Assembly (NCBI GenBank): GCA_016784965.1
Contig: JADHTQ010000004.1
Coordinates: forward strand, 81,990 to 144,423
Origin: Bacteriovoracaceae bacterium
GTDB lineage: Bacteria; Bdellovibrionota; Bacteriovoracia; Bacteriovoracales; Bacteriovoracaceae
Reading direction: 5' to 3'
Length of the DNA: 62,434 nucleotides
In this document: positions 1-62,434 of the stretch, piece by piece
Layout of the letters: every line of letters begins with the position of its first letter
How positions within the stretch are numbered: position 1 is the stretch's first letter
Translations under genes and position numbers: made by a program
Notes under the pieces: generated by a model
The model's input: the letters and a program-made list of their open reading frames with translations, nothing else
Told to the model about the DNA's origin: nothing
The model's database searches: none

Positions 1-93
1 GCCCTTACATTTTATAATCTCTGCAAAAATGGCGGCATTTGCTGTGCTAAATAACATTGTAAAAACGGCAAAAATTAGTATTAAATTTTTCAT
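1..93 (-). CDS. Small secreted protein, N-terminus only
   Basis: The gene runs off the left edge, so only 31 codons are visible. It starts with ATG at 93-91, preceded by AGGAG seven bases upstream. The first 20 residues (MKNLILIFAVFTMLFSTANA) form a clear signal peptide with an Ala-x-Ala cleavage site, so the product is exported. The mature part begins AIFAEIIKCKG and cannot be assigned to a family. It lies downstream of, and in the same direction as, the TetR-type regulator, with two palindromic operators around its promoter. It is therefore probably the regulator's target. Confidence 0.6.
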   Translation of the reverse strand, partial: MKNLILIFAVFTMLFSTANAAIFAEIIKCKG

Positions 94-138
94 CTTAAAT
101 CTCCTTGGTACTATGTTTATTGATTTGGCCACCCCTAT

Positions 139-218
139 GTAACCAATCGGTTACAATGTGGGTGGGGTATACTACATCACTGCAGCAATTGCAACAAAAT
201 TAGTAACCGATTGGTTAT
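139..218. promoter_or_regulatory. Pair of palindromic operators, probable TetR-family sites
   Basis: Two 16-bp near-perfect palindromes lie at 139-154 (GTAACCAATCGGTTAC) and 203-218 (GTAACCGATTGGTTAT). Their 14-bp cores are reverse complements of each other. They bracket the predicted promoter at 166-194 and lie between the tetR-like gene and the secreted-protein gene. Paired dyads of this size next to a TetR gene are the usual operator form. Which gene they control is inferred from position. Confidence 0.65.
166..194 (-). promoter_or_regulatory. Sigma-70-type promoter between the two operators
   Basis: Read leftward, the -35 is TTGCAA (194-189) and the -10 is TATACC (171-166), with a 17-bp spacer. 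The promoter fires toward the secreted-protein gene at 93. One operator lies just upstream of the -35 and the other about 12 bp downstream of the -10, which suits repression by a bound TetR dimer at each site. Confidence 0.5.
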
Positions 219-256
219 TTAATCTCTTTTTTGCCTAATTTAAAATAGTTAAATGT

Positions 257-910
257 TTATGAGTTGAGTAAAGAGTGTATAAAAAAGTTAATTACCCTTT
301 TATATTCACTACTAGCTGAAGCATCAAATATGTCCTTACCAATAATATGTGTGATCAGTTTTCTCTGTAAAAAGTAAGAAGAAATAATACCAAACAATGC
401 AGAAGATATATGTGTTGTACTGAGCTTTTTTTCTAGCTTGCTACCCCTTGTGGCCAATTGGATCAGTTTATCTGTTTGCTCAAAAATTGACTTACTAATA
501 TCGCTCCAAACTCCAGTAACTGCTCCATCATTTTCAAGCTCCTGCCAATTTAGCAGCCTTACAAAGTCTTGGTCCTGTCCCAGAAGATCAAAAAGCATAT
601 CACTAATTTGAATGAGTAGTTGATCAGTATCCTCTTTTTTATTTTTCTCATCATCGATTATAGCAGTAAGCTTACTTGTAAGTTTTGTATTAATATGCTG
701 CAACTTTTGGCGATATATTGCGCGATAGAGGCCTTCTTTGTTAACAAAGTAGTGGTAAATCATTCTCTTATTGTATCCAGATGCCTGTACAATATGATTT
801 AGAGAAGTTCCATGATAACCATTTTGGGCAAATAGGGTTCCCGCCTCTTTTAGGATTGTTGCCTTCGTTTTAATTGGATTGCGAGCTCTACTAACCATGA
901 TAACTCTCAT
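257..910 (-). CDS. TetR/AcrR family transcriptional regulator
   Basis: The 217-residue protein has a typical TetR N-terminal helix-turn-helix: KATILKEAGTLFAQNGYHGT, then the recognition-helix region SGYNKRMIYHYFVNKEGLY at about residues 44-62. A variable helical C-terminal ligand domain follows. TetR proteins are dimeric repressors released by a small-molecule ligand; the ligand here is unknown. The start is uncertain. ATG at 910 gives MRVIMVSRARNP, while a second ATG at 898 gives MVSRARNP, which fits the family better. Neither has a strong ribosome-binding site. The downstream spacer holds two matching palindromic operators, pointing to control of the next gene. Confidence 0.85.
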   Translation of the reverse strand: MRVIMVSRARNPIKTKATILKEAGTLFAQNGYHGTSLNHIVQASGYNKRMIYHYFVNKEGLYRAIYRQKLQHINTKLTSKLTAIIDDEKNKKEDTDQLLIQISDMLFDLLGQDQDFVRLLNWQELENDGAVTGVWSDISKSIFEQTDKLIQLATRGSKLEKKLSTTHISSALFGIISSYFLQRKLITHIIGKDIFDASASSEYKRVINFFIHSLLNS

Positions 911-1033
911 TAAACTACCAAAGAGTACCTATTGTCTAAAATTTATTAAATAAATCTTGGACGAACTTGGGCCACCACGCATTACTGAACAATCAACAAC
1001 GTCAACTTACTGTGCGGCAAGTCATGATTCTTT

Positions 1034-1062
1034 TTGAGAAGCTTGTGGTTTTGCTCTATAAT
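1034..1062 (+). promoter_or_regulatory. Sigma-70-type promoter, possibly leaderless
   Basis: TTGAGA (1034-1039) and a perfect TATAAT (1057-1062) are separated by 17 bp. A start seven bases past the -10 falls at about 1069, which is the A of an ATG. The binding-protein mRNA may therefore be leaderless, or begin at the second ATG at 1078. Confidence 0.5.
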
Positions 1063-1068
1063 TTAGTC

Positions 1069-2196
1069 ATGATCAAAATGACCTCTCTTCTTTGTTTATT
1101 ACTCTGGTTGTTGTGCTTTGAAGTGTTAGCAAATAAGGCAATTACAAGCACTAAACCAAAAACCAACAATGGTAAAAAATGGCGTCTCGGCTACTTAGAG
1201 GGTGGATCTTACAAAGATTACCCCCCTACCCTACGCAATACAGTTATGTCACTAATGGAGATTGGTTGGATAAATACCACAACCATTCCTAAGTTTAAAA
1301 ATGCTAAAGATAGCAAGGCCCTATGGCTGTGGCTTAGTAGCAATATCCGCAGCAACTTTATTGAGTTTGTGTCAGATGCTCATTGGAACTTTGAATGGGA
1401 ACTTGATAAAGCAAAAATTGATAAACTACTTAAGCCAGTCTACAAGCGACTCAATTTAAAAGATGTTGATCTGATGCTAGCACTTGGTACCAGGGCGGGT
1501 AAATATCTAGCAAACAACAAACACAGCACAAACACAATTGTTATGTCGGCCAGTGACCCCTTACAGGCAAAAGTTATACAACACGCTCATGACTCCGGTC
1601 TTGATCATCTACACGCCTTGGTAGATCCCGATCGATATCGACTACAAATTGAATTTTTCTATAAAGTTGTGCCATTTAAAAGATTGGGGATTTCCTATAT
1701 CAATACTGATGTGGGAAGAAGCTATGCTGGGCTTATTGCTATTTCACAAGTTGCCAAAGAAAAAGGATTTAAGATTGTTCCCTGCTTTATTCACGATTCA
1801 ATCGATGATGATAAATTGGATCAAGAGGTTCTTGCATGTCATAAAAAACTGGCAAAAAAAGTAGATGCGTACTACATAACCCAACTTGCAGGTGCCCATT
1901 CAAAGCGCCTCACTCAACTACTAGGGCCCCTGATGGAGCAAAAGGTTCCCACCTTTTCTCAAGAAGGCGGAGTAAAAGAGGGAATACTACTGGGACTCGC
2001 TCGAGATAATTTCACACACGTAACAAAGTTTTACGCAAACACTATCTCAAAAATCCTAAGAGGCGCCAAGCCTCGTGATCTTTCCCAAATATATCAATAT
2101 AAAAAATCACTAGTGATTAACCTAGCTACAGCTGCCAAGCTTGGAATTACTCCTTCGATGGAACTGCTAAGGCTTGCCCACAAAGTTTATAAATAA
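1069..2196 (+). CDS. ABC-type substrate-binding protein (ABC_sub_bind/TrpX-like)
   Basis: This is a periplasmic binding protein with an N-terminal hydrophobic export signal (MTSLLCLLLWLLCFEVLA). The mature protein has the two-lobed pattern of the ABC_sub_bind family, including DLMLALGTRAGKYLAN, TIVMSASDPLQAKV and RLGISYINTDVGRSYAGLI. The reading frame is open further upstream, to 967, but the -10 box lies inside that extension. I therefore place the start at ATG 1069 or 1078. No permease or ATPase gene is adjacent. Instead a hybrid histidine kinase follows 65 bp downstream, so this protein probably presents a ligand to that kinase rather than to a transporter. The ligand is unknown. Confidence 0.7.
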   Translation: MIKMTSLLCLLLWLLCFEVLANKAITSTKPKTNNGKKWRLGYLEGGSYKDYPPTLRNTVMSLMEIGWINTTTIPKFKNAKDSKALWLWLSSNIRSNFIEFVSDAHWNFEWELDKAKIDKLLKPVYKRLNLKDVDLMLALGTRAGKYLANNKHSTNTIVMSASDPLQAKVIQHAHDSGLDHLHALVDPDRYRLQIEFFYKVVPFKRLGISYINTDVGRSYAGLIAISQVAKEKGFKIVPCFIHDSIDDDKLDQEVLACHKKLAKKVDAYYITQLAGAHSKRLTQLLGPLMEQKVPTFSQEGGVKEGILLGLARDNFTHVTKFYANTISKILRGAKPRDLSQIYQYKKSLVINLATAAKLGITPSMELLRLAHKVYK

Positions 2197-2261
2197 GCTA
2201 CTAGGAATAATAATATAATTGAGATACAATTTATAATAATGTTTTTGATCTTTGGTACAAT

Positions 2262-4205
2262 ATGAAACTACTCACAAAGTTAAACATAATCTCTATTTCA
2301 ATTTTACTCGTAGTGATGTCTACAATGGTGTGGGTGGGTACCATAAAAATTAACGATATCCTCACTGACATGCACACTGAAAATTTAAACTTACTGCTTA
2401 GTGATTTCCACACCTCTATTGATGAGCAATATAATGTTTTAAAAAAGCACGGCTTAACAGACATGACTATTTATGTTGAAAAAGCCAAAAAGGCCATTAT
2501 AGACAAATACAGCACATTTCAGCAAAGAGGCAAAGAACATTTTTTTATAATTGACCATACCAACAAAATACTACTGCATGCTTTCGAAGAACCTCCAGAT
2601 GGCCTCAAAATTGCTCCAACAGCTGACAATAAAGACCAGTTTAAAATAAATACTACCAACTATCTTCTTGCAGGAGTGGAGCATTTTGCAGTTTATCGAA
2701 ATTATAACAATTGGCAATGGATCATAGGTATATCAATTTCAAAAGAAGAGATGTTTAAAAAACGTTCAGAATACCTCTTGGTAGTGGGAATCATTGCCAC
2801 TTTGGTTTTGATTATTGCATTTATTGTCGATGCTCTTTTTGGGCGTACACTTACTTCCAGGATAGATGATACTCTTGCTTCTATCAAAGAAGTTGAAAAT
2901 GGAAACTTCGATCCTCCAGCAAGTAGGCTCGACACTAATAATGACGAGATCACAAAACTGCAAACTGGTATAAGTAAAATGGCCCAAACTATTAAGGAGA
3001 AATATGAAGCGCAAAACCGCAGTGAAAAAAAGTTAACTCAGGCAAAGGAGGATGCTGAGTTTGCTAACAAAGCAAAAAGTATGTTTCTTGCAAATATGGG
3101 CCATGAAATAAGAACTCCCATGAATGCCATTTTGGGCTTCACAAGTCTCTTAGAAGGGGCTTCCGAGCAAGAATATAAAGAGTATATTGAAATTATTAAA
3201 AAAAGTGGAGAACACTTACTCCAACTCATCGATGATATTTTTAATCTAACTAAAATGGAAGCAGGAACCATCATCGTCCAAAATGAAAAATTTTATATAA
3301 AAAGTTTAGTAACCGATGTAATCAGCATTTTCAAAACTAAAACAAATAGCAGCGACGTTGAAATAAAGTACAACATTGATCCAAACGTCGGCGACGTCTA
3401 CCTTGGAGACAATACACGCATTAAGCAAGTTCTAACAAACCTTCTAGATAATGCTGTAAAATTCACCCACAAAGGAAGCATTAAAGTTAACATCGAGAAA
3501 GCTTCAACTTTACAAAATGTGACAAAAATTAGGTTTACTATAAGTGACACGGGAATTGGAATTAAACCCAACTTCTATGATAAAATCTTCCTACCATTTA
3601 CTCAACAAGATGAGTCTTCCACCAGAAGATATGGGGGAACAGGGCTAGGCTTCGCCCTTACTAAAAAACTTGTAACCGTTATGGGTGGGACCATTGACGT
3701 TCAAAGTGAGTATGAACAAGGCACCACTTGTACTGTAGAACTTGAATTTGACAATTGTCTAGCAGCTAGTACTACTGGGGCTTTAGATACTTCAAATAAT
3801 ACTCAACGGGCACAAAGCAGTGATGGCATCGATGATTTAAACAATCATCATCAAAGAATATTAGTGGCAGAAGATGAACCTACTAACCGAGTCTTAATCA
3901 GCAAGTTGCTAGAAAACAGAAAGTACCAATTCGATATTGTAAACGATGGAAGACAGTGTATTGCCAAATTAAATGAACATAAATATGATCTGATTTTAAT
4001 GGATCTCCAAATGCCCGTACTAGACGGCTTGTCGGCCACTAGAGAAATTCGTGAAAATGGTAGCAACATTCCAATTATTGCCCTTACAGCTCATGCTATT
4101 AAAGAATATCAACAAGGTTCTATGGATGCAGGAGTGAATGACTACCTAATAAAACCGATAAATGCTGATGCATTGTACTCTAAAATAAAAAAATTAATAA
4201 ATTAG
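2262..4205 (+). CDS. Hybrid sensor histidine kinase with C-terminal receiver
   Basis: The 647-residue protein has a TM helix at about residues 8-28, a periplasmic sensor of about 140 residues with Cache-like features ([15 protein letters not shown]), a second TM near 170-190, and a HAMP linker. The HisKA H-box is [16 protein letters not shown] (about 280). The HATPase domain has an N box (NLLDNAVKF), G1 (DTGIGI) and G2 (GGTGLGFAL). The receiver starts at about 530, with acidic pair EDE, phospho-acceptor in LILMDLQMP, and Thr and Lys in ALTAH and LIKPI. All catalytic residues are present. There is no output domain, so it must signal to another protein. It follows the binding protein at 1069-2196 and probably forms a sensing pair with it. 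Confidence 0.9.
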
Positions 4206-4272
4206 AAGAAAAAACTTGACCGCATAACCGACTGTTTTCGTTGGGTATTTGCTTTTTTAAACGCCTGGGCCC

Positions 4273-4301
4273 TTGCATTAGTTAACGCGTTGCGCTACTA
4301 T
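4273..4301 (+). promoter_or_regulatory. Candidate promoter of the gliding-type operon
   Basis: TTGCAT (4273-4278) and TACTAT (4296-4301) are 17 bp apart in the 275-bp gap before the operon. They would leave an untranslated leader of roughly 170 nt. Apart from this and AT-rich sequence, nothing else is evident in the gap. Confidence 0.35.
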
Positions 4302-4480
4302 CTAGTATAAGAGTGTGTTTTTTATAGGACTAAATAGTTTACTATACAAAGCTACTTTTAAATTGAAACTTTTTAGATTTTATTGTTGAACGTTGTCTCT
4401 TACTGCATGTACGCCGCTACTAAAATCTCAATCAACCGGTGACAGAATTTATATTCTTGGCCCCTAAGAAGGAGTGCCTT

Positions 4481-5482
4481 ATGTCAACTGGTGATCATTT
4501 AATTTCCAAACTACTTATACTAACGTTAACTCTAGTATTTTTCACCGCATGTAATGAACAAGACTTTTTTAAAAAGGATGTTCCAGAACCCGTGGATATC
4601 ATCGAAAGCCCAATTATCGATCCACCACCTCCTGCTGATGAACAAAGAATTGATGTATTTATTCAAAACAAAGCTGAGGTCCCCAAAGTAGACATTTTAT
4701 GGGTTGTCGACAACTCGGGATCGATGCAAGAAGAGCAGGGAGATTTGGCCCGAAATTTTGACATTTTCATTAATGAATTTGTTGAACGAGATGTCGATTT
4801 TAAAATGGCAGTAATTACCACTGATGCAACAAGCGACCATGATGGCCAAATGGTTAGCGATCACGCATCATTATTAACAGCAGCAGCCGCCGCCGCCGAC
4901 GTCAATAAATTTATTGATGACTTTAAAGACATCATCCATGTGGGTATTAATGGAAGTACAACAGAAGTTGGTCTTACAACTACCAAGAGGTTTATGGAGC
5001 GCTACAACGCTTCATTTCTTCGACAAAATGCCTATTTAATGGTTGTCATTATTTCTGATGAGCAAGAGCAATCAGCTCAAACTGTTACTTCCCTTGTAAG
5101 TAACATTGCAAGCTACAAGCCCTCAGATGAGCTTCTTAAAATCTACAGTATCGTTGACACGGACATGGATGTATGTCCAGGGTATTGCGGAACCCGGTAT
5201 ATGAATGCTTCTGCCATAACAGGTGGAACATCATCAGATATCAAAAATGACTTTTATGGCGTGCTAGAGGGAATTGGTCAAAGGATTATTACTCTCTTAA
5301 CTAGCTTTGAGCTTGCCGAAGATCCAATTGCAGACTCGATAAAAATTTATATTAATGGTGCTCCATCTACAGAAGGATGGTCGTATGACCCAACTTCTAA
5401 CAGTGTACATTTTTCCGTTGAAAGCGCTCCCCCCGAAGGTGCAGAAATCAAAGTTGATTACCTTGTCCCGGGAGGGCCATAA
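4481..5482 (+). CDS. VWA-domain lipoprotein
   Basis: The start is ATG 4481, preceded by AAGAAGGAG; an upstream in-frame ATG at 4439 lacks a site. A signal peptide ends in a lipobox (VFFTAC), so the protein is lipid-anchored. A von Willebrand A domain begins around residue 65 with the metal-binding MIDAS motif DNSGS in ILWVVDNSGSMQ. It continues through GSTTEVGLTTTKRFMER and VVIISDEQEQ. VWA domains bind partner proteins through a metal. The C-terminal 80 residues (DSIKIYINGAPSTEGWSYD) look like a small beta domain. It is first in a long operon with ExbB/ExbD and TPR proteins, and may be an outer-membrane adhesin or scaffold of that machine, comparable in type to CglB of Myxococcus. That comparison is inference. 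Confidence 0.75.
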   Translation: MSTGDHLISKLLILTLTLVFFTACNEQDFFKKDVPEPVDIIESPIIDPPPPADEQRIDVFIQNKAEVPKVDILWVVDNSGSMQEEQGDLARNFDIFINEFVERDVDFKMAVITTDATSDHDGQMVSDHASLLTAAAAAADVNKFIDDFKDIIHVGINGSTTEVGLTTTKRFMERYNASFLRQNAYLMVVIISDEQEQSAQTVTSLVSNIASYKPSDELLKIYSIVDTDMDVCPGYCGTRYMNASAITGGTSSDIKNDFYGVLEGIGQRIITLLTSFELAEDPIADSIKIYINGAPSTEGWSYDPTSNSVHFSVESAPPEGAEIKVDYLVPGGP

Positions 5483-5497
5483 AGTAGGAATGAAGTT

Positions 5498-6211
5498 ATG
5501 GATACAAAAAAAATTGCATTTTTTCTTTTTATGACAATATTCGTAATGACTATTTTCGTCCCCTCCCTATTTGGAGAGGATGAAAAAGTCTATGATTTTT
5601 TGTGGCTTGATAAAGACAAGTCCGTCTATGTCTTACAAAACAAAATGTTTAAAAAAGATAAGTCCTTATACTGTGATATTGGCGGTATGATGAACATTAC
5701 CTCCGCTTTTCAAAATACCAAAGGTATTCAAATAAGACCAGGATTTTACTTTACTGAAACCTTGGCAGTGGAGCTATTTTATAACCACTATGGGCATTCT
5801 GATAATGCGTCTTACAAAAACATTGAGTATGTCAATAGCTCTGTGCCTTTTGTAAGGCGCTTTAATAGCTCATTTGGAGCTAGTCTAGTTTGGACTCCTT
5901 TTTATGGGAAAATAAACACCTTTAATAAAATATTTTATTTTGACTGGTCATTTGGACTGGGCATTTCTCAATTAAAAGCAGAAAGCAATATTGACAGTGT
6001 AACTGTAAGTAGTGCCCAAAATACATATAAAAGTGAAAGCTACACCGGAATTTTGGGAAAAACTCTGGTTCGCTTCCACGTAAACCAACATATACATGTA
6101 GGTTTTGGATTTGAAAGTACTTGGTATAGTGCCTATGGCCCAAACAAAGCAGAAGGTAAGCAACTAAATATTAATAATGATGTGTTACTTGTTATTGGAT
6201 TTTCCTTTTAA
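5498..6211 (+). CDS. Outer-membrane beta-barrel protein of the gliding-type cluster
   Basis: The 237-residue protein has a signal peptide (to about residue 26, VPSLFG). An acidic linker (EDEKVYDFLWLDKDKSVYVLQNK) precedes alternating amphipathic strands that end in the aromatic VLLVIGFSF, a classic terminal beta-strand for outer-membrane insertion. A short N-terminal segment before an 8- to 10-strand barrel is seen in OmpA-like barrel proteins of gliding clusters such as GltA/GltB. It follows the VWA lipoprotein by 15 bp with AGGAATG as ribosome site. Assignment to the GltA/B/H group is by context and shape, not by a diagnostic motif. Confidence 0.65.
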   Translation: MDTKKIAFFLFMTIFVMTIFVPSLFGEDEKVYDFLWLDKDKSVYVLQNKMFKKDKSLYCDIGGMMNITSAFQNTKGIQIRPGFYFTETLAVELFYNHYGHSDNASYKNIEYVNSSVPFVRRFNSSFGASLVWTPFYGKINTFNKIFYFDWSFGLGISQLKAESNIDSVTVSSAQNTYKSESYTGILGKTLVRFHVNQHIHVGFGFESTWYSAYGPNKAEGKQLNINNDVLLVIGFSF

Positions 6212-6228
6212 CGTGAGCGTGAACTGTT

Positions 6229-7674
6229 ATGAAAAAATATTTAATTATCCTAGCAATCTGTTTTTTAGGCCTTCATCTAATGATTGTAGATGCTAATGCG
6301 TCTATTAGTCGGGCCCATAAAATATATAATTCTAATAAGTTTTCTACTCCCACTAAGTATCGTTTAATGACTTATGAGTTTTATAAGTCCAAGTATTACT
6401 TTTTGGCATCAATTTTTGCCAAAGAGTTTCTAAGAAGAACAAAGAAGGTTGATGATAAATTTTTAAAAGTATTTGGTAGACTAATTATCAAAAGCGGCTC
6501 TGAGATTTTTATTGACTTGGAGTACGATGTTTTAAATAAATTTAAACGTTTTAAACAAATTTCTTTCATTTTGGGGATAAAATACTTTCGAGATCAAGAA
6601 TATAAAGGAGCATACCGCGCACTACAATATATTCCTAAAAAGAGTCCCTTTTACCCCGAAGCAAACTTAACTCAAGGGACTATTTTAGACTTATTGGGGT
6701 ACCACAAACGTTCAATATACAAGTACACTGCCTGCCAAAAAGCAGCAAAAAAACTACAAGACAACGCTTCTCACCCCAAACAACAACGATATTACATGAT
6801 TATCAATGAAACTTGTACCATCCATGTTGCACGCTCTTTTTATAAAAAGAAAAATTATGAAAAAGCGCTGGAGATGTATGACCAAATAACCAAAGAGTCA
6901 TATCTGTGGCCCACAATTTTATTAGAAAAAGCTTGGTCCAACTATTATCTAGAAAACTATAATCGCTCTTTGGGGCTACTTGTCACTTATAAGTCCCCCC
7001 TACTAAAAAGCTATTTTTTCCCTGAAGGTGAGGTTCTAACTGCCCTTTCTTACTTAAAGCTTTGCCTTTGGGATGATGCATATTATGTCATTAAGCAATA
7101 TTACAAGGTCTACTCAGCAAGAAGTATTCACTTGAAAAAAATACTACAAAAACATGAAACATCAAAAAGCTTTTATTACAAACTAGTCTTTGCGCCACTT
7201 GAGTATAATGAAAAGCAAAACCCCTTTGTGAGAAACCTGGTTACCCAAATTCGGAAAAAAATTAAGTTTGGCCTTGATTATACTTACTTAAAAAGAGCAA
7301 AAAATGAACTAAAACATCTTAAAAGATTTAAAAAGACTAAGCTAATAAAGTTTGCGACACAACTACTTACAGGTCTTGTTAAATTTCAAAGTGAAAGTAT
7401 TAATCATTTCGCCCAAAAAAGTATGTTTAATTTTATTAATGATATCCATACCTACTCATATGAGATGTTTAGTATCTATTTAGATATTATAGCCAGAAAA
7501 AGAACTCTACTATACGAAAACAAAAACCTTGTTTCCGATAGAAGTAGAGGCAGCTTGGAAGAAGTCAACATCAGGACTTCACATGACTTCTGGAATTTTG
7601 AAGGAGCATTTTGGGCCGATGAATTGGGTGAATATTCGTTTGGTTTAAAATCCAATTGTGAGACAGCTAAATAA
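6229..7674 (+). CDS. Secreted TPR-like helical protein
   Basis: The 481-residue protein has a signal peptide (MKKYLIILAICFLGLHLMIV). The mature part is rich in Lys, Tyr and Phe, with paired-helix repeats of TPR type, for example YFRDQEYKGAYRALQYIPKK, FYKKKNYEKALEMYDQITKE and YYLENYNRSLGLLVTYK. TPR proteins act as scaffolds, so it probably lies in the periplasm linking the inner-membrane motor to the outer membrane. It starts 17 bp after the barrel gene and overlaps the next frame slightly. The exact counterpart among Glt proteins (GltC or GltE type) cannot be told from sequence reading alone. Confidence 0.65.
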   Translation: MKKYLIILAICFLGLHLMIVDANASISRAHKIYNSNKFSTPTKYRLMTYEFYKSKYYFLASIFAKEFLRRTKKVDDKFLKVFGRLIIKSGSEIFIDLEYDVLNKFKRFKQISFILGIKYFRDQEYKGAYRALQYIPKKSPFYPEANLTQGTILDLLGYHKRSIYKYTACQKAAKKLQDNASHPKQQRYYMIINETCTIHVARSFYKKKNYEKALEMYDQITKESYLWPTILLEKAWSNYYLENYNRSLGLLVTYKSPLLKSYFFPEGEVLTALSYLKLCLWDDAYYVIKQYYKVYSARSIHLKKILQKHETSKSFYYKLVFAPLEYNEKQNPFVRNLVTQIRKKIKFGLDYTYLKRAKNELKHLKRFKKTKLIKFATQLLTGLVKFQSESINHFAQKSMFNFINDIHTYSYEMFSIYLDIIARKRTLLYENKNLVSDRSRGSLEEVNIRTSHDFWNFEGAFWADELGEYSFGLKSNCETAK

Positions 7675-7684
7675 GGATAAGCAG

Positions 7685-7939
7685 ATGAAGACTATGATTT
7701 ATATTTGCATTGCCGCTACAATTTGTTTGAGCTCAAGTGCGTTCTGTGAGGAAAAAATTATTTATAAATACAAGAAGTATGAACGCTTTGACTTGGGAAA
7801 TCTACAAATCAAAGGGAAAATCATAGCCCCAGGAGATCTATCTATCAAAGATAGAAAACATATGAAGCTTAGAAGAAAGTTATATGAAAAAGATAATTTT
7901 AACAAAGAATGTATCACTGATGTGAGAAATGTAAGATAA
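7685..7939 (+). CDS. Small conserved exported protein of the gliding-type cluster
   Basis: The 84-residue protein starts at ATG 7685, behind AAGGATA. A signal peptide ends SSSAFC. The mature part contains YERFDLGNLQIKGKIIAPGD, a segment that recalls short conserved proteins next to TolQ/TolR genes in gliding clusters, then a basic region and a C-terminal VRNVR. I know no biochemical function. The position, directly before the ExbB/TolQ gene and after the TPR gene, suggests it is a structural part of the same envelope complex. An upstream extension in the same frame (from 7658) overlaps the preceding gene and lacks a ribosome site. Confidence 0.6.
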   Translation: MKTMIYICIAATICLSSSAFCEEKIIYKYKKYERFDLGNLQIKGKIIAPGDLSIKDRKHMKLRRKLYEKDNFNKECITDVRNVR

Positions 7940-8038
7940 CAAATTTTAGAAATTTGGTTTTTGTGTTGTCCGTTAGCTCAGGTAGTATGTAAGTCAAATC
8001 AAAATCAAATCCACAAGTTTATATATTGGAGTCCATCC

Positions 8039-8761
8039 ATGGAAAACGTAATAACTGAAGTCGCAGTGGAAACTTCCTTTATCAAGCAATTTGCAATATT
8101 TATGAATGATGGAGGTATATTCATGTGGATTATCTTTGGTTTTTGGGCCATTGGTGTTGCAATATCATTAGAGAGAGTGCGATATCTTTTTAAAAGTGAT
8201 ATCGACGCTTCAAGCTTAATGAATAGTATCAAAAAGCATGTGCTGTTAAATGAAGTACAAAAGGCCATCACCTTATGTTCTAATAGCGCCTCAATTTTAC
8301 CGTATATCCTACGCAGTGGACTAAAGCGCGCGAACCAAACAAAAGAGCAAATTCACGACGCCATTGAGTCAACAGTACTAGAGGTAGTTCCCAAAGTTGA
8401 AAAGAGACTTTCTCACTTAGGGCTCATTGCGAACATTTCCACTTTGCTTGGGCTTCTTGGCACCATCTATGGACTAATTCAGTCTTTTGGTGCAGTAGCG
8501 GCAGCTGATCCTGCACAAAAAGCAAAGCTTCTAGCAATGGGAATATCAAAAGCCATGAACACAACTGCTTTTGGGCTAATATCAGCAATTAGCATAATGG
8601 TCATACATGCTCTTTTAGTAAGTAAGTCAGATAAGATAATTAGTGATGTGGATGAATATGCTACAAAACTAATAGATCTTTTAGGTACTAAGAAAAATCA
8701 TGCCGGTCTTGTAAAAGTCCCTGTTACCCCTAACAGACCAAAAGATGAAGACGTCGCCTAA
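8039..8761 (+). CDS. MotA/TolQ/ExbB proton-channel protein (AglR-like)
   Basis: I place the start at ATG 8039 (MENVITEV), behind TTGGAG; the frame is open upstream but encodes no sensible segment. Three TM helices are visible: IFMWIIFGFWAIGVAI near residue 28, LGLIANISTLLGLLGTIYGLI near 128 and MNTTAFGLISAISIMVIHALL near 175. The last two, with the GLLGTIYG turn and the conserved Thr-Thr-Ala-Phe-Gly, are the ExbB/TolQ signature. The protein forms an inner-membrane proton channel with ExbD-type partners, and two such genes follow directly. In gliding systems this trio (AglR/Q/S) is the motor. Confidence 0.88.
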   Translation: MENVITEVAVETSFIKQFAIFMNDGGIFMWIIFGFWAIGVAISLERVRYLFKSDIDASSLMNSIKKHVLLNEVQKAITLCSNSASILPYILRSGLKRANQTKEQIHDAIESTVLEVVPKVEKRLSHLGLIANISTLLGLLGTIYGLIQSFGAVAAADPAQKAKLLAMGISKAMNTTAFGLISAISIMVIHALLVSKSDKIISDVDEYATKLIDLLGTKKNHAGLVKVPVTPNRPKDEDVA

Positions 8762-8773
8762 AAGGAGAAAAAG

Positions 8774-9292
8774 ATGGGTTACTTTAAACGTGAGCAGAAA
8801 AAAAGAGTTGTAAAACCAAATTTAATTCCCATATTAGATGCGGTTTTCATTTTCATTTTTTTTCTACTAATGTCTGCTCAATTTGTAGACATCTATGAAA
8901 TTGGCTCCGATGCACCAGCAATTAGCACAATCGAGCACGACAGCGACAAAAACCCACTTAACCTGGTATTAGAAATATCCAGAACTAACATTACAGTCAA
9001 AAAAGGTTTGGATGGACGAACCGTAAAAAGACTAAGTGTTCTTACCAATGGTGAATTTGATTTAGAGTCACTAAATAGCTTATTGATAAATATTAAAAAA
9101 GATAATATGAAGGAAGAATCTATAATCTTTAGGCCTTCTTCGACTGTCCCATATGCCAAGCTTGTTAAGATCATGGACTCTGTACGAGAAGTTAAAGGCG
9201 AAGACAATGAAACGTCATTTAAAAACAATAAAGGCGAGTTAGTAGTAATTAGTACACTTTTTAACCGAGTAATTTTTGAAACAATAATCTGA
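8774..9292 (+). CDS. ExbD/TolR family protein, first copy (AglQ/S-like)
   Basis: The 172-residue protein has one N-terminal TM helix carrying the essential aspartate: NLIPILDAVFIFIFFLLMSA, with Asp at about residue 25. A periplasmic domain follows, ending FKNNKGELVVISTLFNR. In TolR/ExbD this Asp takes part in proton flow through the TolQ/ExbB channel. A strong ribosome site (AAAGGAG) lies just upstream, 12 bp after the ExbB stop. The short basic N-terminus (YFKREQKKRVVKP) fits a cytoplasmic tail. It pairs with the second ExbD-type gene that follows. Confidence 0.87.
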   Translation: MGYFKREQKKRVVKPNLIPILDAVFIFIFFLLMSAQFVDIYEIGSDAPAISTIEHDSDKNPLNLVLEISRTNITVKKGLDGRTVKRLSVLTNGEFDLESLNSLLINIKKDNMKEESIIFRPSSTVPYAKLVKIMDSVREVKGEDNETSFKNNKGELVVISTLFNRVIFETII

Positions 9293-9300
9293 GGTTTATT

Positions 9301-9822
9301 ATGATTATTAAAAGATTCTCCCAGAAAAAAGGTAAGCAACCAAAACGTAGTGCGAAGTTTCTTGAATTGGACATCACCTCTCTTTTGGATATACTGGTTA
9401 TACTGCTGGTCTTTCTACTTAAGAATTTCAACGCCAGCGATCTTGAAATAAATCTAATGAAAGGACTTAAGATCCCTTTATCACAGTCAAGAAAACTTGG
9501 CTCGAATGCAGTAATCGTAACGGTAAATAACAAGTATGACCTATATATCGCAAGTAAGCTGATATCTAATTTAAAGGACTCTGACAATGAGGTAATCGCT
9601 CCTCTTTATGATGAGTTATCAAAAATCAAAAGTGAGGTTGATGAACATAGTAAAAACATTGCAATGACTGATTTAAACAAATTAAATGCTCAAAAAGTTA
9701 CAAAGGTAAACCTAGTATTTGATGAAAGACTACCATATGAATCGCTCAGAAGAGTTATGCACACGGCAAGTGTTGCCGGTTATCCAGAGTTTAAATTTAT
9801 TGTACAAGGTAATTATCAATGA
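9301..9822 (+). CDS. ExbD/TolR family protein, second copy (AglS/Q-like)
   Basis: The 173-residue protein has the same layout as its upstream neighbour: basic N-terminus (RFSQKKGKQPKRSAKF), then a TM helix with the proton-linked aspartate in LDITSLLDILVILLVFLLK, then a periplasmic domain with LPYESLRRVMHTASVAGYPE near the C-terminus, a typical ExbD/TolR ending. The two ExbD copies differ in sequence, as AglQ and AglS do, and so probably act as a mixed pair rather than recent duplicates. The stop overlaps the start of the giant TPR gene by four bases, so translation is likely coupled. Confidence 0.87.
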   Translation: MIIKRFSQKKGKQPKRSAKFLELDITSLLDILVILLVFLLKNFNASDLEINLMKGLKIPLSQSRKLGSNAVIVTVNNKYDLYIASKLISNLKDSDNEVIAPLYDELSKIKSEVDEHSKNIAMTDLNKLNAQKVTKVNLVFDERLPYESLRRVMHTASVAGYPEFKFIVQGNYQ

Positions 9823-12752
9823 CTGTAAAAAAAATAGTAACGACCATATTATGTTTTATATTAATTTTATTCACCGAGACGAGTGTCTTGGCCGAGACAC
9901 AAAGTGAATCTCAACAAATGCGCCCAAAGTGGTACCAGCTAAACAAACTAATCAATAAAGAATTGAGATTAATCAAAAAAGTAAAGAAAAAAGGGGCAAG
10001 TTTAAACTATAGAAAGATTGAATTATACTCAGAAAAGCTTGCACTAATTAAAGAAAAAGAGAATAAACTTTTCTTGCAATCTGGTTCTGCCAAAACGAAA
10101 AAGCGCTTTTTCAAAAGATCAAGGCGCCTTGAAAGGCAAGTTTTAAAACTCGGTAAATATGTAATCAAACGCTACCCATATTATAGTAAGATTGGCAATA
10201 TTTACTACACGCTGGCATTAAATTCACGAGACTTTGGCACTAAAATATGGACTGCTCCATATTTACTAATGGCCCTAAAAAAACTTAGCAAAAAAAGCAA
10301 GGCCAATATTAAGTTGCGCTATAATGCCAAAATGGCCCTAGCAGAACATTACTATAATAGTAAAAAGTACAAAAAGGCCATTAGGTATTACCATGATATC
10401 CTCACAAATCCTGGAGATGAGTGGCACTTAAAGCATCTGTATAACGCCGCTTGGTGTTACCTCAAGGTTTTAAATCACTCAAAAGCGCTACGCCTGCTGC
10501 TACTGGCAAATAGCAAATCAAAAGACAGCAGGTATATCTCTGTCAAATCACAAATTTTAGACAATGCTGGAACATTTTTTACTTATGCTAGTAAACCAAG
10601 GGCCGGAGCCAAGTTTTATATAAAAAACTCTAAAGACCCATCATTGCACATACTCAAGATGGCAAAAACAACTGCCAGCAATGGTGACTTTAAAAACGCT
10701 AACTACCTACTAAACCTTGCACTAAAGCAGGCCCAAAGTACTAACAACATAGCAACCGAATTAGAAATTTATCAAAGCAAGATTAATATATACAGACAAT
10801 TTACACGGGCAGATTTATTCTACAAAACTATTTTGCAAATTATTACATTTAATGAAACTCACAAAGAGGCCATTAACAAAGAGACATTAATTGACATCTC
10901 TAGCAAGATTAGCGAGCTAGTTGGTCTCATGCAACTACAACTCTCCAAAGACTTCAGTAAAAATCGCCACACCTATTCAAAAAGAAAGCTAAAGCAAATC
11001 TCAAACTTTTTTGATGCTCTCTCCAGGCTTGATAAAAATAATGCCCGAAAATACATGTACTACAAAGGTGAAAGCTATTTTTCTATTCATCAGTACAACA
11101 TGGCCGCACACTCTTATGCCAAAGCATTGAAATACACAATAGCAAGTGAAGACTTAGAATTGAAGAAAAAAATATTGGACTCATTTTTAGGTACATTCTC
11201 TAAAACCACTCTAAAACGAAAAAAATCTCAGACCTATCTCGAACTTGGGTTCACAGAGTATATAAAACATTGGCCAAATGACAAAAAGTCCAAAGAATAC
11301 TACAAACGGCTCTTTAATCTATATGTCAAGCAAAGAAAATTAGAAAAGGCCAACACTCTACTTATGGCCTTTAATAACGACTTTCCCGATGCAAATGAAA
11401 TGCAAAAAACAATGATGACCCTAATTTTAGACTACTATATCGCAACTAAAAACATTCAGAAGCTTTCCATTTTAGTAAAGCAAATTGAACAAGGACTTCT
11501 TGACTTTGATGAGGTATACATCAAAAAAGCGCACTTAATTTTGGCCACCTTATTATTTGAGCGCTACCAGGGCATAGCAAAAAGTGGTGATAAACAAAAG
11601 GCAATTGAAGGATATCTAAGTCTCTATAACAATAAGACTTTCTCGAAAAAGATTCGCTCACAAGCAGCATATAGTACTTCAATTTTATATCTAGACCTAC
11701 TAGACACTGAAAAGTCATATAAATGGATAAGTTTAAGCATGCAATTAATGAGTCGCAAAGCCCTCATTAAATCTAAGAGTGAACTAAATACACTTGCCTC
11801 TAGATACTTTTTCTTACAGGATTTCACATCCGCTAGAAAACTATCTAAAACAACATTCAGAAGGCTCTGTAACATGCGCTATAAAAACAAATCGACATCA
11901 TACGAAAAGTCGATTCATTTTGCATTAATTGACAACAAAGCAGATCTTGCTCTTAAAATATATGGCCATAGCAAAAAGTGCAAGATACCTAGAGAAATTG
12001 TGCAAAAAGTAGGTATAAATATTATCAACCACTTTTTTGACACCAGAGACAACAATAACTATTTTAGTTTCTTTCGTGCAAACATTGAAAGCAAAGACCT
12101 GTATGAAACCTTCAATTCTACAATAATAAAACTCTACTGGCACGCAAAAGATACTGGTGATGCTATTTTAGCAGAACAAATTGATGCTCATGTTATCGAC
12201 TTAGAGTTAAACGGTTACAAAGACCGCAGTTTAATGTCCTTTTTCAAGCAGGTCAAAAAGCTTAATGAACTATCGGTCATTGCAGATAGTTTTGAAAAAG
12301 ATAATTTAAAAACTTCTGAGGTGTTTAATGAGAATCAGTTCAACAACGACCTAGCAGAGAAGATCTCTGTCTTAAAAGGACTAACTAATGAGTCGATGGC
12401 CTTAATCAACAAGCAATATGAGCAAACACCTGAGCTTACTGTTGCCACTTACCAACTGCTATCTGATAGCTATGAAGCTTTTGCTGAAGATATTCGAAAC
12501 GTTGACATCAAGGGAGAAACTAAAACCTTCATCGCTAGCTTTAAAAAAGAGATGGGTCCACTTGCCAACAACATTGCAGGTCAAGGATCTAAATACCACA
12601 AAATTGCCAAAGAAATTATTTTAAAAAATAACCTCTTTACAGTTTTTAATCACAAGATGTTGGAAAAAAATAAAATACGAGAAGTTTTAGGCGCTGATTT
12701 TTTTGCCACTGACTTAAATATACCAATGGACACTACAAAGGCACCAAAATGA
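9819..12752 (+). CDS. Giant periplasmic TPR-repeat protein (GltD/AgmU or GltI-like)
   Basis: The 977-residue protein has a signal peptide (VTTILCFILILFTETSVLA). Nearly all the rest is Lys-rich helical repeats of TPR type, for example ALAEHYYNSKKYKKAIRYYH, LYNAAWCYLKVLNHSKALRL, KGESYFSIHQYNMAAHSYAK and LYVKQRKLEKANTLLMAFNN. Such proteins are the periplasmic scaffold of the gliding complex, linking the AglRQS motor to outer-membrane parts. It overlaps both neighbours by four bases, which indicates one transcript with coupled translation. Assignment to GltD or GltI is open, since TPR proteins of this length are hard to separate by eye. Confidence 0.75.
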   Translation: MTVKKIVTTILCFILILFTETSVLAETQSESQQMRPKWYQLNKLINKELRLIKKVKKKGASLNYRKIELYSEKLALIKEKENKLFLQSGSAKTKKRFFKRSRRLERQVLKLGKYVIKRYPYYSKIGNIYYTLALNSRDFGTKIWTAPYLLMALKKLSKKSKANIKLRYNAKMALAEHYYNSKKYKKAIRYYHDILTNPGDEWHLKHLYNAAWCYLKVLNHSKALRLLLLANSKSKDSRYISVKSQILDNAGTFFTYASKPRAGAKFYIKNSKDPSLHILKMAKTTASNGDFKNANYLLNLALKQAQSTNNIATELEIYQSKINIYRQFTRADLFYKTILQIITFNETHKEAINKETLIDISSKISELVGLMQLQLSKDFSKNRHTYSKRKLKQISNFFDALSRLDKNNARKYMYYKGESYFSIHQYNMAAHSYAKALKYTIASEDLELKKKILDSFLGTFSKTTLKRKKSQTYLELGFTEYIKHWPNDKKSKEYYKRLFNLYVKQRKLEKANTLLMAFNNDFPDANEMQKTMMTLILDYYIATKNIQKLSILVKQIEQGLLDFDEVYIKKAHLILATLLFERYQGIAKSGDKQKAIEGYLSLYNNKTFSKKIRSQAAYSTSILYLDLLDTEKSYKWISLSMQLMSRKALIKSKSELNTLASRYFFLQDFTSARKLSKTTFRRLCNMRYKNKSTSYEKSIHFALIDNKADLALKIYGHSKKCKIPREIVQKVGINIINHFFDTRDNNNYFSFFRANIESKDLYETFNSTIIKLYWHAKDTGDAILAEQIDAHVIDLELNGYKDRSLMSFFKQVKKLNELSVIADSFEKDNLKTSEVFNENQFNNDLAEKISVLKGLTNESMALINKQYEQTPELTVATYQLLSDSYEAFAEDIRNVDIKGETKTFIASFKKEMGPLANNIAGQGSKYHKIAKEIILKNNLFTVFNHKMLEKNKIREVLGADFFATDLNIPMDTTKAPK

Positions 12753-13582
12753 TTGCGAGGAAGTTACTGTTATTTATTACATTTGCTACACTTTGGTCAT
12801 GCTCTAATATTTCTGTTAGAGAAGTCGCAGATAGAAGTGATGACAGCTTTTCTAATGAAGCATTCTTGCGCTATAGCGAAACCTCTTTGGAAAATCTAAA
12901 ATCCCCTACCAACCAAGAGATTATTGGATGCTATAAAAAAGATTTTGAGAATTCTTTAAAAAAGCTAAAAGAAAAATTTGAAGCAAGAAAAAATAAACCT
13001 GAATATTGGAACCAAATCGGTACTTGTTATTACCTGGCAAATGACTTACCAAAGGCCATGTCTTTTTATCAGCAAGCAATCGATATCGCCCGCACACGGG
13101 GTATACACTATCCTCCACCTTTTAATAATTTAGGTCTAATATTTTTAAAAAAGGGCAGCTATCAAAAGGCACACTTTTATCTTAAAAAGGCCATAGATAC
13201 TGCACCTAGATATCTTACTCCCAAGTTTAACCTTTCTGGTCTTTATATAAAGTTTGGTATGACCAACAAGGCACAGAAATTACTTATGAAAATTTATAAC
13301 AATAAAAAGCATGACTTTGAAGTGTTAGCGCTACTTGGCACTCTCCATATTCAAGAAAACAAGATAAATAGAGCTCTTTACTTTTTTTCTCAAATTAAAA
13401 AACTATATATTAAAAGACCCCACATAGCAGTTCACTATGCACTGGCACTATACCTGGGCGGCGAGCACAATCGTGCCAAAGAACTACTAAATTACGATAG
13501 GGGGCAAGCATCGGATGAAATTAATAAGTTACACGATAAACTTTTGGAACTTATAAACTCCGAGCTTGCAAAGAAGGGGTAA
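12749..13582 (+). CDS. TPR-repeat lipoprotein (GltE-like)
   Basis: The 277-residue protein has a signal peptide ending in the lipobox LWSC (Cys about residue 18), so it is lipid-anchored. Canonical TPRs follow: YWNQIGTCYYLANDLPKAMS (about 88-107), FNNLGLIFLKKGSYQKAHFY, TPKFNLSGLYIKFGMTNKAQ, LALLGTLHIQENKINRALYF and AVHYALALYLGGEHNRAKEL. In the Myxococcus gliding machine, GltE is a TPR lipoprotein placed next to the large TPR protein, as here. The ATGA overlap with the upstream stop shows close coupling. Confidence 0.78.
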   Translation: MIARKLLLFITFATLWSCSNISVREVADRSDDSFSNEAFLRYSETSLENLKSPTNQEIIGCYKKDFENSLKKLKEKFEARKNKPEYWNQIGTCYYLANDLPKAMSFYQQAIDIARTRGIHYPPPFNNLGLIFLKKGSYQKAHFYLKKAIDTAPRYLTPKFNLSGLYIKFGMTNKAQKLLMKIYNNKKHDFEVLALLGTLHIQENKINRALYFFSQIKKLYIKRPHIAVHYALALYLGGEHNRAKELLNYDRGQASDEINKLHDKLLELINSELAKKG

Positions 13583-13586
13583 AAAA

Positions 13587-15437
13587 ATGGGTGTTCGTAA
13601 ACAAGTCGATGATGCCAGAAAGATCTTGAAGATGACATGCTTTGTAAATGACAAAGTACAGGAGGAACATCTATTAAATAAAAATAAGCTCCTAATTGGC
13701 AGTTCAGATCAAGCAGATATTTGCATAAATGATGACCATATTTCTCACTACCACGCAATGCTTTTTTTAGATGATAATGGAGGAAAAATCATTGACCTAG
13801 ACAGCGTAAATGGTATTTGCGTAAACGGCAAAAGAGCGGTTGAGAGCTATTTTGGTGCAGGCGACATACTCAAAGTTGGTAGATCTGAATTTCATGTCAG
13901 CGAATATTTTGACTCAACTTCTGTTTTTAACACCGATAGGTCTCACATAAAGCTTGTAAAAAAAGAGGAAGAAGAAAGCTATATTCCCACGCCACCTCCT
14001 GCCAAGGATTTTACCATCATTGATGGGGAATACTGTAATATTACCTTTGAGGAATCAATGCTTTCTCCTACAGATATGTTGTGTGAGTTAGATCAAACCA
14101 GTGACTTTTCATCATATATAGACACAGACGAAACAAAGCAATTTCTACCAATAGTCAAACATGTTACTTCCAAGTCAATTCAAGTAACTGTGCTGTCAAA
14201 TGGCAATGTTATATCGGTGGACTATTTAAAGATAAAAAATAAAAATTACTACTTGAGTGCAAATCAAAAAAATGGCAACACCATTTTGATTCCATCTCTT
14301 TCAAGTGATAAAAAAGTACCTTTTATAAAAATTAGAAGTGATATCGTTAATATTTTAAAAATAGATGATTTTGATAAATCCTATCTGCTAAGTGAACAAT
14401 GTACCAATCCATTCAGCGATAATGATCAAATTGAATTTTTTAATGAAGATGTATTATATTTGAGTCAAAAGTCAGTCCAGATCATTATAAAGGTAGTTGA
14501 TACTCCCCCCCAAATTAGCTCTACCCCATTTTTTGGCAGAGATCGAGAATTTAAAATACATATGTTGAAAATTTCTAGCATTCTTATGAGTGTTATGCTG
14601 CTTTTATTATTTATTGATGTAACTGATCTTAAAATGGAACCTAAAAAGAAATTATCAATTATTTATAAACGAGCACAAAAGCCTAGGCCAAATGAAAGGC
14701 CCAAAGAGCGCATGGAGGTTAAATCAGAACCCGTTGCTGTTAAACGGCCTGAAGTAAAACAAAAAGTTGCAAAGGTCAAAAAGCCAAATATTGCAAAACC
14801 CACTAAAGCAAGAAAGGTTATAAAAACTGCCAAAAAAGTAAGACGAGTTAAAAAACCAATTAAAAGATATCAATTTAAAATGAAAAAGGCCCTTACCTCT
14901 TTGTTTAATGGTAAACCCAAAAAGAACATAAAATTTAAGCAAAAATTGAATGTTTCTTCCTTTAGCTCCAGTAGTAGCCTGGTAAGTAAAAAGATTTCTG
15001 CCTCTAAAACCAGATTAAAAGTAGGCAGATTAGGCAACAAGACCAAACGCTATGATCGCTCTTATGGGACAAAAGGAATCATTTCAAAGAAAAACTTTGA
15101 TACGGCCTATATAGACCCCAAAACTGTCGTACTGGGCTCTATGGACCCTGAACTTTTACGCAAGATTTTAACTGAATATCTTCCCCAGTTTCGCCACTGT
15201 TATCAACAAGAACTAATACACAACTCTGAAAGCACCAAGGGTGTAATTAACCTCAACTTTACGATTGGAAAAACGGGCAAAGTCTCTAAGATAAAAATCG
15301 ACACAAAATCTGCCAACTTTTCAAGTAAAGGTGTTAGATGTATGAGTCGAATTCTTAGATTAATTGACTTCCCCAAACCAAAAGGTGGCGGTGTGGTTGA
15401 CATTAGGCAACCTCTGAATTTTTTCTCAGAAACTTAA
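13587..15437 (+). CDS. FHA-TM-AgmX/PglI protein (GltG/GltJ-like)
   Basis: I place the start at ATG 13587, behind AAGGGG. The 616-residue protein has three parts. A cytoplasmic FHA phospho-Thr-binding domain spans about residues 25-100 (LLIGSSDQADICINDDHISH, then DLDSVNGICVNGKRA). A single TM helix is at about 325-345. A Lys/Pro-rich periplasmic linker leads to a C-terminal AgmX/PglI (TonB-like) domain at about 510-616, with DPELLRKILTEYLPQFRHCY, GVINLNFTIGKTGKVSKIKI and the conserved paired cysteines. This order matches GltG and GltJ, which connect the inner-membrane motor to outer-membrane parts. It is the best single marker that the operon is of the Agl/Glt type. Confidence 0.85.
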   Translation: MGVRKQVDDARKILKMTCFVNDKVQEEHLLNKNKLLIGSSDQADICINDDHISHYHAMLFLDDNGGKIIDLDSVNGICVNGKRAVESYFGAGDILKVGRSEFHVSEYFDSTSVFNTDRSHIKLVKKEEEESYIPTPPPAKDFTIIDGEYCNITFEESMLSPTDMLCELDQTSDFSSYIDTDETKQFLPIVKHVTSKSIQVTVLSNGNVISVDYLKIKNKNYYLSANQKNGNTILIPSLSSDKKVPFIKIRSDIVNILKIDDFDKSYLLSEQCTNPFSDNDQIEFFNEDVLYLSQKSVQIIIKVVDTPPQISSTPFFGRDREFKIHMLKISSILMSVMLLLLFIDVTDLKMEPKKKLSIIYKRAQKPRPNERPKERMEVKSEPVAVKRPEVKQKVAKVKKPNIAKPTKARKVIKTAKKVRRVKKPIKRYQFKMKKALTSLFNGKPKKNIKFKQKLNVSSFSSSSSLVSKKISASKTRLKVGRLGNKTKRYDRSYGTKGIISKKNFDTAYIDPKTVVLGSMDPELLRKILTEYLPQFRHCYQQELIHNSESTKGVINLNFTIGKTGKVSKIKIDTKSANFSSKGVRCMSRILRLIDFPKPKGGGVVDIRQPLNFFSET

Positions 15438-15478
15438 AAAAAAGAGATAGAGTACATAAACTTTAAAGGAGCAAGCAA

Positions 15479-16231
15479 GTGATTACATATTCTAAAAAGC
15501 CACTGGTATTGACGGTTCTTGGAATCCTGCACATGATTGAGCCTCTTATCAAGCTAATCTATTTTAAAATAGAAACAGGCATGCCCTTTATGGTTATTTT
15601 GAGCAACATTGCCCAACTCGATCGTGCGCAAAGCATCTTTGAGTTTTGGTTTTTGTTTCCCATTGCCGGAGTCGCCCTGCTATTTATCAATAGAATTACC
15701 TATATCATCTTTTTTATGGTCCAAGTGTATTCGGCGTACTTCATTTTAAACTATATACCCTACACCTGGCCATTTGTTGCCGCTACCCCGCACTTATACA
15801 CCTTGTGTATGTTAGCTTTTAATATATTTATAATGATCTACCTACTACTTCCTTCCATCCGCGTCGCATTTTTTTCTCGCGATGCTAGGTGGTGGCAAAA
15901 TGCAACACGATACACCTCTTCCATGCCTTGTCGAATTACCTTTGGTAATGTTCAAGATGTGGCCAATTGGAGAATTGTAAATATCTCAAGATCTGGAGCA
16001 TTCATTGAAGGGCCAAAGGACATTAGAAATTTTGGTACCATAACTTTAGATTTTGATTTTTTTGAAAAAGATCTTCAACTCTCCCTACAGTCAAAAGTTG
16101 TCGATAAACACATTATCGATGGTGTAGAAGGCTATGGAGTACAGTTCCAATTTGACAGTATTTGGGACCAAATTAAGGTCCATACTTTGACCTCCTACCT
16201 CCGACGAGAAACTCTAATACGCCACGGGTAA
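15479..16231 (+). CDS. Membrane protein with C-terminal PilZ domain
   Basis: The 250-residue protein starts with GTG 15479, preceded by AAAGGAGC at good distance. Four predicted TM helices occupy residues 1-125 (for example PLVLTVLGILHMIEPLIKLI and IFIMIYLLLPSIRVAF). A PilZ domain follows (about 140-240) with RYTSSMPCRITFG, then NISRSGAFIEG, the N-x-S-x-x-G part of the c-di-GMP site, and GYGVQFQF. PilZ domains usually bind c-di-GMP and control motility. Its place 41 bp after the gliding-type operon suggests it couples that second messenger to the machine. Whether it binds c-di-GMP depends on the basic motif, which I see only loosely. Confidence 0.72.
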   Translation: MITYSKKPLVLTVLGILHMIEPLIKLIYFKIETGMPFMVILSNIAQLDRAQSIFEFWFLFPIAGVALLFINRITYIIFFMVQVYSAYFILNYIPYTWPFVAATPHLYTLCMLAFNIFIMIYLLLPSIRVAFFSRDARWWQNATRYTSSMPCRITFGNVQDVANWRIVNISRSGAFIEGPKDIRNFGTITLDFDFFEKDLQLSLQSKVVDKHIIDGVEGYGVQFQFDSIWDQIKVHTLTSYLRRETLIRHG

Positions 16232-16268
16232 ACTGACGCTTGCCGCACCGTGCCACAAGAACAAATAC

Positions 16269-16297
16269 TTGCAATCGCATTCCTACAGTAGTATAGT
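16269..16297 (+). promoter_or_regulatory. Promoter of tRNA-Gln
   Basis: TTGCAA (16269-16274) and TATAGT (16292-16297) with a 17-bp spacer lie 36 bp before the tRNA, a normal distance for a stable-RNA promoter with a short leader. Confidence 0.6.
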
Positions 16298-16332
16298 TGC
16301 CATAATAGTCTTCAAAAAAAACCTATTGTTCA

Positions 16333-16408
16333 TGGGGTGTGGAGCAGTTGGTAGCTCAGCAGATTTTGATTCTGTTGGTCGTAGGTTCGAGTCCTACCAC
16401 CCCAGCCA
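16333..16408 (+). tRNA. tRNA-Gln (anticodon UUG)
   Basis: The 76-nt cloverleaf has a fully paired acceptor stem (TGGGGTG with CACCCCA), D stem GAGC/GCTC, anticodon stem GCAGA/TCTGT with loop TTTTGAT giving anticodon TTG, and T arm GTAGG-TTCGAGT-CCTAC. Discriminator G and an encoded CCA follow. The U1-A72 pair is typical of tRNA-Gln. Confidence 0.95.
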
Positions 16409-16524
16409 CTTATAACTTTGGCATTGAGTTAAAAGTACTAAATCAAGCTGTAAAGCGTAATTGTGAATGATTTCCTAACGAATTTTGTTCTAAGTTAACT
16501 TTTAAAAAGCAATTGAAAAAAGAT

Positions 16525-16541
16525 GGTCACAATTTGTGACT
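16525..16541 (-). terminator. Hairpin with downstream T-run, possible terminator
   Basis: In the otherwise feature-poor stretch between tRNA-Gln and the gene at 16577, a 6-bp palindrome (GTCACA/TGTGAC, loop AAT or ATT) is followed on the minus strand by CATC and six Ts. It lies 35 bp after the stop of the minus-strand gene, so it may end that transcript. The stem is short, so this is tentative. Confidence 0.4.
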
Positions 16542-16576
16542 ATCCTTGAAGAAAAGTAAATCTACTGCTGCGCCAC

Positions 16577-17224
16577 TTACTTAACTGGAGTTCCTAGATA
16601 ATAAACACTTTTTTTGTGTATCGCCGTCTTGGAATTGTTACAAGTTCCAGTATAGAGTGACTCAATTCGAGGGGCCTTAGCTCCACCAAATTGTACCGAT
16701 TTAAGGTTAACACTACTAAAATTATTTACCGGAGCAATTAATAGACCGTAATGGGCCACCCTTTCAGGATTATCCATAAACACCTTAAAATAATCAGTCA
16801 CATCAAACCTTACTTCATCGGAGGCACATGGGTCACCGGCAGTCAAATTGCAGTTAGTATTAAAACTATAAGCAGTGTCAATATCTCCACCGGCGCTATC
16901 CCACGCACTAGCAGCAGAAAAAGGATGGGCCCTGTCCCAATTGGCAGTATAAAACCATGGCTTGGCCAAGGTATTGATTCTGAGATTTCCGGCAGCAATA
17001 GTAGATTCATCTGAAGTATTTAATATCAAATGGGACCACTGTAAATTGGCAGAGGTTACTATATCGTTGTCACAATCAAAAATTGAAGCAATTATCACAA
17101 GAGGTAAAAAGAAAATTGAACAAAAGTTATCAAAATCCAGGCAGTCTTCAGTGTCCTCCTCTTCACTTGTAGGAAATTTTACGATGGCCCGATCCTCGCT
17201 GGTAGCACTTTTTGATAGCTTCAA
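16577..17224 (-). pseudogene. DNRLRE-like domain protein, probably N-terminally truncated
   Basis: The 215 codons can only start at TTG 17224; an in-frame TGA lies about 45 bp upstream and no signal peptide is present. The sequence resembles a DNRLRE-type secreted beta domain: RAIVKFPT, then SANLQWSHLILNTSDEST, VRFDVTDYFKVFMDNPERVA, HYGLLIAPV and PRIESLYTG. Such domains occur in secreted surface proteins, and the first strands plus an export signal should precede RAIVKF. I infer a 5'-truncated remnant, although expression of a short cytoplasmic form cannot be excluded. The four cysteines in the middle would suit an exported protein. Confidence 0.5.
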
Positions 17225-17345
17225 ATAGCTGTGCCATGGGTCTTTTATAAAAAATCAGCATAAATGTTGCAAAGAGACAGTGTTAAATTGCCAAAAAGCA
17301 CAAATTATTTTTTAGAAGAAACGGGTGCTGGATCACAATATACAT

Positions 17346-19514
17346 TTATTGCACCTGGGGGATAACTCCAGGAAGATTGTTACTAGTAACAGCAGGAGGG
17401 GTTGTGATAGCTTCAAGGTATTGCTGGTCAACAATTTTTGTCGGATCACCTCCATTTGACATATATTTTGATCGCAAGAAATTTCTCTTTACTATTTTGG
17501 CCGCTAATTTGCGATCGGATTCCTCTATCGCTCTGCTCACCTGTGCATCTGCTCCGCCATCTATGTAAACTTGTTGTATCTGCCTTCTTCTAAGAGTTTC
17601 CTCATGTCTTATCTCGTCTGCTAGATTGTTGATTTTCTCTTCAATTCTTTGTGTTCCAAAACCACGTGTTGAAAGAATTCTTTCTGGGTCCCATCCACTT
17701 TCTTGTTGTGACTCCTGCTGTGTCATAGAAGGTAGAGGAAACCTTTGTAGCCACTGCTGTGTTAAGTTATTGGTAAGTCTGACTCTCTCATCTTGCATTT
17801 CGTGGAGATAATAGTCACTGAGTTGCCTCATCTGTTGTGACTGAGCTTTAGTATATTGTCTAAAGGGAGGACCCAGCTGGGAAATGCGCTTTCTCATCTT
17901 CCCGGCATCTTTTTCAAATGCCTTCATTTGTAAATCGGCCATGTATAAGGGGGCCCACTGTAGACCCTGCTCCCATGGATAAGGGTTTCGTCCTTCATAG
18001 GCAGTCCTTTGCCCTCTTAATTCATTTTGTTTTTCGACAGTTAAAGGAGTTCTTTGACCTTCGGCCGATAATATATAATCATAATGAATCCACTCACCAC
18101 TTGATAGCTTTGGAGTCTCACCAGACATCTCCATCCTTTCCATAATCTGTTTGGCCCCAGCTCCATACTCTCTTGCACCAAACCCATAATGGCCACTTCT
18201 ATACATCCCACCTTCAAGGCTGCCTTGCCCATTTATCACACCACCTTTTTCACTGGTTAACTCATACATGAGTGTACTAACCGTAGCCCGCAGCTTCTGC
18301 TGGTCTGATCTTCTTGTGCGACTTTGGGAAACTCGAGCAGTTATTCTATCCATAGAAGAGGCCTTCACTGGATAGGCGCTAAGCCAGGCAAGATACATCT
18401 CCATTGAGATACTATCAAATTCCGCGCTAACACGGTCATATTCCTCTCTCGCCGTTTCTAATTCTTGATCTGTGATCAAACCATTCTGATGGTCTTCATA
18501 TGTCGACACTATACTGCGCCTTTGATCCCTAATTCTTCTTAGGGTAGGATAGTAGCGCTCATTGTACACTGTATAGAGTGCTCCTTTTTGCCAAGTTGCA
18601 GGCACTACACCCAATGCAGGAGGAAGGGTCGGCCTTATTGCACCTTCTTCTTCCTGTCTTTGCGTTGGTGGCGATGGCGGAGGTGTAGGTGGTGTGCTAG
18701 GTGGCAATGGTGGTGGTAGTGTGGGTGGATCAGGTGCCACTATTTTTTTTATTAATGGCAAAAATACTCTAGGGGGCAGTAGCTCTGGTCTGAGAAAAAA
18801 AGTTTTCTGTAATGCTTTCTTTTTTTCTGGAGGAAAATCAACAACACTCTCTTCAACGTATTTTTCTATAACAGCTTCTGCCTCTTTTTTGTCCTTTTTT
18901 GCAACAAATACTGTCGTCACTAATGGAATGTCTGTTGCCTGAGCAATCTGCTTTGGAGGAGGGGGTCTTATGGGATTTACTCCTTCTTTTAAATATCCCT
19001 CTGTTAGAAAAATTCTCTCACTTAGCAGTCTGTTTTTTTTAGTGATAGCAATTGACACCCGGGTCACACCAGCATGCGCAATTAAATATAAAACTTCAGG
19101 ACTAAATGCTCTTCTATTTGACTGCTCAGTTTCATCTTGTATATACAATATCCATTTACCACCACCTGGAACCTCTGGAAAGTCTTTAGGAGCTTGTATG
19201 ATAATGCCATTTGTGTTTTTATACTTTGTACGACTTTTTAAAAGCAACAAGGCCATCTTTCGTTGTTTATACAATTCAAAATCAAATTTTTTACACGAAT
19301 CGATATTTTGAAGTTTTGCCAAAATAGTGCTTTTGTCAGCTCTTTTTACATTTTTCTCATTCATTTTGTTGATGATAGCGGCAACACTCCAAACTTTGGG
19401 GCAAATATCTATCCACGGCTCCATAAGCTGACTACAAGGAGTGTTTGCATTGGTAGCATCAAGATTAAGCAGAGTAACAAAAGCAACTATACACAAAAGC
19501 AATTTATGCGACAT
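17346..19514 (-). CDS. Secreted protein with polyproline linker, unknown function
   Basis: The 722-residue protein has a signal peptide (LLLCIVAFVTLLNLDATNA). Residues about 25-180 form an N-terminal domain with a few Cys. Residues about 270-300 form a polyproline linker (PPTLPPPLPPSTPPTPPPSP). The rest is Gln/Arg/Glu-rich and helical with coiled-coil character (EEKINNLADEIRHEETLRRR). I do not recognise a family. It is transcribed divergently from the coiled-coil secreted protein at 19654, 139 bp away, so the two may be co-regulated. Large secreted proteins of unknown function are common in predatory bacteria; any such role is speculation. Confidence 0.7.
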   Translation of the reverse strand: MSHKLLLCIVAFVTLLNLDATNANTPCSQLMEPWIDICPKVWSVAAIINKMNEKNVKRADKSTILAKLQNIDSCKKFDFELYKQRKMALLLLKSRTKYKNTNGIIIQAPKDFPEVPGGGKWILYIQDETEQSNRRAFSPEVLYLIAHAGVTRVSIAITKKNRLLSERIFLTEGYLKEGVNPIRPPPPKQIAQATDIPLVTTVFVAKKDKKEAEAVIEKYVEESVVDFPPEKKKALQKTFFLRPELLPPRVFLPLIKKIVAPDPPTLPPPLPPSTPPTPPPSPPTQRQEEEGAIRPTLPPALGVVPATWQKGALYTVYNERYYPTLRRIRDQRRSIVSTYEDHQNGLITDQELETAREEYDRVSAEFDSISMEMYLAWLSAYPVKASSMDRITARVSQSRTRRSDQQKLRATVSTLMYELTSEKGGVINGQGSLEGGMYRSGHYGFGAREYGAGAKQIMERMEMSGETPKLSSGEWIHYDYILSAEGQRTPLTVEKQNELRGQRTAYEGRNPYPWEQGLQWAPLYMADLQMKAFEKDAGKMRKRISQLGPPFRQYTKAQSQQMRQLSDYYLHEMQDERVRLTNNLTQQWLQRFPLPSMTQQESQQESGWDPERILSTRGFGTQRIEEKINNLADEIRHEETLRRRQIQQVYIDGGADAQVSRAIEESDRKLAAKIVKRNFLRSKYMSNGGDPTKIVDQQYLEAITTPPAVTSNNLPGVIPQVQ

Positions 19515-19653
19515 CCACCTGCTCCTATTCGCACCATCTAGGCCATTAGAGAAGCCTTTCGGTACAATTCATTACAAATTCAAGCAAATTTATATAATAC
19601 CGATAAACAAATGGGGATTTACATATTATAACTTCGATCAATTTGGTATGGTA

Positions 19654-21624
19654 ATGAAAAATTTTAAATTTAAAACACTTATACTTTTAGTTTGTTGTTA
19701 CTTTCTAACCCAGGCTTGGGCAAAAGAGCCTTGTGACACTTATAAGGATGAGATAAAGTCCTTGCAAGACCAACAAAGCACAATGAAAGCACAGGCCGAT
19801 AAAAATCCGCAGATTATTGAGCTTAGAAAACAGCGCGATAAACTACTGCCACATTATAAAATCTTAGCGGGTTTGCAGTCTCAAAAAGATCGCTACCAAG
19901 TATTTCGCTACAATGCTGCTGCCAATCCCAATGACACAACTCCGGTAGAGACAAAAATGCTAGTTAAAGATGGAATGAAGCATATTACTCAAATTTTGGC
20001 AACAAATGCCTTAATTAATTACTTAATAGATCAAAACCAAGTTGTTGAAAAAACTGCCCCTGACAATTTTATCGATCACCTAAGTACAATGTGTAAAATT
20101 AAAGAAAATAATAAGAAAAAAATCTGCTCTGAATTTCACTTTATTGAGACCAATAAAGATACAGCATTTATGGTCAATTTTTTTACAACTTTCAAAAAAG
20201 GTACTGCGCATTTAGACGTCAAGCAAAGGAAGAAACTACTAGAAAATTACCAAACAAATCTACTGGCAAATTTAAATCTAACTCAACCTGCTGACAAACA
20301 AAGTACTCATGCACAAACTATAGCTTACTTAGAAAAGCAAAGAGAAGTACTGCTTGGAAAATCTGGCACTGGTGAGCTTGACAGAAAGGCCATTGCTTTG
20401 GCCATACAACGTGCTAAAGCAGATCGTACTAAATTTATTGAAGCAAAATATGGTGGCAGTAAATACCTAAGTGCCTTTGAAAAAAATAAAAACTCTCTAG
20501 AAGATGGAAGAAGGCTTATATCCAGCTACAATCAGGCACGGGCTGCAGAAGAGCAAAACCGCGGATTAAAACTTCTAAAAGTACCAGAACAAAGCGGTGA
20601 TGGTCTGACAGATTTTTTCAAAGCTGCAACTAGTATTTTAGACCTAGTAAAACAAGATCCCAATTTTAACTGCCCTCCTCCAAAAAAGCTTGCAGCTTGC
20701 TTATCTGAGTTACCAATGGATGAGTCTGATCTAAAAAAGAAGATCGACAAAGTAGGTGAACAGCTAAAAGATCTGCAAAATCAAATCGCGCAATTAAGCA
20801 AAATAAAAGAGTATATGCAACTAAACAATCTTAAGCATATGCTTTATAGCTCTTTTACCAAGGCAAATTGTACTGAACTGACATTGCACCCTTGTCCAAC
20901 CGCTGGTGGTGAGGGAGCAACAAATAATGTTAACCCTATGGAAGACACAACTACCTCTTATTTAACAGACGACGCTAGCGCTATTGTCGCCCATATTAAT
21001 CCTCAGGCGATGAAGCAGCACCAACAAGCAAACTCCTTAAAGGAGGCCTGTAAAAAGCCCTCCATACAACAGAGGATTCCAAAATCATGTAGTACGACCG
21101 CAACTCCAACAGTCAATGCTCCATTTGTGCCACTACAACAACAAACTCAAGACGAAGTCGATGAGCAAATGATAGCTAAGCGAATACAAGCTTATTTCCA
21201 GCAATCCCAAGACGAAATTGCACAAGACAGGCAAGCCATTTCTGAGCAAGGTGCCGAGGATGAAGAGCTAGAACGACAAAGATATGAGGAGCTTAAAGAA
21301 CTGCAAAAGACCTATCCTGGAGCCCGCATGACCAAGGGGGGATTTAAACTGGGTAAGGAAAAGAGGTCTTATTCGAGTATGTTTGGAGAGGCATTTTTAA
21401 AGTCAACTACCGACATTCCCATCTGGGTGAATACTTATTACTCGCATAAAATGGCACTTCCTGGTTTATATAACCAAGCAATGTTTATGAAATATAATCA
21501 AGCATATGCCAGTGCTCAATCCCAATTTTTTTTAAACGGCTGGGCATCTCACCCCGAGTTTTGGTCAACCAACCAATCAATCAATCATCCAGCTGGCTTT
21601 AATCCATTGACTCCGTTTAGATAA
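19654..21624 (+). CDS. Secreted coiled-coil protein, unknown function
   Basis: The frame is open from 19441, but the first export signal begins at MVMKNFKFKTLILLVCCYFL. I take ATG 19654 (656 residues); ATG 19648 is equally possible. The signal peptide ends TQAWA. Long charged helices follow: EIKSLQDQQSTMKAQADKNP, LKKKIDKVGEQLKDLQNQIA and a Glu/Gln/Arg-rich segment near residue 520. The C-terminal 90 residues are aromatic and compact (WVNTYYSHKMALPGLYNQAM). No family is recognised. A TATAAT in the divergent spacer (near 19590) could serve it. Its position between two other exported proteins suggests a surface or secreted assembly. Confidence 0.68.
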   Translation: MKNFKFKTLILLVCCYFLTQAWAKEPCDTYKDEIKSLQDQQSTMKAQADKNPQIIELRKQRDKLLPHYKILAGLQSQKDRYQVFRYNAAANPNDTTPVETKMLVKDGMKHITQILATNALINYLIDQNQVVEKTAPDNFIDHLSTMCKIKENNKKKICSEFHFIETNKDTAFMVNFFTTFKKGTAHLDVKQRKKLLENYQTNLLANLNLTQPADKQSTHAQTIAYLEKQREVLLGKSGTGELDRKAIALAIQRAKADRTKFIEAKYGGSKYLSAFEKNKNSLEDGRRLISSYNQARAAEEQNRGLKLLKVPEQSGDGLTDFFKAATSILDLVKQDPNFNCPPPKKLAACLSELPMDESDLKKKIDKVGEQLKDLQNQIAQLSKIKEYMQLNNLKHMLYSSFTKANCTELTLHPCPTAGGEGATNNVNPMEDTTTSYLTDDASAIVAHINPQAMKQHQQANSLKEACKKPSIQQRIPKSCSTTATPTVNAPFVPLQQQTQDEVDEQMIAKRIQAYFQQSQDEIAQDRQAISEQGAEDEELERQRYEELKELQKTYPGARMTKGGFKLGKEKRSYSSMFGEAFLKSTTDIPIWVNTYYSHKMALPGLYNQAMFMKYNQAYASAQSQFFLNGWASHPEFWSTNQSINHPAGFNPLTPFR

Positions 21625-21866
21625 GTTGCCAACAAAAATTGACAATTTTGGGCAAAATTTGTGTCTCTTGGTGCTTACAAAGTTTAATGCCTCTGTAATT
21701 AATTACTACAACGCCTTGAAATCATAAGTCTTTTTGTAGCAATTTTATAAAAGCACAATGCCTTAGTAATTTAATCCACGATTACAGTGTAAAATCAAAT
21801 ATGTGAGCGCATAGATATAAACATTTCAAGTTGTTATGCCGATGATGTAGGTGGGAGAATGAGTAA

Positions 21867-24800
21867 ATGATCAACCTGACTAAAAAATTTCTATTAATTA
21901 TAGTTATAATCTTTGTCGGTTGTATTCCTACACCCAAAAATAATAGAGACCAAAGTGGCAGAGGTGATAGTCCAGTAAGTTCAGACGGTAATAGTAATAC
22001 TTCTACTCCCACGCCTACCAATACGACACCCCAAGATGGTGACGTTTACTGGTATAGTGAGGGTGCTAAGATCGATAACACTATCGCTATAAATAGCAAC
22101 ATTGCCAAAAGGGTTTATTTAAGAGGTAGCAAAGTTCAAAAATTTTTAGAGACTTCTGGAAATTTTTACTCCACTACTAGTCAAATAATTCAGTACTGTT
22201 TAGTTATCAATTTTTATGAGACCAATCCTTCTGTCAAGGATCAATTAAGAATAAGGGCACTACCCATTACTTACGCTAGTTATGCAAGTGGAACGGTAGA
22301 GAGATTGTTTAGAGTTGACCTCCCAGACTCTACTGATAATCAAAGTACATGCCAGGGAACGCTGTACACGACTGGTTCGTGTAGCAATGGAACTTCAAAA
22401 ACTCAAAGCGCTTGTGAGCAAGCAAACTCCACTTGGATTGATACAAAACTTGAAATTACCAATGCAAAATCAGCATTTGCCCCTAGTGAAGTATGCCCCA
22501 CCTGCTCTTTAACCATCCAAGCCCCAGACATTCAGCTATACGTCTCCGACGGTGGTCAAATTAGAAATCAGGCAGATGGAAATGACCTGTCCACCCTAGT
22601 GGAGTCGACTAGCATAGATCTATCCGCTCTAGGCCTTAGGATCGACCCCCTTGGTAATACTACCTCTCCAACTGCAGGGTGCACCAATAGCACCTGTCAG
22701 GCGCAAAACTTTGATTGCTGCCTAGAAAATCAATGCGTAAAAGATGGCTCACTTAGGCCTGGTGCCACCAATGAAGCTAACTATCATCAAGCACTCACCG
22801 AGGTTGCTGCCTCAGCTTATAATTTTATAAAATTTCCAAACATCTATTTTGTCTGCTCAAACATGCCTCGACCACCAGAGACACCACCAACTCCGATCAA
22901 TCCAGAGGAGGAGGCAAACAAACGCTTAAAACAGGCCATTTTGGATTATAAGTGCTTAGATGGCCATAAGGCGACTAATGAACTAGATAGAGATTACTCT
23001 AGTTGTTGCTTGGAAAGTAGTGCAACTTGTAGCAGTGAGGTATATAAGTGCTTAAGTGGGGCAAAACAAACTCCTCTCGATTACTCAGGTTGTTGTGCAA
23101 GTGGTGACAGCAGCTGCGGTGCAAGCGATTACAACAATATTCTACAGGGGAGTGACGTACAACTGACTCGCTTTCAAACTGTAAAAAACGATGTTTGGAT
23201 CAGATGCGGTTGTGCCGCTAAATTTGGGACACCTGTTCCCTATAATCCAGAGAGTGTGTGTCCAGATTTTGGTCTTCGCTACATCTATGATGCCAGCGAC
23301 AGCACTAAAATTGTCGATGTCGGTTGTAAGATTCCGGAGTCAGTAGAAGTCCCCGCCCCTTTTCAAAACTTAAGCATTAACATTTCCGGCAGAACGGTCC
23401 CCCACCGCTTCTATAAAGCTGACGGGACAAATGTTGACGATATGACTAACTTAAGTAGCAGTGATGCCCAAGAAGGAGCTCCTTTTTATTACCTTGATGA
23501 CTTGGCCAAGGTTGATCCAGTCAGCGATAAGTTTAATATAAACTCCATTTTGGGCCAGATGACTGTCGATTTAAATCAAGCATTACCAGCACAGGTCGTT
23601 GGTGTCGAATACGATCAAATTTATGTAATAGGTGTTACTTCGGGCCACTATAGCCCATGTCCATCATGTGTAGCTGACTCGTGGGCAGAAGCATATAGTG
23701 CTCACCCAAGCTCGAACTATGGACACGGTTTACAGGCAACTGGTTACACATCAAGCAGGTTTCATAGCTTTAGCAACACCACCAACGGAAACTATGAAGA
23801 TACATTGTTTGGTCGGGCATGTTTTGTTCCCGTTACCATGTTGCCTTTTTCTCACAACAAAAATTCTTCCCTGCAAACTCAAAGAATGAGTCGTCTAAGT
23901 ACTCAAGCCGCCTATTTTATCAATGGATACCAAAGAGACTGGTTCGGATTCAATAAAGGTGCGATCATCGGTTCGTTTAATGGTGTTAGCTGGTTTGCAA
24001 TTGGCAGTGGCAGAAGGGTAAAGGCCACAAGCAACAAATTATTTTTAGCAATTAATGCTCCTTTTGGTGACCTGGCCGATCCAGGGTATCACGTGGTCAG
24101 TGTGGTTGCTGACCTTGGCAACAATATGGTCGCCAACTTTGATTATGACCCCGCAATAATGACTAGCTCCCCTGAGCACAATATGGGGGCAAGTTGTCAG
24201 AAATATCATCAATGTGAAACCGATACTGATTGCGTGACCAAGCTGGGGTGGGAATACATGTGTGCAGATATTTCCAAGTACCGTACCCACTGGCCCAAAT
24301 TTAATATTGACGGTGATGAAGTTGTAAATGACCAGATCGATGAAGCGTCCTTTTTATCTCCTGGTCAAATAATACAAATGTTTCCCTCCACCTCCTCTAA
24401 TAAAAGATGTGTCTACCGAGGTGCTGGTGCCCCTTGCAAGCAAAACTACCATCAAAACATCTCTAGTGAAATAGATGTCAAACACTTTACTTGTGCTTCA
24501 AATTTTTATTGTGCTTCTTTAAATCAAAATGAGTTTAATGCAGAAATTGTCAGGGAGATAACCAATCCAGAAGTCTTTTTATTTGGGCAAGAAACTAATA
24601 TTTTAGGTCGTCCGCAAACTTATGTGGGTGCGAGTTTTGATCTTTTGCCGGCAGTTCGAGATAATATAAAAAATAATGGGTCCATCCATTCTGGAGATAT
24701 TTCTTCCTTTGGGCTTTGTAGGCCTGGGAAAAAATTAGCTGCAGGACACACTGTTCAACACAAAGATAAAGATAATTTAAAAAGAACTGATTATATCTCG

Positions 24801-27164
24801 CAAGTTGGATCTTGTGATAGTACTAAAAATGGTGATGAAAGAGTATATAGTTGCCCTATTATTGATAGTGACCCAAACAGTGAAGAATTTGGCAATCTCA
24901 TCTTTTCTGATACCAGCAACTCCCTGTATCACCTACAAAACAGCTGTGGTAATGAGACCCAAAATGCTTTTGGCATGTCTCCTTTTAGTGCCATCGAAGC
25001 AGAGGTTGTAACCTCAGTACACTCTTTACTAGAGCCTACAGTGGTCAAAGATGCATGTTTCAGGCGGGCAGGCTCTGCTTGTCAAACTGATTTGGAGTGT
25101 GCTCCAAACCGACTGCACGAAGAAAACTCATGGTTTTTAGGTCTTGAATATTTTGGAAACACTGAAGCTGAACAAATGTATTGGCAAGAGTATCTTGTGT
25201 GTGGGCAGCAGCAGTCTGAGCCATATATTACCGCTTCAAATTACAGTACTTATGACCAAACTTTAAACCGCTGCTGTCGAGAAATTGGGCAAACCGTTAC
25301 TCTTTTTACCGGAGGGGACCCCAATGTTATACCCGAACTTGGATCAAACAATAGTGAACTCAAAACTAATCAACTCACTTATCTATCGCCAAAACGCACC
25401 GGTCGATACTCTCGTTACTCAGTTGTGGAGTCTCTAGGGGTTGTAAGCAGCGTACCCTATGCTGAGGTCCCACTTGTTAAGGAAAATCAAACACCAAAGC
25501 AATATCAATGGAAAACCATAAACGAGGCTGCATCAAAAACCTGTTGTGGTAGCTGGGTGAGAAAATTCTCAGATGGGTCTCACGATTGGACCAACTACAA
25601 TCGCTTGAGTGTTGATATTCAAAACTTTCAGTGTATAAACTATGAATCGCCACTTCTTGATCTCGATGATCCAACTACTGCTAAGATTGATAGTGACAAC
25701 TACACCAAAGACCAGGACAAATTGTGTCTTTCGCCATCTGACGGTGGATGTGTGCAGATTAAGATTCCCTCGGTCGAGGGCTTTGAACTAACTCTCCCCT
25801 ACGATATTCTAGCAAGTGAATCCATTGGTACTTTAGACACTTCTCCCAATAGTAGTAATTTACAAACTGTTAATTCCAAAGCTCCCTATCAACCTGCACC
25901 CTACGTTAACCCCGTTTCAATGGAAAACTCCGACGGCAAAATTTTTAACTACTTTCCCACCCAGGCCTTCAACGAAGGAGTTAGCTTTTATCTGCCAATT
26001 TATATTGGAAGCAAAGATAATATTGTTGCAGTTAAAATAAGATATAAGGATGCAAACGCGAAGGTGTTAGAAGACGTTGACATTACTGCCTCTTACTTAT
26101 CTGGATGTGTAATGAGCTCCAACCCCCTGGTTAATCTATCTTTAGAACAGTGGTGTATTGCCAATGATTCAAATGATAAGTACAACGTCTTTCACATTAG
26201 GGCAAATAAGGGTCGAACTTTTTCTGGCAGCAATTGGGTCTCTGCTGGAGTTGTAATAGAGTTTAATGTCATAGGCACCTCAACTTACGTCTATGATTCA
26301 GCAGCTGCTGTACCTGGTGAGGGTATGCACGCTGGTAATGCTCTTTACTATCTGACCAAGCTTGGTCGATTTGAGTTAATTGGTATTCCACAAATTTATT
26401 ATGAACCAATTTATTGTAATTCTGATCGCAACAAACTCGTTGATGGTCTTTTTAAATTAAACTCCCCTACCCGCACAGATTTTGAAGCCGCAGCGTTTGA
26501 CTATGACCCAAATAGTAATGCCGGTAAGTCTCTGGCCGGTATTTATGATGAATCTTCTGCTCTAATCAGCGGAGGTGATCCCAGCAACACTTCAGAAAAA
26601 ATTACTTTTTCTAACAATCTTTTTAATGAGCAAATATTCTCAGCTCATGAAGTTATTTGTTGTATCCCTCTGGGACATGAGACCCCTTCTCCGTCATCTT
26701 GTTGCAGTAATTATGGAGTTACGAGCAACAACAAAACTACCTGTAAGCTTCCGGGCAAAACGGATTTAAATGTTTACTTTAATCGCTTTATTTCTGGCGA
26801 AGGGGTAGGCAGTGATCAACCAGGGGGCGGCTTGACTGATGATGATTTTATCGCTGCAACTGGTGAGCCCAAATTAACTACTGAAGTTTATAACAAAATT
26901 GTAGCACTTGGGAAAGCATACTGTGCTTCGGGGAAAGTCAGAGCAGGTGCTGCCTTTGGTAATTACTTAGCAGAACCCAACAGTGGATTCTTCTATCAAA
27001 CTGGCGACCAAAGTAACAGCTACTTTTTTAGTATCATAGATTCAATACGCGATGTGGAGCAAAATGGAACAAATAGTACAGCTAAGTTTTTAGAGGGTTA
27101 TCGCTGGTCTCATCATTATTATTGCGAGCCCCTGGACACAGGCCAGGGACTCTCCACCAACTAA
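21867..27164 (+). CDS. Giant Cys-rich surface lipoprotein
   Basis: The 1765-residue protein starts at ATG 21867, behind GGGAG. A signal peptide ends in the lipobox FVGC, then a low-complexity Ser/Thr/Pro/Asn linker (about 25-55), as in surface-exposed lipoproteins. The body has many cysteines, often in CC pairs (DCCLENQC, SSCCLES, GCCASG, RCCREIG, KTCCGSW, ICCIPLG, SCCSNYG). Two adjacent units of about 32 residues (near 360-425) share the pattern YKCL-x-G then DYS-x-CC. Many disulfides and scattered Asn/Ser-rich strands suggest a large extracellular adhesin-like protein. No domain family is recognised, and it lies alone between the coiled-coil protein gene and nrdJ. Confidence 0.75.
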   Translation: MINLTKKFLLIIVIIFVGCIPTPKNNRDQSGRGDSPVSSDGNSNTSTPTPTNTTPQDGDVYWYSEGAKIDNTIAINSNIAKRVYLRGSKVQKFLETSGNFYSTTSQIIQYCLVINFYETNPSVKDQLRIRALPITYASYASGTVERLFRVDLPDSTDNQSTCQGTLYTTGSCSNGTSKTQSACEQANSTWIDTKLEITNAKSAFAPSEVCPTCSLTIQAPDIQLYVSDGGQIRNQADGNDLSTLVESTSIDLSALGLRIDPLGNTTSPTAGCTNSTCQAQNFDCCLENQCVKDGSLRPGATNEANYHQALTEVAASAYNFIKFPNIYFVCSNMPRPPETPPTPINPEEEANKRLKQAILDYKCLDGHKATNELDRDYSSCCLESSATCSSEVYKCLSGAKQTPLDYSGCCASGDSSCGASDYNNILQGSDVQLTRFQTVKNDVWIRCGCAAKFGTPVPYNPESVCPDFGLRYIYDASDSTKIVDVGCKIPESVEVPAPFQNLSINISGRTVPHRFYKADGTNVDDMTNLSSSDAQEGAPFYYLDDLAKVDPVSDKFNINSILGQMTVDLNQALPAQVVGVEYDQIYVIGVTSGHYSPCPSCVADSWAEAYSAHPSSNYGHGLQATGYTSSRFHSFSNTTNGNYEDTLFGRACFVPVTMLPFSHNKNSSLQTQRMSRLSTQAAYFINGYQRDWFGFNKGAIIGSFNGVSWFAIGSGRRVKATSNKLFLAINAPFGDLADPGYHVVSVVADLGNNMVANFDYDPAIMTSSPEHNMGASCQKYHQCETDTDCVTKLGWEYMCADISKYRTHWPKFNIDGDEVVNDQIDEASFLSPGQIIQMFPSTSSNKRCVYRGAGAPCKQNYHQNISSEIDVKHFTCASNFYCASLNQNEFNAEIVREITNPEVFLFGQETNILGRPQTYVGASFDLLPAVRDNIKNNGSIHSGDISSFGLCRPGKKLAAGHTVQHKDKDNLKRTDYISQVGSCDSTKNGDERVYSCPIIDSDPNSEEFGNLIFSDTSNSLYHLQNSCGNETQNAFGMSPFSAIEAEVVTSVHSLLEPTVVKDACFRRAGSACQTDLECAPNRLHEENSWFLGLEYFGNTEAEQMYWQEYLVCGQQQSEPYITASNYSTYDQTLNRCCREIGQTVTLFTGGDPNVIPELGSNNSELKTNQLTYLSPKRTGRYSRYSVVESLGVVSSVPYAEVPLVKENQTPKQYQWKTINEAASKTCCGSWVRKFSDGSHDWTNYNRLSVDIQNFQCINYESPLLDLDDPTTAKIDSDNYTKDQDKLCLSPSDGGCVQIKIPSVEGFELTLPYDILASESIGTLDTSPNSSNLQTVNSKAPYQPAPYVNPVSMENSDGKIFNYFPTQAFNEGVSFYLPIYIGSKDNIVAVKIRYKDANAKVLEDVDITASYLSGCVMSSNPLVNLSLEQWCIANDSNDKYNVFHIRANKGRTFSGSNWVSAGVVIEFNVIGTSTYVYDSAAAVPGEGMHAGNALYYLTKLGRFELIGIPQIYYEPIYCNSDRNKLVDGLFKLNSPTRTDFEAAAFDYDPNSNAGKSLAGIYDESSALISGGDPSNTSEKITFSNNLFNEQIFSAHEVICCIPLGHETPSPSSCCSNYGVTSNNKTTCKLPGKTDLNVYFNRFISGEGVGSDQPGGGLTDDDFIAATGEPKLTTEVYNKIVALGKAYCASGKVRAGAAFGNYLAEPNSGFFYQTGDQSNSYFFSIIDSIRDVEQNGTNSTAKFLEGYRWSHHYYCEPLDTGQGLSTN

Positions 27165-27171
27165 TAATTTG

Positions 27172-30100
27172 TTAAGAGCAGCCAGTTGTCGCTCCACATG
27201 TATCACACTTTAAGCAAGATCCATTGCGCACAAGAGTTAAGGCCCCACAGTCATTACATGCATCGCCCTCATAACCTTTAATCTTGGCCATTTGCCGCTT
27301 CCTCTGCTCCTCAATCATGCCTGAATTTGTTTGCTTGGAAAAAACTTTTTGGGTGCTAACACTACTTCCACCCTCGGCGTGGTGCTCCTGGGTGGTGTTT
27401 TCCATAATGGCCAATAATGGCTCTTCGCCCTCTTCACCAGAAACAGCATCTGGCCTTATATCTTTGGGAGTAACGTGGACCAAATCAAAGCGGCCCAGAT
27501 AGTTCATAGCAATATCTCGAAAAATATAATCAATAACCGAAGTGGCCATCTTGACATTATCATGTCCACTTACCACGCCATTTGGTTCAAAGCGGGTAAA
27601 GGTAAACGCCTCTACAAACTCTTCAAGGGGCACGCCATATTGCAGTCCCAAAGAGATAGCGATTGAAAAACAGTTCATGAGCGAGCGGTATGCCGCCCCT
27701 TCTTTATGCATATCTATGAAAATTTCACCTAACTTACCATTTTCATACTCACCGGTTCGCAAGTATACTTTGTGGCCTGCAATCTTTACTTTTTGGGTAT
27801 ATCCCAAACGTCTATTGGGAAGAGCTTTTCTTTTGGTTACTTCCCGGTAGACAATTTTTTCCACAATTTTTTGGGCCACCTTTTCAATCTTTTGAGTCAT
27901 TGGCTCCTCATCTAAATCCATTAATGATAAGTCAACAAAAGTGGAAGCATTGAGGGGCTGAGAAAGTTTAGAACCATCTCGATATAGAGCATTTGCCTTG
28001 GTCATTAACTTCCAAGATAAATGGTAGGCATTACCTACATCCTCTACTGTACAGTCGGCCGCCATATTAATCGTTTTAGAAATGGCCCCAGAGATATATG
28101 GCTGTACCGCTGCCATCATCTCGATGTGACCACGGGGTGAAATAATTCTGGTTCCGTATCGTCCACACTTGCTGGCACAATCAAAAACTGCTAAGTGTTG
28201 CTCTTGCAAATGAGGAGCACCTTCTACCGTCATTGTGCCACATACATAGTTATTGGCAGCTTCGATGTCTTCGGCACTAAATCCCATACTCTGTAATACA
28301 TTTAACTCCGGTGAGTTTATCTGTTGATCAGTAAGCTTTAAGGTTTCTTTTAGATACTTGTCTCCAACTACAAAACGAGAGACCGCAAAGGTAATATCAA
28401 AGGCCCCGGACAATGATTTTTCAATTGTAGAAATGGTATCAATACTTAGGCCTTTGCTTTTGAGCATCTCATGATTGATTGTCTTACAACCGGAAAAACT
28501 CCCGTGTCCCACAGCATGCTTGACGATATCATCAATTTGAAACTTTTTATATCCTAGGTTTTTTAAGGCCCTTGGTACTGACTGATTGATAATTTTAAAG
28601 TATCCGCCACCTGCTAACTTTTTAAACTTTACTAGTGAAAAGTCAGGCTCAATACCAGTGGTATCACAATCCATCACAAGCCCCACAGTTCCTGTGGGGG
28701 CAACAACTGTCGACTGGGCATTTCTAAAGCCAAATTTTTCGCCACAGCTTTCGGCTTCTTGCCAAGCCTCCTTGGCCGCTTTTACTAAATAACTATCAGC
28801 TTTTGACTCTTGTAGTGGTACTGGTTTGACAGATAACCCAGAGTAGCTTTTGCCATCCAATGAGCCACCATTAACCGCAATGCGATGATTTTTAATTACT
28901 CGTTGCATGTGTCTTTTATTAGCCTCAAAGCGCTCAAATGCTCCATGTTCACCGGCAAGCAGCGCTGACATTTTATAGGCGGTCCCCCCCATAATAGCAG
29001 AGATGGCCGCGGCAACATTGCGTCCTTTTTCTGAATCATAGGGAAGTCCCATGACCATCAAAAGAGCACCAATATTGGCAAAACCCAACCCCAAAGTTCT
29101 ATATTGGAAAGAGCGCTGTGCAATCTCTTTTGAAGGAAATTGGGCCATTAACACTGAAATTTCAAGAACCATTGTCCAAAGCTCACAAGCATGAATAAAC
29201 TTATCCACTTCAAACATCTCAGTGACTGGATCGACAAACTTTAACAAATTTATAGATGCTAAATTACAAGCGGTATTGTCTAAAAACATGTATTCAGAAC
29301 ATGGATTAGAGGCATTTATCCTCCCATCTTCTGGACATGTATGCCAATCGTTGATGGTGTCATCAAACTGCAAACCTGGATCAGCGCAGTTCCAGGCCGC
29401 CTCACTTATTTGCCGCCAAAGCTTTTTGGCCTTGATCTTTTTAGAAACTTTTTTATCTGTTCTTCTTGTTAGCTCAAAATCTCCATCTTGCTCTAGCTGA
29501 GCAAAAAATTTGTTGGGAATGCGAATCGAGTTATTAGAATTTTGGCCAGACACTGTTTCATAGGCCTCTGAGTTCCAATCAGTATCGTACTCTTCAAATT
29601 CTATGCTAGTGATACCTTGCCTTGCCAAATCAATTACTCTGGCAATATAGTTCATGGGCACATGATCTCTATTTGCCTCTTTTAAGGCCCGCTTGAGGGC
29701 AGGATTGGTTTTGGGAAAAAAGCGCTGTTTGCCTTCAACTTGTCCAAGTGCAGTCATTATACTTTGTAGATGCTTTTTGCAAATTTTTGAACCTGCAACT
29801 AAAGCTGCAACTTTTCTTTCTTCTTTTGCTTTCCATCCGATAAATTCTTCAATATCGGGGTGGTCTAAATCTAATGAGACCATCTTGGCAGCTCTTCTTG
29901 TCGTTCCACCTGACTTTATGGCCCCTGCGGCCCGGTCTCCAATCTTTAAAAAAGACATCAGCCCCGAGGATTCTCCTCCACCGGCCAACCGCTCGCCAGC
30001 ACCACGAATAGCAGAAAAGTTGGTGCCTGTGCCCGAGCCAAATTTAAACAAACGGGCCTCGCGAGTCCAAAGATCCATAATCCCGCCCTCATTAACCAAA

Positions 30101-30669
30101 TCATCGTCAATGGACTGAATAAAGCAAGCATGGGGCTGTGGGCGCTCATATGCCGAAGTGGACTTTTTTAGCTCAGTAGTTTTTGGATCAACAAAGTAGT
30201 GACCCTGAGGCCTTCCTGTTAATCCATATGCGGTATTTAGACCGGTGTTAAACCACTGTGGTGAATTTGGTGCGGCCATTTGATTGGCCAGCATAAACTC
30301 CAACTCATCTTGAAAATTATCTGCGTCGTCGCTGCTATCAAAGTAGCTATATTTTTCTCCCCAATTTCGCCAACAACTTGCAAGCCTATTAAACACTTGC
30401 CTGGCATCGGTTTCTGCCCCAGTTACCACTTTATCAAATTCATCTAATATAACCTTGCCACTTCCATCTAATTGAGGCACTCCCGCTTTCCGGCAATATT
30501 TTTGAGCTATAATATCAGTGGCCACTTGAGACCACTGGGAAGGTACTGTTATCTCCATCGAGTTTGTGCCCGACCCGTCTTGATGGCGGATTTCACTCAC
30601 TCGTTTTTCAAATTCCATTTTATCGTAGGGTGATTTTCCCTTCTTGGTAAAAAATCTCTTTAGTTTCAA
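27172..30669 (-). CDS. nrdJ: Adenosylcobalamin-dependent (class II) ribonucleotide reductase
   Basis: The 1165-residue enzyme reduces ribonucleotides to deoxyribonucleotides with an adenosylcobalamin radical and needs no oxygen. Visible motifs include [19 protein letters not shown], the loop [13 protein letters not shown], the active-site segment [20 protein letters not shown] and [26 protein letters not shown]-type domain is near the end ([20 protein letters not shown]). A C-terminal zinc ribbon (CNDCGAL...[14 protein letters not shown]) probably shuttles reducing power. I prefer the TTG start at 30669, since AAGGAGAG lies just upstream. The ATG at 30702 adds 11 residues but has no ribosome site. 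The stop is 7 bp from the convergent lipoprotein stop, with no terminator between. No NrdR box or cobalamin riboswitch was convincing upstream. Confidence 0.93.
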
Positions 30670-30924
30670 AATCTCTCTCCTTGATGTTTCTCGCGCGTGC
30701 AATTTTAAAATGTTTTGATCTTAATATGAAATCAGCCACACATCTTTTCGTCAACAATAAAAACACAACATCTTGTTACCTTTGACCGCCAAAAGTTTGA
30801 CGACATACAAGATATAGCGGTGTGCACCTGGTGTTGTATTAGAACCGACAGTTTTTAGAATTTGGCCTTACTTAAAAAATTTAAGTACCATAATATTTAA
30901 AAAAATATAGGAGACTCACAGCGC

Positions 30925-31680
30925 ATGTCAAATACATTTAGCAAGACAATTCAATTTAGTTTTTACCTAGCGCTGCATATAGCCTGCTTTTCAAGCGTCA
31001 GTTTATGCAATGAAATAATCACGCAAAACCCCGAAGAGTGCCCCCGTGGATCAATTTGCAACAAAAAAACAGCCCAATTATATAGAGGATGGATTAACCA
31101 ACTAAAAAACCTAAAAGAAGATGGCCCAAACCAACACATAGAAATTTTCAAAGATAAATATGGTATTCCGTTTAAAGTTTGGAAGAAAAAATCCAAGCAG
31201 CAGGACAAAGATCTATCCATAATTTCCTGGCACTCCATCTGTAGACATCACTTAGACAAAGAAGGAAAGACCGACTTATTTCGTGCAGAAATATTTATAA
31301 AAAATCTATCCACTCCGCTTCCAAAGAATATCTTCATCGAAAAGGCGTACCTCCTGTTGGGAGATGGCAAGGTAACAACCTACTTCATTCCAAGAAATGA
31401 GCGCCCCATGTTGATAAAAAATGACAAACTGACTTTTATAGATGAAGTAGATGGAATATATTACAGCGTCCAAATTGCCCCCGATGGCAACTTCACTGTT
31501 GTACCAGCAATTATCGATGACCACTCACTAACAAAAGCAAAATGCCCTCCTAAGCTTGTTGAGCTTTTTAAGCAGAAGCCCCAAATGAAAAACATTTACA
31601 GCAGATACTCCTGTAATAATATTTGGGTCTCAAATTTAAAAGAGTATCGGCCCATTTTATTTGGGCATAGTTGTCATTAA
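30925..31680 (+). CDS. Secreted protein of unknown function
   Basis: The 251-residue protein starts at ATG 30925, with TAGGAGA upstream. A signal peptide of about 28 residues ends SVSLCN. The mature protein has six or so cysteines (EECPRGSICN near the start, SICRHH, AKCPPK, YSCNN, GHSCH at the very end) and a beta-rich centre. No family is recognised. The even spread of cysteines suggests disulfides in the periplasm or outside the cell. It is the last chromosomal gene before tRNA-Pro and the integrated element. Confidence 0.65.
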   Translation: MSNTFSKTIQFSFYLALHIACFSSVSLCNEIITQNPEECPRGSICNKKTAQLYRGWINQLKNLKEDGPNQHIEIFKDKYGIPFKVWKKKSKQQDKDLSIISWHSICRHHLDKEGKTDLFRAEIFIKNLSTPLPKNIFIEKAYLLLGDGKVTTYFIPRNERPMLIKNDKLTFIDEVDGIYYSVQIAPDGNFTVVPAIIDDHSLTKAKCPPKLVELFKQKPQMKNIYSRYSCNNIWVSNLKEYRPILFGHSCH

Positions 31681-31709
31681 TATCTGCTTTAAAATCTTGT
31701 AGAAGGTGG

Positions 31710-31738
31710 TTGCCAAAGTTAAAAGTTTTTCTTAATGT
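31710..31738 (+). promoter_or_regulatory. Promoter of tRNA-Pro
   Basis: TTGCCA (31710-31715) and TAATGT (31733-31738) are 17 bp apart and 44 bp upstream of the tRNA. The -10 is imperfect, so confidence is moderate. Confidence 0.45.
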
Positions 31739-31782
31739 ATGGGCGTACTATACGTTTTTTCCCAACTAGTCATACTATCATT

Positions 31783-31859
31783 CGGAGCGTAGCGCAGCTT
31801 GGTAGCGCATCTGCTTTGGGAGCAGAGGGTCGGAGGTTCAAATCCTCTCGCTCCGACCA
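31783..31859 (+). tRNA. tRNA-Pro (anticodon UGG), attachment site of the element
   Basis: The 77-nt cloverleaf has acceptor stem CGGAGCG/CGCTCCG, D stem GCGC/GCGC, anticodon stem TCTGC/GCAGA with loop TTTGGGA (anticodon TGG), T arm GGAGG-TTCAAAT-CCTCT, discriminator A and encoded CCA. A tyrosine-recombinase gene ends 74 bp beyond it, so the 3' half is the likely attL core. I found no second copy of this 3' end elsewhere in the window. Confidence 0.95.
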
Positions 31860-31932
31860 CTTAAAACCCTGAAATCATTGATCTTTTGAGAGAAAAATAG
31901 CTTTCTTTTTTACCTCTAAAATCCGCTGACAG

Positions 31933-33237
31933 TTATATGACAGTTGAAGCTACTTTTTTTTGAAGCGGACGAATGAACTTTAGTAGATTTGTTCCTTCAC
32001 TACTTTGAAGTTTTGCCCTCAATTTTAAAATCTCACTATCAACTTGACCCGCATAGTTAGAGTTGTTGACGTTAACGCTATTGCCAAGTTGCTGACTCCT
32101 CATTTCATCATTTAGGCCTCTAAACTGCTTAGCTTCTACATTCCATGTCCTTCTCAGATCATGCCTAACAAAACAATCAGGGCCACTATGGGGTAATCCT
32201 GCGGCCTTTAGTAGTGACTTCCAGGTTTTTTTAATATTATCGACTCTTCTCCATCCTCCTGGGTTTTGTTCATTATAATCTCTGACAGCAAAAACAAAAT
32301 TGGCCAAGTGAGGAGTAGAATCACTTGAGGTATATCCCACAGTCTGATGTCTTGGTAAATATTCCAAGATTTCTAATGCGGTTGGACTTAAATAGACCTC
32401 TCTTTCTTTCCCCCATTTGGGTTTCCATCCCATACCATATTTTGTAGGGCACTTAGGCTTGTACTTGATATACCAAATACCGTCTTGAATATCATTCCAT
32501 TCTAAATGAAACGCCTCCCCTACTCTACATCCTGTCTCTCGCAACCAAAGAAAAAATGCTTTCATTTCAAAACCATTCTGAGAGAAAAATGGTGTTTGCA
32601 TTACTTTTTTTATTTCTTCCTGTCCAAAAGTAATGGATCTAGTTTTTTCCTCATTATTGATCCTAATTTGCTTAATGTCTGCAACCGGATTAATATTTAT
32701 TTTTTTATTATCCTTAAGCCAATTGAATACTTTTCTGACTGTGGCAAAGTGACCCAACGATGTTGAAGGTGCAATTTCACCCTTACTAATCATTTTAATT
32801 AAAGTATTTTTGTAATCAATAATATGGGAATCTTTAATTTGATGGATGTAGTTGATAGAAAATTTCTCTTTAAAAAAAGCAAATCTCTTAGGTAAGATTG
32901 ACCGTTCATTTTCTCTATTCTTTGGTGATTTTCCAATAAAAGTAACTTCCATGTATTCCTTTAAAGCATCATCTATCGTTAAAGATCTCTTATCCACCCT
33001 TGCCATATATTTGTTGTACTCCTTCTGTGTTAATTGGCCTCTTAACAAATCCGTAGTTTTTAAACGCAAAATATTTTTCGCCTTCTTTTCAGAAGTACCT
33101 TTAGATAAATACAAGGCCATACGGATTTTGTCAGATGCAGGAAGATTGTACTCTACAACCCATTTTTCACGATCTTTACGATAAAAACAAGTCGCTTTTG
33201 GATTATAATCTAATTGTACTTCAATTTCATAAATCAT
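31933..33237 (-). CDS. Tyrosine recombinase (integrase) of the element
   Basis: The 434-residue protein has an N-terminal arm-binding region (about 1-75), a SAM-like core-binding domain (about 85-185) and a catalytic domain. Catalytic residues seen: Arg238 in ETGCRVGEAF, a likely Lys277 in PKWGKEREV, His359 and Arg362 in VRHDLRRTW, and the nucleophile Tyr395 in NNSNYAGQ. The usual second His (LGHS) is Asn386 (LGNS), an uncommon but tolerated change. The gene reads toward tRNA-Pro and stops 74 bp from it. Two TGACAGTT copies 13 bp apart overlap its 3' end and may be arm sites. It would catalyse integration into and excision from the tRNA. Confidence 0.9.
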   Translation of the reverse strand: MIYEIEVQLDYNPKATCFYRKDREKWVVEYNLPASDKIRMALYLSKGTSEKKAKNILRLKTTDLLRGQLTQKEYNKYMARVDKRSLTIDDALKEYMEVTFIGKSPKNRENERSILPKRFAFFKEKFSINYIHQIKDSHIIDYKNTLIKMISKGEIAPSTSLGHFATVRKVFNWLKDNKKININPVADIKQIRINNEEKTRSITFGQEEIKKVMQTPFFSQNGFEMKAFFLWLRETGCRVGEAFHLEWNDIQDGIWYIKYKPKCPTKYGMGWKPKWGKEREVYLSPTALEILEYLPRHQTVGYTSSDSTPHLANFVFAVRDYNEQNPGGWRRVDNIKKTWKSLLKAAGLPHSGPDCFVRHDLRRTWNVEAKQFRGLNDEMRSQQLGNSVNVNNSNYAGQVDSEILKLRAKLQSSEGTNLLKFIRPLQKKVASTVI

Positions 33238-33251
33238 ATGTCTTACTCCTT

Positions 33252-33599
33252 TTAAAGTTCCCGATAACCTTTAACTTTCCTTGAGTTTAAAAAATTATCG
33301 AGATCACTTTTTGTAAAAGTAAGACCGTTTCTTCCGATTTGATAAAACGATAACATTTTTGATCGTAGAGCATAGTTTCTAATTGTGTTTCTACCTGCTC
33401 CTTGTGGATCAGATAAACGCAGATAGGTCGCTGCTTCTACTTCATTAAATATATCGTGTTTTAAAATTATTTGTAGTTTTATATATTTATCTAAAAGACT
33501 TTCAATAAAACTCAAAACAATTGGTGTTTTATCCTCATCTGTTAATGGTATCTTTATTAAATTGTCAAAGAGCGAATCTTGTTTTAAAGGGTCTACCAT
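33252..33599 (-). CDS. Excisionase/MerR-type helix-turn-helix protein
   Basis: The 115-residue protein lies 14 bp upstream of the integrase gene in the same direction. The C-terminal half has an excisionase-type winged helix: FNEVEAATYLRLSDPQGAGR, then NTIRNYALRSKMLSFYQIGR and the strand-helix GLTFTKSDLDNFLNSRKV. Such proteins bend DNA at attachment sites and favour excision. The N-terminal half (PLKQDSLFDNLIKIPLTDED) is not recognised. Position and fold support a recombination directionality factor, but plain repressors share this fold. Confidence 0.65.
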   Translation of the reverse strand: MVDPLKQDSLFDNLIKIPLTDEDKTPIVLSFIESLLDKYIKLQIILKHDIFNEVEAATYLRLSDPQGAGRNTIRNYALRSKMLSFYQIGRNGLTFTKSDLDNFLNSRKVKGYREL

Positions 33600-33659
33600 A
33601 CCATTGTCTCCTTAAAAACTCTTTAAATTATTACGAAAATTTCGACTTACTAGAGAATT

Positions 33660-33950
33660 TTATAAGACCTCTCGTCTGCATCTTTGAAGATACAGTTGAT
33701 ACTCTCTCTGGTACTTGGTGAGATATTCCTCTTTAGATCTTGGATGGTGTTGCTTTTTATTTCTTCTAATCTTTGAATAGATCCATCTTATAAATCTAAA
33801 TGGCATCTCAATTATAGTGCCAATAATATAAGCGGATGCAATAAGTAACTTTGCAATTATCTTGGCCACAAGCCAAATCACGGCCAACACACAAAGTTCA
33901 AATACAAAATAAATTGTCAGTAATAAAAGCGGTAATCCTATAATATCCAT
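33660..33950 (-). CDS. Small membrane protein of the element
   Basis: The 96-residue protein has two hydrophobic stretches (IIGLPLLLLTIYFVFELCVL and a second ending YIIGTIIEM), then a very basic tail (RWIYSKIRRNKKQHHPRSKE) ending in YQREYQLYLQRCRREVL. No family is recognised. GGGAG lies directly against the ATG, so the start may be slightly off. It sits between SSB and the excisionase-like gene, reading the same way. A membrane helper in conjugation or a regulator are both possible. Confidence 0.5.
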   Translation of the reverse strand: MDIIGLPLLLLTIYFVFELCVLAVIWLVAKIIAKLLIASAYIIGTIIEMPFRFIRWIYSKIRRNKKQHHPRSKEEYLTKYQREYQLYLQRCRREVL

Positions 33951-34026
33951 CTCCCTAGGTTATCACCAAGTACCTTTTTAGATCAAGGCCGATTTTAAGC
34001 AATCTTTAGCAAGTCCATAAAATTAA

Positions 34027-34410
34027 CTAAGTACACACTTCCTTTGGTGAATCCTTTTCATCATCCCATGCAACTTTGATAGTAAGTTTATGCATAAGAC
34101 GAATCTTTATCGCATCAATAAATGCCGTTACCCTTTGATGTCCCTCCTTGTCTGACCATTTGTTATACTTAAGATGCCCTGTCACAAAAATTAAATCGCC
34201 AACTTTATACGATTCACTAACCTTATGGGCCTGAGCCCCCCAGGCGACAATTTTGTGCCATACTTGATTTGCAGTAAAACTGCCTCTGTCATCAGCTTTG
34301 TAGTGATCTTCTGCTACAGAGAAATTAATAACCATTTTTTGATTGCTCGTTTCTCTAAGCTCATCGATTCTCCCGATCCTTCCAAAAATGTTAACGTTGC
34401 CATATATCAT
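34027..34410 (-). CDS. ssb: Single-stranded DNA-binding protein
   Basis: The 127-residue protein with GGAGG upstream carries one OB-fold of the bacterial SSB family: NVNIFGRIGRIDELRETSNQ, INFSVAEDHY, VWHKIVAWGAQAHKVSESYK, VGDLIFVTGHLKYNKWSDKE and a final FIDAIKIRLM. It binds single strands exposed during replication or transfer. The C-terminus (DDEKDSPKEVCT) is short and lacks the acidic DxxxF tip of chromosomal SSB, so recruitment of partners may differ. SSB genes are common in ICEs and plasmids. Confidence 0.88.
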   Translation of the reverse strand: MIYGNVNIFGRIGRIDELRETSNQKMVINFSVAEDHYKADDRGSFTANQVWHKIVAWGAQAHKVSESYKVGDLIFVTGHLKYNKWSDKEGHQRVTAFIDAIKIRLMHKLTIKVAWDDEKDSPKEVCT

Positions 34411-34436
34411 GTTTGCCCTCCTGTATTTTTAGTTTT

Positions 34437-34841
34437 TCACAATGTAATTTCTAGATATTTTTTTGCCTCCTTAGGTGATAATGTCCTTAAAACATCTACT
34501 GCAAAGTCCTCAGTTGATAGTGTCTCTCCTTTGTCTTTGTTGTAATTATCAGTCCAAATTGATAGTTTATCTTTCTTTGAAAGAGTGCTGACTTTTAGCT
34601 CAAGTAGATCCGAGTCATTTAGTTTTTTGACACTCGCTTTAAAAAGATCGGCCTTTTTTATTTTTGTCTCCTTACTATTTTTATTGGTTTTTAGTTCTAA
34701 CTCCTCCAAAAGCTGGTACGTCTTTCGATCACTTTCAATATCCAAATTAAAATCAATTTTTACTGACTTAATCTTTTTTGGTACTGACTTTTTGGTATTT
34801 TGGTTCTTAGGAATTTCATTTGATGGTTTGGGATCGTACAT
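34437..34841 (-). CDS. Hypothetical protein of the element
   Basis: The 134-residue, Lys-rich protein starts at ATG 34841, behind AAGGAG. The N-terminal third is a charged, disordered-looking stretch (KPSNEIPKNQNTKKSVPKKI). The rest is predicted mainly helical, with KLNDSDLLELKVSTLSKKDK and AVDVLRTLSPKEAKKYLEI. No family is recognised. It lies next to the putative origin region and 26 bp upstream of ssb in one operon, so a role in DNA processing is possible, without direct evidence. Confidence 0.55.
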   Translation of the reverse strand: MYDPKPSNEIPKNQNTKKSVPKKIKSVKIDFNLDIESDRKTYQLLEELELKTNKNSKETKIKKADLFKASVKKLNDSDLLELKVSTLSKKDKLSIWTDNYNKDKGETLSTEDFAVDVLRTLSPKEAKKYLEITL

Positions 34842-35383
34842 ATATTCTCCTTGTTAAAGGGATTATGAAGTTGAGCTTTGAAAATTTAAGTTACAGAAAC
34901 GCTGTCGCATAGTTTTTGATAAAAGAAATGAATAGTATTTCGACATAAGGCCGGCCGCCAAACTTTGTTATGATGCTGTTACTTTCTCCGGCCGAGAACA
35001 AACCAGATTTGCATTGAAACTTCATTGAACTTTGCAAACCATAGAACTTTCGATTCATGCCACCAACTTCGCTCAGCGCATCAGCGTTCCGCTCCCCCCA
35101 CCCCCCACTACCTATACTACTTATACTTACTACTACCCATATACTTATACACAACACACTATTTAATATTATTACTTTACTAGAGTAGATTATTGACCAC
35201 TTTACCCGTAATTTATGGAGTGGGAGAGTGGTCAAAAATCGGAACGCAGATAAACTAATAATATTAGGATGTTGGGTGCTGCTATTTGTATAGAGAGCAG
35301 TAGTCGTCAAGTAGTGAAGATTTAGTCGCGAGCTAGTAACGAGAGAGTTGGGATGGGTTAATGAGCTATTGAAGATGTCGGAG
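34842..35383. other. 542-bp origin-like region (candidate oriT)
   Basis: No credible gene lies here. Two nested inverted repeats share a centre near 35215: an 11-bp outer pair (35164-35174, TAATATTATTA, with 35256-35266) and a 9-bp inner pair (35193-35201, TTGACCACT, with 35227-35235). Left of them is a 91-nt tract without a single G (35092-35182). To the right the strand turns G-rich and C-poor, so base skew switches across the repeats. Such a skew switch with dyads is typical of transfer or replication origins. The neighbouring replication-relaxation-like gene and ssb support this. Confidence 0.5.
35164..35266. repeat. Nested inverted repeats of the origin-like region
   Basis: The outer pair TAATATTATTA/TAATAATATTA is exact over 11 bp with an 81-bp gap. 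The inner pair TTGACCACT/AGTGGTCAA is exact over 9 bp with a 25-bp loop. Their centres (35215 and 35214) coincide within one base, which chance would rarely give. Confidence 0.65.
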
Positions 35384-36124
35384 CTAAAAATCAAAATAGT
35401 TTCCTAGCTTTTTCACATTTCCATCATAACAACATTCAGAGTCAACAATAGTATCTGCAATTACTTGGAGATTTGGATGATAAAAAAACATAATTGTTTT
35501 TCTTAAATCACTCCACACATCAGGTTTTAGGTCATCTTTTAGGCCTACCAAGAATCTATTGTATGCATGATATATCTTTTTATCTTCAAATCCATAAAGG
35601 GCCAAATCGTAATAATCTGATTCATTGTAGTTTTTAAATTTTGAAGTTACCCTCTGCCTATACTTTTGAGTTAGCTCAATTTCAAGACCTACCACAATTT
35701 TCTGTGTCTTTGCTGTGCAATAAAGAATGGCATCGGGATCAATTGCATTGGCCTTGTTTAACTCACTTGGATCATTAATTTCATGTGAAAAGTATGCATC
35801 ATGTACCTTTGTGAGTTTTAGCATCTCTCTTGTGACTCTGCTTGTGGCAACTTCATGAGCAATTGTGCTGTAGTCAAGAGATTCAATCTGTTTGTTACCA
35901 ACCAGCTTGATGCCTTTATTAGAAAGAAACAATAGCTTCTTTTTATAGTGACCATCAAAAAATGACTTTACAATTTCACGTTCTTCAAGTTTTGCAACTA
36001 TTTTGCCAAATGTCGTTCTGTGAATATTTTTATCAACCTCCTTGTGCAGTTCTTGGAAATGAAGCACTCTCCATTTACCCAGAGTGTTTATAATTTTCCT
36101 CTCTCGTGGATTAATGTTATACAT
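35384..36124 (-). CDS. Replication-relaxation-like protein
   Basis: About 246 residues from ATG 36124, which has GGAG at better spacing than ATG 36130. A winged-helix N-terminus (NTLGKWRVLHFQELHKEVDK, then TFGKIVAKLEEREIVKSF) is followed by LLFLSNKGIKLVG. The second half has IDPDAILYCTAKTQKIVVGL, then EIELTQK and KNYNESDYYDLALYGFEDKK, resembling the Replic_Relax family found on Gram-positive and other conjugative plasmids. There, these proteins take part in relaxation or nicking of plasmid DNA. No other relaxase is visible in the window, so this is the best candidate for the DNA-processing step, but no nicking tyrosine motif can be asserted. Confidence 0.5.
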   Translation of the reverse strand: MYNINPRERKIINTLGKWRVLHFQELHKEVDKNIHRTTFGKIVAKLEEREIVKSFFDGHYKKKLLFLSNKGIKLVGNKQIESLDYSTIAHEVATSRVTREMLKLTKVHDAYFSHEINDPSELNKANAIDPDAILYCTAKTQKIVVGLEIELTQKYRQRVTSKFKNYNESDYYDLALYGFEDKKIYHAYNRFLVGLKDDLKPDVWSDLRKTIMFFYHPNLQVIADTIVDSECCYDGNVKKLGNYFDF

Positions 36125-36142
36125 ACACATCTCCTAAAATTT

Positions 36143-37153
36143 TTAATAAATATTTTTACCGCCGCTACTTTGCGGTGATGTTTTCTTGCTTATTTCATCT
36201 GCCTTTGATACCGTCGCTTCCATTTTCTGATCAACACTCCTTTGAATTTCTTTAAAGACCATACTTTTTCGTGTATCTCTAAAATTTACTAGTTCAACTC
36301 TAAAAGGATTCCACCTTACTAGAATTCCTTTTCCTACAGGCATTCTTTTAAACAAGTTCGGTGAACAGAAAAATTTTTGCACATCTCTAGTACTCCCTTT
36401 TGTTTGGATTTCTCCATCTTCCATAACATTTGTCTCTTTTGTTGACTCAAATGTACCAATTAGGCTTGATAAAAATTCTGCATTTCTACTAACTGCTTGC
36501 TTGAAAATAATAAGATTTGAGCTGGTACTTTCAATTATGGCCTCTTTAATATTTTCGGAAACTCGATCAAGGTCACTGATGCTTTGAATACATGTCGTAC
36601 ACTGTACACCACTAGAACGACACTTATTTAGCAGCTCAATGAAGTCTGGAACTATAATTGATCCCGTCTCATCAAAATATACCGATAATGGATTATTGAT
36701 AGAGATGTGAGAGTCTGCATAAATTGTCTGGTAAAGATCGGAATGATAAAGTAGTTCACCTAAAAATATCTTACCTACACTTCTGGCAATATCTCCAAAA
36801 CCTTGAGTTGGAAGTCCAATGTAAAGACACGCTTTCTCCTTTCTTATTTTCGTAATTGTTAATGCGTCATTCTTACTTACATTAAACAATTTACCAAAAC
36901 TTGAATGGTTAATTCTTTCGAGCTGATTTATTAGTCCTACTAATTCCTTTTTTTGTTCCTGGTATCCGAGAATTGTTTTATACAACCCTTTTAATTCATC
37001 CTGCAATACAACCTTATTCTCCCCTTTTGCTTTATTGATTTCGACCAATATATTTGCAATTTGTCTTTCTTTTTGCTGTATGTCGAACTCATAAGAACAA
37101 TGTTTGAGAAGATTATTAAATGTAATAGTTGTATTTTCCCTCTTAAGCCTAAT
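36143..37153 (-). pseudogene. VirD4/TraD-type coupling protein, C-terminal part
   Basis: This is the 3' two-thirds of a coupling-protein gene cut by a 2991-bp transposon. The frame runs from the target duplicate (ATTAGG, 37153-37148) through IRLKRENTTITFNNLL to the stop at 36143. It holds the Walker B region NPLSVYFDETGSIIVPDF and the T4CP segment CRSSGVQCTTCIQSISDLDR. Separate translation could begin at TTG 37048, but the Walker A half would be missing. Coupling proteins are hexameric inner-membrane ATPases that hand the relaxosome to the secretion channel. Joined to the 5' part through one copy of ATTAGG, the frame is intact (547 residues). Confidence 0.85.
37148..37153. repeat. Target-site duplication, left copy (CCTAAT)
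   Basis: CCTAAT directly abuts the TGT end of the transposon. The second copy is at 40145-40150. Deleting the element and one copy rejoins the coupling-protein frame exactly (codons ATC ATT AGG CTT AAG on the minus strand), which proves the boundaries. Confidence 0.9.
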
Positions 37154-37194
37154 TGTAGTGTAAATATACCTTTTGTGCTTTTGTAACTATTTCA

Positions 37195-37203
37195 GGTTGA
37201 CGA
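37195..37203. repeat. Subterminal inverted repeat GGTTGACGA, left copy
   Basis: GGTTGACGA begins 42 bases from the left end; its exact complement TCGTCAACC (40092-40100) begins 45 bases from the right end. The symmetrical placement suggests internal transposase-binding sites. Confidence 0.7.
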
Positions 37204-37224
37204 ACTTAGCCTCAATTTGCCACC

Positions 37225-37248
37225 GCCCATCCAGGTTGGTGGATGGGC
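37225..37248. repeat. Perfect 9-bp hairpin in the transposon left end
   Basis: GCCCATCCA and TGGATGGGC are separated by the 6-base loop GGTTGG. There is no T-run on either side, so it is not a standard terminator. It may be a structural site of the element or may block transcription from or into the element. Confidence 0.55.
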
Positions 37249-37404
37249 AAACCTTAGCATCCTGTTTCGGGCCGAATCAAAGTTCGGGTCAATATGGGCA
37301 TCAAGCTATTAAGATATTTTTTTGTAGAAAAATGACGCTCTCATTTCGATTTTAAGCCATTTTTTTTTACTGCCCCATATTTTGGTATGGATAAAAACAA
37401 AATA

Positions 37405-38760
37405 TTAAGAACAGTTTTTATCTTCAATGACAGGCAAAGATAATCTGGCCGCTTGATTATTTCGGTTCTTAAATTTAAATCTCAGCTCACCATCTTTTTC
37501 ATATGGAGTAACTATTTCAGATTTTTCTGGAATAAATGTTTTGTTACTAAATAACTCCTGCGCAGGAGTTCTACCTTCTAAATATTCATGTGGCATTTTA
37601 TAATTATATTCATCTTCAAACTTATTAATCTCTTCAACGAGCTGAGTGATATTTCGATGTCTCTCAAATTTTGTGATGTAGTTTTTCAAAGTTCGGTGAA
37701 TCCGCTCATGGGCACCATTGAACTGGCCATAGTAAACGGGGTTATTAAGCAAGTATATCGAAAATTCTCTCAAGCTGTCACTGCATTCAGTTCGAAACTC
37801 AGGACCATTGTCAGCTTTAATAATTGTTGGCCGGCCATGTTTAATAAAAAGTTCTTTGAGATGATCCATGACAAGTTCTGTTGATGTTTCCAGAAGAAGA
37901 GCAGTCTTAAATAAAAACCGAGAGTGACAATCTGAAACAGTTAATAATTGCAACTGATAATTTGCAGTTTTAATAATGCTGGTAAAATCGACGGTCCAAG
38001 CATTAGTTCCAGTGGCAAAACACCATCTCTTTTTTATGCGCTCTTTTTCTATGTCTGACTTAGTAAGATACATTTTTCTAATCTTCTGAATGGTAGGCAG
38101 TGAGATATAGTACGATCTCTCAGCAGAGAAACGTAGATGTTTATGGTATTGGTAGTCTGTCCAGTGGGGATATCGAATAAATAATGCAACCAAGTACTTC
38201 TTCACACTTAATGAGATTTTGTTACCAAAGTTTTTGGGCCGAGTGGTCTTATCATGTAAACCACTGAAGCCATTCTCTCTGAAGCGATCTTCCCAACCTA
38301 AGATTGTCCCCATGGATCGCCCTATTGCTTTCCCAAACTCTTTTTTTATTCCACCAAACTGAAGATATTTTCTAAGTAGCGTCAGTAGCTGGAATTTTTG
38401 ATATGCTTTGAAACGAGTCAATTTCAAGGCCGGAAAGATCCGCCCCACATGCTCCTTAAAACATGTAAGGATATATATTTGCGCTGAATATAAAACAAGT
38501 TGTAGCTGTAGCCTCTTGATGAGCCCATCCTTTCGTTTCAACTCATCTTGATGGGAAAGCTCTCGATCAATATTAAGCTGAGCAATGAGCGCCTCATTAT
38601 CATAACCAAGTAGATATTCTTCTGCTTTGGCGAGCCTCTTTCTCACTGCTTCTTTTGAAATCCCCAGCGAGTCACCCAGTTTTTGATAGCTTAGCTGAGC
38701 ATTGGAAAAATAGTTAATAAAAAGTTGGATATTAGGATGAAACTTATCTATTGTAAGCAA
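37405..38760 (-). CDS. DDE transposase B of the element (rve integrase core)
   Basis: I place the start at TTG 38760, because AAGGAG lies 5 bases upstream; the GTG at 38766 overlaps that site. The protein has about 451 residues. The N-terminal helix-turn-helix region includes LSYQKLGDSLGISKEAVRKR, and a second DNA-binding segment is near EFGKAIGRSMGTILGWEDRF. The rve catalytic core has Asp258 (WTVDFTSI), Asp317 (IKADNGPEF) and Glu352 (GAHERIHRT), a canonical DD35E spacing. A C-terminal beta segment (KDGELRFKFKNRN) follows. All catalytic residues are present. It is clearly different from transposase A, so the two are not a recent duplication. Its start lies inside a long RNA hairpin. Confidence 0.88.
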   Translation of the reverse strand: MLTIDKFHPNIQLFINYFSNAQLSYQKLGDSLGISKEAVRKRLAKAEEYLLGYDNEALIAQLNIDRELSHQDELKRKDGLIKRLQLQLVLYSAQIYILTCFKEHVGRIFPALKLTRFKAYQKFQLLTLLRKYLQFGGIKKEFGKAIGRSMGTILGWEDRFRENGFSGLHDKTTRPKNFGNKISLSVKKYLVALFIRYPHWTDYQYHKHLRFSAERSYYISLPTIQKIRKMYLTKSDIEKERIKKRWCFATGTNAWTVDFTSIIKTANYQLQLLTVSDCHSRFLFKTALLLETSTELVMDHLKELFIKHGRPTIIKADNGPEFRTECSDSLREFSIYLLNNPVYYGQFNGAHERIHRTLKNYITKFERHRNITQLVEEINKFEDEYNYKMPHEYLEGRTPAQELFSNKTFIPEKSEIVTPYEKDGELRFKFKNRNNQAARLSLPVIEDKNCS

Positions 38761-38833
38761 TGCCACTCCTTCTTTTGCTGATAATTTTTTGTTTGGTAAC
38801 TAAATATTAATCTACAAGCTAAAGAGTGGCATT
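38759..38833 (-). promoter_or_regulatory. RNA hairpin masking the start of transposase B
   Basis: On the leftward transcript, AATGCCACTCTTT (38833-38821) can pair over 13 bases (one G-U) with AAGGAGTGGCATT (38771-38759). The second arm contains the ribosome site and the start codon of transposase B. The first arm begins 11 bases after the transposase A stop, so a ribosome ending there could partly open the stem. This suggests translational coupling, or silencing of read-through transcripts. Confidence 0.55.
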
Positions 38834-38844
38834 TTTAATTTTAA

Positions 38845-40059
38845 TTAATGAATAGGTTTTGGTGCCATCAGATTGATCTCTTTGAATAACTGATTATTGA
38901 GATGGATAGTAATATTGCCGGCCAGCTCTTGCAATCGAATATCTTGTCCTAGAAATTTACCAATCAAATATAGTTTTGAATCCTCACCAATAGCAAACGA
39001 TTCATCCTTCTCTTCTATCTCATTCTTAGGTTTTTTAAAATCTTGTAAATATTTTTTCACCGACTCGATCACTTTAAAGTAACGATCTGATGGGGTGAAG
39101 CCATCATGTGCAGAGTGAGGACGAGCATAGTTATAATGTTCAATAAATCGAGCAATTTTTTCAATCGCTTGCTCCTGAGATATAAAAAATTCCTTATCAA
39201 TTGACTCTCGATGGATCGTTTTGTGGAACCGCTCAATCTTACCACAGGTTTGAGGATGGTGACTTCTGGCCTTAGCGTGTTGGATTTTGAGCTTCTTTAG
39301 TATTTTTTCAAATTGAGTAACGCCTTTCCAGTGCTTGAACTGCGCCCCCTGGTCTGTCAGGATCTCTTTGGGGGTGCCATGCTTCATTAGTCCTCCCCGT
39401 AGTACCTCAAGGACATTTGAAGCGGTCTGCTCTTTGAATAGCCCCCAGTTTACAATGTAGCGACTGCAATCATCCAGCGCCGAGATTAGGTACACCTTGT
39501 GTTGGTCGCGAATATAGAAACTCATTATATCCATCTGCCACATATCGTTAGGATTTGGGCGAGCAAACCGCTCCCACTCCCCAAGCTCTGCCTCTACAGT
39601 TTTCTCTAACATTTTATCTTTATCACCTTTTACATAATAACTATTCTCCGCATATCCGGCATCACCATCACAGAGCTTATTCTTTTTGAAAATTTTCCTA
39701 ACGGTTGCTGCCGACAGATCAATTGATTCAAATCTTTTCAAATGATCGCTTAAAGATTTTGCTCCCATCTCGGATCTATCTTTTTTTATTGCAATTATTT
39801 TATCAATTATCCATTGAGAAGTTTTTTTAGGAGAATGGTTTGGCCTTGAGGGTTTAGGGGTAAGTCCTTCGATGCCAAATTTTTCATAATTTTCAATCCA
39901 TTGTCTAACAGTAGGATCTGGCATATTAAATTCTCTACAGGCAGCATTAACATTGCCAATTTCTTTAGCTCTTAGAACAACTTTTAGCTTTTTGTCAGGT
40001 GAATAACGGGTCTTTTTACGCGTATTTTTAATTTTGATACTAGAAATTTGATCAGACAT
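38845..40059 (-). CDS. DDE transposase A of the element (IS481/IS3-like)
   Basis: The start is ATG 40059 (MSDQISS), behind GGAGG, giving 404 residues. The N-terminus has a helix-turn-helix (NVNAACREFNMPDPTVRQWI) and a second, HTH_29-like one (GAKSLSDHLKRFESIDLSAA, then TVRKIFKK). The rve core has Asp177 (WQMDIMSF), Asp236 (LTDQGAQF) and Glu276 (GKIERFHKT), followed by HYNYARPHSAHDGFTPSDRY, a typical IS481/IS3 motif. The D-E spacing is 40. All catalytic residues are present, so it is probably active. It lies nearest the right end of the element. Confidence 0.9.
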   Translation of the reverse strand: MSDQISSIKIKNTRKKTRYSPDKKLKVVLRAKEIGNVNAACREFNMPDPTVRQWIENYEKFGIEGLTPKPSRPNHSPKKTSQWIIDKIIAIKKDRSEMGAKSLSDHLKRFESIDLSAATVRKIFKKNKLCDGDAGYAENSYYVKGDKDKMLEKTVEAELGEWERFARPNPNDMWQMDIMSFYIRDQHKVYLISALDDCSRYIVNWGLFKEQTASNVLEVLRGGLMKHGTPKEILTDQGAQFKHWKGVTQFEKILKKLKIQHAKARSHHPQTCGKIERFHKTIHRESIDKEFFISQEQAIEKIARFIEHYNYARPHSAHDGFTPSDRYFKVIESVKKYLQDFKKPKNEIEEKDESFAIGEDSKLYLIGKFLGQDIRLQELAGNITIHLNNQLFKEINLMAPKPIH

Positions 40060-40144
40060 AGGTCCTCCAGTTAACAAGATTTATAAAAAAATCGTCAACC
40101 AGCGAGGGCCCTCACGGCGACCTCTAACCTATAGCATCATTACA

Positions 40145-40783
40145 CCTAATGATATTATCGCGTAATGATTTTTCAGCAACCCCCTGGTAGTATGGATTAT
40201 CCCAAACAAATGCTGTCATTATCCTGTTAGTGATCTGATCCACTTCACCATCTTGCAATGGATTAAACCTGGTATCTGTTGGGTAGTAATTTGAAAAGAT
40301 GTAACATTTTTTTTGGTAATGAGCACAAAGCTCCTTAAAATGCAGTAGCGATTCAAGATTACCTTTGGGATCTATGAATATTATTGGCACCCCCTTTTTA
40401 AGATCGCGTTGAAATAGAAGATTTAGACAGTTCGTTTTTCCAAAGCCAGCAGCTCCAATTAAAATATTGTGCAAAGAAGAATTGATACTATTTAGTTTTA
40501 AAACCTTTTTGTTTGTCACAGAGTATCCTAAATCAGACTCAGCAGTAGTTGATTGTTTAGATGTCAGCTCTTTTTCATCAATGTTGGTATGCTTGACTTT
40601 AAATAAGCGAGGAAATACTTTAATAAGCTGAGATATAACTAGATCGCCCATCCTGACAAATAACCACTTGAGGATACTTTCAAATGTCACAAGTATAAAC
40701 TTTATTACATCTTCTAGGAATTCTGAGACAACCATGATTGGCACCTCTAAAAGTCCCTGAGGTTCATTTTTATTCTTCTGCAT
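40145..40783 (-). pseudogene. VirD4/TraD-type coupling protein, N-terminal part
   Basis: This is the 5' third of the coupling-protein gene. I place the start at ATG 40783 (MQKNKNEP), after GGGGGTG and overlapping the preceding lipoprotein gene by 14 bases. It holds hydrophobic helices within residues 12-60, Walker A GAAGFGKT at 110-117 and VPIIFIDPKGNLESLLHF. The frame then meets the transposon after codon 213 (NIIR) and stops six codons inside it (TAG at 40126-40124). The fragment lacks Walker B and the all-alpha domain contacts, so it should be inactive. Rejoined to 36143-37153 it gives 547 residues, a normal size for this family. Confidence 0.85.
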
Positions 40784-41333
40784 TTGCACCCCCAAAGTTT
40801 TCAAAAGTCTGCTCTATGATTGTAAATTCTGGAATGTAGATAGTTTTATTGTCTTTGAGGTTGATATATCTCTCCTGTACCTTGTGCTCTATTAAAACTG
40901 GTTTATTCATCACTTTTTTCAATTTTTCGGGAAGATTTCCAGTTGGAACGTGATACTTTTTGTATGCTTCCAGTTTTGCTTCAATGCTTATCCTGCTATT
41001 GCCGAGATCCAAATCCATAAGATTGAATTTCCCAATATCGTTTTTAGGCAAAATCATCTGCTTTAATTTTCTATTTTCGGGATGATCGCCATAAAAATAT
41101 TTTCCTGCGTATGCACCGCCAATTCCACCGAGTGCTGCACCTAGACCTCCTCCTAATAAACTATTGGCCACTTCGTTTGTTTTTCCTTCTGGACTAAGCT
41201 TTTTACCAACGATTGCTCCGACACTTGCGCCCAGAAAACCGCCGACAATTCCGCCATAGGTCATAGATCTTTTCAAGCTTGAGCAGGAGGATAGGAAAAT
41301 TAAAATAAGAAAAATTTTAATTATTGGTAACAT
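40770..41333 (-). CDS. Lipoprotein with glycine-zipper, transfer operon
   Basis: The 187-residue protein has a signal peptide with lipobox LSSCSS (Cys about 17). Two glycine-zipper membrane segments follow: GGIVGGFLGASVGAIVGKKL and LLGGGLGAALGGIGGAYAGK. The C-terminal half is soluble (KLEAYKKYHVPTGNLPEKLK). Glycine-zipper lipoproteins occur in secretion and transfer operons, where they may reach the outer membrane like VirB7/TraV or act in surface exclusion like TraT. Position after the VirB10-like gene, with overlapping ends, ties it to the transfer apparatus. The precise role is inferred. Confidence 0.65.
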   Translation of the reverse strand: MLPIIKIFLILIFLSSCSSLKRSMTYGGIVGGFLGASVGAIVGKKLSPEGKTNEVANSLLGGGLGAALGGIGGAYAGKYFYGDHPENRKLKQMILPKNDIGKFNLMDLDLGNSRISIEAKLEAYKKYHVPTGNLPEKLKKVMNKPVLIEHKVQERYINLKDNKTIYIPEFTIIEQTFENFGGANAEE

Positions 41334-42096
41334 TGGTAAACCTCCTATTGAAATAGATCAAGACTTTTACTCCGGCATTTATGACCACTACAGGTTCCTT
41401 GGTTTTCATTTCCTCCTTTAAAATATCCACACCTGTATCAGCTCCACCTATTAGTCCTTGAAGGATTTGATTTTTTACATTTGCTTTTGTAATGCTTCCT
41501 AAATTTGTAGCGACTCTAGTTTGTGAAACTGAGAGAATCCCTTTTGAGATATCAGCAGCAAGCATCCCAGCAATGTAGGCCTCTTTACCTTCAAAATATT
41601 CACCTTTTATTCCGCTTGATCCATCAGTGTTTAATAAAGAGGCACTAACTTCATACTCGATGTTGTCTTTAATCATTAAGTTGCATGAACTCACCACCCT
41701 TTTATGTTTTGTGGTCCCTATACAGCTAAAGAGTGTTCCCTTGGCCAGTTTTTGTCTTGGAAGAATGGAGACCAGCATTGGTGATTCTAAGTTTGTCGAA
41801 ACCACGGAGTTTAATAGAGTACCTTTAAATATTGTTCCTGTAGGGTAGCTCAATGTGTTGTCTATAATTACGGGTAGGGCCGAACGAACTTTTAGAATCT
41901 CCTTTATCTCCTCATTTTGATCTGAGATCTTCCCTAACAATAGATTTTCAATACCCTTTTTTACCTCTCTAACAATTGACTTTTTTGTTGGAATAAATTT
42001 TTTTCTATGTGCATACCTCTTGTTTGTTGGAAGAAAATTGACCTCTCCACCCAATACAATTGTTGGAAGCAAGAAGATAATTAGTAGTTTTCCCAT
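41317..42096 (-). CDS. VirB10/TraB/TrbI-like channel protein
   Basis: The 259-residue protein has an N-terminal hydrophobic segment (LLIIFLLPTIVLGG) and a C-terminal beta domain of the VirB10 type: YPTGTIFKGTLLNSVVSTNL, SPMLVSILPRQKLAKGTLFS, a paired-cysteine strand (SCIG...SSCNLMI), GIKGEYFEGKEAYIAGMLAA and VVVINAGVKVLIYFNRRF. VirB10 spans both membranes and gates the channel. It is shorter than usual and lacks the long proline-rich periplasmic spacer, so it may be a reduced variant. It follows the VirB9-like gene by 8 bases, the normal order. Confidence 0.7.
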   Translation of the reverse strand: MGKLLIIFLLPTIVLGGEVNFLPTNKRYAHRKKFIPTKKSIVREVKKGIENLLLGKISDQNEEIKEILKVRSALPVIIDNTLSYPTGTIFKGTLLNSVVSTNLESPMLVSILPRQKLAKGTLFSCIGTTKHKRVVSSCNLMIKDNIEYEVSASLLNTDGSSGIKGEYFEGKEAYIAGMLAADISKGILSVSQTRVATNLGSITKANVKNQILQGLIGGADTGVDILKEEMKTKEPVVVINAGVKVLIYFNRRFTNVTNN

Positions 42097-42104
42097 AACA
42101 ATCC

Positions 42105-42581
42105 TTAGTGATAAATTCGTCTGCCTTGGTAAATTATCGGGGCACCTTTGTTTAGGTACCTGTGATTTTTGCCATCTATCCTTTGCTGATTAACGGTGAC
42201 TGAAGTTTCCAATTTGTTTTCAAATAGAGTTGAGGAGTTCCCCTCAAGCACTCTAAAATTGTCATTTTCAACAATAACTCGATGATTGCTGTCTATCTTC
42301 CCGTTTGAAACTTGGATGAAATCGTGGGCATTATGTTCGGTACTTTGTAGATAGAAGTTGTATTGTCCTTTGCTAGTTAAAATTAGTAAGTTTGAATAGA
42401 TGCTTTGCCCCAAAGGTTTAATCACTACAGTTTTGTCATTGTTGGCCTTTTTGATAAACAGATCACTTTTTTTCCCTCCATAGATGATAGTTGTCACGGG
42501 ATCTACAAAAGTAACTACTGTGGCCAATTTTAAGCTGATAAATATCGTGGCAATAGCATTTGGTATCATCGAAAAGATCAT
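42105..42581 (-). CDS. VirB9/TraK/TrbG-like protein
   Basis: The 158-residue protein has a signal-like N-terminus. A VirB9-like pattern follows: FVDPVTTIIYGGKKSDLFIK, then KTVVIKPLGQSIYSNLLILT and KGQYNFYLQST. These match the N-terminal domain of VirB9/TrbG/TraK, which builds the outer-membrane core together with VirB10 and VirB7. The usual C-terminal OMC domain seems short (RVLEGNSSTLFENKLETSVT, then ends). It overlaps the upstream gene by four bases. The assignment rests on these motifs and on position directly before the VirB10-like gene. Confidence 0.62.
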   Translation of the reverse strand: MIFSMIPNAIATIFISLKLATVVTFVDPVTTIIYGGKKSDLFIKKANNDKTVVIKPLGQSIYSNLLILTSKGQYNFYLQSTEHNAHDFIQVSNGKIDSNHRVIVENDNFRVLEGNSSTLFENKLETSVTVNQQRIDGKNHRYLNKGAPIIYQGRRIYH

Positions 42582-43048
42582 AAGTAGTCCTCCATCTCTT
42601 TAGTCGTTTCAATTTCTTGGATTTCTGAGATCACAAAATCAAAAAGATAGTTTGGGCCTTGATCCAACGTGACCTTAAAGGCCCTCAGACCTATTTGATC
42701 TTGCACAATGATTTTGCAATGTTCTTTTTTGGTATAAATATGAATTAGTTTTTTTACTTCAATATCGCTACCATGAAAATCATCACTTTTTAGATAACGA
42801 TAGGTATCCTCATGCATAAATTCTTGTATGGGGTCACCGTCAAAAATTGATTTAAGACCAAAATAACAAACCTTACTCATCAACCCATCTTTATCAATGA
42901 AAGGAAGGTTTTTTAAGTTATATGATCTGTATTCAATACGCAAAAATCCTACTATTGTCACCGTCAATAAGATGATCAATAAAAGGGTGAGGCCCTTATG
43001 GTTATTTTGTGAGTACCACTCCTTGATTTTATATCGTATCAACTTCAT
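42578..43048 (-). CDS. Bitopic inner-membrane protein, VirB8/TraE-position
   Basis: The 156-residue protein starts at ATG 43048, preceded by AAGGAGC. A short cytoplasmic end leads into one TM helix (LTLLLIILLTVTIVGFL, about 20-36). A periplasmic domain of 110 residues follows with FDGDPIQEFMHEDTYRYLKS, EHCKIIVQDQIGLRAFKVTL and NYLFDFVISEIQEIE. This layout, small with a single TM and an NTF2-like periplasmic part, and its position between VirB6- and VirB9-like genes fit VirB8/TraE. I see no diagnostic motif, so the call leans on gene order. Confidence 0.5.
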   Translation of the reverse strand: MKLIRYKIKEWYSQNNHKGLTLLLIILLTVTIVGFLRIEYRSYNLKNLPFIDKDGLMSKVCYFGLKSIFDGDPIQEFMHEDTYRYLKSDDFHGSDIEVKKLIHIYTKKEHCKIIVQDQIGLRAFKVTLDQGPNYLFDFVISEIQEIETTKEMEDYL

Positions 43049-43051
43049 GTG

Positions 43052-44515
43052 TCATTGCTCCTTATGGTCCTGCTCAAATTCAGGAAAGTCTGATTTACTT
43101 TTTACTATCTTTTTGAGCTTTGAATATTTTTTAGGATCATTGATCCATAATTGATCTTCACCGTGACCACATATCTTTAAAGCGTTTTTTGCAGTCGTTT
43201 TGTTTGTCTGAGATACATCTTTTACACCATTGTTGATATCATGGACGTAAGACCTAGCATCATACCACTGCTGCTCTGACATCCCTCTATGGGAAGAATC
43301 ATCTGATCCATTTTGCATATCGTTGGATTCCCTTAACTTTTTTAAATACATATTTTGGGCGTTTTCAGAGTTACTTTTACTGGGATTATAATTTTGTAGA
43401 AATTCAGAGTGTCCGAGTGTTAAATCACCTAATCCTTTATTGGTCAGGAGATTCCCAACCATTTGCTTTTGTTTATTTATGTTTCGATTTTTTATGGGGT
43501 TAGCGACAGCATCGAGTCCTAACGCTGCTGTTTGGGCCAAATTTGTTGAACCTTTAAATGGATTTGAAAATAGTCCTTGCCTAGCAATAGTTTCAGCAGT
43601 ACTTGGAAATTCATCTTTGATTGCACTTCCGGTATGTGAAAGACCATCTTTTAATTTTTTTCCTCCCCATCCACCGGCCGATGCAAGTTTCCCCGCAAAA
43701 ACAGTTGTGCCTCCAAAGAGTAAGGCCTGGGTTCCCATTTTTCCTAATGCCTCTCCCATAGATGCAATTCCGCTACCATCGATGATCTTTTGGGAGATAA
43801 CAGGGGTAAATAAGAGAAAAACTCCGATTGCTACCATTAGCAACAGTTCATCAATGGACTTACCCGAACTTCTATTGAATCCATCGTATATCGCACCTAA
43901 AAAAATCAGGGAAACACTAACGATCCAAGGCATAAGGATACACCAAATAGTACTTCTCATTGCTGCTCCGACGGCCTTTTTACCAAAACTAAAGATATGG
44001 ATCAGAGAAATAATGCCTACAAATGCATAGGAAAAATGGTAGACTCCTGAATAGATAAATCTTAAAAAGAGCAGGCATAGCCTGACTATGGCCCAAAGGA
44101 TACCTGAAACAAAATCATTTTGTAGAAACTTTGCTTCTTTTATCACCCATCGTTCAATTTTTGAAAACCAACCACCATTTTTTTTCCCATTAACTCTTTT
44201 ATGCTTATTTTCTAGTCTTGAGAGCTTCATAAAGATATTTTTTGAGTATCTTGGTGAACTTAAAAATTCCTCTGCCAAATCGAAGCTACTATTAACTGCT
44301 GCTACATGAAATTGCAGATAAAAGCTAAGCATCAAAAGGGAGAAAATCATTCTTTTGGTAGTGTCAAAAAATTGCATGTCGGTTAGAAAATCCGTTATGA
44401 TCGACCAGATAAAAATCGGTGTCACCAAGTATAAAGCATATTTACTCAGCTCCTTTGCTGCTATGGCAATTACTGGAACCTCTATCAAGAGTGTTTCTCT
44501 TAGTAAATTTGTCAT
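43052..44515 (-). CDS. VirB6/TrbL-like polytopic membrane protein
   Basis: I take ATG 44515 (MTNLLRE), with AAAGGTGG upstream, giving 487 residues. At least five or six TM helices lie in residues 15-260 (ALYLVTPIFIWSIITDFL, IFSLLMLSFYLQFHVAA, GILWAIVRLCLLFLRFIYSG, ILMPWIVSVSLIFLGAI, LLLMVAIGVFLLFTPVI). A glycine-rich segment (GGTTVFAGKLASAGGWGGKK) and a long soluble Asn/Ser-rich tail follow. VirB6/TrbL/TraG-type proteins form the inner-membrane part of the channel. The central region and the order after the VirB5-like gene support this. Confidence 0.72.
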   Translation of the reverse strand: MTNLLRETLLIEVPVIAIAAKELSKYALYLVTPIFIWSIITDFLTDMQFFDTTKRMIFSLLMLSFYLQFHVAAVNSSFDLAEEFLSSPRYSKNIFMKLSRLENKHKRVNGKKNGGWFSKIERWVIKEAKFLQNDFVSGILWAIVRLCLLFLRFIYSGVYHFSYAFVGIISLIHIFSFGKKAVGAAMRSTIWCILMPWIVSVSLIFLGAIYDGFNRSSGKSIDELLLMVAIGVFLLFTPVISQKIIDGSGIASMGEALGKMGTQALLFGGTTVFAGKLASAGGWGGKKLKDGLSHTGSAIKDEFPSTAETIARQGLFSNPFKGSTNLAQTAALGLDAVANPIKNRNINKQKQMVGNLLTNKGLGDLTLGHSEFLQNYNPSKSNSENAQNMYLKKLRESNDMQNGSDDSSHRGMSEQQWYDARSYVHDINNGVKDVSQTNKTTAKNALKICGHGEDQLWINDPKKYSKLKKIVKSKSDFPEFEQDHKEQ

Positions 44516-44516
44516 A

Positions 44517-45239
44517 TTAACGACCACCTTTTCTAAAAGGAATATTTGTTTTCTTAGGATTCACAGCTATGTAATCTGCTAACTCTTTTGTATATCCCTC
44601 CATTCCGTAGAAGTTTTCCCACTTGCGGTTTTTGGCCAAAAGCAAGGCATCCTTTTTAATTTGCTTGTTATTGGATGCTATTAACTGTTCTTTGATATCC
44701 AGAAGGTTATTGTTGGTATTAATTTGCTCACTCAAAGTAATTGCATTGGTTTTAGCGTTGGCCAAAGATATATCTTTTTGAGATGAAGTTGAGGGGATAG
44801 CAGCTCTTCTTACGGCCAGTCCTTTTTTATTGGCGTTTCTTCTTCTATCTTTCCTGTTGTTTGTAGTAACCGCATTATTTCTTATTTTTTCTCTTTCCAG
44901 GGATCTTACAAACTCTTTGGTATCTTGAATCGTTCCTTTTAACCTTTTGACTTCATCAACTAATGATTCCAGATCAGTTACATCGAGTTCTTTTAGAGCT
45001 ATGATTTCTTCTGCGTGATATTGAATCTGTTCGGCCAAGTCGACTTTCTCATTAATCGCATTTGATACCGTAGTGAACTGTTGGGTAACCTTCTTCTGAG
45101 CATTTAAAAGCTCGGTTAATTCGGCCAATTGACTTGCTGTAGTACTAACCAAGTTAGCAAGTAAAATTGAATCTTGAGGCATAAATGATGCCAGACCAGA
45201 TGAAGTTGAAATGATGAATATAATAAAAAAACTAAGCAT
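44517..45239 (-). CDS. VirB5/TrbJ-like secreted coiled-coil protein
   Basis: The 240-residue protein has a signal peptide (MLSFFIIFIISTSSGLASF). Long amphipathic helices follow: LVSTTASQLAELTELLNAQK, EEIIALKELDVTDLESLVDE and SLANAKTNAITLSEQINTNN, with a basic centre (NNRKDRRRNANKKG). VirB5/TrbJ proteins are helical periplasmic or pilus-tip proteins placed just after VirB4 and before VirB6, exactly as here. It overlaps the VirB4-like gene by eight bases. The family call is by shape and order. Confidence 0.62.
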   Translation of the reverse strand: MLSFFIIFIISTSSGLASFMPQDSILLANLVSTTASQLAELTELLNAQKKVTQQFTTVSNAINEKVDLAEQIQYHAEEIIALKELDVTDLESLVDEVKRLKGTIQDTKEFVRSLEREKIRNNAVTTNNRKDRRRNANKKGLAVRRAAIPSTSSQKDISLANAKTNAITLSEQINTNNNLLDIKEQLIASNNKQIKKDALLLAKNRKWENFYGMEGYTKELADYIAVNPKKTNIPFRKGGR

Positions 45240-47106
45240 ATTTTATCTCCGTAAATTTTTCGATACACTCTTTAACCGAGAAATATTTTTTATAATCGCT
45301 TATAAATTCGTTGATCTTCTCTGAGTGTTCTTTGGTGGTATTGAAAATTTCATATTCTAAAGGGGTGCCGAAGTATCTGACACACTTACGGTTAAAGTCT
45401 GATTTATAGTAAAACTCGCTATAGATCCCTTTTACTCCCATAAGACTTTTAACTTGAGCAATATCAAATTTGTCAACAAACTCAGATTCTCTCAGATCCT
45501 GCTTGAAAATGATTTTATGAAATGAGTTTTGAGCGATAACCCGGCCCACAGGTGTTTTAATCAGATCTTCCAAGCTTTGGGAGATTGCTATCGCTGTTGC
45601 TCCTTTTTTCCTAAAGGTTCTAAAAAACTTAACGATAAAATCTTCTGCTTTTTCTAAGATATTCCAGCTTTCCTCTAAAACAAAAATCCTTCTGCCTTCA
45701 AGAGATTTAAAGACTTCAATGAGATAGATAATCAACCCTGGTAAAATCTTATCTGGATACTTATTGCAATCAACAAAAGTTATATCTGCAAGAGGTAATA
45801 GCTCATCAGTAAAATACTCCCAATACTCCTCAAAATAGTATCTAATATCCAAGGATACATCATTCAATTTGAGTACTAGCTCTTTGAAGGTAATGTTTTC
45901 ATCCCGATCTAAAATATCCTTAATTGCAGCAAATAGTTTTCCCTGTCCCTTAATGTCGAAATCATCTTTGTCTGTCATGCTTAAAATCAAATTCTTCAAA
46001 TATACTGGATCTCTAAACTGCATAGGATTAAATTTTGAATCAAAAACATTTCCATTATTATAAAGAGTATTTCGCAAAAATGATGAGTCATAGTCTAAGA
46101 TAATGGCCTTGGCACCTTTTTTTAGCTCTTCGTAAACGACCTTATTCATCAAAAACGATTTACCAACCCCAGTTGCTCCAATGCAAACTACGTTGTTGTT
46201 ATTGGCAACTTTGTTATCGAGTTGAATATGTATTTTAGTACCTGATCTGGATTTAAACTCAACTCCATCCTCATCGATAACATCACAACTCATCGGTAGT
46301 AGATTTGTCAGATATGTTCCGTTGGCCGGATGTGATCTCCCAAAGCTTGGAAACTCAAAAAAGAAGATGTTTTTAAAATATGTCGACAACCCCACGGTCT
46401 CAATCAATCCCTCGTAATCCTTTTGTTTCATTTCATAGAGGATTTGATCGGTTTTTTGATTCAAAAGCTCATAAGAGTTGGCCTTTACAATAATCCATCC
46501 TTCAACATCTAAAAGTGAATCTCTACCATGAATAATTTTTTCTAAAAGCGATTCACTCTCTTGATAGGAAGACTCACTTTCTATATCGCGAATATTTTTT
46601 TGTAGATTGGAGTAGTGAAGTTTCCTTTTAAAGTGAAGTACTTTTTTGGCCTTCTCACCAGATAATCTTTTGAAATTTAAAGCAAAATTTTCAAATTTGA
46701 GAAGCTCACATTTAGCTGGATTTGGTGGCATGTTGTATAAATTGATTAGGCGATAGTATCTACCGTTTAGTATTGCCTTATCTCCCTCAAATGTTGGATT
46801 GGAGTACAGATCATCTAAGTCGTAAAAAAGCTCCTTAAAGTCATTAAGTGGTACTACCTTACAATCTGGAATTGAAAACTCTAATTGATCTGTATAGACA
46901 ATAATGCGTTGATTCAAATGAAAAATGCGTACAAAATTGTTTTCTGGCAAAGTATTGACCCAACCACCTAAGTCCGAATAAAAACTGGTAAGGGAATCAA
47001 TATCAATTTGTTCTAAATCAGGTGGAAATACCTCATATAGATGGCCACTATCACCTGTGATTAGTGATATTTTATGATCTTCAATCATTGTTATTGGAAA
47101 GCTCAT
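45232..47106 (-). CDS. VirB4/TraC-type secretion ATPase
   Basis: The 624-residue protein has AGGAG upstream. The N-terminal half (1-290) is the VirB4 docking domain. The C-terminal ATPase has Walker A GATGVGKS at 310-317, then AIILDYDSSFLRN, FNPMQFRD, Walker B RRIFVLEESWNILEKAEDFI, and FRKKGATAIAISQSLEDLIK. VirB4 drives pilus assembly and substrate passage at the inner membrane and is the most conserved part of all type IV secretion systems. The frame overlaps VirB3- and VirB5-like genes at its two ends. This gene firmly identifies the operon. Confidence 0.92.
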   Translation of the reverse strand: MSFPITMIEDHKISLITGDSGHLYEVFPPDLEQIDIDSLTSFYSDLGGWVNTLPENNFVRIFHLNQRIIVYTDQLEFSIPDCKVVPLNDFKELFYDLDDLYSNPTFEGDKAILNGRYYRLINLYNMPPNPAKCELLKFENFALNFKRLSGEKAKKVLHFKRKLHYSNLQKNIRDIESESSYQESESLLEKIIHGRDSLLDVEGWIIVKANSYELLNQKTDQILYEMKQKDYEGLIETVGLSTYFKNIFFFEFPSFGRSHPANGTYLTNLLPMSCDVIDEDGVEFKSRSGTKIHIQLDNKVANNNNVVCIGATGVGKSFLMNKVVYEELKKGAKAIILDYDSSFLRNTLYNNGNVFDSKFNPMQFRDPVYLKNLILSMTDKDDFDIKGQGKLFAAIKDILDRDENITFKELVLKLNDVSLDIRYYFEEYWEYFTDELLPLADITFVDCNKYPDKILPGLIIYLIEVFKSLEGRRIFVLEESWNILEKAEDFIVKFFRTFRKKGATAIAISQSLEDLIKTPVGRVIAQNSFHKIIFKQDLRESEFVDKFDIAQVKSLMGVKGIYSEFYYKSDFNRKCVRYFGTPLEYEIFNTTKEHSEKINEFISDYKKYFSVKECIEKFTEIKYA

Positions 47107-47362
47107 CTAATCTCCTAAATTTATGTCCATATTCAAATTCACTTTTTCTAGTTAATAGAAGTGTGAAATATCTTCTGGGAAAGATGTTTCTAAACAGAAG
47201 TAATAAAACAAATGTAACTATCACTGCGATCAAGATAGTAAGTGTGGATAAGTCAAATAGAGTTAAAACTAATAAAAAAATGGCCACACCAATGACATCA
47301 TAGAGAAAGATGCCAAAAATTTTGGGATACGCTCTTAAAAATGATGGATACCTATTACTCAT
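47081..47362 (-). CDS. VirB3/TraL-like small membrane protein
   Basis: I take ATG 47362 (MSNRYPSFL), which follows AGGAGCTAA, giving 93 residues. Two adjacent TM helices (FGIFLYDVIGVAIFLLVLTL and TILIAVIVTFVLLLLF) precede a basic C-terminal part (RNIFPRRYFTLLLTRKSEFE, then YGHKFRRLDEL), the usual VirB3/TraL form. VirB3 helps pilin assembly with VirB4, and the 26-base overlap with the VirB4 gene is in keeping with this. Confidence 0.7.
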   Translation of the reverse strand: MSNRYPSFLRAYPKIFGIFLYDVIGVAIFLLVLTLFDLSTLTILIAVIVTFVLLLLFRNIFPRRYFTLLLTRKSEFEYGHKFRRLDELSNNND

Positions 47363-47370
47363 TTTAGCTC

Positions 47371-47652
47371 CTAAATCCAATTTTTGATTGTTGCCACAAT
47401 TGCTCCAGCAGCACAGATAATACCTGTCCCAATCAGGGCCTTTGCCAGTTTTTCATTGGCGTCATGCTTACCAAAAACATAACCAACTCCGGCAAGCAAT
47501 ATCCCTATCCCTGCGACCTGTAATCCAAGTTTAGTTCCATTTCTTTCAACTTTTCTAGCGACACTGAAGGCATCCTTACCAAACAGACCCTCCATGAAAA
47601 AAAGTGCGTTTAGGGCCGAGATTAAAAGATAGTATTTAATTGAATCTCTCAC
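47371..47652 (-). CDS. VirB2-like pilin candidate
   Basis: The 93-residue protein starts at GTG 47652, preceded by ATAGGAGA. A hydrophobic leader (YYLLISALNALFFMEGLFG) is followed by a mature part with two hydrophobic helices (LGLQVAGIGILLAGVGYVFG and ALIGTGIICAAGAIVATIKN) split by a charged loop (KHDANEKLAK). This is the VirB2/TraA pilin layout, and the gene lies directly before VirB3- and VirB4-like genes, the standard order. It would form the conjugative pilus after leader removal. Confidence 0.7.
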   Translation of the reverse strand: MRDSIKYYLLISALNALFFMEGLFGKDAFSVARKVERNGTKLGLQVAGIGILLAGVGYVFGKHDANEKLAKALIGTGIICAAGAIVATIKNWI

Positions 47653-47667
47653 AGATAATCTCCTATG

Positions 47668-50349
47668 TTATTTCCATCTTTTTCTTGGGTTGCCAGCGAT
47701 AGTCCAGCTAATATCAAAATGTGGCTCACTAATGAATTTATGGTCTGTTGTTTGCTTGGAAAAACTCTCATGTAAGGGCCTGCAATTATCTTCGATATAA
47801 CCGGCAGCTTCAGAAGTTGCTTCAATTTGTTCAACAGAGACTACAAGGCCATTGCTTGCAAGTGCTTTATAAACATCACTATTAATTTTTAGCCTTGCAA
47901 CATATTTTGATTTACTACCACCTAGGCTTTCGACAACAACAGGTTCGGTGTTATCAGCAAGCAGCTCATTTATATGAAAATAGTTGCCATTTTTACCAAG
48001 AATAACAATTCTATCAACAAACTCGCCGACAGAGTCTTCACTAAAAGAAACTGGTACTCTTTGCTCTTCATAACTTTGATATAAAACATCGCAGTTGCTA
48101 ACGTTTGTTGGACGATCTGCGTATTCTCTACAAACCTGCTCGTTTTTAATACATCGGACCTTCCACTTTTCACAAACTCTTCCATCACCTGATCCGCCTC
48201 TTGACTTCTGCTCGCTAGGAGTCCAAAGCATGGGCGTCCAATGGATACATGTTTTTTCCTCTTTTGTGCAAACAGTTTCATTTCTTGAGCAGTAATGTTC
48301 TAAATCCCAATGAGAAACTAACTTGGTATAATCTTGAACCCGGTACTTGTTTACGGTCGGATTCTTAATAGTTAAGGTGATCTCATCGCCAGCTTTGAGG
48401 TTTTTGATAACCTGGTGCTTGATAGGAGTTGTTTGGCCTGCTATTAAACCGACCTTTTGGGTAGCATCTAACTCTCGTACTTCATTTTTGGCAGCGGCCA
48501 ATTGTGAAATGGTAGAGAAAACAAAAGCATAAGTTTTTCCAACTACAATTGGATCTAAAAGTGACGTTTTATCTTGCGATAGATATGTCCATAATTTTTT
48601 GTTGAGAAGATTTAAAGGAACTTGATAAAGGTCTATTGGCCCTAAATGATCAGTTTTATAGTTTGCAATTGAAAGGATTTGCTCCGATGAATCTATTTCG
48701 ACAGGTTTTTTAAGTTTGTTGAGACACTCAATAATAGAGTTGTTGGTTGTAAATAGTTTTGGCGACACATAATAAATGTTGGTTTCATTCTCCGTCGAGA
48801 TGATAATACGTGCAGTCTTGCTATACACATTTTTTAAAAGATCTTTGTATAAGATTGACTTATTATTTAAATAGTTAATCTGGTAATCTGCTACAGAAGC
48901 ATATAGTCCAAGACTATTTTTAACAACGCTAGATGTAACATAGGGGGATAGTTTTTTGTAACTCAAAGAAAACAGTGTCTCCTCTTCATTGCTGAGACCA
49001 TCGACTAAATTTAAAACGGTACTAGAACCATCGTGGGTGGTTGACTTTTGAGTACCTAAGCTTTTTAGTCCTCCATCGAATACGAATAGATTAATACTTA
49101 CATTTTCAATTTCTTTAATTCCTGGATTATTTGCAAGGCCAAATCGATGTGAAAAATTGACTTCTCCACTATTTTCTGCAAACTCAAACATTTCTTGTAC
49201 AAGGTCTTCAATTTCAAACATCTTTTTAATTTGATCGGCAAATTGCCAATTCGATAATTTAAAGAGGTGTAAAAACCTGTCATCAAAGGACCAGGGAACA
49301 TTATCTAAAACACCTTGGTGCTTTTTGTATGCTTCGCACAATAGGTACTCTCTAAGAGCAAGAGAGCTATCGCTTTGATCCTTAATAGATGAAAGATTTA
49401 TTGACCTGGTACTGCCATTACCTGGGTGATTTAAGTTGAATGATGTTTTGAGGTGAGATTCACCTGTAAGCTCCAATCTAGATAAATTAGAGATAAATGG
49501 GTTTTTACCAGATTCCAGCTCAAGTAAGTCGGGGAGGAGATCACCATCTGAATCCTGTGCTTTGCTTACATTAATTGTTATTGTGCCAACTTTGGCCGAA
49601 CTTAGGCCTTGTTCATCAACAACCCTATAGGTAAATGAGTCAGTTCCTTCAAAATACATGTCTGGTGTATAGATACATTTTTTAAGCTCTGCATCTTCAC
49701 CAATGCATTCTTCAAGAACACCATGTCTTGGCAACTCTGATATCTTGTAGACAAGATTATTTGAATCAACATCTTCCCCCGTTGGCAGTTCAACCTGTAG
49801 CTGTTCACCTCCGCTTACAAATAGAGTCAAATCGGGTGTTTCATTTAGCAGAGGAGGATCATTAACCGCTTGAATTACAAATTTGATAACTACAGCTTGT
49901 TTGTTGTCAGTACCTGGAACTTTTACCTCATACTCTAATCTATCCTCGCCAGTAAAATTGATGTTTGGAACATATTGACAGTTATTGTCAGTTTCATTTT
50001 CTAGGAAGCAACCTTCAATCACTCCATGTACTGGCGGTTTAAGTAGTTTATATTGAAAATCTCTCTCAACTGCCTTAAAAGGCGAAAAATCAATTTTAAG
50101 ATCTTCTTTTCCTGTTAAGATCTTCGAAGCAATAAATGGTAATGTATAATTTCCTACCTCACCGGTTGAAAGTGTGGCCACATTTGTATCTGATATATCT
50201 TTTGATGATGAGCTGTCATTTACTATCCCATCAACCTCTTCCTCTGACTTAAAAGAACAGGCAACAAAAATAAATGCCACTATAATGCATACCAAGACTA
50301 AAAACCTGTTTTTGCTTATCCAATTATATTTTCTACTCATATTATTCAT
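47668..50349 (-). CDS. Large surface lipoprotein with Ig-like repeats, transfer operon
   Basis: The 893-residue protein starts at ATG 50349 (AGGAG upstream), with signal peptide and lipobox FVAC. Two tandem units of about 100 residues (about 60-260) share the pattern HGV(I/L)E-x-C...C-x-Y-x-P...F-x-G-x-D, joined by VNDPPLLNETPDL, as in cadherin-like Big_9 repeats. A calcium-type loop DSDGDLLPDLLELESGKNPF follows. The long middle is unassigned. The last 200 residues are Cys-rich (YCSRNETVCTKEEKTCIHW, CEKWKVRCIKNEQVCREY). Placed ahead of the pilin gene, it may be a mating-pair adhesin with a TraN-like role; that role is inference. Confidence 0.7.
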   Translation of the reverse strand: MNNMSRKYNWISKNRFLVLVCIIVAFIFVACSFKSEEEVDGIVNDSSSSKDISDTNVATLSTGEVGNYTLPFIASKILTGKEDLKIDFSPFKAVERDFQYKLLKPPVHGVIEGCFLENETDNNCQYVPNINFTGEDRLEYEVKVPGTDNKQAVVIKFVIQAVNDPPLLNETPDLTLFVSGGEQLQVELPTGEDVDSNNLVYKISELPRHGVLEECIGEDAELKKCIYTPDMYFEGTDSFTYRVVDEQGLSSAKVGTITINVSKAQDSDGDLLPDLLELESGKNPFISNLSRLELTGESHLKTSFNLNHPGNGSTRSINLSSIKDQSDSSLALREYLLCEAYKKHQGVLDNVPWSFDDRFLHLFKLSNWQFADQIKKMFEIEDLVQEMFEFAENSGEVNFSHRFGLANNPGIKEIENVSINLFVFDGGLKSLGTQKSTTHDGSSTVLNLVDGLSNEEETLFSLSYKKLSPYVTSSVVKNSLGLYASVADYQINYLNNKSILYKDLLKNVYSKTARIIISTENETNIYYVSPKLFTTNNSIIECLNKLKKPVEIDSSEQILSIANYKTDHLGPIDLYQVPLNLLNKKLWTYLSQDKTSLLDPIVVGKTYAFVFSTISQLAAAKNEVRELDATQKVGLIAGQTTPIKHQVIKNLKAGDEITLTIKNPTVNKYRVQDYTKLVSHWDLEHYCSRNETVCTKEEKTCIHWTPMLWTPSEQKSRGGSGDGRVCEKWKVRCIKNEQVCREYADRPTNVSNCDVLYQSYEEQRVPVSFSEDSVGEFVDRIVILGKNGNYFHINELLADNTEPVVVESLGGSKSKYVARLKINSDVYKALASNGLVVSVEQIEATSEAAGYIEDNCRPLHESFSKQTTDHKFISEPHFDISWTIAGNPRKRWK

Positions 50350-50373
50350 TAAAATCTCCTAATGATTATTTAG

Positions 50374-50544
50374 TTACTCCAACCGCATGAGTGGACTATA
50401 GGGGTATTCTCTGAAGTGTCTCCTATGTGATCGGGCACGCTCCTCCTCTTTATTAATACTGTTTGCCTCATCAATTTTTTTAAATGTTGAACAACCTGAA
50501 AATAAAATTAATAGGCATCCAAAAACCATGTTTTTCTTCCTCAT
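50374..50544 (-). CDS. Short lipoprotein (VirB7-like size)
   Basis: The 56-residue protein starts at ATG 50544, with AAAGGAGAAAG upstream; the frame is open further upstream without a site. The signal peptide ends with lipobox FSGC (Cys about 17). The mature part is short and charged (STFKKIDEANSINKEEERAR, then RHFREYPYSPLMRLE). Its size, lipid anchor and place in the operon suit a VirB7-type stabiliser of VirB9, although VirB7 usually lies nearer VirB8/9. The start overlaps the sigma-like gene's stop as ATGA. Confidence 0.6.
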   Translation of the reverse strand: MRKKNMVFGCLLILFSGCSTFKKIDEANSINKEEERARSHRRHFREYPYSPLMRLE

Positions 50545-51008
50545 TCTTTCTCCTTTTTTTGTATTTTGTTCTGAGATAATTCTTGTAGCAACTTTGAACA
50601 TGCACGCTTTTTCAAGCTTCTAATACTTGAGCGAGATAGGCCTAATTCCTCGGCCGCACAAGCTTCAGATCGCTCTTCCCAATATATCTTTTTTATTACC
50701 TCTATTTCACTCAACGATAGTTTTTTTAAGGCGAACCTTAAGGTCTCTTCAGGATCTGCAATTTCTGTTAATTCTTCGCCCGTAGCACAACTGTTTAATA
50801 AGCAATCACCTTTTATTCTTTCAATGTTTTTGGGGTACTTGAGTAACTGTTCTTCCCTTTGCACTTCCAATGTTTGTAAATATTGCTCCCAAGTTATTGC
50901 ACTCCATCCCTTACTAATTTCCATGAGTCTTTCTCTGGGCAGTATATTTCCTTTATTGTCGACCCATGGGGCAATTTTTTTGTTTATGATATTTGATACC
51001 TCTTGCAT
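50541..51008 (-). CDS. Sigma-70 region-4-like regulator in the transfer operon
   Basis: The 155-residue protein starts at ATG 51008 with AAAGGG upstream. The C-terminal 60 residues form a sigma-region-4/LuxR-type helix-turn-helix: LKKLSLSEIEVIKKIYWEER, then SEACAAEELGLSRSSIRSLK and KRACSKLLQEL. The N-terminal part (NIINKKIAPWVDNKGNILPR, ISKGWSAITWEQYLQTLEVQ) is not recognised, and region 2 of a full sigma factor is not evident. It is probably a transcription factor or anti-repressor of transfer genes. Being inside the operon, it could make a feedback loop downstream of the sigma-54 switch. Confidence 0.6.
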   Translation of the reverse strand: MQEVSNIINKKIAPWVDNKGNILPRERLMEISKGWSAITWEQYLQTLEVQREEQLLKYPKNIERIKGDCLLNSCATGEELTEIADPEETLRFALKKLSLSEIEVIKKIYWEERSEACAAEELGLSRSSIRSLKKRACSKLLQELSQNKIQKKEKE

Positions 51009-51043
51009 TCAATTCCCTTTGCTGTGTCTGTTACAAATATTTA

Positions 51044-51226
51044 TTAAGGCCACATCAATCCATTTCTCGTCATAAGCTCAATAGTTTTCGCATCGATTTC
51101 TTTTAGCCTTTCATGGTTAAGTTCTGTCCCCATCATCTTTCTGTGCACTGTTTTCAGATACTTCTTGAGGTTTTTTAAAATACATATTTGTATTAAAGTA
51201 AAGTTTGTTAAAATTAAATTGTGCAT
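51044..51226 (-). CDS. Small protein of the transfer operon leader
   Basis: The 60-residue protein starts at ATG 51226, with a strong GGAGGT four bases upstream. The first half is hydrophobic, then basic (LILTNFTLIQICILKNLKKY); the second half is charged (ELNHERLKEIDAKTIELMTR). No family is recognised. It reads in series with the two small genes upstream and the sigma-like gene downstream, so it is probably part of the same transcript. Confidence 0.45.
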   Translation of the reverse strand: MHNLILTNFTLIQICILKNLKKYLKTVHRKMMGTELNHERLKEIDAKTIELMTRNGLMWP

Positions 51227-51270
51227 CTTGACCTCCTTAGTAACCGATGTACGCCTTTGTGATACCCCAA

Positions 51271-51423
51271 TTAGTCCACATTTTGCGTCATAGGTTTTAA
51301 AGTTATAATTTTCAATTTCAACTTATTTAAAATATGCATTACCTTTGGATTTTGATTTTTTTCCGTTTTTGATAATGCCCTTTTTAGTAGATTTAATCTT
51401 TTCAGCAGATTATGTTCACTCAT
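51271..51423 (-). CDS. Small basic protein of the transfer operon leader
   Basis: The 50-residue protein (MSEHNLLKRLNLLKRALSKT and so on) starts at ATG 51423, with AGGAG seven bases upstream. Lys-rich and helical, it has heptad-like leucines. Its start overlaps the stop of the preceding 52-residue gene, which supports real translation of both. No family is recognised. A small DNA-binding or regulatory role is possible. Confidence 0.5.
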   Translation of the reverse strand: MSEHNLLKRLNLLKRALSKTEKNQNPKVMHILNKLKLKIITLKPMTQNVD

Positions 51424-51574
51424 TGTTTTCTCCTGGCTCACTTAATTTTTGAATTGCACATTCAAATGACTCAATAGATTTTAAAATTTTTGGATTTCTG
51501 TTCAATTCATCGAAGGATAGTTGATAGCAAAATTCATTAAAAAGATTTCTAATCTCATTCATTGTTTCGTTCAT
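51416..51574 (-). CDS. First gene of the transfer operon, small protein
   Basis: The 52-residue protein starts at ATG 51574 (MNETMNEIRNLFNEFCYQLS), with AGGGA upstream. It is about 50 bases downstream of the sigma-54 -24 element, hence the first gene of the transcript. It is mostly acidic and helical (FDELNRNPKILKSIESFECA). Its end overlaps the next small gene by eight bases. No family is recognised. Confidence 0.5.
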   Translation of the reverse strand: MNETMNEIRNLFNEFCYQLSFDELNRNPKILKSIESFECAIQKLSEPGENNE

Positions 51575-51605
51575 TTTTTATTCCCTGTTTTAAGTAATTA
51601 CTGTT

Positions 51606-51624
51606 AGAGCAACCCTCATGCCAA
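51606..51624 (-). promoter_or_regulatory. Sigma-54 (-24/-12) promoter of the transfer operon
   Basis: Read leftward, TTGGCATGAGGGTTGCT (51624-51608) matches the consensus TGGCAC-N5-TTGCW with one mismatch (T for C). The GG and GC elements have correct spacing. Transcription would start near 51597, about 23 bases before ATG 51574. A sigma-54 activator gene lies next to it on the other strand, and no competing promoter is needed. Confidence 0.78.
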
Positions 51625-51722
51625 AAATGCTCTTTGAAACAAGAAAAATTTCATTATCCTTTAATTGCCAATGGATACAGTTCTAAAAAAAAAATTCGAG
51701 AGTGCTGATGGTGCGCAGGGTT

Positions 51723-51757
51723 GTCACAAATTGGGACTATACGGTCACAAAATGGGA
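51723..51757. promoter_or_regulatory. Activator-binding direct repeat (enhancer candidate)
   Basis: GTCACAAATTGGGA (51723-51736) and GTCACAAAATGGGA (51744-51757) are direct repeats with 13 of 14 identical bases and a 21-bp period, two helical turns. They lie about 100-150 bp upstream of the sigma-54 promoter, the usual distance for NtrC-type enhancers, and about 45-80 bp before the activator gene, so they may also adjust its own transcription. Confidence 0.65.
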
Positions 51758-51800
51758 TTCCTGTTGACTTCTTTAGGTATTTTGAAGTAAACCTTTTTTC

Positions 51801-53204
51801 ATGAAAATACATAAATACAGACAAAGAAATATATTGGTTCTTGAGGATGAAAAATTTATCAGTATTACCATAACAGATATTTTGAAAAAGTTTGGCCATG
51901 TCATCAATGCTAAAAATGAAATAGAAGCCAAAAAATATCTTTTGAAATACAATTTTGATTTAGCATTAATAGACCTTGAGATAAATGGTGAGATTAAAGG
52001 CCTTGAGGTATTGCAACTATGCGATAAGCTCAATGTACCTTCTTTTGTTGTTTCGGGCCATGAAGAGGAAGACCTCATTTTAGATGCCTATGGTCTAAAA
52101 TGTGAGCATTATTTAGAAAAGATTGACCTTGGTAATACTTTGAATGAATATGTAAGAGAGTTCTTTAGCAGAGGTGATAGAAAAGAAAGAGTGCGAGAGT
52201 TCTTTGAAACAAAATATATTACTCAAGATGAAGAGCTTATTTCAAGCATATTAAAAGCACTTGAATTAAACGCACATAAAACCCCAATTCTTATTACCGG
52301 CCCTTCCGGATCAGGAAAAACATGTCTGGCAAGAGGTTATCACTTGTTAAAATATGGAGATGAAAAAACATTTCAAGTCGTAAATGGAGGAGGTAAAAAT
52401 CCTGAGCTGGTTAATGATGAGGTTTTTGGCCATGTGAAAGGAGGATATACAGGTGCAGACGAAAATAAAGATGGAAAATTCTATTTGGCCCAAAATGGGA
52501 CAGTCTTTATTGATGAAGTAGGAAACGTAAGTATTGACTTCCAGGAAAAACTTTTAATAGCTATCGATGAGGGATGGTATGAACCCATTGGTTCATCGGA
52601 ACCAATTCAAACAAATGCGGGAATTATTACTGCTACATGTAAAGACCTAAGAGAAATGGTAGGACTCGGACTCATGAAAGAGGATTTTTGCAGTAGAATA
52701 AAAGGTTTTGAGTTAAGAGTTAAGCCTCTAAATGAAAGAAGAGATGATATACCCCTTCTAGTCAGACATTACCAAAAACAACAGCCTCGCAAATTTTTTA
52801 TTGATGATGATGCAAAAAAATATCTCTATAGTTACAATTGGTATGGTAATGTACGAGAACTAAAGAGAGAAATTCAAAAACTAGCGAATTTAAAAAAGAC
52901 AAAAATTTACTCTCGTGATCTACCAGACAATATCATAAAAAATATCAACCCCTTTAAACTTGTTCAAGAAAAACTATTTACTCGTTTTCATAAAACATAC
53001 TTGAGAAAACATGGATATCAAGCCTATTTAGACAAAATCAAACAGGACATGATTGATTTTATTGACGAGGATGTTTGCGGTAATGGTTATGAGGCAGAGG
53101 AAAGATATGGTATTGGGAAATCTAATTTCTATAGGTTAATGAAAAATCCTAAAGGCAATAAAAAATCAAAAGGTGCAAGCTATGTTAGTACAATTGTCCA
53201 ATAA
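51801..53204 (+). CDS. NtrC-family sigma-54 response regulator
   Basis: The 467-residue protein has a receiver (1-120) with acidic LEDE near 15, phospho-acceptor Asp58 (LALIDLEI), and Lys in HYLEKIDLG. The AAA+ domain (about 140-375) has Walker A GPSGSGKT (167-174), Walker B VFIDE (235-239), and the sigma-54 loop as GGYTGA (214-219) instead of GAFTGA, keeping the essential Thr. A Fis-type helix-turn-helix lies near the C-terminus (EAEERYGIGKSNFYRLMKN). It would bind the repeat at 51723-51757 and open the sigma-54 promoter of the transfer operon. It is the first gene of a seven-gene operon with a phosphorelay. Confidence 0.92.
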   Translation: MKIHKYRQRNILVLEDEKFISITITDILKKFGHVINAKNEIEAKKYLLKYNFDLALIDLEINGEIKGLEVLQLCDKLNVPSFVVSGHEEEDLILDAYGLKCEHYLEKIDLGNTLNEYVREFFSRGDRKERVREFFETKYITQDEELISSILKALELNAHKTPILITGPSGSGKTCLARGYHLLKYGDEKTFQVVNGGGKNPELVNDEVFGHVKGGYTGADENKDGKFYLAQNGTVFIDEVGNVSIDFQEKLLIAIDEGWYEPIGSSEPIQTNAGIITATCKDLREMVGLGLMKEDFCSRIKGFELRVKPLNERRDDIPLLVRHYQKQQPRKFFIDDDAKKYLYSYNWYGNVRELKREIQKLANLKKTKIYSRDLPDNIIKNINPFKLVQEKLFTRFHKTYLRKHGYQAYLDKIKQDMIDFIDEDVCGNGYEAEERYGIGKSNFYRLMKNPKGNKKSKGASYVSTIVQ

Positions 53205-53400
53205 AAAACGAATGCGTCATGATTTCATGAATGCATTTGTTGTTCTAAATAGCAATATGAAGTATTTAATAAATCGCGATCGGGAGATAGGGCTTTCTCA
53301 TGATGAAATTGTAGAGTTTGAACAAAACCTAAAAAATGCTCAGATAAAATGGGATCTATTTAAACACGAAATATTATCAAAGAGTGGACACAATGGTTAA
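53182..53400 (+). CDS. Stand-alone H-box (DHp/Spo0B-like) mini-phosphotransferase
   Basis: The 72-residue protein starts at ATG 53182 (AAAAGGTG upstream), overlapping the regulator's end by 23 bases. An H-box near the start, KRMRHDFMNAFVVLNSNMKY (His13), is followed by a second helix (IVEFEQNLKNAQIKWDLFKH). RHDxxN followed by hydrophobics is the Spo0B/SpoOB_a pattern, where the His relays phosphate between receivers. Two such helical hairpins could dimerise into a four-helix bundle. Encoded between a response regulator and a two-receiver kinase, it may complete a phosphorelay. The family call is from motif reading only. Confidence 0.55.
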   Translation: MLVQLSNKKRMRHDFMNAFVVLNSNMKYLINRDREIGLSHDEIVEFEQNLKNAQIKWDLFKHEILSKSGHNG

Positions 53401-54160
53401 TGATAGTATTAAAGAAAAATTACACATCGTTGGAAGTGGAAGAAGCCCAAACAAAATGGTCTGTGTTCATGGTGGTCCAGGTATGGACTATAGTTATTTT
53501 CTTCCATATTTGAGACAGCTATCTTTTGATATGGATTTGATATTCTTCAAAAGTGGAAGCATATATGGAAAAGGGTCAATCGATCTTTTGGTAAAAGAGG
53601 TGATCCATGTGTTACAGTATTTTAAAGGGACCAACCTTTTTTTATTAGGCCATTCGTTTGGGTCGGCAATAGCACTAGAAGCAATAAAAGAAACTCAAGA
53701 ATATGTTAATGGCCTTTTACTTGTATCATGGATATTTAACAATACTATTAGAGATTATAGTAATTTTACACCACTAGATAATTATTCAGATTCTGACTTT
53801 CAAAGAGATTCATTAAGAAGCATCTCTTCCTATTTTGTTGATAGCTGTATTAACAAGGGCCATGACACGCTTAGAAAAGTATCATATGATGGCAATATGT
53901 TTGCAAAATTAGAGGCAGACTATCTTGTAAAATTTGATTTAACAGATTCTCTTAAGAACCTCACCATACCAACCATTAGTTTGGCAGGTATTAAAGATGA
54001 TGTTGTTCCAATTAAACACATTAAAGATGGTCTTAAGATAAGCAGTATCACTCATATTGACTTTGAACATTCCAAGCATTTTCCTTTTATAGAGGAGAAT
54101 GAGAAATTCACAAATGTTGTAAAGAAATTTATATCCAACGCAACAAAGGGGGCAAAATGA
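53393..54160 (+). CDS. Alpha/beta hydrolase, proline-iminopeptidase-like
   Basis: About 255 residues from ATG 53393; ATG 53384 is possible too. The oxyanion motif HGGPGMD at about 26-32 and the nucleophile elbow GHSFGSA (Ser88) match the S33/proline-iminopeptidase group. A later Asp (AGIKDDVVP) and His (HSKHFPF) complete the triad. There is no signal peptide, so it is cytoplasmic. Members cleave N-terminal residues of small peptides or hydrolyse lactones and esters. In this operon it could mature, recycle or destroy a signal molecule. It overlaps both neighbours slightly. Confidence 0.75.
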   Translation: MVNDSIKEKLHIVGSGRSPNKMVCVHGGPGMDYSYFLPYLRQLSFDMDLIFFKSGSIYGKGSIDLLVKEVIHVLQYFKGTNLFLLGHSFGSAIALEAIKETQEYVNGLLLVSWIFNNTIRDYSNFTPLDNYSDSDFQRDSLRSISSYFVDSCINKGHDTLRKVSYDGNMFAKLEADYLVKFDLTDSLKNLTIPTISLAGIKDDVVPIKHIKDGLKISSITHIDFEHSKHFPFIEENEKFTNVVKKFISNATKGAK

Positions 54161-54423
54161 AAAAATCGTTACAAATTATCGTTATAGTTGTTGGTGTTTT
54201 ATCTGTATTTCAAATCTTTGCAAGTGCAGACCGTACGGGTACAAATGGCCTAACAGCTAATATAAAAAGACTAGAGGTCGTCTCAGATCGGTTAAAAAAC
54301 AAAATAGAAGAAAATAATGGAATGAACTTAATAGACCTTCGAGAAAAACTTAATTTAGTGCGTTCTCAACTTGAAGCCGCAAAGGCCAGAACTTCTAAGC
54401 GTAAAGCTCCTCCAGGTATATAG
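54157..54423 (+). CDS. Small exported protein, candidate signal precursor
   Basis: The 88-residue protein with AAAGGGGG upstream has an ATGA overlap with the hydrolase gene. A signal peptide (LQIIVIVVGVLSVFQIFASA) is followed by a single amphipathic helix (LTANIKRLEVVSDRLKNKIE, then LREKLNLVRSQLEAAKARTS) and a basic tail KRKAPPGI. No family is recognised. Its size, export signal and place between a peptidase-like hydrolase and a methyltransferase suggest a precursor or carrier of an extracellular signal. A structural periplasmic helper is an equal option. Confidence 0.55.
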   Translation: MKKSLQIIVIVVGVLSVFQIFASADRTGTNGLTANIKRLEVVSDRLKNKIEENNGMNLIDLREKLNLVRSQLEAAKARTSKRKAPPGI

Positions 54424-55041
54424 ATGATTGGAAACACTATCATGGAACAAATAATTTATAAGTATTCTAAATACATTTGGGTATTAATATTTTCAATGTT
54501 TCTCCTTTATAATCTATATTACTTTGCTACTTCAAAAGACGTCATTTTTTTATGTAAACTTACACTTAATGGACTACTTGTTGCTTCATTTATTGCTCAA
54601 AGAGAAGCCAGCACGACACTGACGTCTAATAAGGCACTCGTTACAACTTTTGTACCGGTGATTATACCACCGTTGATGTTAACCGATGGTATTTTGATCA
54701 ATGAGAAATACTCATTAGTTCTTATCACAATAGGATTGATTTTCTCAGCACTGGCAGTAATTGAGCTATGGGAATCATTTGGAGTTTTGCCTTCTTTGAG
54801 AACCTTAAAATTTGGTGGTCCTTATAGAATCGTTAGACACCCCATTTATTTTGGTTATTTTATGTCTTCCCTTGGAATACTATTTCTATCTTTTTCAATC
54901 ACAAATATAGTTCTCTTTACATTGTTTATTATCTTTTCTTTTCTAAGAATTAATATGGAAGAAGAGTTGTTGACCAATGAATATTCATATCGAAAGTATA
55001 AAGAACAGGTTAAATATAGGATGTTACCATGCATTTACTAG
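54424..55041 (+). CDS. ICMT/PEMT-family membrane methyltransferase
   Basis: The 205-residue protein begins directly after the previous stop; ATG 54442 is an alternative start. It has five or so TM helices and the family signature near 135: FGGPYRIVRHPIYFGYFMSS, then EEELLTNEYSYRKYKEQVKY and RMLP. These match the isoprenylcysteine carboxyl methyltransferase/PEMT fold, which uses S-adenosylmethionine to methylate lipid-like or C-terminal carboxyl groups in the membrane. In a signalling operon the likely target is the signal molecule or its precursor. No prenylated substrate is evident, so the substrate is open. Confidence 0.8.
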   Translation: MIGNTIMEQIIYKYSKYIWVLIFSMFLLYNLYYFATSKDVIFLCKLTLNGLLVASFIAQREASTTLTSNKALVTTFVPVIIPPLMLTDGILINEKYSLVLITIGLIFSALAVIELWESFGVLPSLRTLKFGGPYRIVRHPIYFGYFMSSLGILFLSFSITNIVLFTLFIIFSFLRINMEEELLTNEYSYRKYKEQVKYRMLPCIY

Positions 55042-56549
55042 CAACACACAAAATTATTACAGCTATAGTAACAATGGCCGTTGTTTTAACGCTACTGTTT
55101 GCTGCAAAGAGGAGCCATGTAACAGAAATTAATGTTTATAGAAAAGCTATATATTCGATTCCAGATAAATTTAATACTCTTGAGCTTGTTTCAACCTCTG
55201 AACACACTATATCTCATTTAATCTATGAAGGACTCTTTACTGTCAATAAATTCATGGAAACAGTTCCACTACTTGTAAAAGATTGGACTCTTGATTCCAC
55301 CAAAACACAGTATACCTTTTCAATTCACAGGGATATCAAGTTTTCTAATGGTTCATTAATGACTCTGAGTGATGTTAAGGATTCTTTAGACAGACTTCTT
55401 GATAACAAAAGTCCAGTTAAGGATATGTTTAAAAAGATTAAAAGCATAAAAATCGTAAATGACAGTATCGTGGTAAAGATTGATTCACCATACCCACCAT
55501 TTATATCTTTGCTGGCTTCACCCTTTGCTAAAGTTTTAAAAATGAAAAAAGGGCATAGTTACCCTATAGGAACAGGACCTTTCGTCTTTAAAAACATTGG
55601 AAACAAAAAAGGCAAGAAAGTCTTGGTCTTAGAGAGGAATCCATTTCATAGAGAAAGGCCTTTAATAGAGCAAATGGAATTGTGGGAACTTACTGAACCA
55701 GAAGCATTAAAACTTGTTGGAGATGGATTTATTCATGATACTTCAATTTATCTATCGGTGAGAGGTAAACACAAAAGTAATAAGAAAGTTAAACAAAATT
55801 TTTCCTCTACTGCCGTTACATGGCTCTTTCCCCTAAATACCAAAAGCAAGAAGCTATCCGATATTGGTCTTAGAAAATGCATCAATAAAGTCTTTAGAAA
55901 GAGTGAGTTTATCAAAAAGTTTAGACCTGATCATAAAGAGGCCATTGGTTTTTTGCCTCCTACTTTGCTCGGTGGTGCTAAAAAGATTCAACAAGAAAAT
56001 TTATCAAAAATAAACTGTTACAAATATGATGGCATCGAGTTAAATTTTGATATACCCGTTGAGCTGGGCGAACAAGTGCCAGAAATGTGTAAGTTCGTAA
56101 AACATAATTTTGGAGAAATTGGTATCAAGATTATATGTAACCCTATCAAATTTGGCATATTGGTAGATAGAATAAAACAAGCTTCTTCAGAAATTTCTTT
56201 TTTGTCCCAAACTTTGGATTACCCTGATGTTGAGTATTACTTTACGACATATGAAAGCAACTCACATTTTAACATATCTAATTTTTCTTCGAAGGTAATC
56301 GATCAACTTCTCAATCAAGTTCGCTTCTCATCGGATAGATTTGACAGGAATGAGATTTACTATAAGTTAAATCAGTATCTATATGATAATTATGTCACGG
56401 TTAATATCTCTTATCCTAATCACATAAGTTATAGGCATATATGCTTACGCAACTTCAATATTAGTACAGCAGGAGAGACATACATAAATTATAAATCCAT
56501 AGGAATTGATTCAAGTTGTAATTATGCGAGTGACTTTAATGATGGGTAG
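55029..56549 (+). CDS. OppA-type (SBP family 5) solute-binding protein
   Basis: The 506-residue protein has an N-terminal membrane anchor or signal (IITAIVTMAVVLTLLFAAKR). Family-5 features follow: ISHLIYEGLFTVNKFMETVP, LVKDWTLDSTKTQYTFSIHR, DIKFSNGSLMTLSDVKDSLD, PIGTGPFVFKN and SYPNHISYRHICLRNFNIST near the end. These proteins bind peptides or other solutes on the outside of the inner membrane. No permease or ATPase genes are near. Its stop overlaps the kinase gene, so it probably passes ligand binding to the kinase. It may remain membrane-tethered, as no lipobox is present. Confidence 0.82.
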   Translation: MHLLATHKIITAIVTMAVVLTLLFAAKRSHVTEINVYRKAIYSIPDKFNTLELVSTSEHTISHLIYEGLFTVNKFMETVPLLVKDWTLDSTKTQYTFSIHRDIKFSNGSLMTLSDVKDSLDRLLDNKSPVKDMFKKIKSIKIVNDSIVVKIDSPYPPFISLLASPFAKVLKMKKGHSYPIGTGPFVFKNIGNKKGKKVLVLERNPFHRERPLIEQMELWELTEPEALKLVGDGFIHDTSIYLSVRGKHKSNKKVKQNFSSTAVTWLFPLNTKSKKLSDIGLRKCINKVFRKSEFIKKFRPDHKEAIGFLPPTLLGGAKKIQQENLSKINCYKYDGIELNFDIPVELGEQVPEMCKFVKHNFGEIGIKIICNPIKFGILVDRIKQASSEISFLSQTLDYPDVEYYFTTYESNSHFNISNFSSKVIDQLLNQVRFSSDRFDRNEIYYKLNQYLYDNYVTVNISYPNHISYRHICLRNFNISTAGETYINYKSIGIDSSCNYASDFNDG

Positions 56550-58668
56550 CGGAGATATAAAACCACTTAAAGCGATTATGAAGGGATATAGCAAGCTTGC
56601 TGCAATCCAACTCACTATTATAACCTTCACCATATCACTGGTTGTTTTCATAACTGCTTTTTACTTTCATGTAAATTCCAACGTAACAGCATCATTTGAA
56701 GGCATGAGGTCTTATCTTGCACAAAACATCTCTATAGATAAATTAGAAACGATGAGACAATTAAATTCGCTGTTGAAGGCCGATAATATCTTAGGATATT
56801 GGATACAAGATTTGAGCAATAACGAAATTGTGAATGAGAAAGTTTTAATCGATAATTTAGATATCAATGAAGCGTCCAGCGAACATGTAACTCTAGTCAA
56901 TGGCTCAATCATTATCTTCAAAAAATTTATATTAAACAGTGCCAACAAAAAAGATTCTTTTAATATTACCATTGCGTCTAACTTAACCTATTTACCTTTT
57001 TTTATTTCATTAATATTTTCAATCATTTTATCTTCAATTTTTTACTTACTTATCATCAAGAGGTTTGCCTATATTTCAAAAAAAGTTTCAAGCTCCATAA
57101 GTGCTATCATTCCATTTATCAGCAATCCTGACCAAGATGATAGGTTAGATGAATTAAACAATTTTTATACTTCTATTTATGAAATTAATTATCTTAAAGA
57201 TGCCATTATAGATTTCACTTTAAAATTGAAAGAATCTGAAAAAAAACTTCTTGAGCAAGAAAAGGAAGTGGCCCTATCGAAGTTAGCAAGACAAGTTCAT
57301 CATAATTTACAACACGACCTGTTGACACTAAATAGGATTACTAGGGATGTATCGTCTAAAATCTCTCTTGAACAACGTAATTTATTAAGGGGATGTATTA
57401 ACTCTGTTATTGATACGGTAAACAACCTCAAAACTGATAATAAATCCAGTTTACTTCACAGTTCCTCAAAAAATACCTATCTAAATATGATGTTAGAATA
57501 CTTGGTATCTCGTTTACGTACCAATTGGAAGACGGAAAATGTCGAAATTCTTTATTCAGTAGAACAGGCAACTCAGGGAATGTTTGTCAATATGGCCCCG
57601 CATGTTCTGTCATCAATAGTCTCAAATATTGTCAAAAACGCTATTGAGGCCTGTAAACCTATGGGAAAAGACTACGTTGCACAAATTATTATTTCCCTAA
57701 TTCATGATAGCACTGCCTGTAAAATTTTAATCAGAGACAATGGCATTGGTATTTCAAGTGAAATTAAAGACCGTATTTTTGATGAGGGGTTTTCTCATAA
57801 CAAACAGAATGGATCTGGGATAGGACTCTCACATGCTAAGCAAGTTTTAGAGCGAGCCAGAGGAGCAATTGAAGTCAGTTCCGAAGCAGGAAAAGGTAGT
57901 ACTTTTACACTAACTATACCATTAGCTCAACGACCTAAATGGTATATCGACAGAATTTTAGTAAAGCATAAGGCCGGAATCATTGTCATTGATGACGAAT
58001 ATAAATATTATAAGTCCTTAAAAGAAAGGTTTGACGATGCTGGTATAACCTCTCACTATTTTTCATCTAAAGAACATTTTGAGACAAGTCTGAAAAATCT
58101 ATTGTATCCGTTAAGAGATTATATCATCATTGTTGATTATGAATTTACAGGACAACGTTATGATGGTTTTGAAATTATTGCAGGACACTGCTTGTTTGAT
58201 AATGCAATCATGATGACCAATATGGCCGATGAACAACATATTATGGATAAATGTAAGGAGCTTGAAATATCATTAATTCCAAAAAAATTAGGTGACTCGA
58301 TTATAATTGAGAAGGCCAAGAGATGTCCTGATCATCTAAAAATAAACTTCTTAGATGATGATAACTCCATACTAAATATTCTTAAAAAAGATGCTAAACT
58401 ATATGGTCTTAAGGCCAATTTCTTTTCTGATGCTCAAGAAATGGTAAGAAAAGTTAAAGAGAATAAAGATCGAGATGCCATCTTTTTTATTGATTTCAGC
58501 TTAAATAAGACAACCGGTGATGTTGTTACTACCGAGCTTTTTGAATTGGGATTCAACAATCTTCATATTCTAACTGGTTATGATGTTTGTGATCTTCCAC
58601 CTATGTATAACGTAAAATCCATTTCTAATAAGGGCTTTCCACGCGGAATACTTGACACTTATCTTTAA
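56539..58668 (+). CDS. Histidine kinase with two C-terminal receiver domains
   Basis: About 709 residues from ATG 56539 (upstream starts are possible; no site is strong). TM helices at about 22-45 and 152-173 enclose a 105-residue periplasmic sensor. The H-box is RQVHHNLQHDLLTL (His255 probable). ATPase motifs are NIVKNAIEA, DNGIGI and GSGIGL. Receiver 1 has VIDDE, Asp533 (IIVDYEF), MMTNMAD and LIPKKL. Receiver 2 has FLDDD, Asp652 (FFIDFSL), HILTGYD and ISNKGF. Both receivers keep the key residues. With no output domain, phosphate must move on, plausibly through the 72-residue H-box protein to the NtrC-type regulator. The overlapping binding-protein gene suggests ligand control. Confidence 0.88.
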   Translation: MMGSGDIKPLKAIMKGYSKLAAIQLTIITFTISLVVFITAFYFHVNSNVTASFEGMRSYLAQNISIDKLETMRQLNSLLKADNILGYWIQDLSNNEIVNEKVLIDNLDINEASSEHVTLVNGSIIIFKKFILNSANKKDSFNITIASNLTYLPFFISLIFSIILSSIFYLLIIKRFAYISKKVSSSISAIIPFISNPDQDDRLDELNNFYTSIYEINYLKDAIIDFTLKLKESEKKLLEQEKEVALSKLARQVHHNLQHDLLTLNRITRDVSSKISLEQRNLLRGCINSVIDTVNNLKTDNKSSLLHSSSKNTYLNMMLEYLVSRLRTNWKTENVEILYSVEQATQGMFVNMAPHVLSSIVSNIVKNAIEACKPMGKDYVAQIIISLIHDSTACKILIRDNGIGISSEIKDRIFDEGFSHNKQNGSGIGLSHAKQVLERARGAIEVSSEAGKGSTFTLTIPLAQRPKWYIDRILVKHKAGIIVIDDEYKYYKSLKERFDDAGITSHYFSSKEHFETSLKNLLYPLRDYIIIVDYEFTGQRYDGFEIIAGHCLFDNAIMMTNMADEQHIMDKCKELEISLIPKKLGDSIIIEKAKRCPDHLKINFLDDDNSILNILKKDAKLYGLKANFFSDAQEMVRKVKENKDRDAIFFIDFSLNKTTGDVVTTELFELGFNNLHILTGYDVCDLPPMYNVKSISNKGFPRGILDTYL

Positions 58669-58764
58669 AACAGACTCGGTTCAATGTAACTAATGGATGC
58701 TGCCAAATGATGGGAATATTTTTCAGGAAATCCAGTTTATAGTTTTTGTTGGAACCATTAACTC

Positions 58765-59499
58765 TCACTTTGCTTTTTTGCTAGGTGGCAATGGGGTGTA
58801 ACGTTTGCCGATACCTAGTATTTCCCTTAATTTCATTAAGCGTTCTGGCTTCTTTTTGATCTTCCTAGGAATATCTGGTTCAGGTACAATACCAAGCTTT
58901 TGATTTAATTCCAATAGACTTCCGGGTTTCTTTTTACTCTTCTTTGTAGCCGCATTATAGGTCGCATTATCCCAGCCAAAATTTATACTCTCTGTTAACT
59001 CAGTTGCGTCCTTAATTGGGTAACTTTGGATTACATCAACAGTTTCTTGCTTAAAATTTATGTAAAATTTATTTACATAAGAATGAATCTCTTCCGACGC
59101 ACACCCTTGGATTTTTAGGAAAAAGTCAAAGAAAATCTTTGCTTTTTTTTTATCAAACCCATTCTTTTTCAGACAATTTATAAAAAGTGTGAGTGCCTTT
59201 GGAAGATTAACTTCAATAAGATCGTCTAATTCTTCCTGAGACGTAGTGTGTTCACCGCCTAAATAATTATTATACACCGATAGCTTTTTGTGCAATATTT
59301 CTTGTAAATTTTTGTTTCCACATTGTTCAGCATTTGCAAAAGTTAAAAACGTAAAGAAAATAATTAATGGATACAGCACTTTTTCACAATGTTTTTTTAT
59401 AATATTGGTAAGCTCGATTTCAATGAAGAAGGTCTGGTAATCGATGCCCCAATCCTCAGCAACTTCTTTTAGTGATTGTGCCTTAGGATTTTTATCCAT
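58765..59499 (-). CDS. Hypothetical protein, probably exported
   Basis: 244 codons from ATG 59499. Residues about 35-57 (KKHCEKVLYPLIIFFTFLTF then ANA) look like a signal peptide, which is odd inside the frame. The true start may lie just before it, at a rare codon, or the first 33 residues may form a cytoplasmic tail. The mature part is Lys-rich with paired Cys (EQCGNK, INCLKK, QGCASE) and a basic C-terminus (RKIKKKPERLMKLREILGIG). No family is recognised. It reads toward the element's regulatory operon and is the first gene past it. Confidence 0.5.
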   Translation of the reverse strand: MDKNPKAQSLKEVAEDWGIDYQTFFIEIELTNIIKKHCEKVLYPLIIFFTFLTFANAEQCGNKNLQEILHKKLSVYNNYLGGEHTTSQEELDDLIEVNLPKALTLFINCLKKNGFDKKKAKIFFDFFLKIQGCASEEIHSYVNKFYINFKQETVDVIQSYPIKDATELTESINFGWDNATYNAATKKSKKKPGSLLELNQKLGIVPEPDIPRKIKKKPERLMKLREILGIGKRYTPLPPSKKAK

Positions 59500-59511
59500 T
59501 ATACAAGTTCC

Positions 59512-60186
59512 TTACTGCTGCTTTATTTTCTTAATAAACTCTAAGATATCTATATTAATAATTCGTATAGCTAGGACATGTGATAATAATAATGAACCAA
59601 CGATTATTAGCATTTCTACATATAGGCTTGTGGAGAATGTGTGCTTTTGAGTTGTAAAGACTACGAACATGAAAAGGAATCCAAATGCGAGTGGGCTAAA
59701 AATCAAATTTAACAAAGATCTGCCTATGGTTCTTTTAGTAATTTTTACTTCGTTTTCATTTGCAAAATTTTTTATAGAGATTAAGTCATTATTACTTACT
59801 CTATGTAATTTGAGTGTAGAAGAACGTAGCTTTTGTGCAAAAGAAAGAATAAACTCAACAGTGTTGTCTTTATCAATAACAATTTCTACTATTTTCTTGG
59901 CATTTACATTTTTCTTTAGTTTCCCTTGTACTGAGAACCTTAACTCTTCATTTAAAACTGCAAGCTCAAGCTTGAAAAAAAATAGTGTCTCGAATAGAAT
60001 CCAAAACGATACATAGAGTAACACTATAGCTACACATACTAGTATTGCCTGAAGAGACAACTGTGATAATGTCGATTGGAGCAATGGCAGAACAGCTGCG
60101 GGTAGTAACCTGTAATTTATAATCCAAATAATTATAACTAAATTACAGGGCATATTGTATGATTTTGAAAAACTCTTAATTGTCAT
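59512..60186 (-). CDS. Membrane protein, possible RHS-linked immunity
   Basis: The 224-residue protein has two N-terminal TM segments (LVIIIWIINYRLLPAAVLPL and LQAILVCVAIVLLYVSFWIL), a soluble middle (VEIVIDKDNTVEFILSFAQK) and two more TM helices near 165 and 190. No family is recognised. It is 51 bp downstream of the RHS gene and reads the same way. Immunity genes normally follow RHS toxin tips directly, and a membrane protein would suit a membrane-active tip. This link is by position only. Confidence 0.5.
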   Translation of the reverse strand: MTIKSFSKSYNMPCNLVIIIWIINYRLLPAAVLPLLQSTLSQLSLQAILVCVAIVLLYVSFWILFETLFFFKLELAVLNEELRFSVQGKLKKNVNAKKIVEIVIDKDNTVEFILSFAQKLRSSTLKLHRVSNNDLISIKNFANENEVKITKRTIGRSLLNLIFSPLAFGFLFMFVVFTTQKHTFSTSLYVEMLIIVGSLLLSHVLAIRIINIDILEFIKKIKQQ

Positions 60187-60237
60187 TTTAGCTATCCTTA
60201 TTCTAAGATTGTAATCATATGAACAACAATGCTAGGC

Positions 60238-62085
60238 TTATTGTGTGGCATTGCATGACGATAAACCGAAAACTGATGCTGCTACTGCACCAAGGCCTAA
60301 AACTGCCATAGCATAAACAGGTCCCCCTACAGCTAAGCCATATTGTCCTATTGCATTAATCGCTGCATAAGATGCACTTCCTCCAGCTATGCCTACAAGA
60401 CTATAAATAGTCATGCATTCAATATAGCCGACATCGTAACTTTTGTGAAAGCTCGAGTAATTTTCTGCGCTAGCAAGGCCCCTTGATACTGCACTCCCTG
60501 CATCATAACCAGCAAATCCCCCAGCTATCCCTCCTGCTATCATACCAGATACCGCCCCGATCTTAAAGCCCTCTGTGAAAGATCCTCCTAAGGCTGCATG
60601 TACAAGCCCCCCAGTAACCCCCCCCACCAGTGCACCTGTTATCGCACCACCAAGGGTTCCTAAAATTGCACCGAGCACACTACTGGCAACCCACTTCCCA
60701 ATTATAGATCCGATCCAAGCTCCAGCAAGTCCCCCTGTAAACACAGCTGCTGCTGCTGCTGCAATGCCAAGTAGTACTTTCTTAAAACTTTTTCCGGTCG
60801 GGTCAACGAAGTTAATCGGATTATTTCCTGTATATACATACCTATTTATTACTGTGAGAGGATTAAGGAGCCTTCCTGGATCAGGATCTTCTTGTAAAAA
60901 GCGACCGATGTTTGGATCATAATAGCGTGCTCGATAGAAATATAATCCACTCTCTGTATCGTATTCACGGCCTGTGTAAGTGTATCTTTGCCTGATTGGG
61001 GGAGCTGTCGTTACATCTATACCATCTTTATCTATAATTTTAAGCAGTTTGCCAAAGGCTGAGTAGATATAGTGTTGTAGTTTTTGACCTGTGTTGTTTA
61101 CAATATCTGTTATGGTACCCTGAGCATCTTTTAAATAATAATAACTACCTGCTGTTTGAGCAATATTTTTTGTCACCCCGTCAGTTGTCACATTAACCGA
61201 TAAGACATCATCTGTTCTAAGACCTGAATGTGTGAAACTAGCAAGAATAGTGTTGTTTTCGTCTAATTCATAGATGATTTCATTGTTACTATAAACATAG
61301 CGTCTGGTAAAACTTTGGTCAGGATCTGTATAGTGAAGTAATTTTTTCTCTATTCGTTTAGCATTTGCACCATATAAGTAGTGCACTTCTTTTACCAATG
61401 TCGTACCGGTGTAAAACTTAATTTTAATTAATTGGTTCTCGCTGTTATAATAGTAATCTTCGACTTTCTGGGTAGAACCTAGGTTTTTAGTCTGTTTTTT
61501 GACCATGTTACCGTTGTTGTTATAAGAATAATAGTATTGATAGTCTTCGATAAGCTTTTGCTTAGTATTGTCGTAACTATAGTTTCCATTTTGGTTGGCA
61601 GCTCTATTGCCTATAGAATCATAAGTGAAAATTTCAGACGAAAATTCTCCTTGTACTTCTGGATTGGTGGCAAAAATAATTTGATTATTTTTATCGTAGC
61701 TAAAGTTATAGTTGCCTGAAGGTGTTGTTATTTTTGTCTTATTGCCAATTAAGTTCGTGGTGTAATTGAACTTGGTGATTTCTTGTGGAGTTGCTCCTCT
61801 TGTTGAATGAACAATAGCAGCTAGAAAATTATTGTCGTCAAAACTAACAGCTGTTTCACTGCCTGGCCGTTTAATAGAAGACAATCTGTTTAAATTGTCA
61901 AAGTCAAATTCAAAAATTTCTCCTTTTGGGTTTGTAATACTTGTGAGTGTGATTTCATCGCTATAATTGTAGGTTGTTACATCTGTTCCGCTAGTCAGGC
62001 TGGTTACTCTACCACTGTTGTTGTATGTATATTGCAATATAGATTCAGGTAAATAAGAATAGGCCGCAGTTCCTCTTGTATGCAT
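60238..62085 (-). CDS. RHS-repeat protein with hydrophobic C-terminal tip, 5'-truncated
   Basis: The 615 codons run from ATG 62085, but the frame is open to 62292 with YD-repeat sequence (VFTYDAINRLIKKTLPDNTY), and a TGA lies beyond at 62295-62293. YD repeats (YDSIGNRAANQNGNYSYDNT, YSYNNNGNMVKK) lead to the RHS core (YTGREYDTESGLYFYRARYY, NIGRFLQEDPDPG, YVYTGNNPINFVDPTG). The C-terminal 170 residues are a glycine-rich, multi-helix hydrophobic tip (GGLAGAWIGSIIGKWVASSV, GAILGTLGGAITGALVGGVT). RHS proteins encapsulate toxin tips. Full RHS proteins exceed 1000 residues and have an export domain, so this looks like a remnant or an orphan tip cassette. Confidence 0.75.
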   Translation of the reverse strand: MHTRGTAAYSYLPESILQYTYNNSGRVTSLTSGTDVTTYNYSDEITLTSITNPKGEIFEFDFDNLNRLSSIKRPGSETAVSFDDNNFLAAIVHSTRGATPQEITKFNYTTNLIGNKTKITTPSGNYNFSYDKNNQIIFATNPEVQGEFSSEIFTYDSIGNRAANQNGNYSYDNTKQKLIEDYQYYYSYNNNGNMVKKQTKNLGSTQKVEDYYYNSENQLIKIKFYTGTTLVKEVHYLYGANAKRIEKKLLHYTDPDQSFTRRYVYSNNEIIYELDENNTILASFTHSGLRTDDVLSVNVTTDGVTKNIAQTAGSYYYLKDAQGTITDIVNNTGQKLQHYIYSAFGKLLKIIDKDGIDVTTAPPIRQRYTYTGREYDTESGLYFYRARYYDPNIGRFLQEDPDPGRLLNPLTVINRYVYTGNNPINFVDPTGKSFKKVLLGIAAAAAAVFTGGLAGAWIGSIIGKWVASSVLGAILGTLGGAITGALVGGVTGGLVHAALGGSFTEGFKIGAVSGMIAGGIAGGFAGYDAGSAVSRGLASAENYSSFHKSYDVGYIECMTIYSLVGIAGGSASYAAINAIGQYGLAVGGPVYAMAVLGLGAVAASVFGLSSCNATQ

Positions 62086-62292
62086 CGAGGTTACAAGGTC
62101 ATTTTCGGCATGTTTTTCATATTCATAATCTACAATGGTATAATTGTTTTTAATCTGAGTAATATTGTCTCTTCTGTCGTATTCTATTTCGTATGTATTA
62201 TCCGGCAGTGTTTTCTTGATCAGTCTATTGATGGCGTCATAGGTGAATACTGTCGTGTATTTTTCTCTCCAAAATTGACATCGTTCTTGTAT

Positions 62293-62434
62293 TCACTCTT
62301 TTGTCAACATTAAAACTTACACCTCAATGGCCAAATAGACGCTTGACTCACTCCTTTTTGCTTTTAAAGAAATAAATATAACATTGTTTTTGAAATTTTA
62401 GTATAGAGAATCTGGGTGTCTGCAAAAATGACAC
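62293..62434. other. Edge region without a recognisable gene
   Basis: Past the TGA that closes the RHS frame upstream, no reading frame continues RHS sequence to the window edge. The stretch is AT-rich, and AAAAAGGAGTGAG (minus strand near 62360) resembles a ribosome site but leads only to short frames. The missing RHS N-terminus is therefore not present here. Confidence 0.4.

Follow-up and report, generated by a model that had tools for sequence, protein, structure and literature searches.

A candidate peptide-pheromone circuit on conjugative elements of the Bdellovibrionota

A seven-gene operon in a member of the Bacteriovoracaceae probably encodes an autoregulated peptide-pheromone circuit that is borne on an integrative conjugative element and controls its conjugation. 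The operon lies in a 62,434-nucleotide stretch of DNA, here called the window. In the circuit that we propose, the signal precursor would be a small exported protein whose C-terminal Pro-x-Ile/Val end makes up all or part of the signal. The genes flanking that of the precursor encode a cytoplasmic hydrolase and a membrane methyltransferase that would be dedicated to it, the hydrolase serving in trimming or turnover and the methyltransferase probably methylating the C-terminal carboxylate. The released peptide would be bound in the periplasm by an OppA/DppA-type protein that reports to a membrane kinase. Phosphate would then reach a sigma-54 regulator, probably via kinase receivers and an H-box hairpin in the window element and directly elsewhere. 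By binding element-specific palindromes upstream of sigma-54 promoters, the regulator would control not only the transfer operon but also, in most relatives, the operon of the signalling genes.

All seven open reading frames are present on the plus strand, with neighbours overlapping or abutting. The first (51801..53204, +) encodes a sigma-54-dependent response regulator with receiver, AAA+ and HTH parts, recognized by motifs and by Pfam (receiver and Sigma54_activat, 2.9e-40); its AAA+ loop reads GGYTGA, whereas GAFTGA is kept in most rows of a motif comparison of relatives' regulators. The LuxO model matches this protein at 1.5e-39, far below the model's cut-off. The small protein encoded next (53173..53400, +; 75 aa) carries an H-box, RHDFMN, and is modeled by AlphaFold2 as a two-helix hairpin (residues 2-35 and 43-70, pLDDT 79). 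A fold search with this hairpin returned just common helical matches at Z < 8, among which the top match, PcfF of pCF10, is not meaningful. The third gene (53384..54160, +) specifies a proline-iminopeptidase (S33)-like alpha/beta hydrolase without a signal peptide, with a Ser-Asp-His triad by motif; Pfam assigns it to Abhydrolase_1/S33, and the NCBIfam proline-iminopeptidase family matches at 2e-18, below the family cut-off. The candidate precursor (54157..54423, +; 88 aa) has a single hydrophobic segment, at its N terminus, and ends in KRKAPPGI. It is followed by an ICMT/PEMT-type membrane methyltransferase (54424..55041, +; Pfam PEMT/ICMT, 1.3e-9), in which the conserved C-terminal family motif HPxYxGY...E is present as RHPIYFGY...E. 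The candidate signal receptor, an SBP_5 (OppA/DppA-type) binding protein (55029..56549, +), matches Pfam SBP_bac_5 at 1.2e-36. The last gene (56506..58668, +) encodes a membrane histidine kinase (HATPase_c, 1.5e-20 in Pfam) with two transmembrane segments, a periplasmic part of about 110 aa and two C-terminal receiver domains. Pfam thus bears out the identities that a sequence-only reading had given to the regulator, hydrolase, methyltransferase, binding protein and kinase. Its two further proposals stand in part: by eye both kinase receivers have the Asp pocket, phospho-Asp, Thr and Lys, but Pfam detects just the second, weakly (6.5e-4, below cut-off), and the "mini-phosphotransferase" is a predicted hairpin for which phosphotransfer is plausible but which has no Pfam match.

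The nature of the receptor speaks for a signalling role. The model of the binding protein (pLDDT 85) has the SBP_5 fold and lies nearest to signal- or peptide-binding proteins, with AapF (Z 42.1), DppA and OppA (38-40) and the pheromone receptor PrgZ (35.5) as best structural neighbours, and we count this for the circuit. The sequence itself leaves the ligand unfixed; nickel-binding NikA, the top-ranked NCBIfam model, scores far below its cut-off. That ranking, together with nutrients being common SBP_5 ligands, could instead suit a two-component system that senses the environment, in which a nutrient from outside or a peptide derived from prey is the ligand of the binding protein and the hydrolase and methyltransferase are metabolic passengers. 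In addition, the ligand of the neighbour AapF is a plant compound, and a proline iminopeptidase belongs to the AapF system (PMC4981722, PMC10134790). We consider this explanation improbable, as it accounts neither for a fixed-tail small exported protein always encoded between hydrolase and methyltransferase nor for the missing ABC-permease genes, of which the operon has none.

The small exported protein has a conserved tail. The 33 homologues that we collected vary from 37 to 119 aa in length, yet 32 of them end in Pro-x-Ile/Val (PGI in 23, PGV in 5, PTV in 2, and PTI and PHI in one each); the remaining protein ends in GGI. Among 1085 other ORFs of the same loci, a P-x-I/V end occurs in about 6 (about 0.6%) and a PG-I/V end in none, if the 16 PG-I/V ORFs counted there are taken as precursors. 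The codons of the tail differ between homologues, which indicates that selection acts on the residues. We rejected an overlap with the Shine-Dalgarno sequence or start codon of the next gene as the cause of the tail, because both the codons and the spacing to the methyltransferase start vary and because the PHI, PTV and PTI variants lose the GG codon. A PEP-CTERM-type C-terminal sorting signal is not favoured either, as the tails have neither a C-terminal hydrophobic helix nor a basic end. With regard to the proposed methylation of the C-terminal carboxylate, the precursors end without a CaaX box. A small protein with such a conserved tail is, as far as sequence can tell, the signature of a peptide-signal precursor, and release of the tail as the signal is our candidate reading. 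In several short precursors an AxA resembling a signal-peptidase site lies 8-11 residues from the end, as in AHA|DPFHEPGI. In many others 70-100 residues separate the hydrophobic segment from the tail; these would need a further protease, which counts against a peptide signal. No exporter besides Sec is evident.

The small protein might instead be a membrane partner acting within the same cell, its tail docking into the binding protein or kinase as a gate, with the hydrolase and methyltransferase modifying it as a switch; the circuit would then sense cell state or an outside nutrient rather than neighbours. The N-terminal hydrophobic segment, which is also conserved and has an invariant Gln, would suit a membrane anchor, and the long precursors of some clades have a conserved middle part. 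We nevertheless think this unlikely, if somewhat less so than environment sensing, since widely differing lengths with a fixed tail, and the AxA close to the end of several short precursors, better fit a released peptide, and since a soluble ligand is normal for a periplasmic SBP_5 receptor.

The pheromone circuit gains further support from its recurrence. The same six-gene set (SBP_5 binding protein, kinase, sigma-54 regulator, proline-iminopeptidase-like hydrolase, small exported protein and ICMT-type methyltransferase) is found in more than 30 clusters from several families of Bdellovibrionota, and conjugative T4SS genes stand beside at least 23 of them. Absence of the operon from related elements would have refuted the sequence-only reading; the operon is present there, except for the H-box gene, for which a search of other genomes of the order gave no homologue and which was found only in the window element. 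In most relatives, moreover, the kinase is a plain one that lacks receivers. The phosphorelay from kinase through receiver and H-box that had been placed at the heart of the switch is therefore a local elaboration. Nor is the circuit always tied to conjugation, as no T4SS gene was found within about 30 kb of two clusters (G087 and G088); they also have no regulator gene. A Calditrichaceae locus (L094) with binding protein, kinase and regulator was not counted as a member, since no precursor or enzymes were found there. No relatives were found in viral contigs, and a phage origin was rejected; a tblastn search of plasmids returned just SBP_5 proteins at < 60% identity.

In the window, the operon opposite the signalling genes is a genuine transfer operon. 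It runs on the minus strand, and its first small ORF (51416..51574, -; 52 aa) has a Shine-Dalgarno sequence. Near the start of the operon lies a Sigma70 region-4/TrfB-like regulator recognized by Pfam (50541..51008, -); homologues of this regulator occur in 11 loci examined, mostly close to where the tra operon begins. An Ig/cadherin-repeat lipoprotein-like protein of 893 aa (47668..50349, -; Pfam) is followed by the VirB4 ATPase (45232..47106, -), a conserved T4SS gene called VirB6-like from its position and conservation, without a Pfam match (43052..44527, -), VirB9/CagX (42105..42581, -) and VirB10/TrbI (41317..42096, -). The coupling protein VirD4 is encoded in two halves, an N-terminal one (40124..40804, -) and a C-terminal one (36143..37048, -), which correspond to residues 28-206 and 234-455, respectively, of an intact relative; two transposase ORFs (rve, IS481-type; 37405..40077, -) lie between the halves. 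A tyrosine integrase (31933..33237, -) adjoins a tRNA-Pro gene (31783-31859). An integrase beside a tRNA gene together with T4SS genes identifies the element as an integrative conjugative one, as had been claimed, but with its coupling-protein gene split the window copy is probably unable to transfer itself now; the gene is intact in relatives. No relaxase was named among the transfer-operon ORFs scanned. No second tRNA-Pro repeat was found in the window, and the right end of the element may fall outside it.

Promoter sequences suggest a link between the two operons. The sigma-54 promoter previously assigned to the transfer operon was recovered by a promoter-match scan: its -24/-12 element, TGGCATGAGGGTTGCT (51608..51623, -), is the best sigma-54 match in the whole window and lies 34 bp ahead of a plausible start for the first ORF, which has a Shine-Dalgarno sequence. 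Two copies of GTCACAAAnTGGGA(C/T), 21 bp apart (51723..51758), stand 100-135 bp upstream of the -24 element and are candidate enhancer sites of the regulator; GTAGCGCTAC-type sites are likewise candidate targets. The window's signalling operon lacks a clear sigma-54 promoter, which counts against the circuit. In 19 of 32 elements, against an expected 0.1, such a promoter is situated some 55 bp ahead of the binding-protein gene or operon. Several elements repeat a palindrome of their own upstream of each of the two operons (L050, L045/L098, L044, L065 and L068, and less strictly L081), and this element-specific repetition implies one regulator for both. The gene rpoN is present. Judged from -24/-12 promoters with enhancer-type repeats upstream, these operons appear to form a sigma-54-controlled regulon, and together with the conserved tail this supports the earlier notion of a signal-sensing switch on conjugation.

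The circuit shares parts with several known systems and matches none of them. Like the enterococcal pCF10/pAD1 system (PrgZ, PrgX, cCF10/iCF10), it has an OppA-family binding protein, to which PrgZ is similar in structure, and probably controls conjugation (PMC6540685). Enterococcal peptides are cut from secreted precursors (PMC6540685), for which the small exported protein with its conserved C-terminal tail is the candidate here. The enterococcal plasmids, however, are Gram-positive, their peptide is taken up by the cell and targets the RRNPP repressor PrgX, and their described core is without kinase, sigma-54, hydrolase or ICMT. As is proposed here, ICEBs1 RapI-PhrI and pLS20 Rap-Phr regulate a mobile element's own transfer by its own secreted peptide (PMC4010749), but through Gram-positive RRNPP receptors and with an imported, inhibitory peptide. 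The RRNPP (TPR) receptor of pCF10 and ICEBs1 is absent from the window operon, among whose seven proteins Pfam finds no TPR/RRNPP match; a kinase and a sigma-54 regulator are the corresponding pair. Pseudomonas PipR/AapF resembles the window set in its SBP_5 protein and in the proline iminopeptidases beside its regulator (PMC4981722, PMC10134790). It differs in having a LuxR-type regulator and a full ABC importer, neither of which Pfam detects among the seven proteins, and in being plant-responsive, with the ethanolamine derivative HEHEAA as ligand, and not tied to conjugation. Vibrio LuxPQ-LuxU-LuxO also joins a binding protein and hybrid kinase to a phosphotransfer protein (a candidate one here) and a sigma-54 response regulator (PMC5007282). 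That system lacks peptide precursor, hydrolase and methyltransferase and is not tied to conjugation. The ligand of LuxPQ is AI-2, and LuxP belongs to another binding-protein family, whereas the binding protein here is SBP_5. As the sequence-only reading had supposed, no system with this gene set was found in the literature searched, a coverage that leaves out most subscription journals and preprints.

The Vibrio comparison bears on the sign of control. The kinases that feed LuxO are active at low signal and turned off by autoinducers (PMC5007282), and the signal gene lies on the element as it does for PhrI, which inhibits the transfer of ICEBs1 (PMC4010749). As a sub-case of the pheromone circuit, and not exclusive of it, the signal may turn the kinase off, so that donor-rich populations stop while donors among recipients transfer. 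We regard this as possible, though we lean against it: positive feedback is suggested, though not proved, by the sigma-54 promoter ahead of the signalling operon, and the sequence by itself fixes neither sign.

We know of no case in which such a peptide circuit controls conjugation in Gram-negative bacteria. A review of quorum sensing assigns peptides to Gram-positive and small molecules to Gram-negative bacteria (PMC8895600), and descriptions of conjugation under peptide control come from Gram-positive elements (PMC6540685, PMC4010749). More tentatively, and at somewhat less than even chances, we suggest that these elements reveal a new class of Gram-negative ribosomal peptide pheromones: short peptides ending in Pro-Gly-Ile/Val and borne by mobile elements throughout a phylum. 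These peptides may be C-terminal methyl esters, reminiscent of yeast a-factor and formed by an ICMT-like enzyme of the bacteria. In the periplasm they would be recognized by an SBP_5 protein that, coupled to a kinase and a sigma-54 regulator, decides when to conjugate. Because the precursor sequences predict the signals, the idea is directly testable with synthetic peptides. If true, a phylum-wide, element-borne peptide circuit in Gram-negative bacteria would open a new class of signal, would point to a signalling role for an ICMT-type methyltransferase in bacteria, and would reveal how the conjugative elements of predatory bacteria and their relatives detect one another.

The seven-gene signalling operon (51801-58668) reads in the direction opposite to a T4SS operon that starts at ~51.6 kb and runs leftward through small ORFs, a sigma70-region-4-like protein, a large lipoprotein-like protein, VirB2/3-like, VirB4, VirB6-like, VirB9 and VirB10 proteins and a split coupling protein. 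A tyrosine integrase (31933-33237) adjoins tRNA-Pro (31783-31859). The gene for the VirD4 coupling protein (36143-40804) is interrupted by two transposase ORFs (37405-40077), so this copy of the element has probably lost the ability to transfer itself. Downstream of the signalling operon, on the other strand, a gene at 60238-62085 encodes an RHS-repeat protein whose C-terminal part is rich in glycine. The sequence-only reading had proposed a phosphorelay that switches on conjugation, and our ORF, domain and profile scans recovered every ORF and domain it named. In its two-receiver kinase, receiver 1 is recognised by motif alone. The H-box ORF is present and predicted to form a helical hairpin, but is an orphan: the remaining genomes searched within the order yielded no homologue; relay through it in the window element seems to us evenly balanced.

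We sought relatives in the order, in 84,980 species genomes and in 369 genomes of the phylum, and found clusters nearly exclusively in Bdellovibrionota; the few whose taxonomic labels do not fit seem to come from mixed or misnamed bins. The source genome (4.59 Mb; window G000:C90:81990-144423) belongs to a family whose named members in the 84,980-genome search are Bacteriovoracaceae/Halobacteriovorax. The usual gene order is binding protein, kinase, regulator, hydrolase, small protein and methyltransferase. In the window the regulator comes first, followed by the H-box protein, hydrolase, small protein, methyltransferase, binding protein and kinase. Leaving the H-box gene aside, this order is also seen in locus L153 (genome G354) and in part in L152 (G328) and L039 (G093), and the binding proteins of the four loci group in a clade of their own with good support. 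That the gene set has been kept in two deep branches although its order changed speaks for the genes working as a single unit. T4SS genes lie beside at least 23 clusters, often seen only once wider flanks were fetched. The clusters of G088 (L042:9959-14547) and G087 (L047:6445-11051) lack the regulator gene, and no T4SS was found within ~30 kb of them; behind the methyltransferase gene each instead carries a stand-alone receiver of 102 aa, and they are perhaps domesticated copies. A Calditrichaceae bin has a related triad of binding protein, kinase and sigma54 regulator (L094:9800-14740), possibly a related sensor module; the precursor and modifying enzymes were not found beside it.

The strongest evidence for a candidate peptide signal is the conserved tail of the small exported protein (54157-54423 in the window), a feature new relative to the sequence-only reading. 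Every complete cluster has, between the hydrolase and methyltransferase genes, a small ORF whose N-terminal segment is hydrophobic. Of 33 homologues, 23 end in PGI, 5 in PGV, 2 in PTV and the remainder in PTI, PHI or GGI, and the codons for Pro, Gly and Ile/Val differ; two further homologues from a family-profile search end in GPGI and EPGI. The spacer between segment and tail ranges from almost absent in the shortest precursor (37 aa in total, ending ...QEQAHADPFHEPGI) to ~90 residues. The same loci hold 1101 ORFs of at least 100 aa, of which 22 end in P-x-I/V; the 16 of these ending in PG-I/V are taken to be the precursors themselves. Four short precursors (L054, L074, L070 and L153) have an AxA motif 8-11 residues before the C-terminus, where cleavage would free peptides sized for OppA-type proteins. 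One Gln within the hydrophobic segment (residue 19 of the window's protein) never varies; this would be unusual in a simple signal peptide, and the segment may be specifically recognised. A decayed locus in G009 (L181:8899-10228) retains a truncated hydrolase, a precursor (...TDGPGI) and a methyltransferase beside an integrase fragment, the other cluster genes being gone, and is a possible signal-only remnant.

The binding protein belongs to SBP_5. Its predicted structure (pLDDT 85) is nearest to AapF, DppA and OppA; PrgZ, a pheromone receptor, also ranks in the top 50. The first aspartate of its DYPD motif is invariant across the family and occupies what we take to be the position of the DppA/OppA Asp that binds the peptide amino-terminus, which would suggest a peptide ligand. 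The operon contains no permease genes. Nearly all hydrolases keep GGPG, GHS(F/Y)G and a C-terminal His, and the methyltransferase retains HP(M/I)YxGY and a late Glu. From gene order, both enzymes would act on the precursor; carboxyl methylation of its tail is a tentative proposal that we place a little short of an even chance.

The sigma-54 promoter claimed for the transfer operon is the top-scoring site in the whole window, 34 bp upstream of a start codon with a Shine-Dalgarno sequence. GTCACAAAnTGGGA occurs twice, 21 bp apart, with this promoter 100-135 bp downstream of the copies. A perfect palindrome outside the element (GTCACAATTTGTGAC, 16526-16540) closely resembles the two candidate enhancer repeats (51723 and 51744). 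A strong sigma-54 site was found in 19 of 32 elements (shuffled sequences: mean 0.1, maximum 2), mostly ~55 bp before the binding-protein gene, and upstream of this site are palindromes specific to each element. Several elements have another copy of their palindrome before the transfer operon, in most cases with a sigma-54-like site 70-120 bp beyond. The paired copies are at 9023 and at 16075 and 16162 in L050, at 10939 in L045 and at 11924 and 11846 in L098, at 8975-8995 and at 15208 and 15319 in L044, at 9722 and 8215 in L065, and at 9744 and 7114 in L068; the match in L081 is less strict. The sigma-54 sites of the transfer operons score lower than those of the signalling operons, and rpoN is present in the source genome. 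Given these shared palindromes and sigma-54 sites, the regulator most likely controls both operons. Near the transfer-operon start, 50541-51008 encodes a small sigma70 region-4/TrfB-like regulator that has homologues in 11 of the fetched loci and may act after the sigma-54 step.

The module resembles enterococcal pheromone-controlled conjugation in its way of working, and its relay resembles LuxPQ-LuxU-LuxO, but it belongs to neither system. PipR/AapF likewise has an SBP_5 receptor and a proline iminopeptidase, but its regulator, transporter and ligand are different (PMC4981722, PMC10134790). All that we say of its function is drawn from sequence. The gene set, for which we found no description in the open literature searched, appears to be a conserved signalling module of conjugative elements, and we consider it likely that this module responds to a pheromone.
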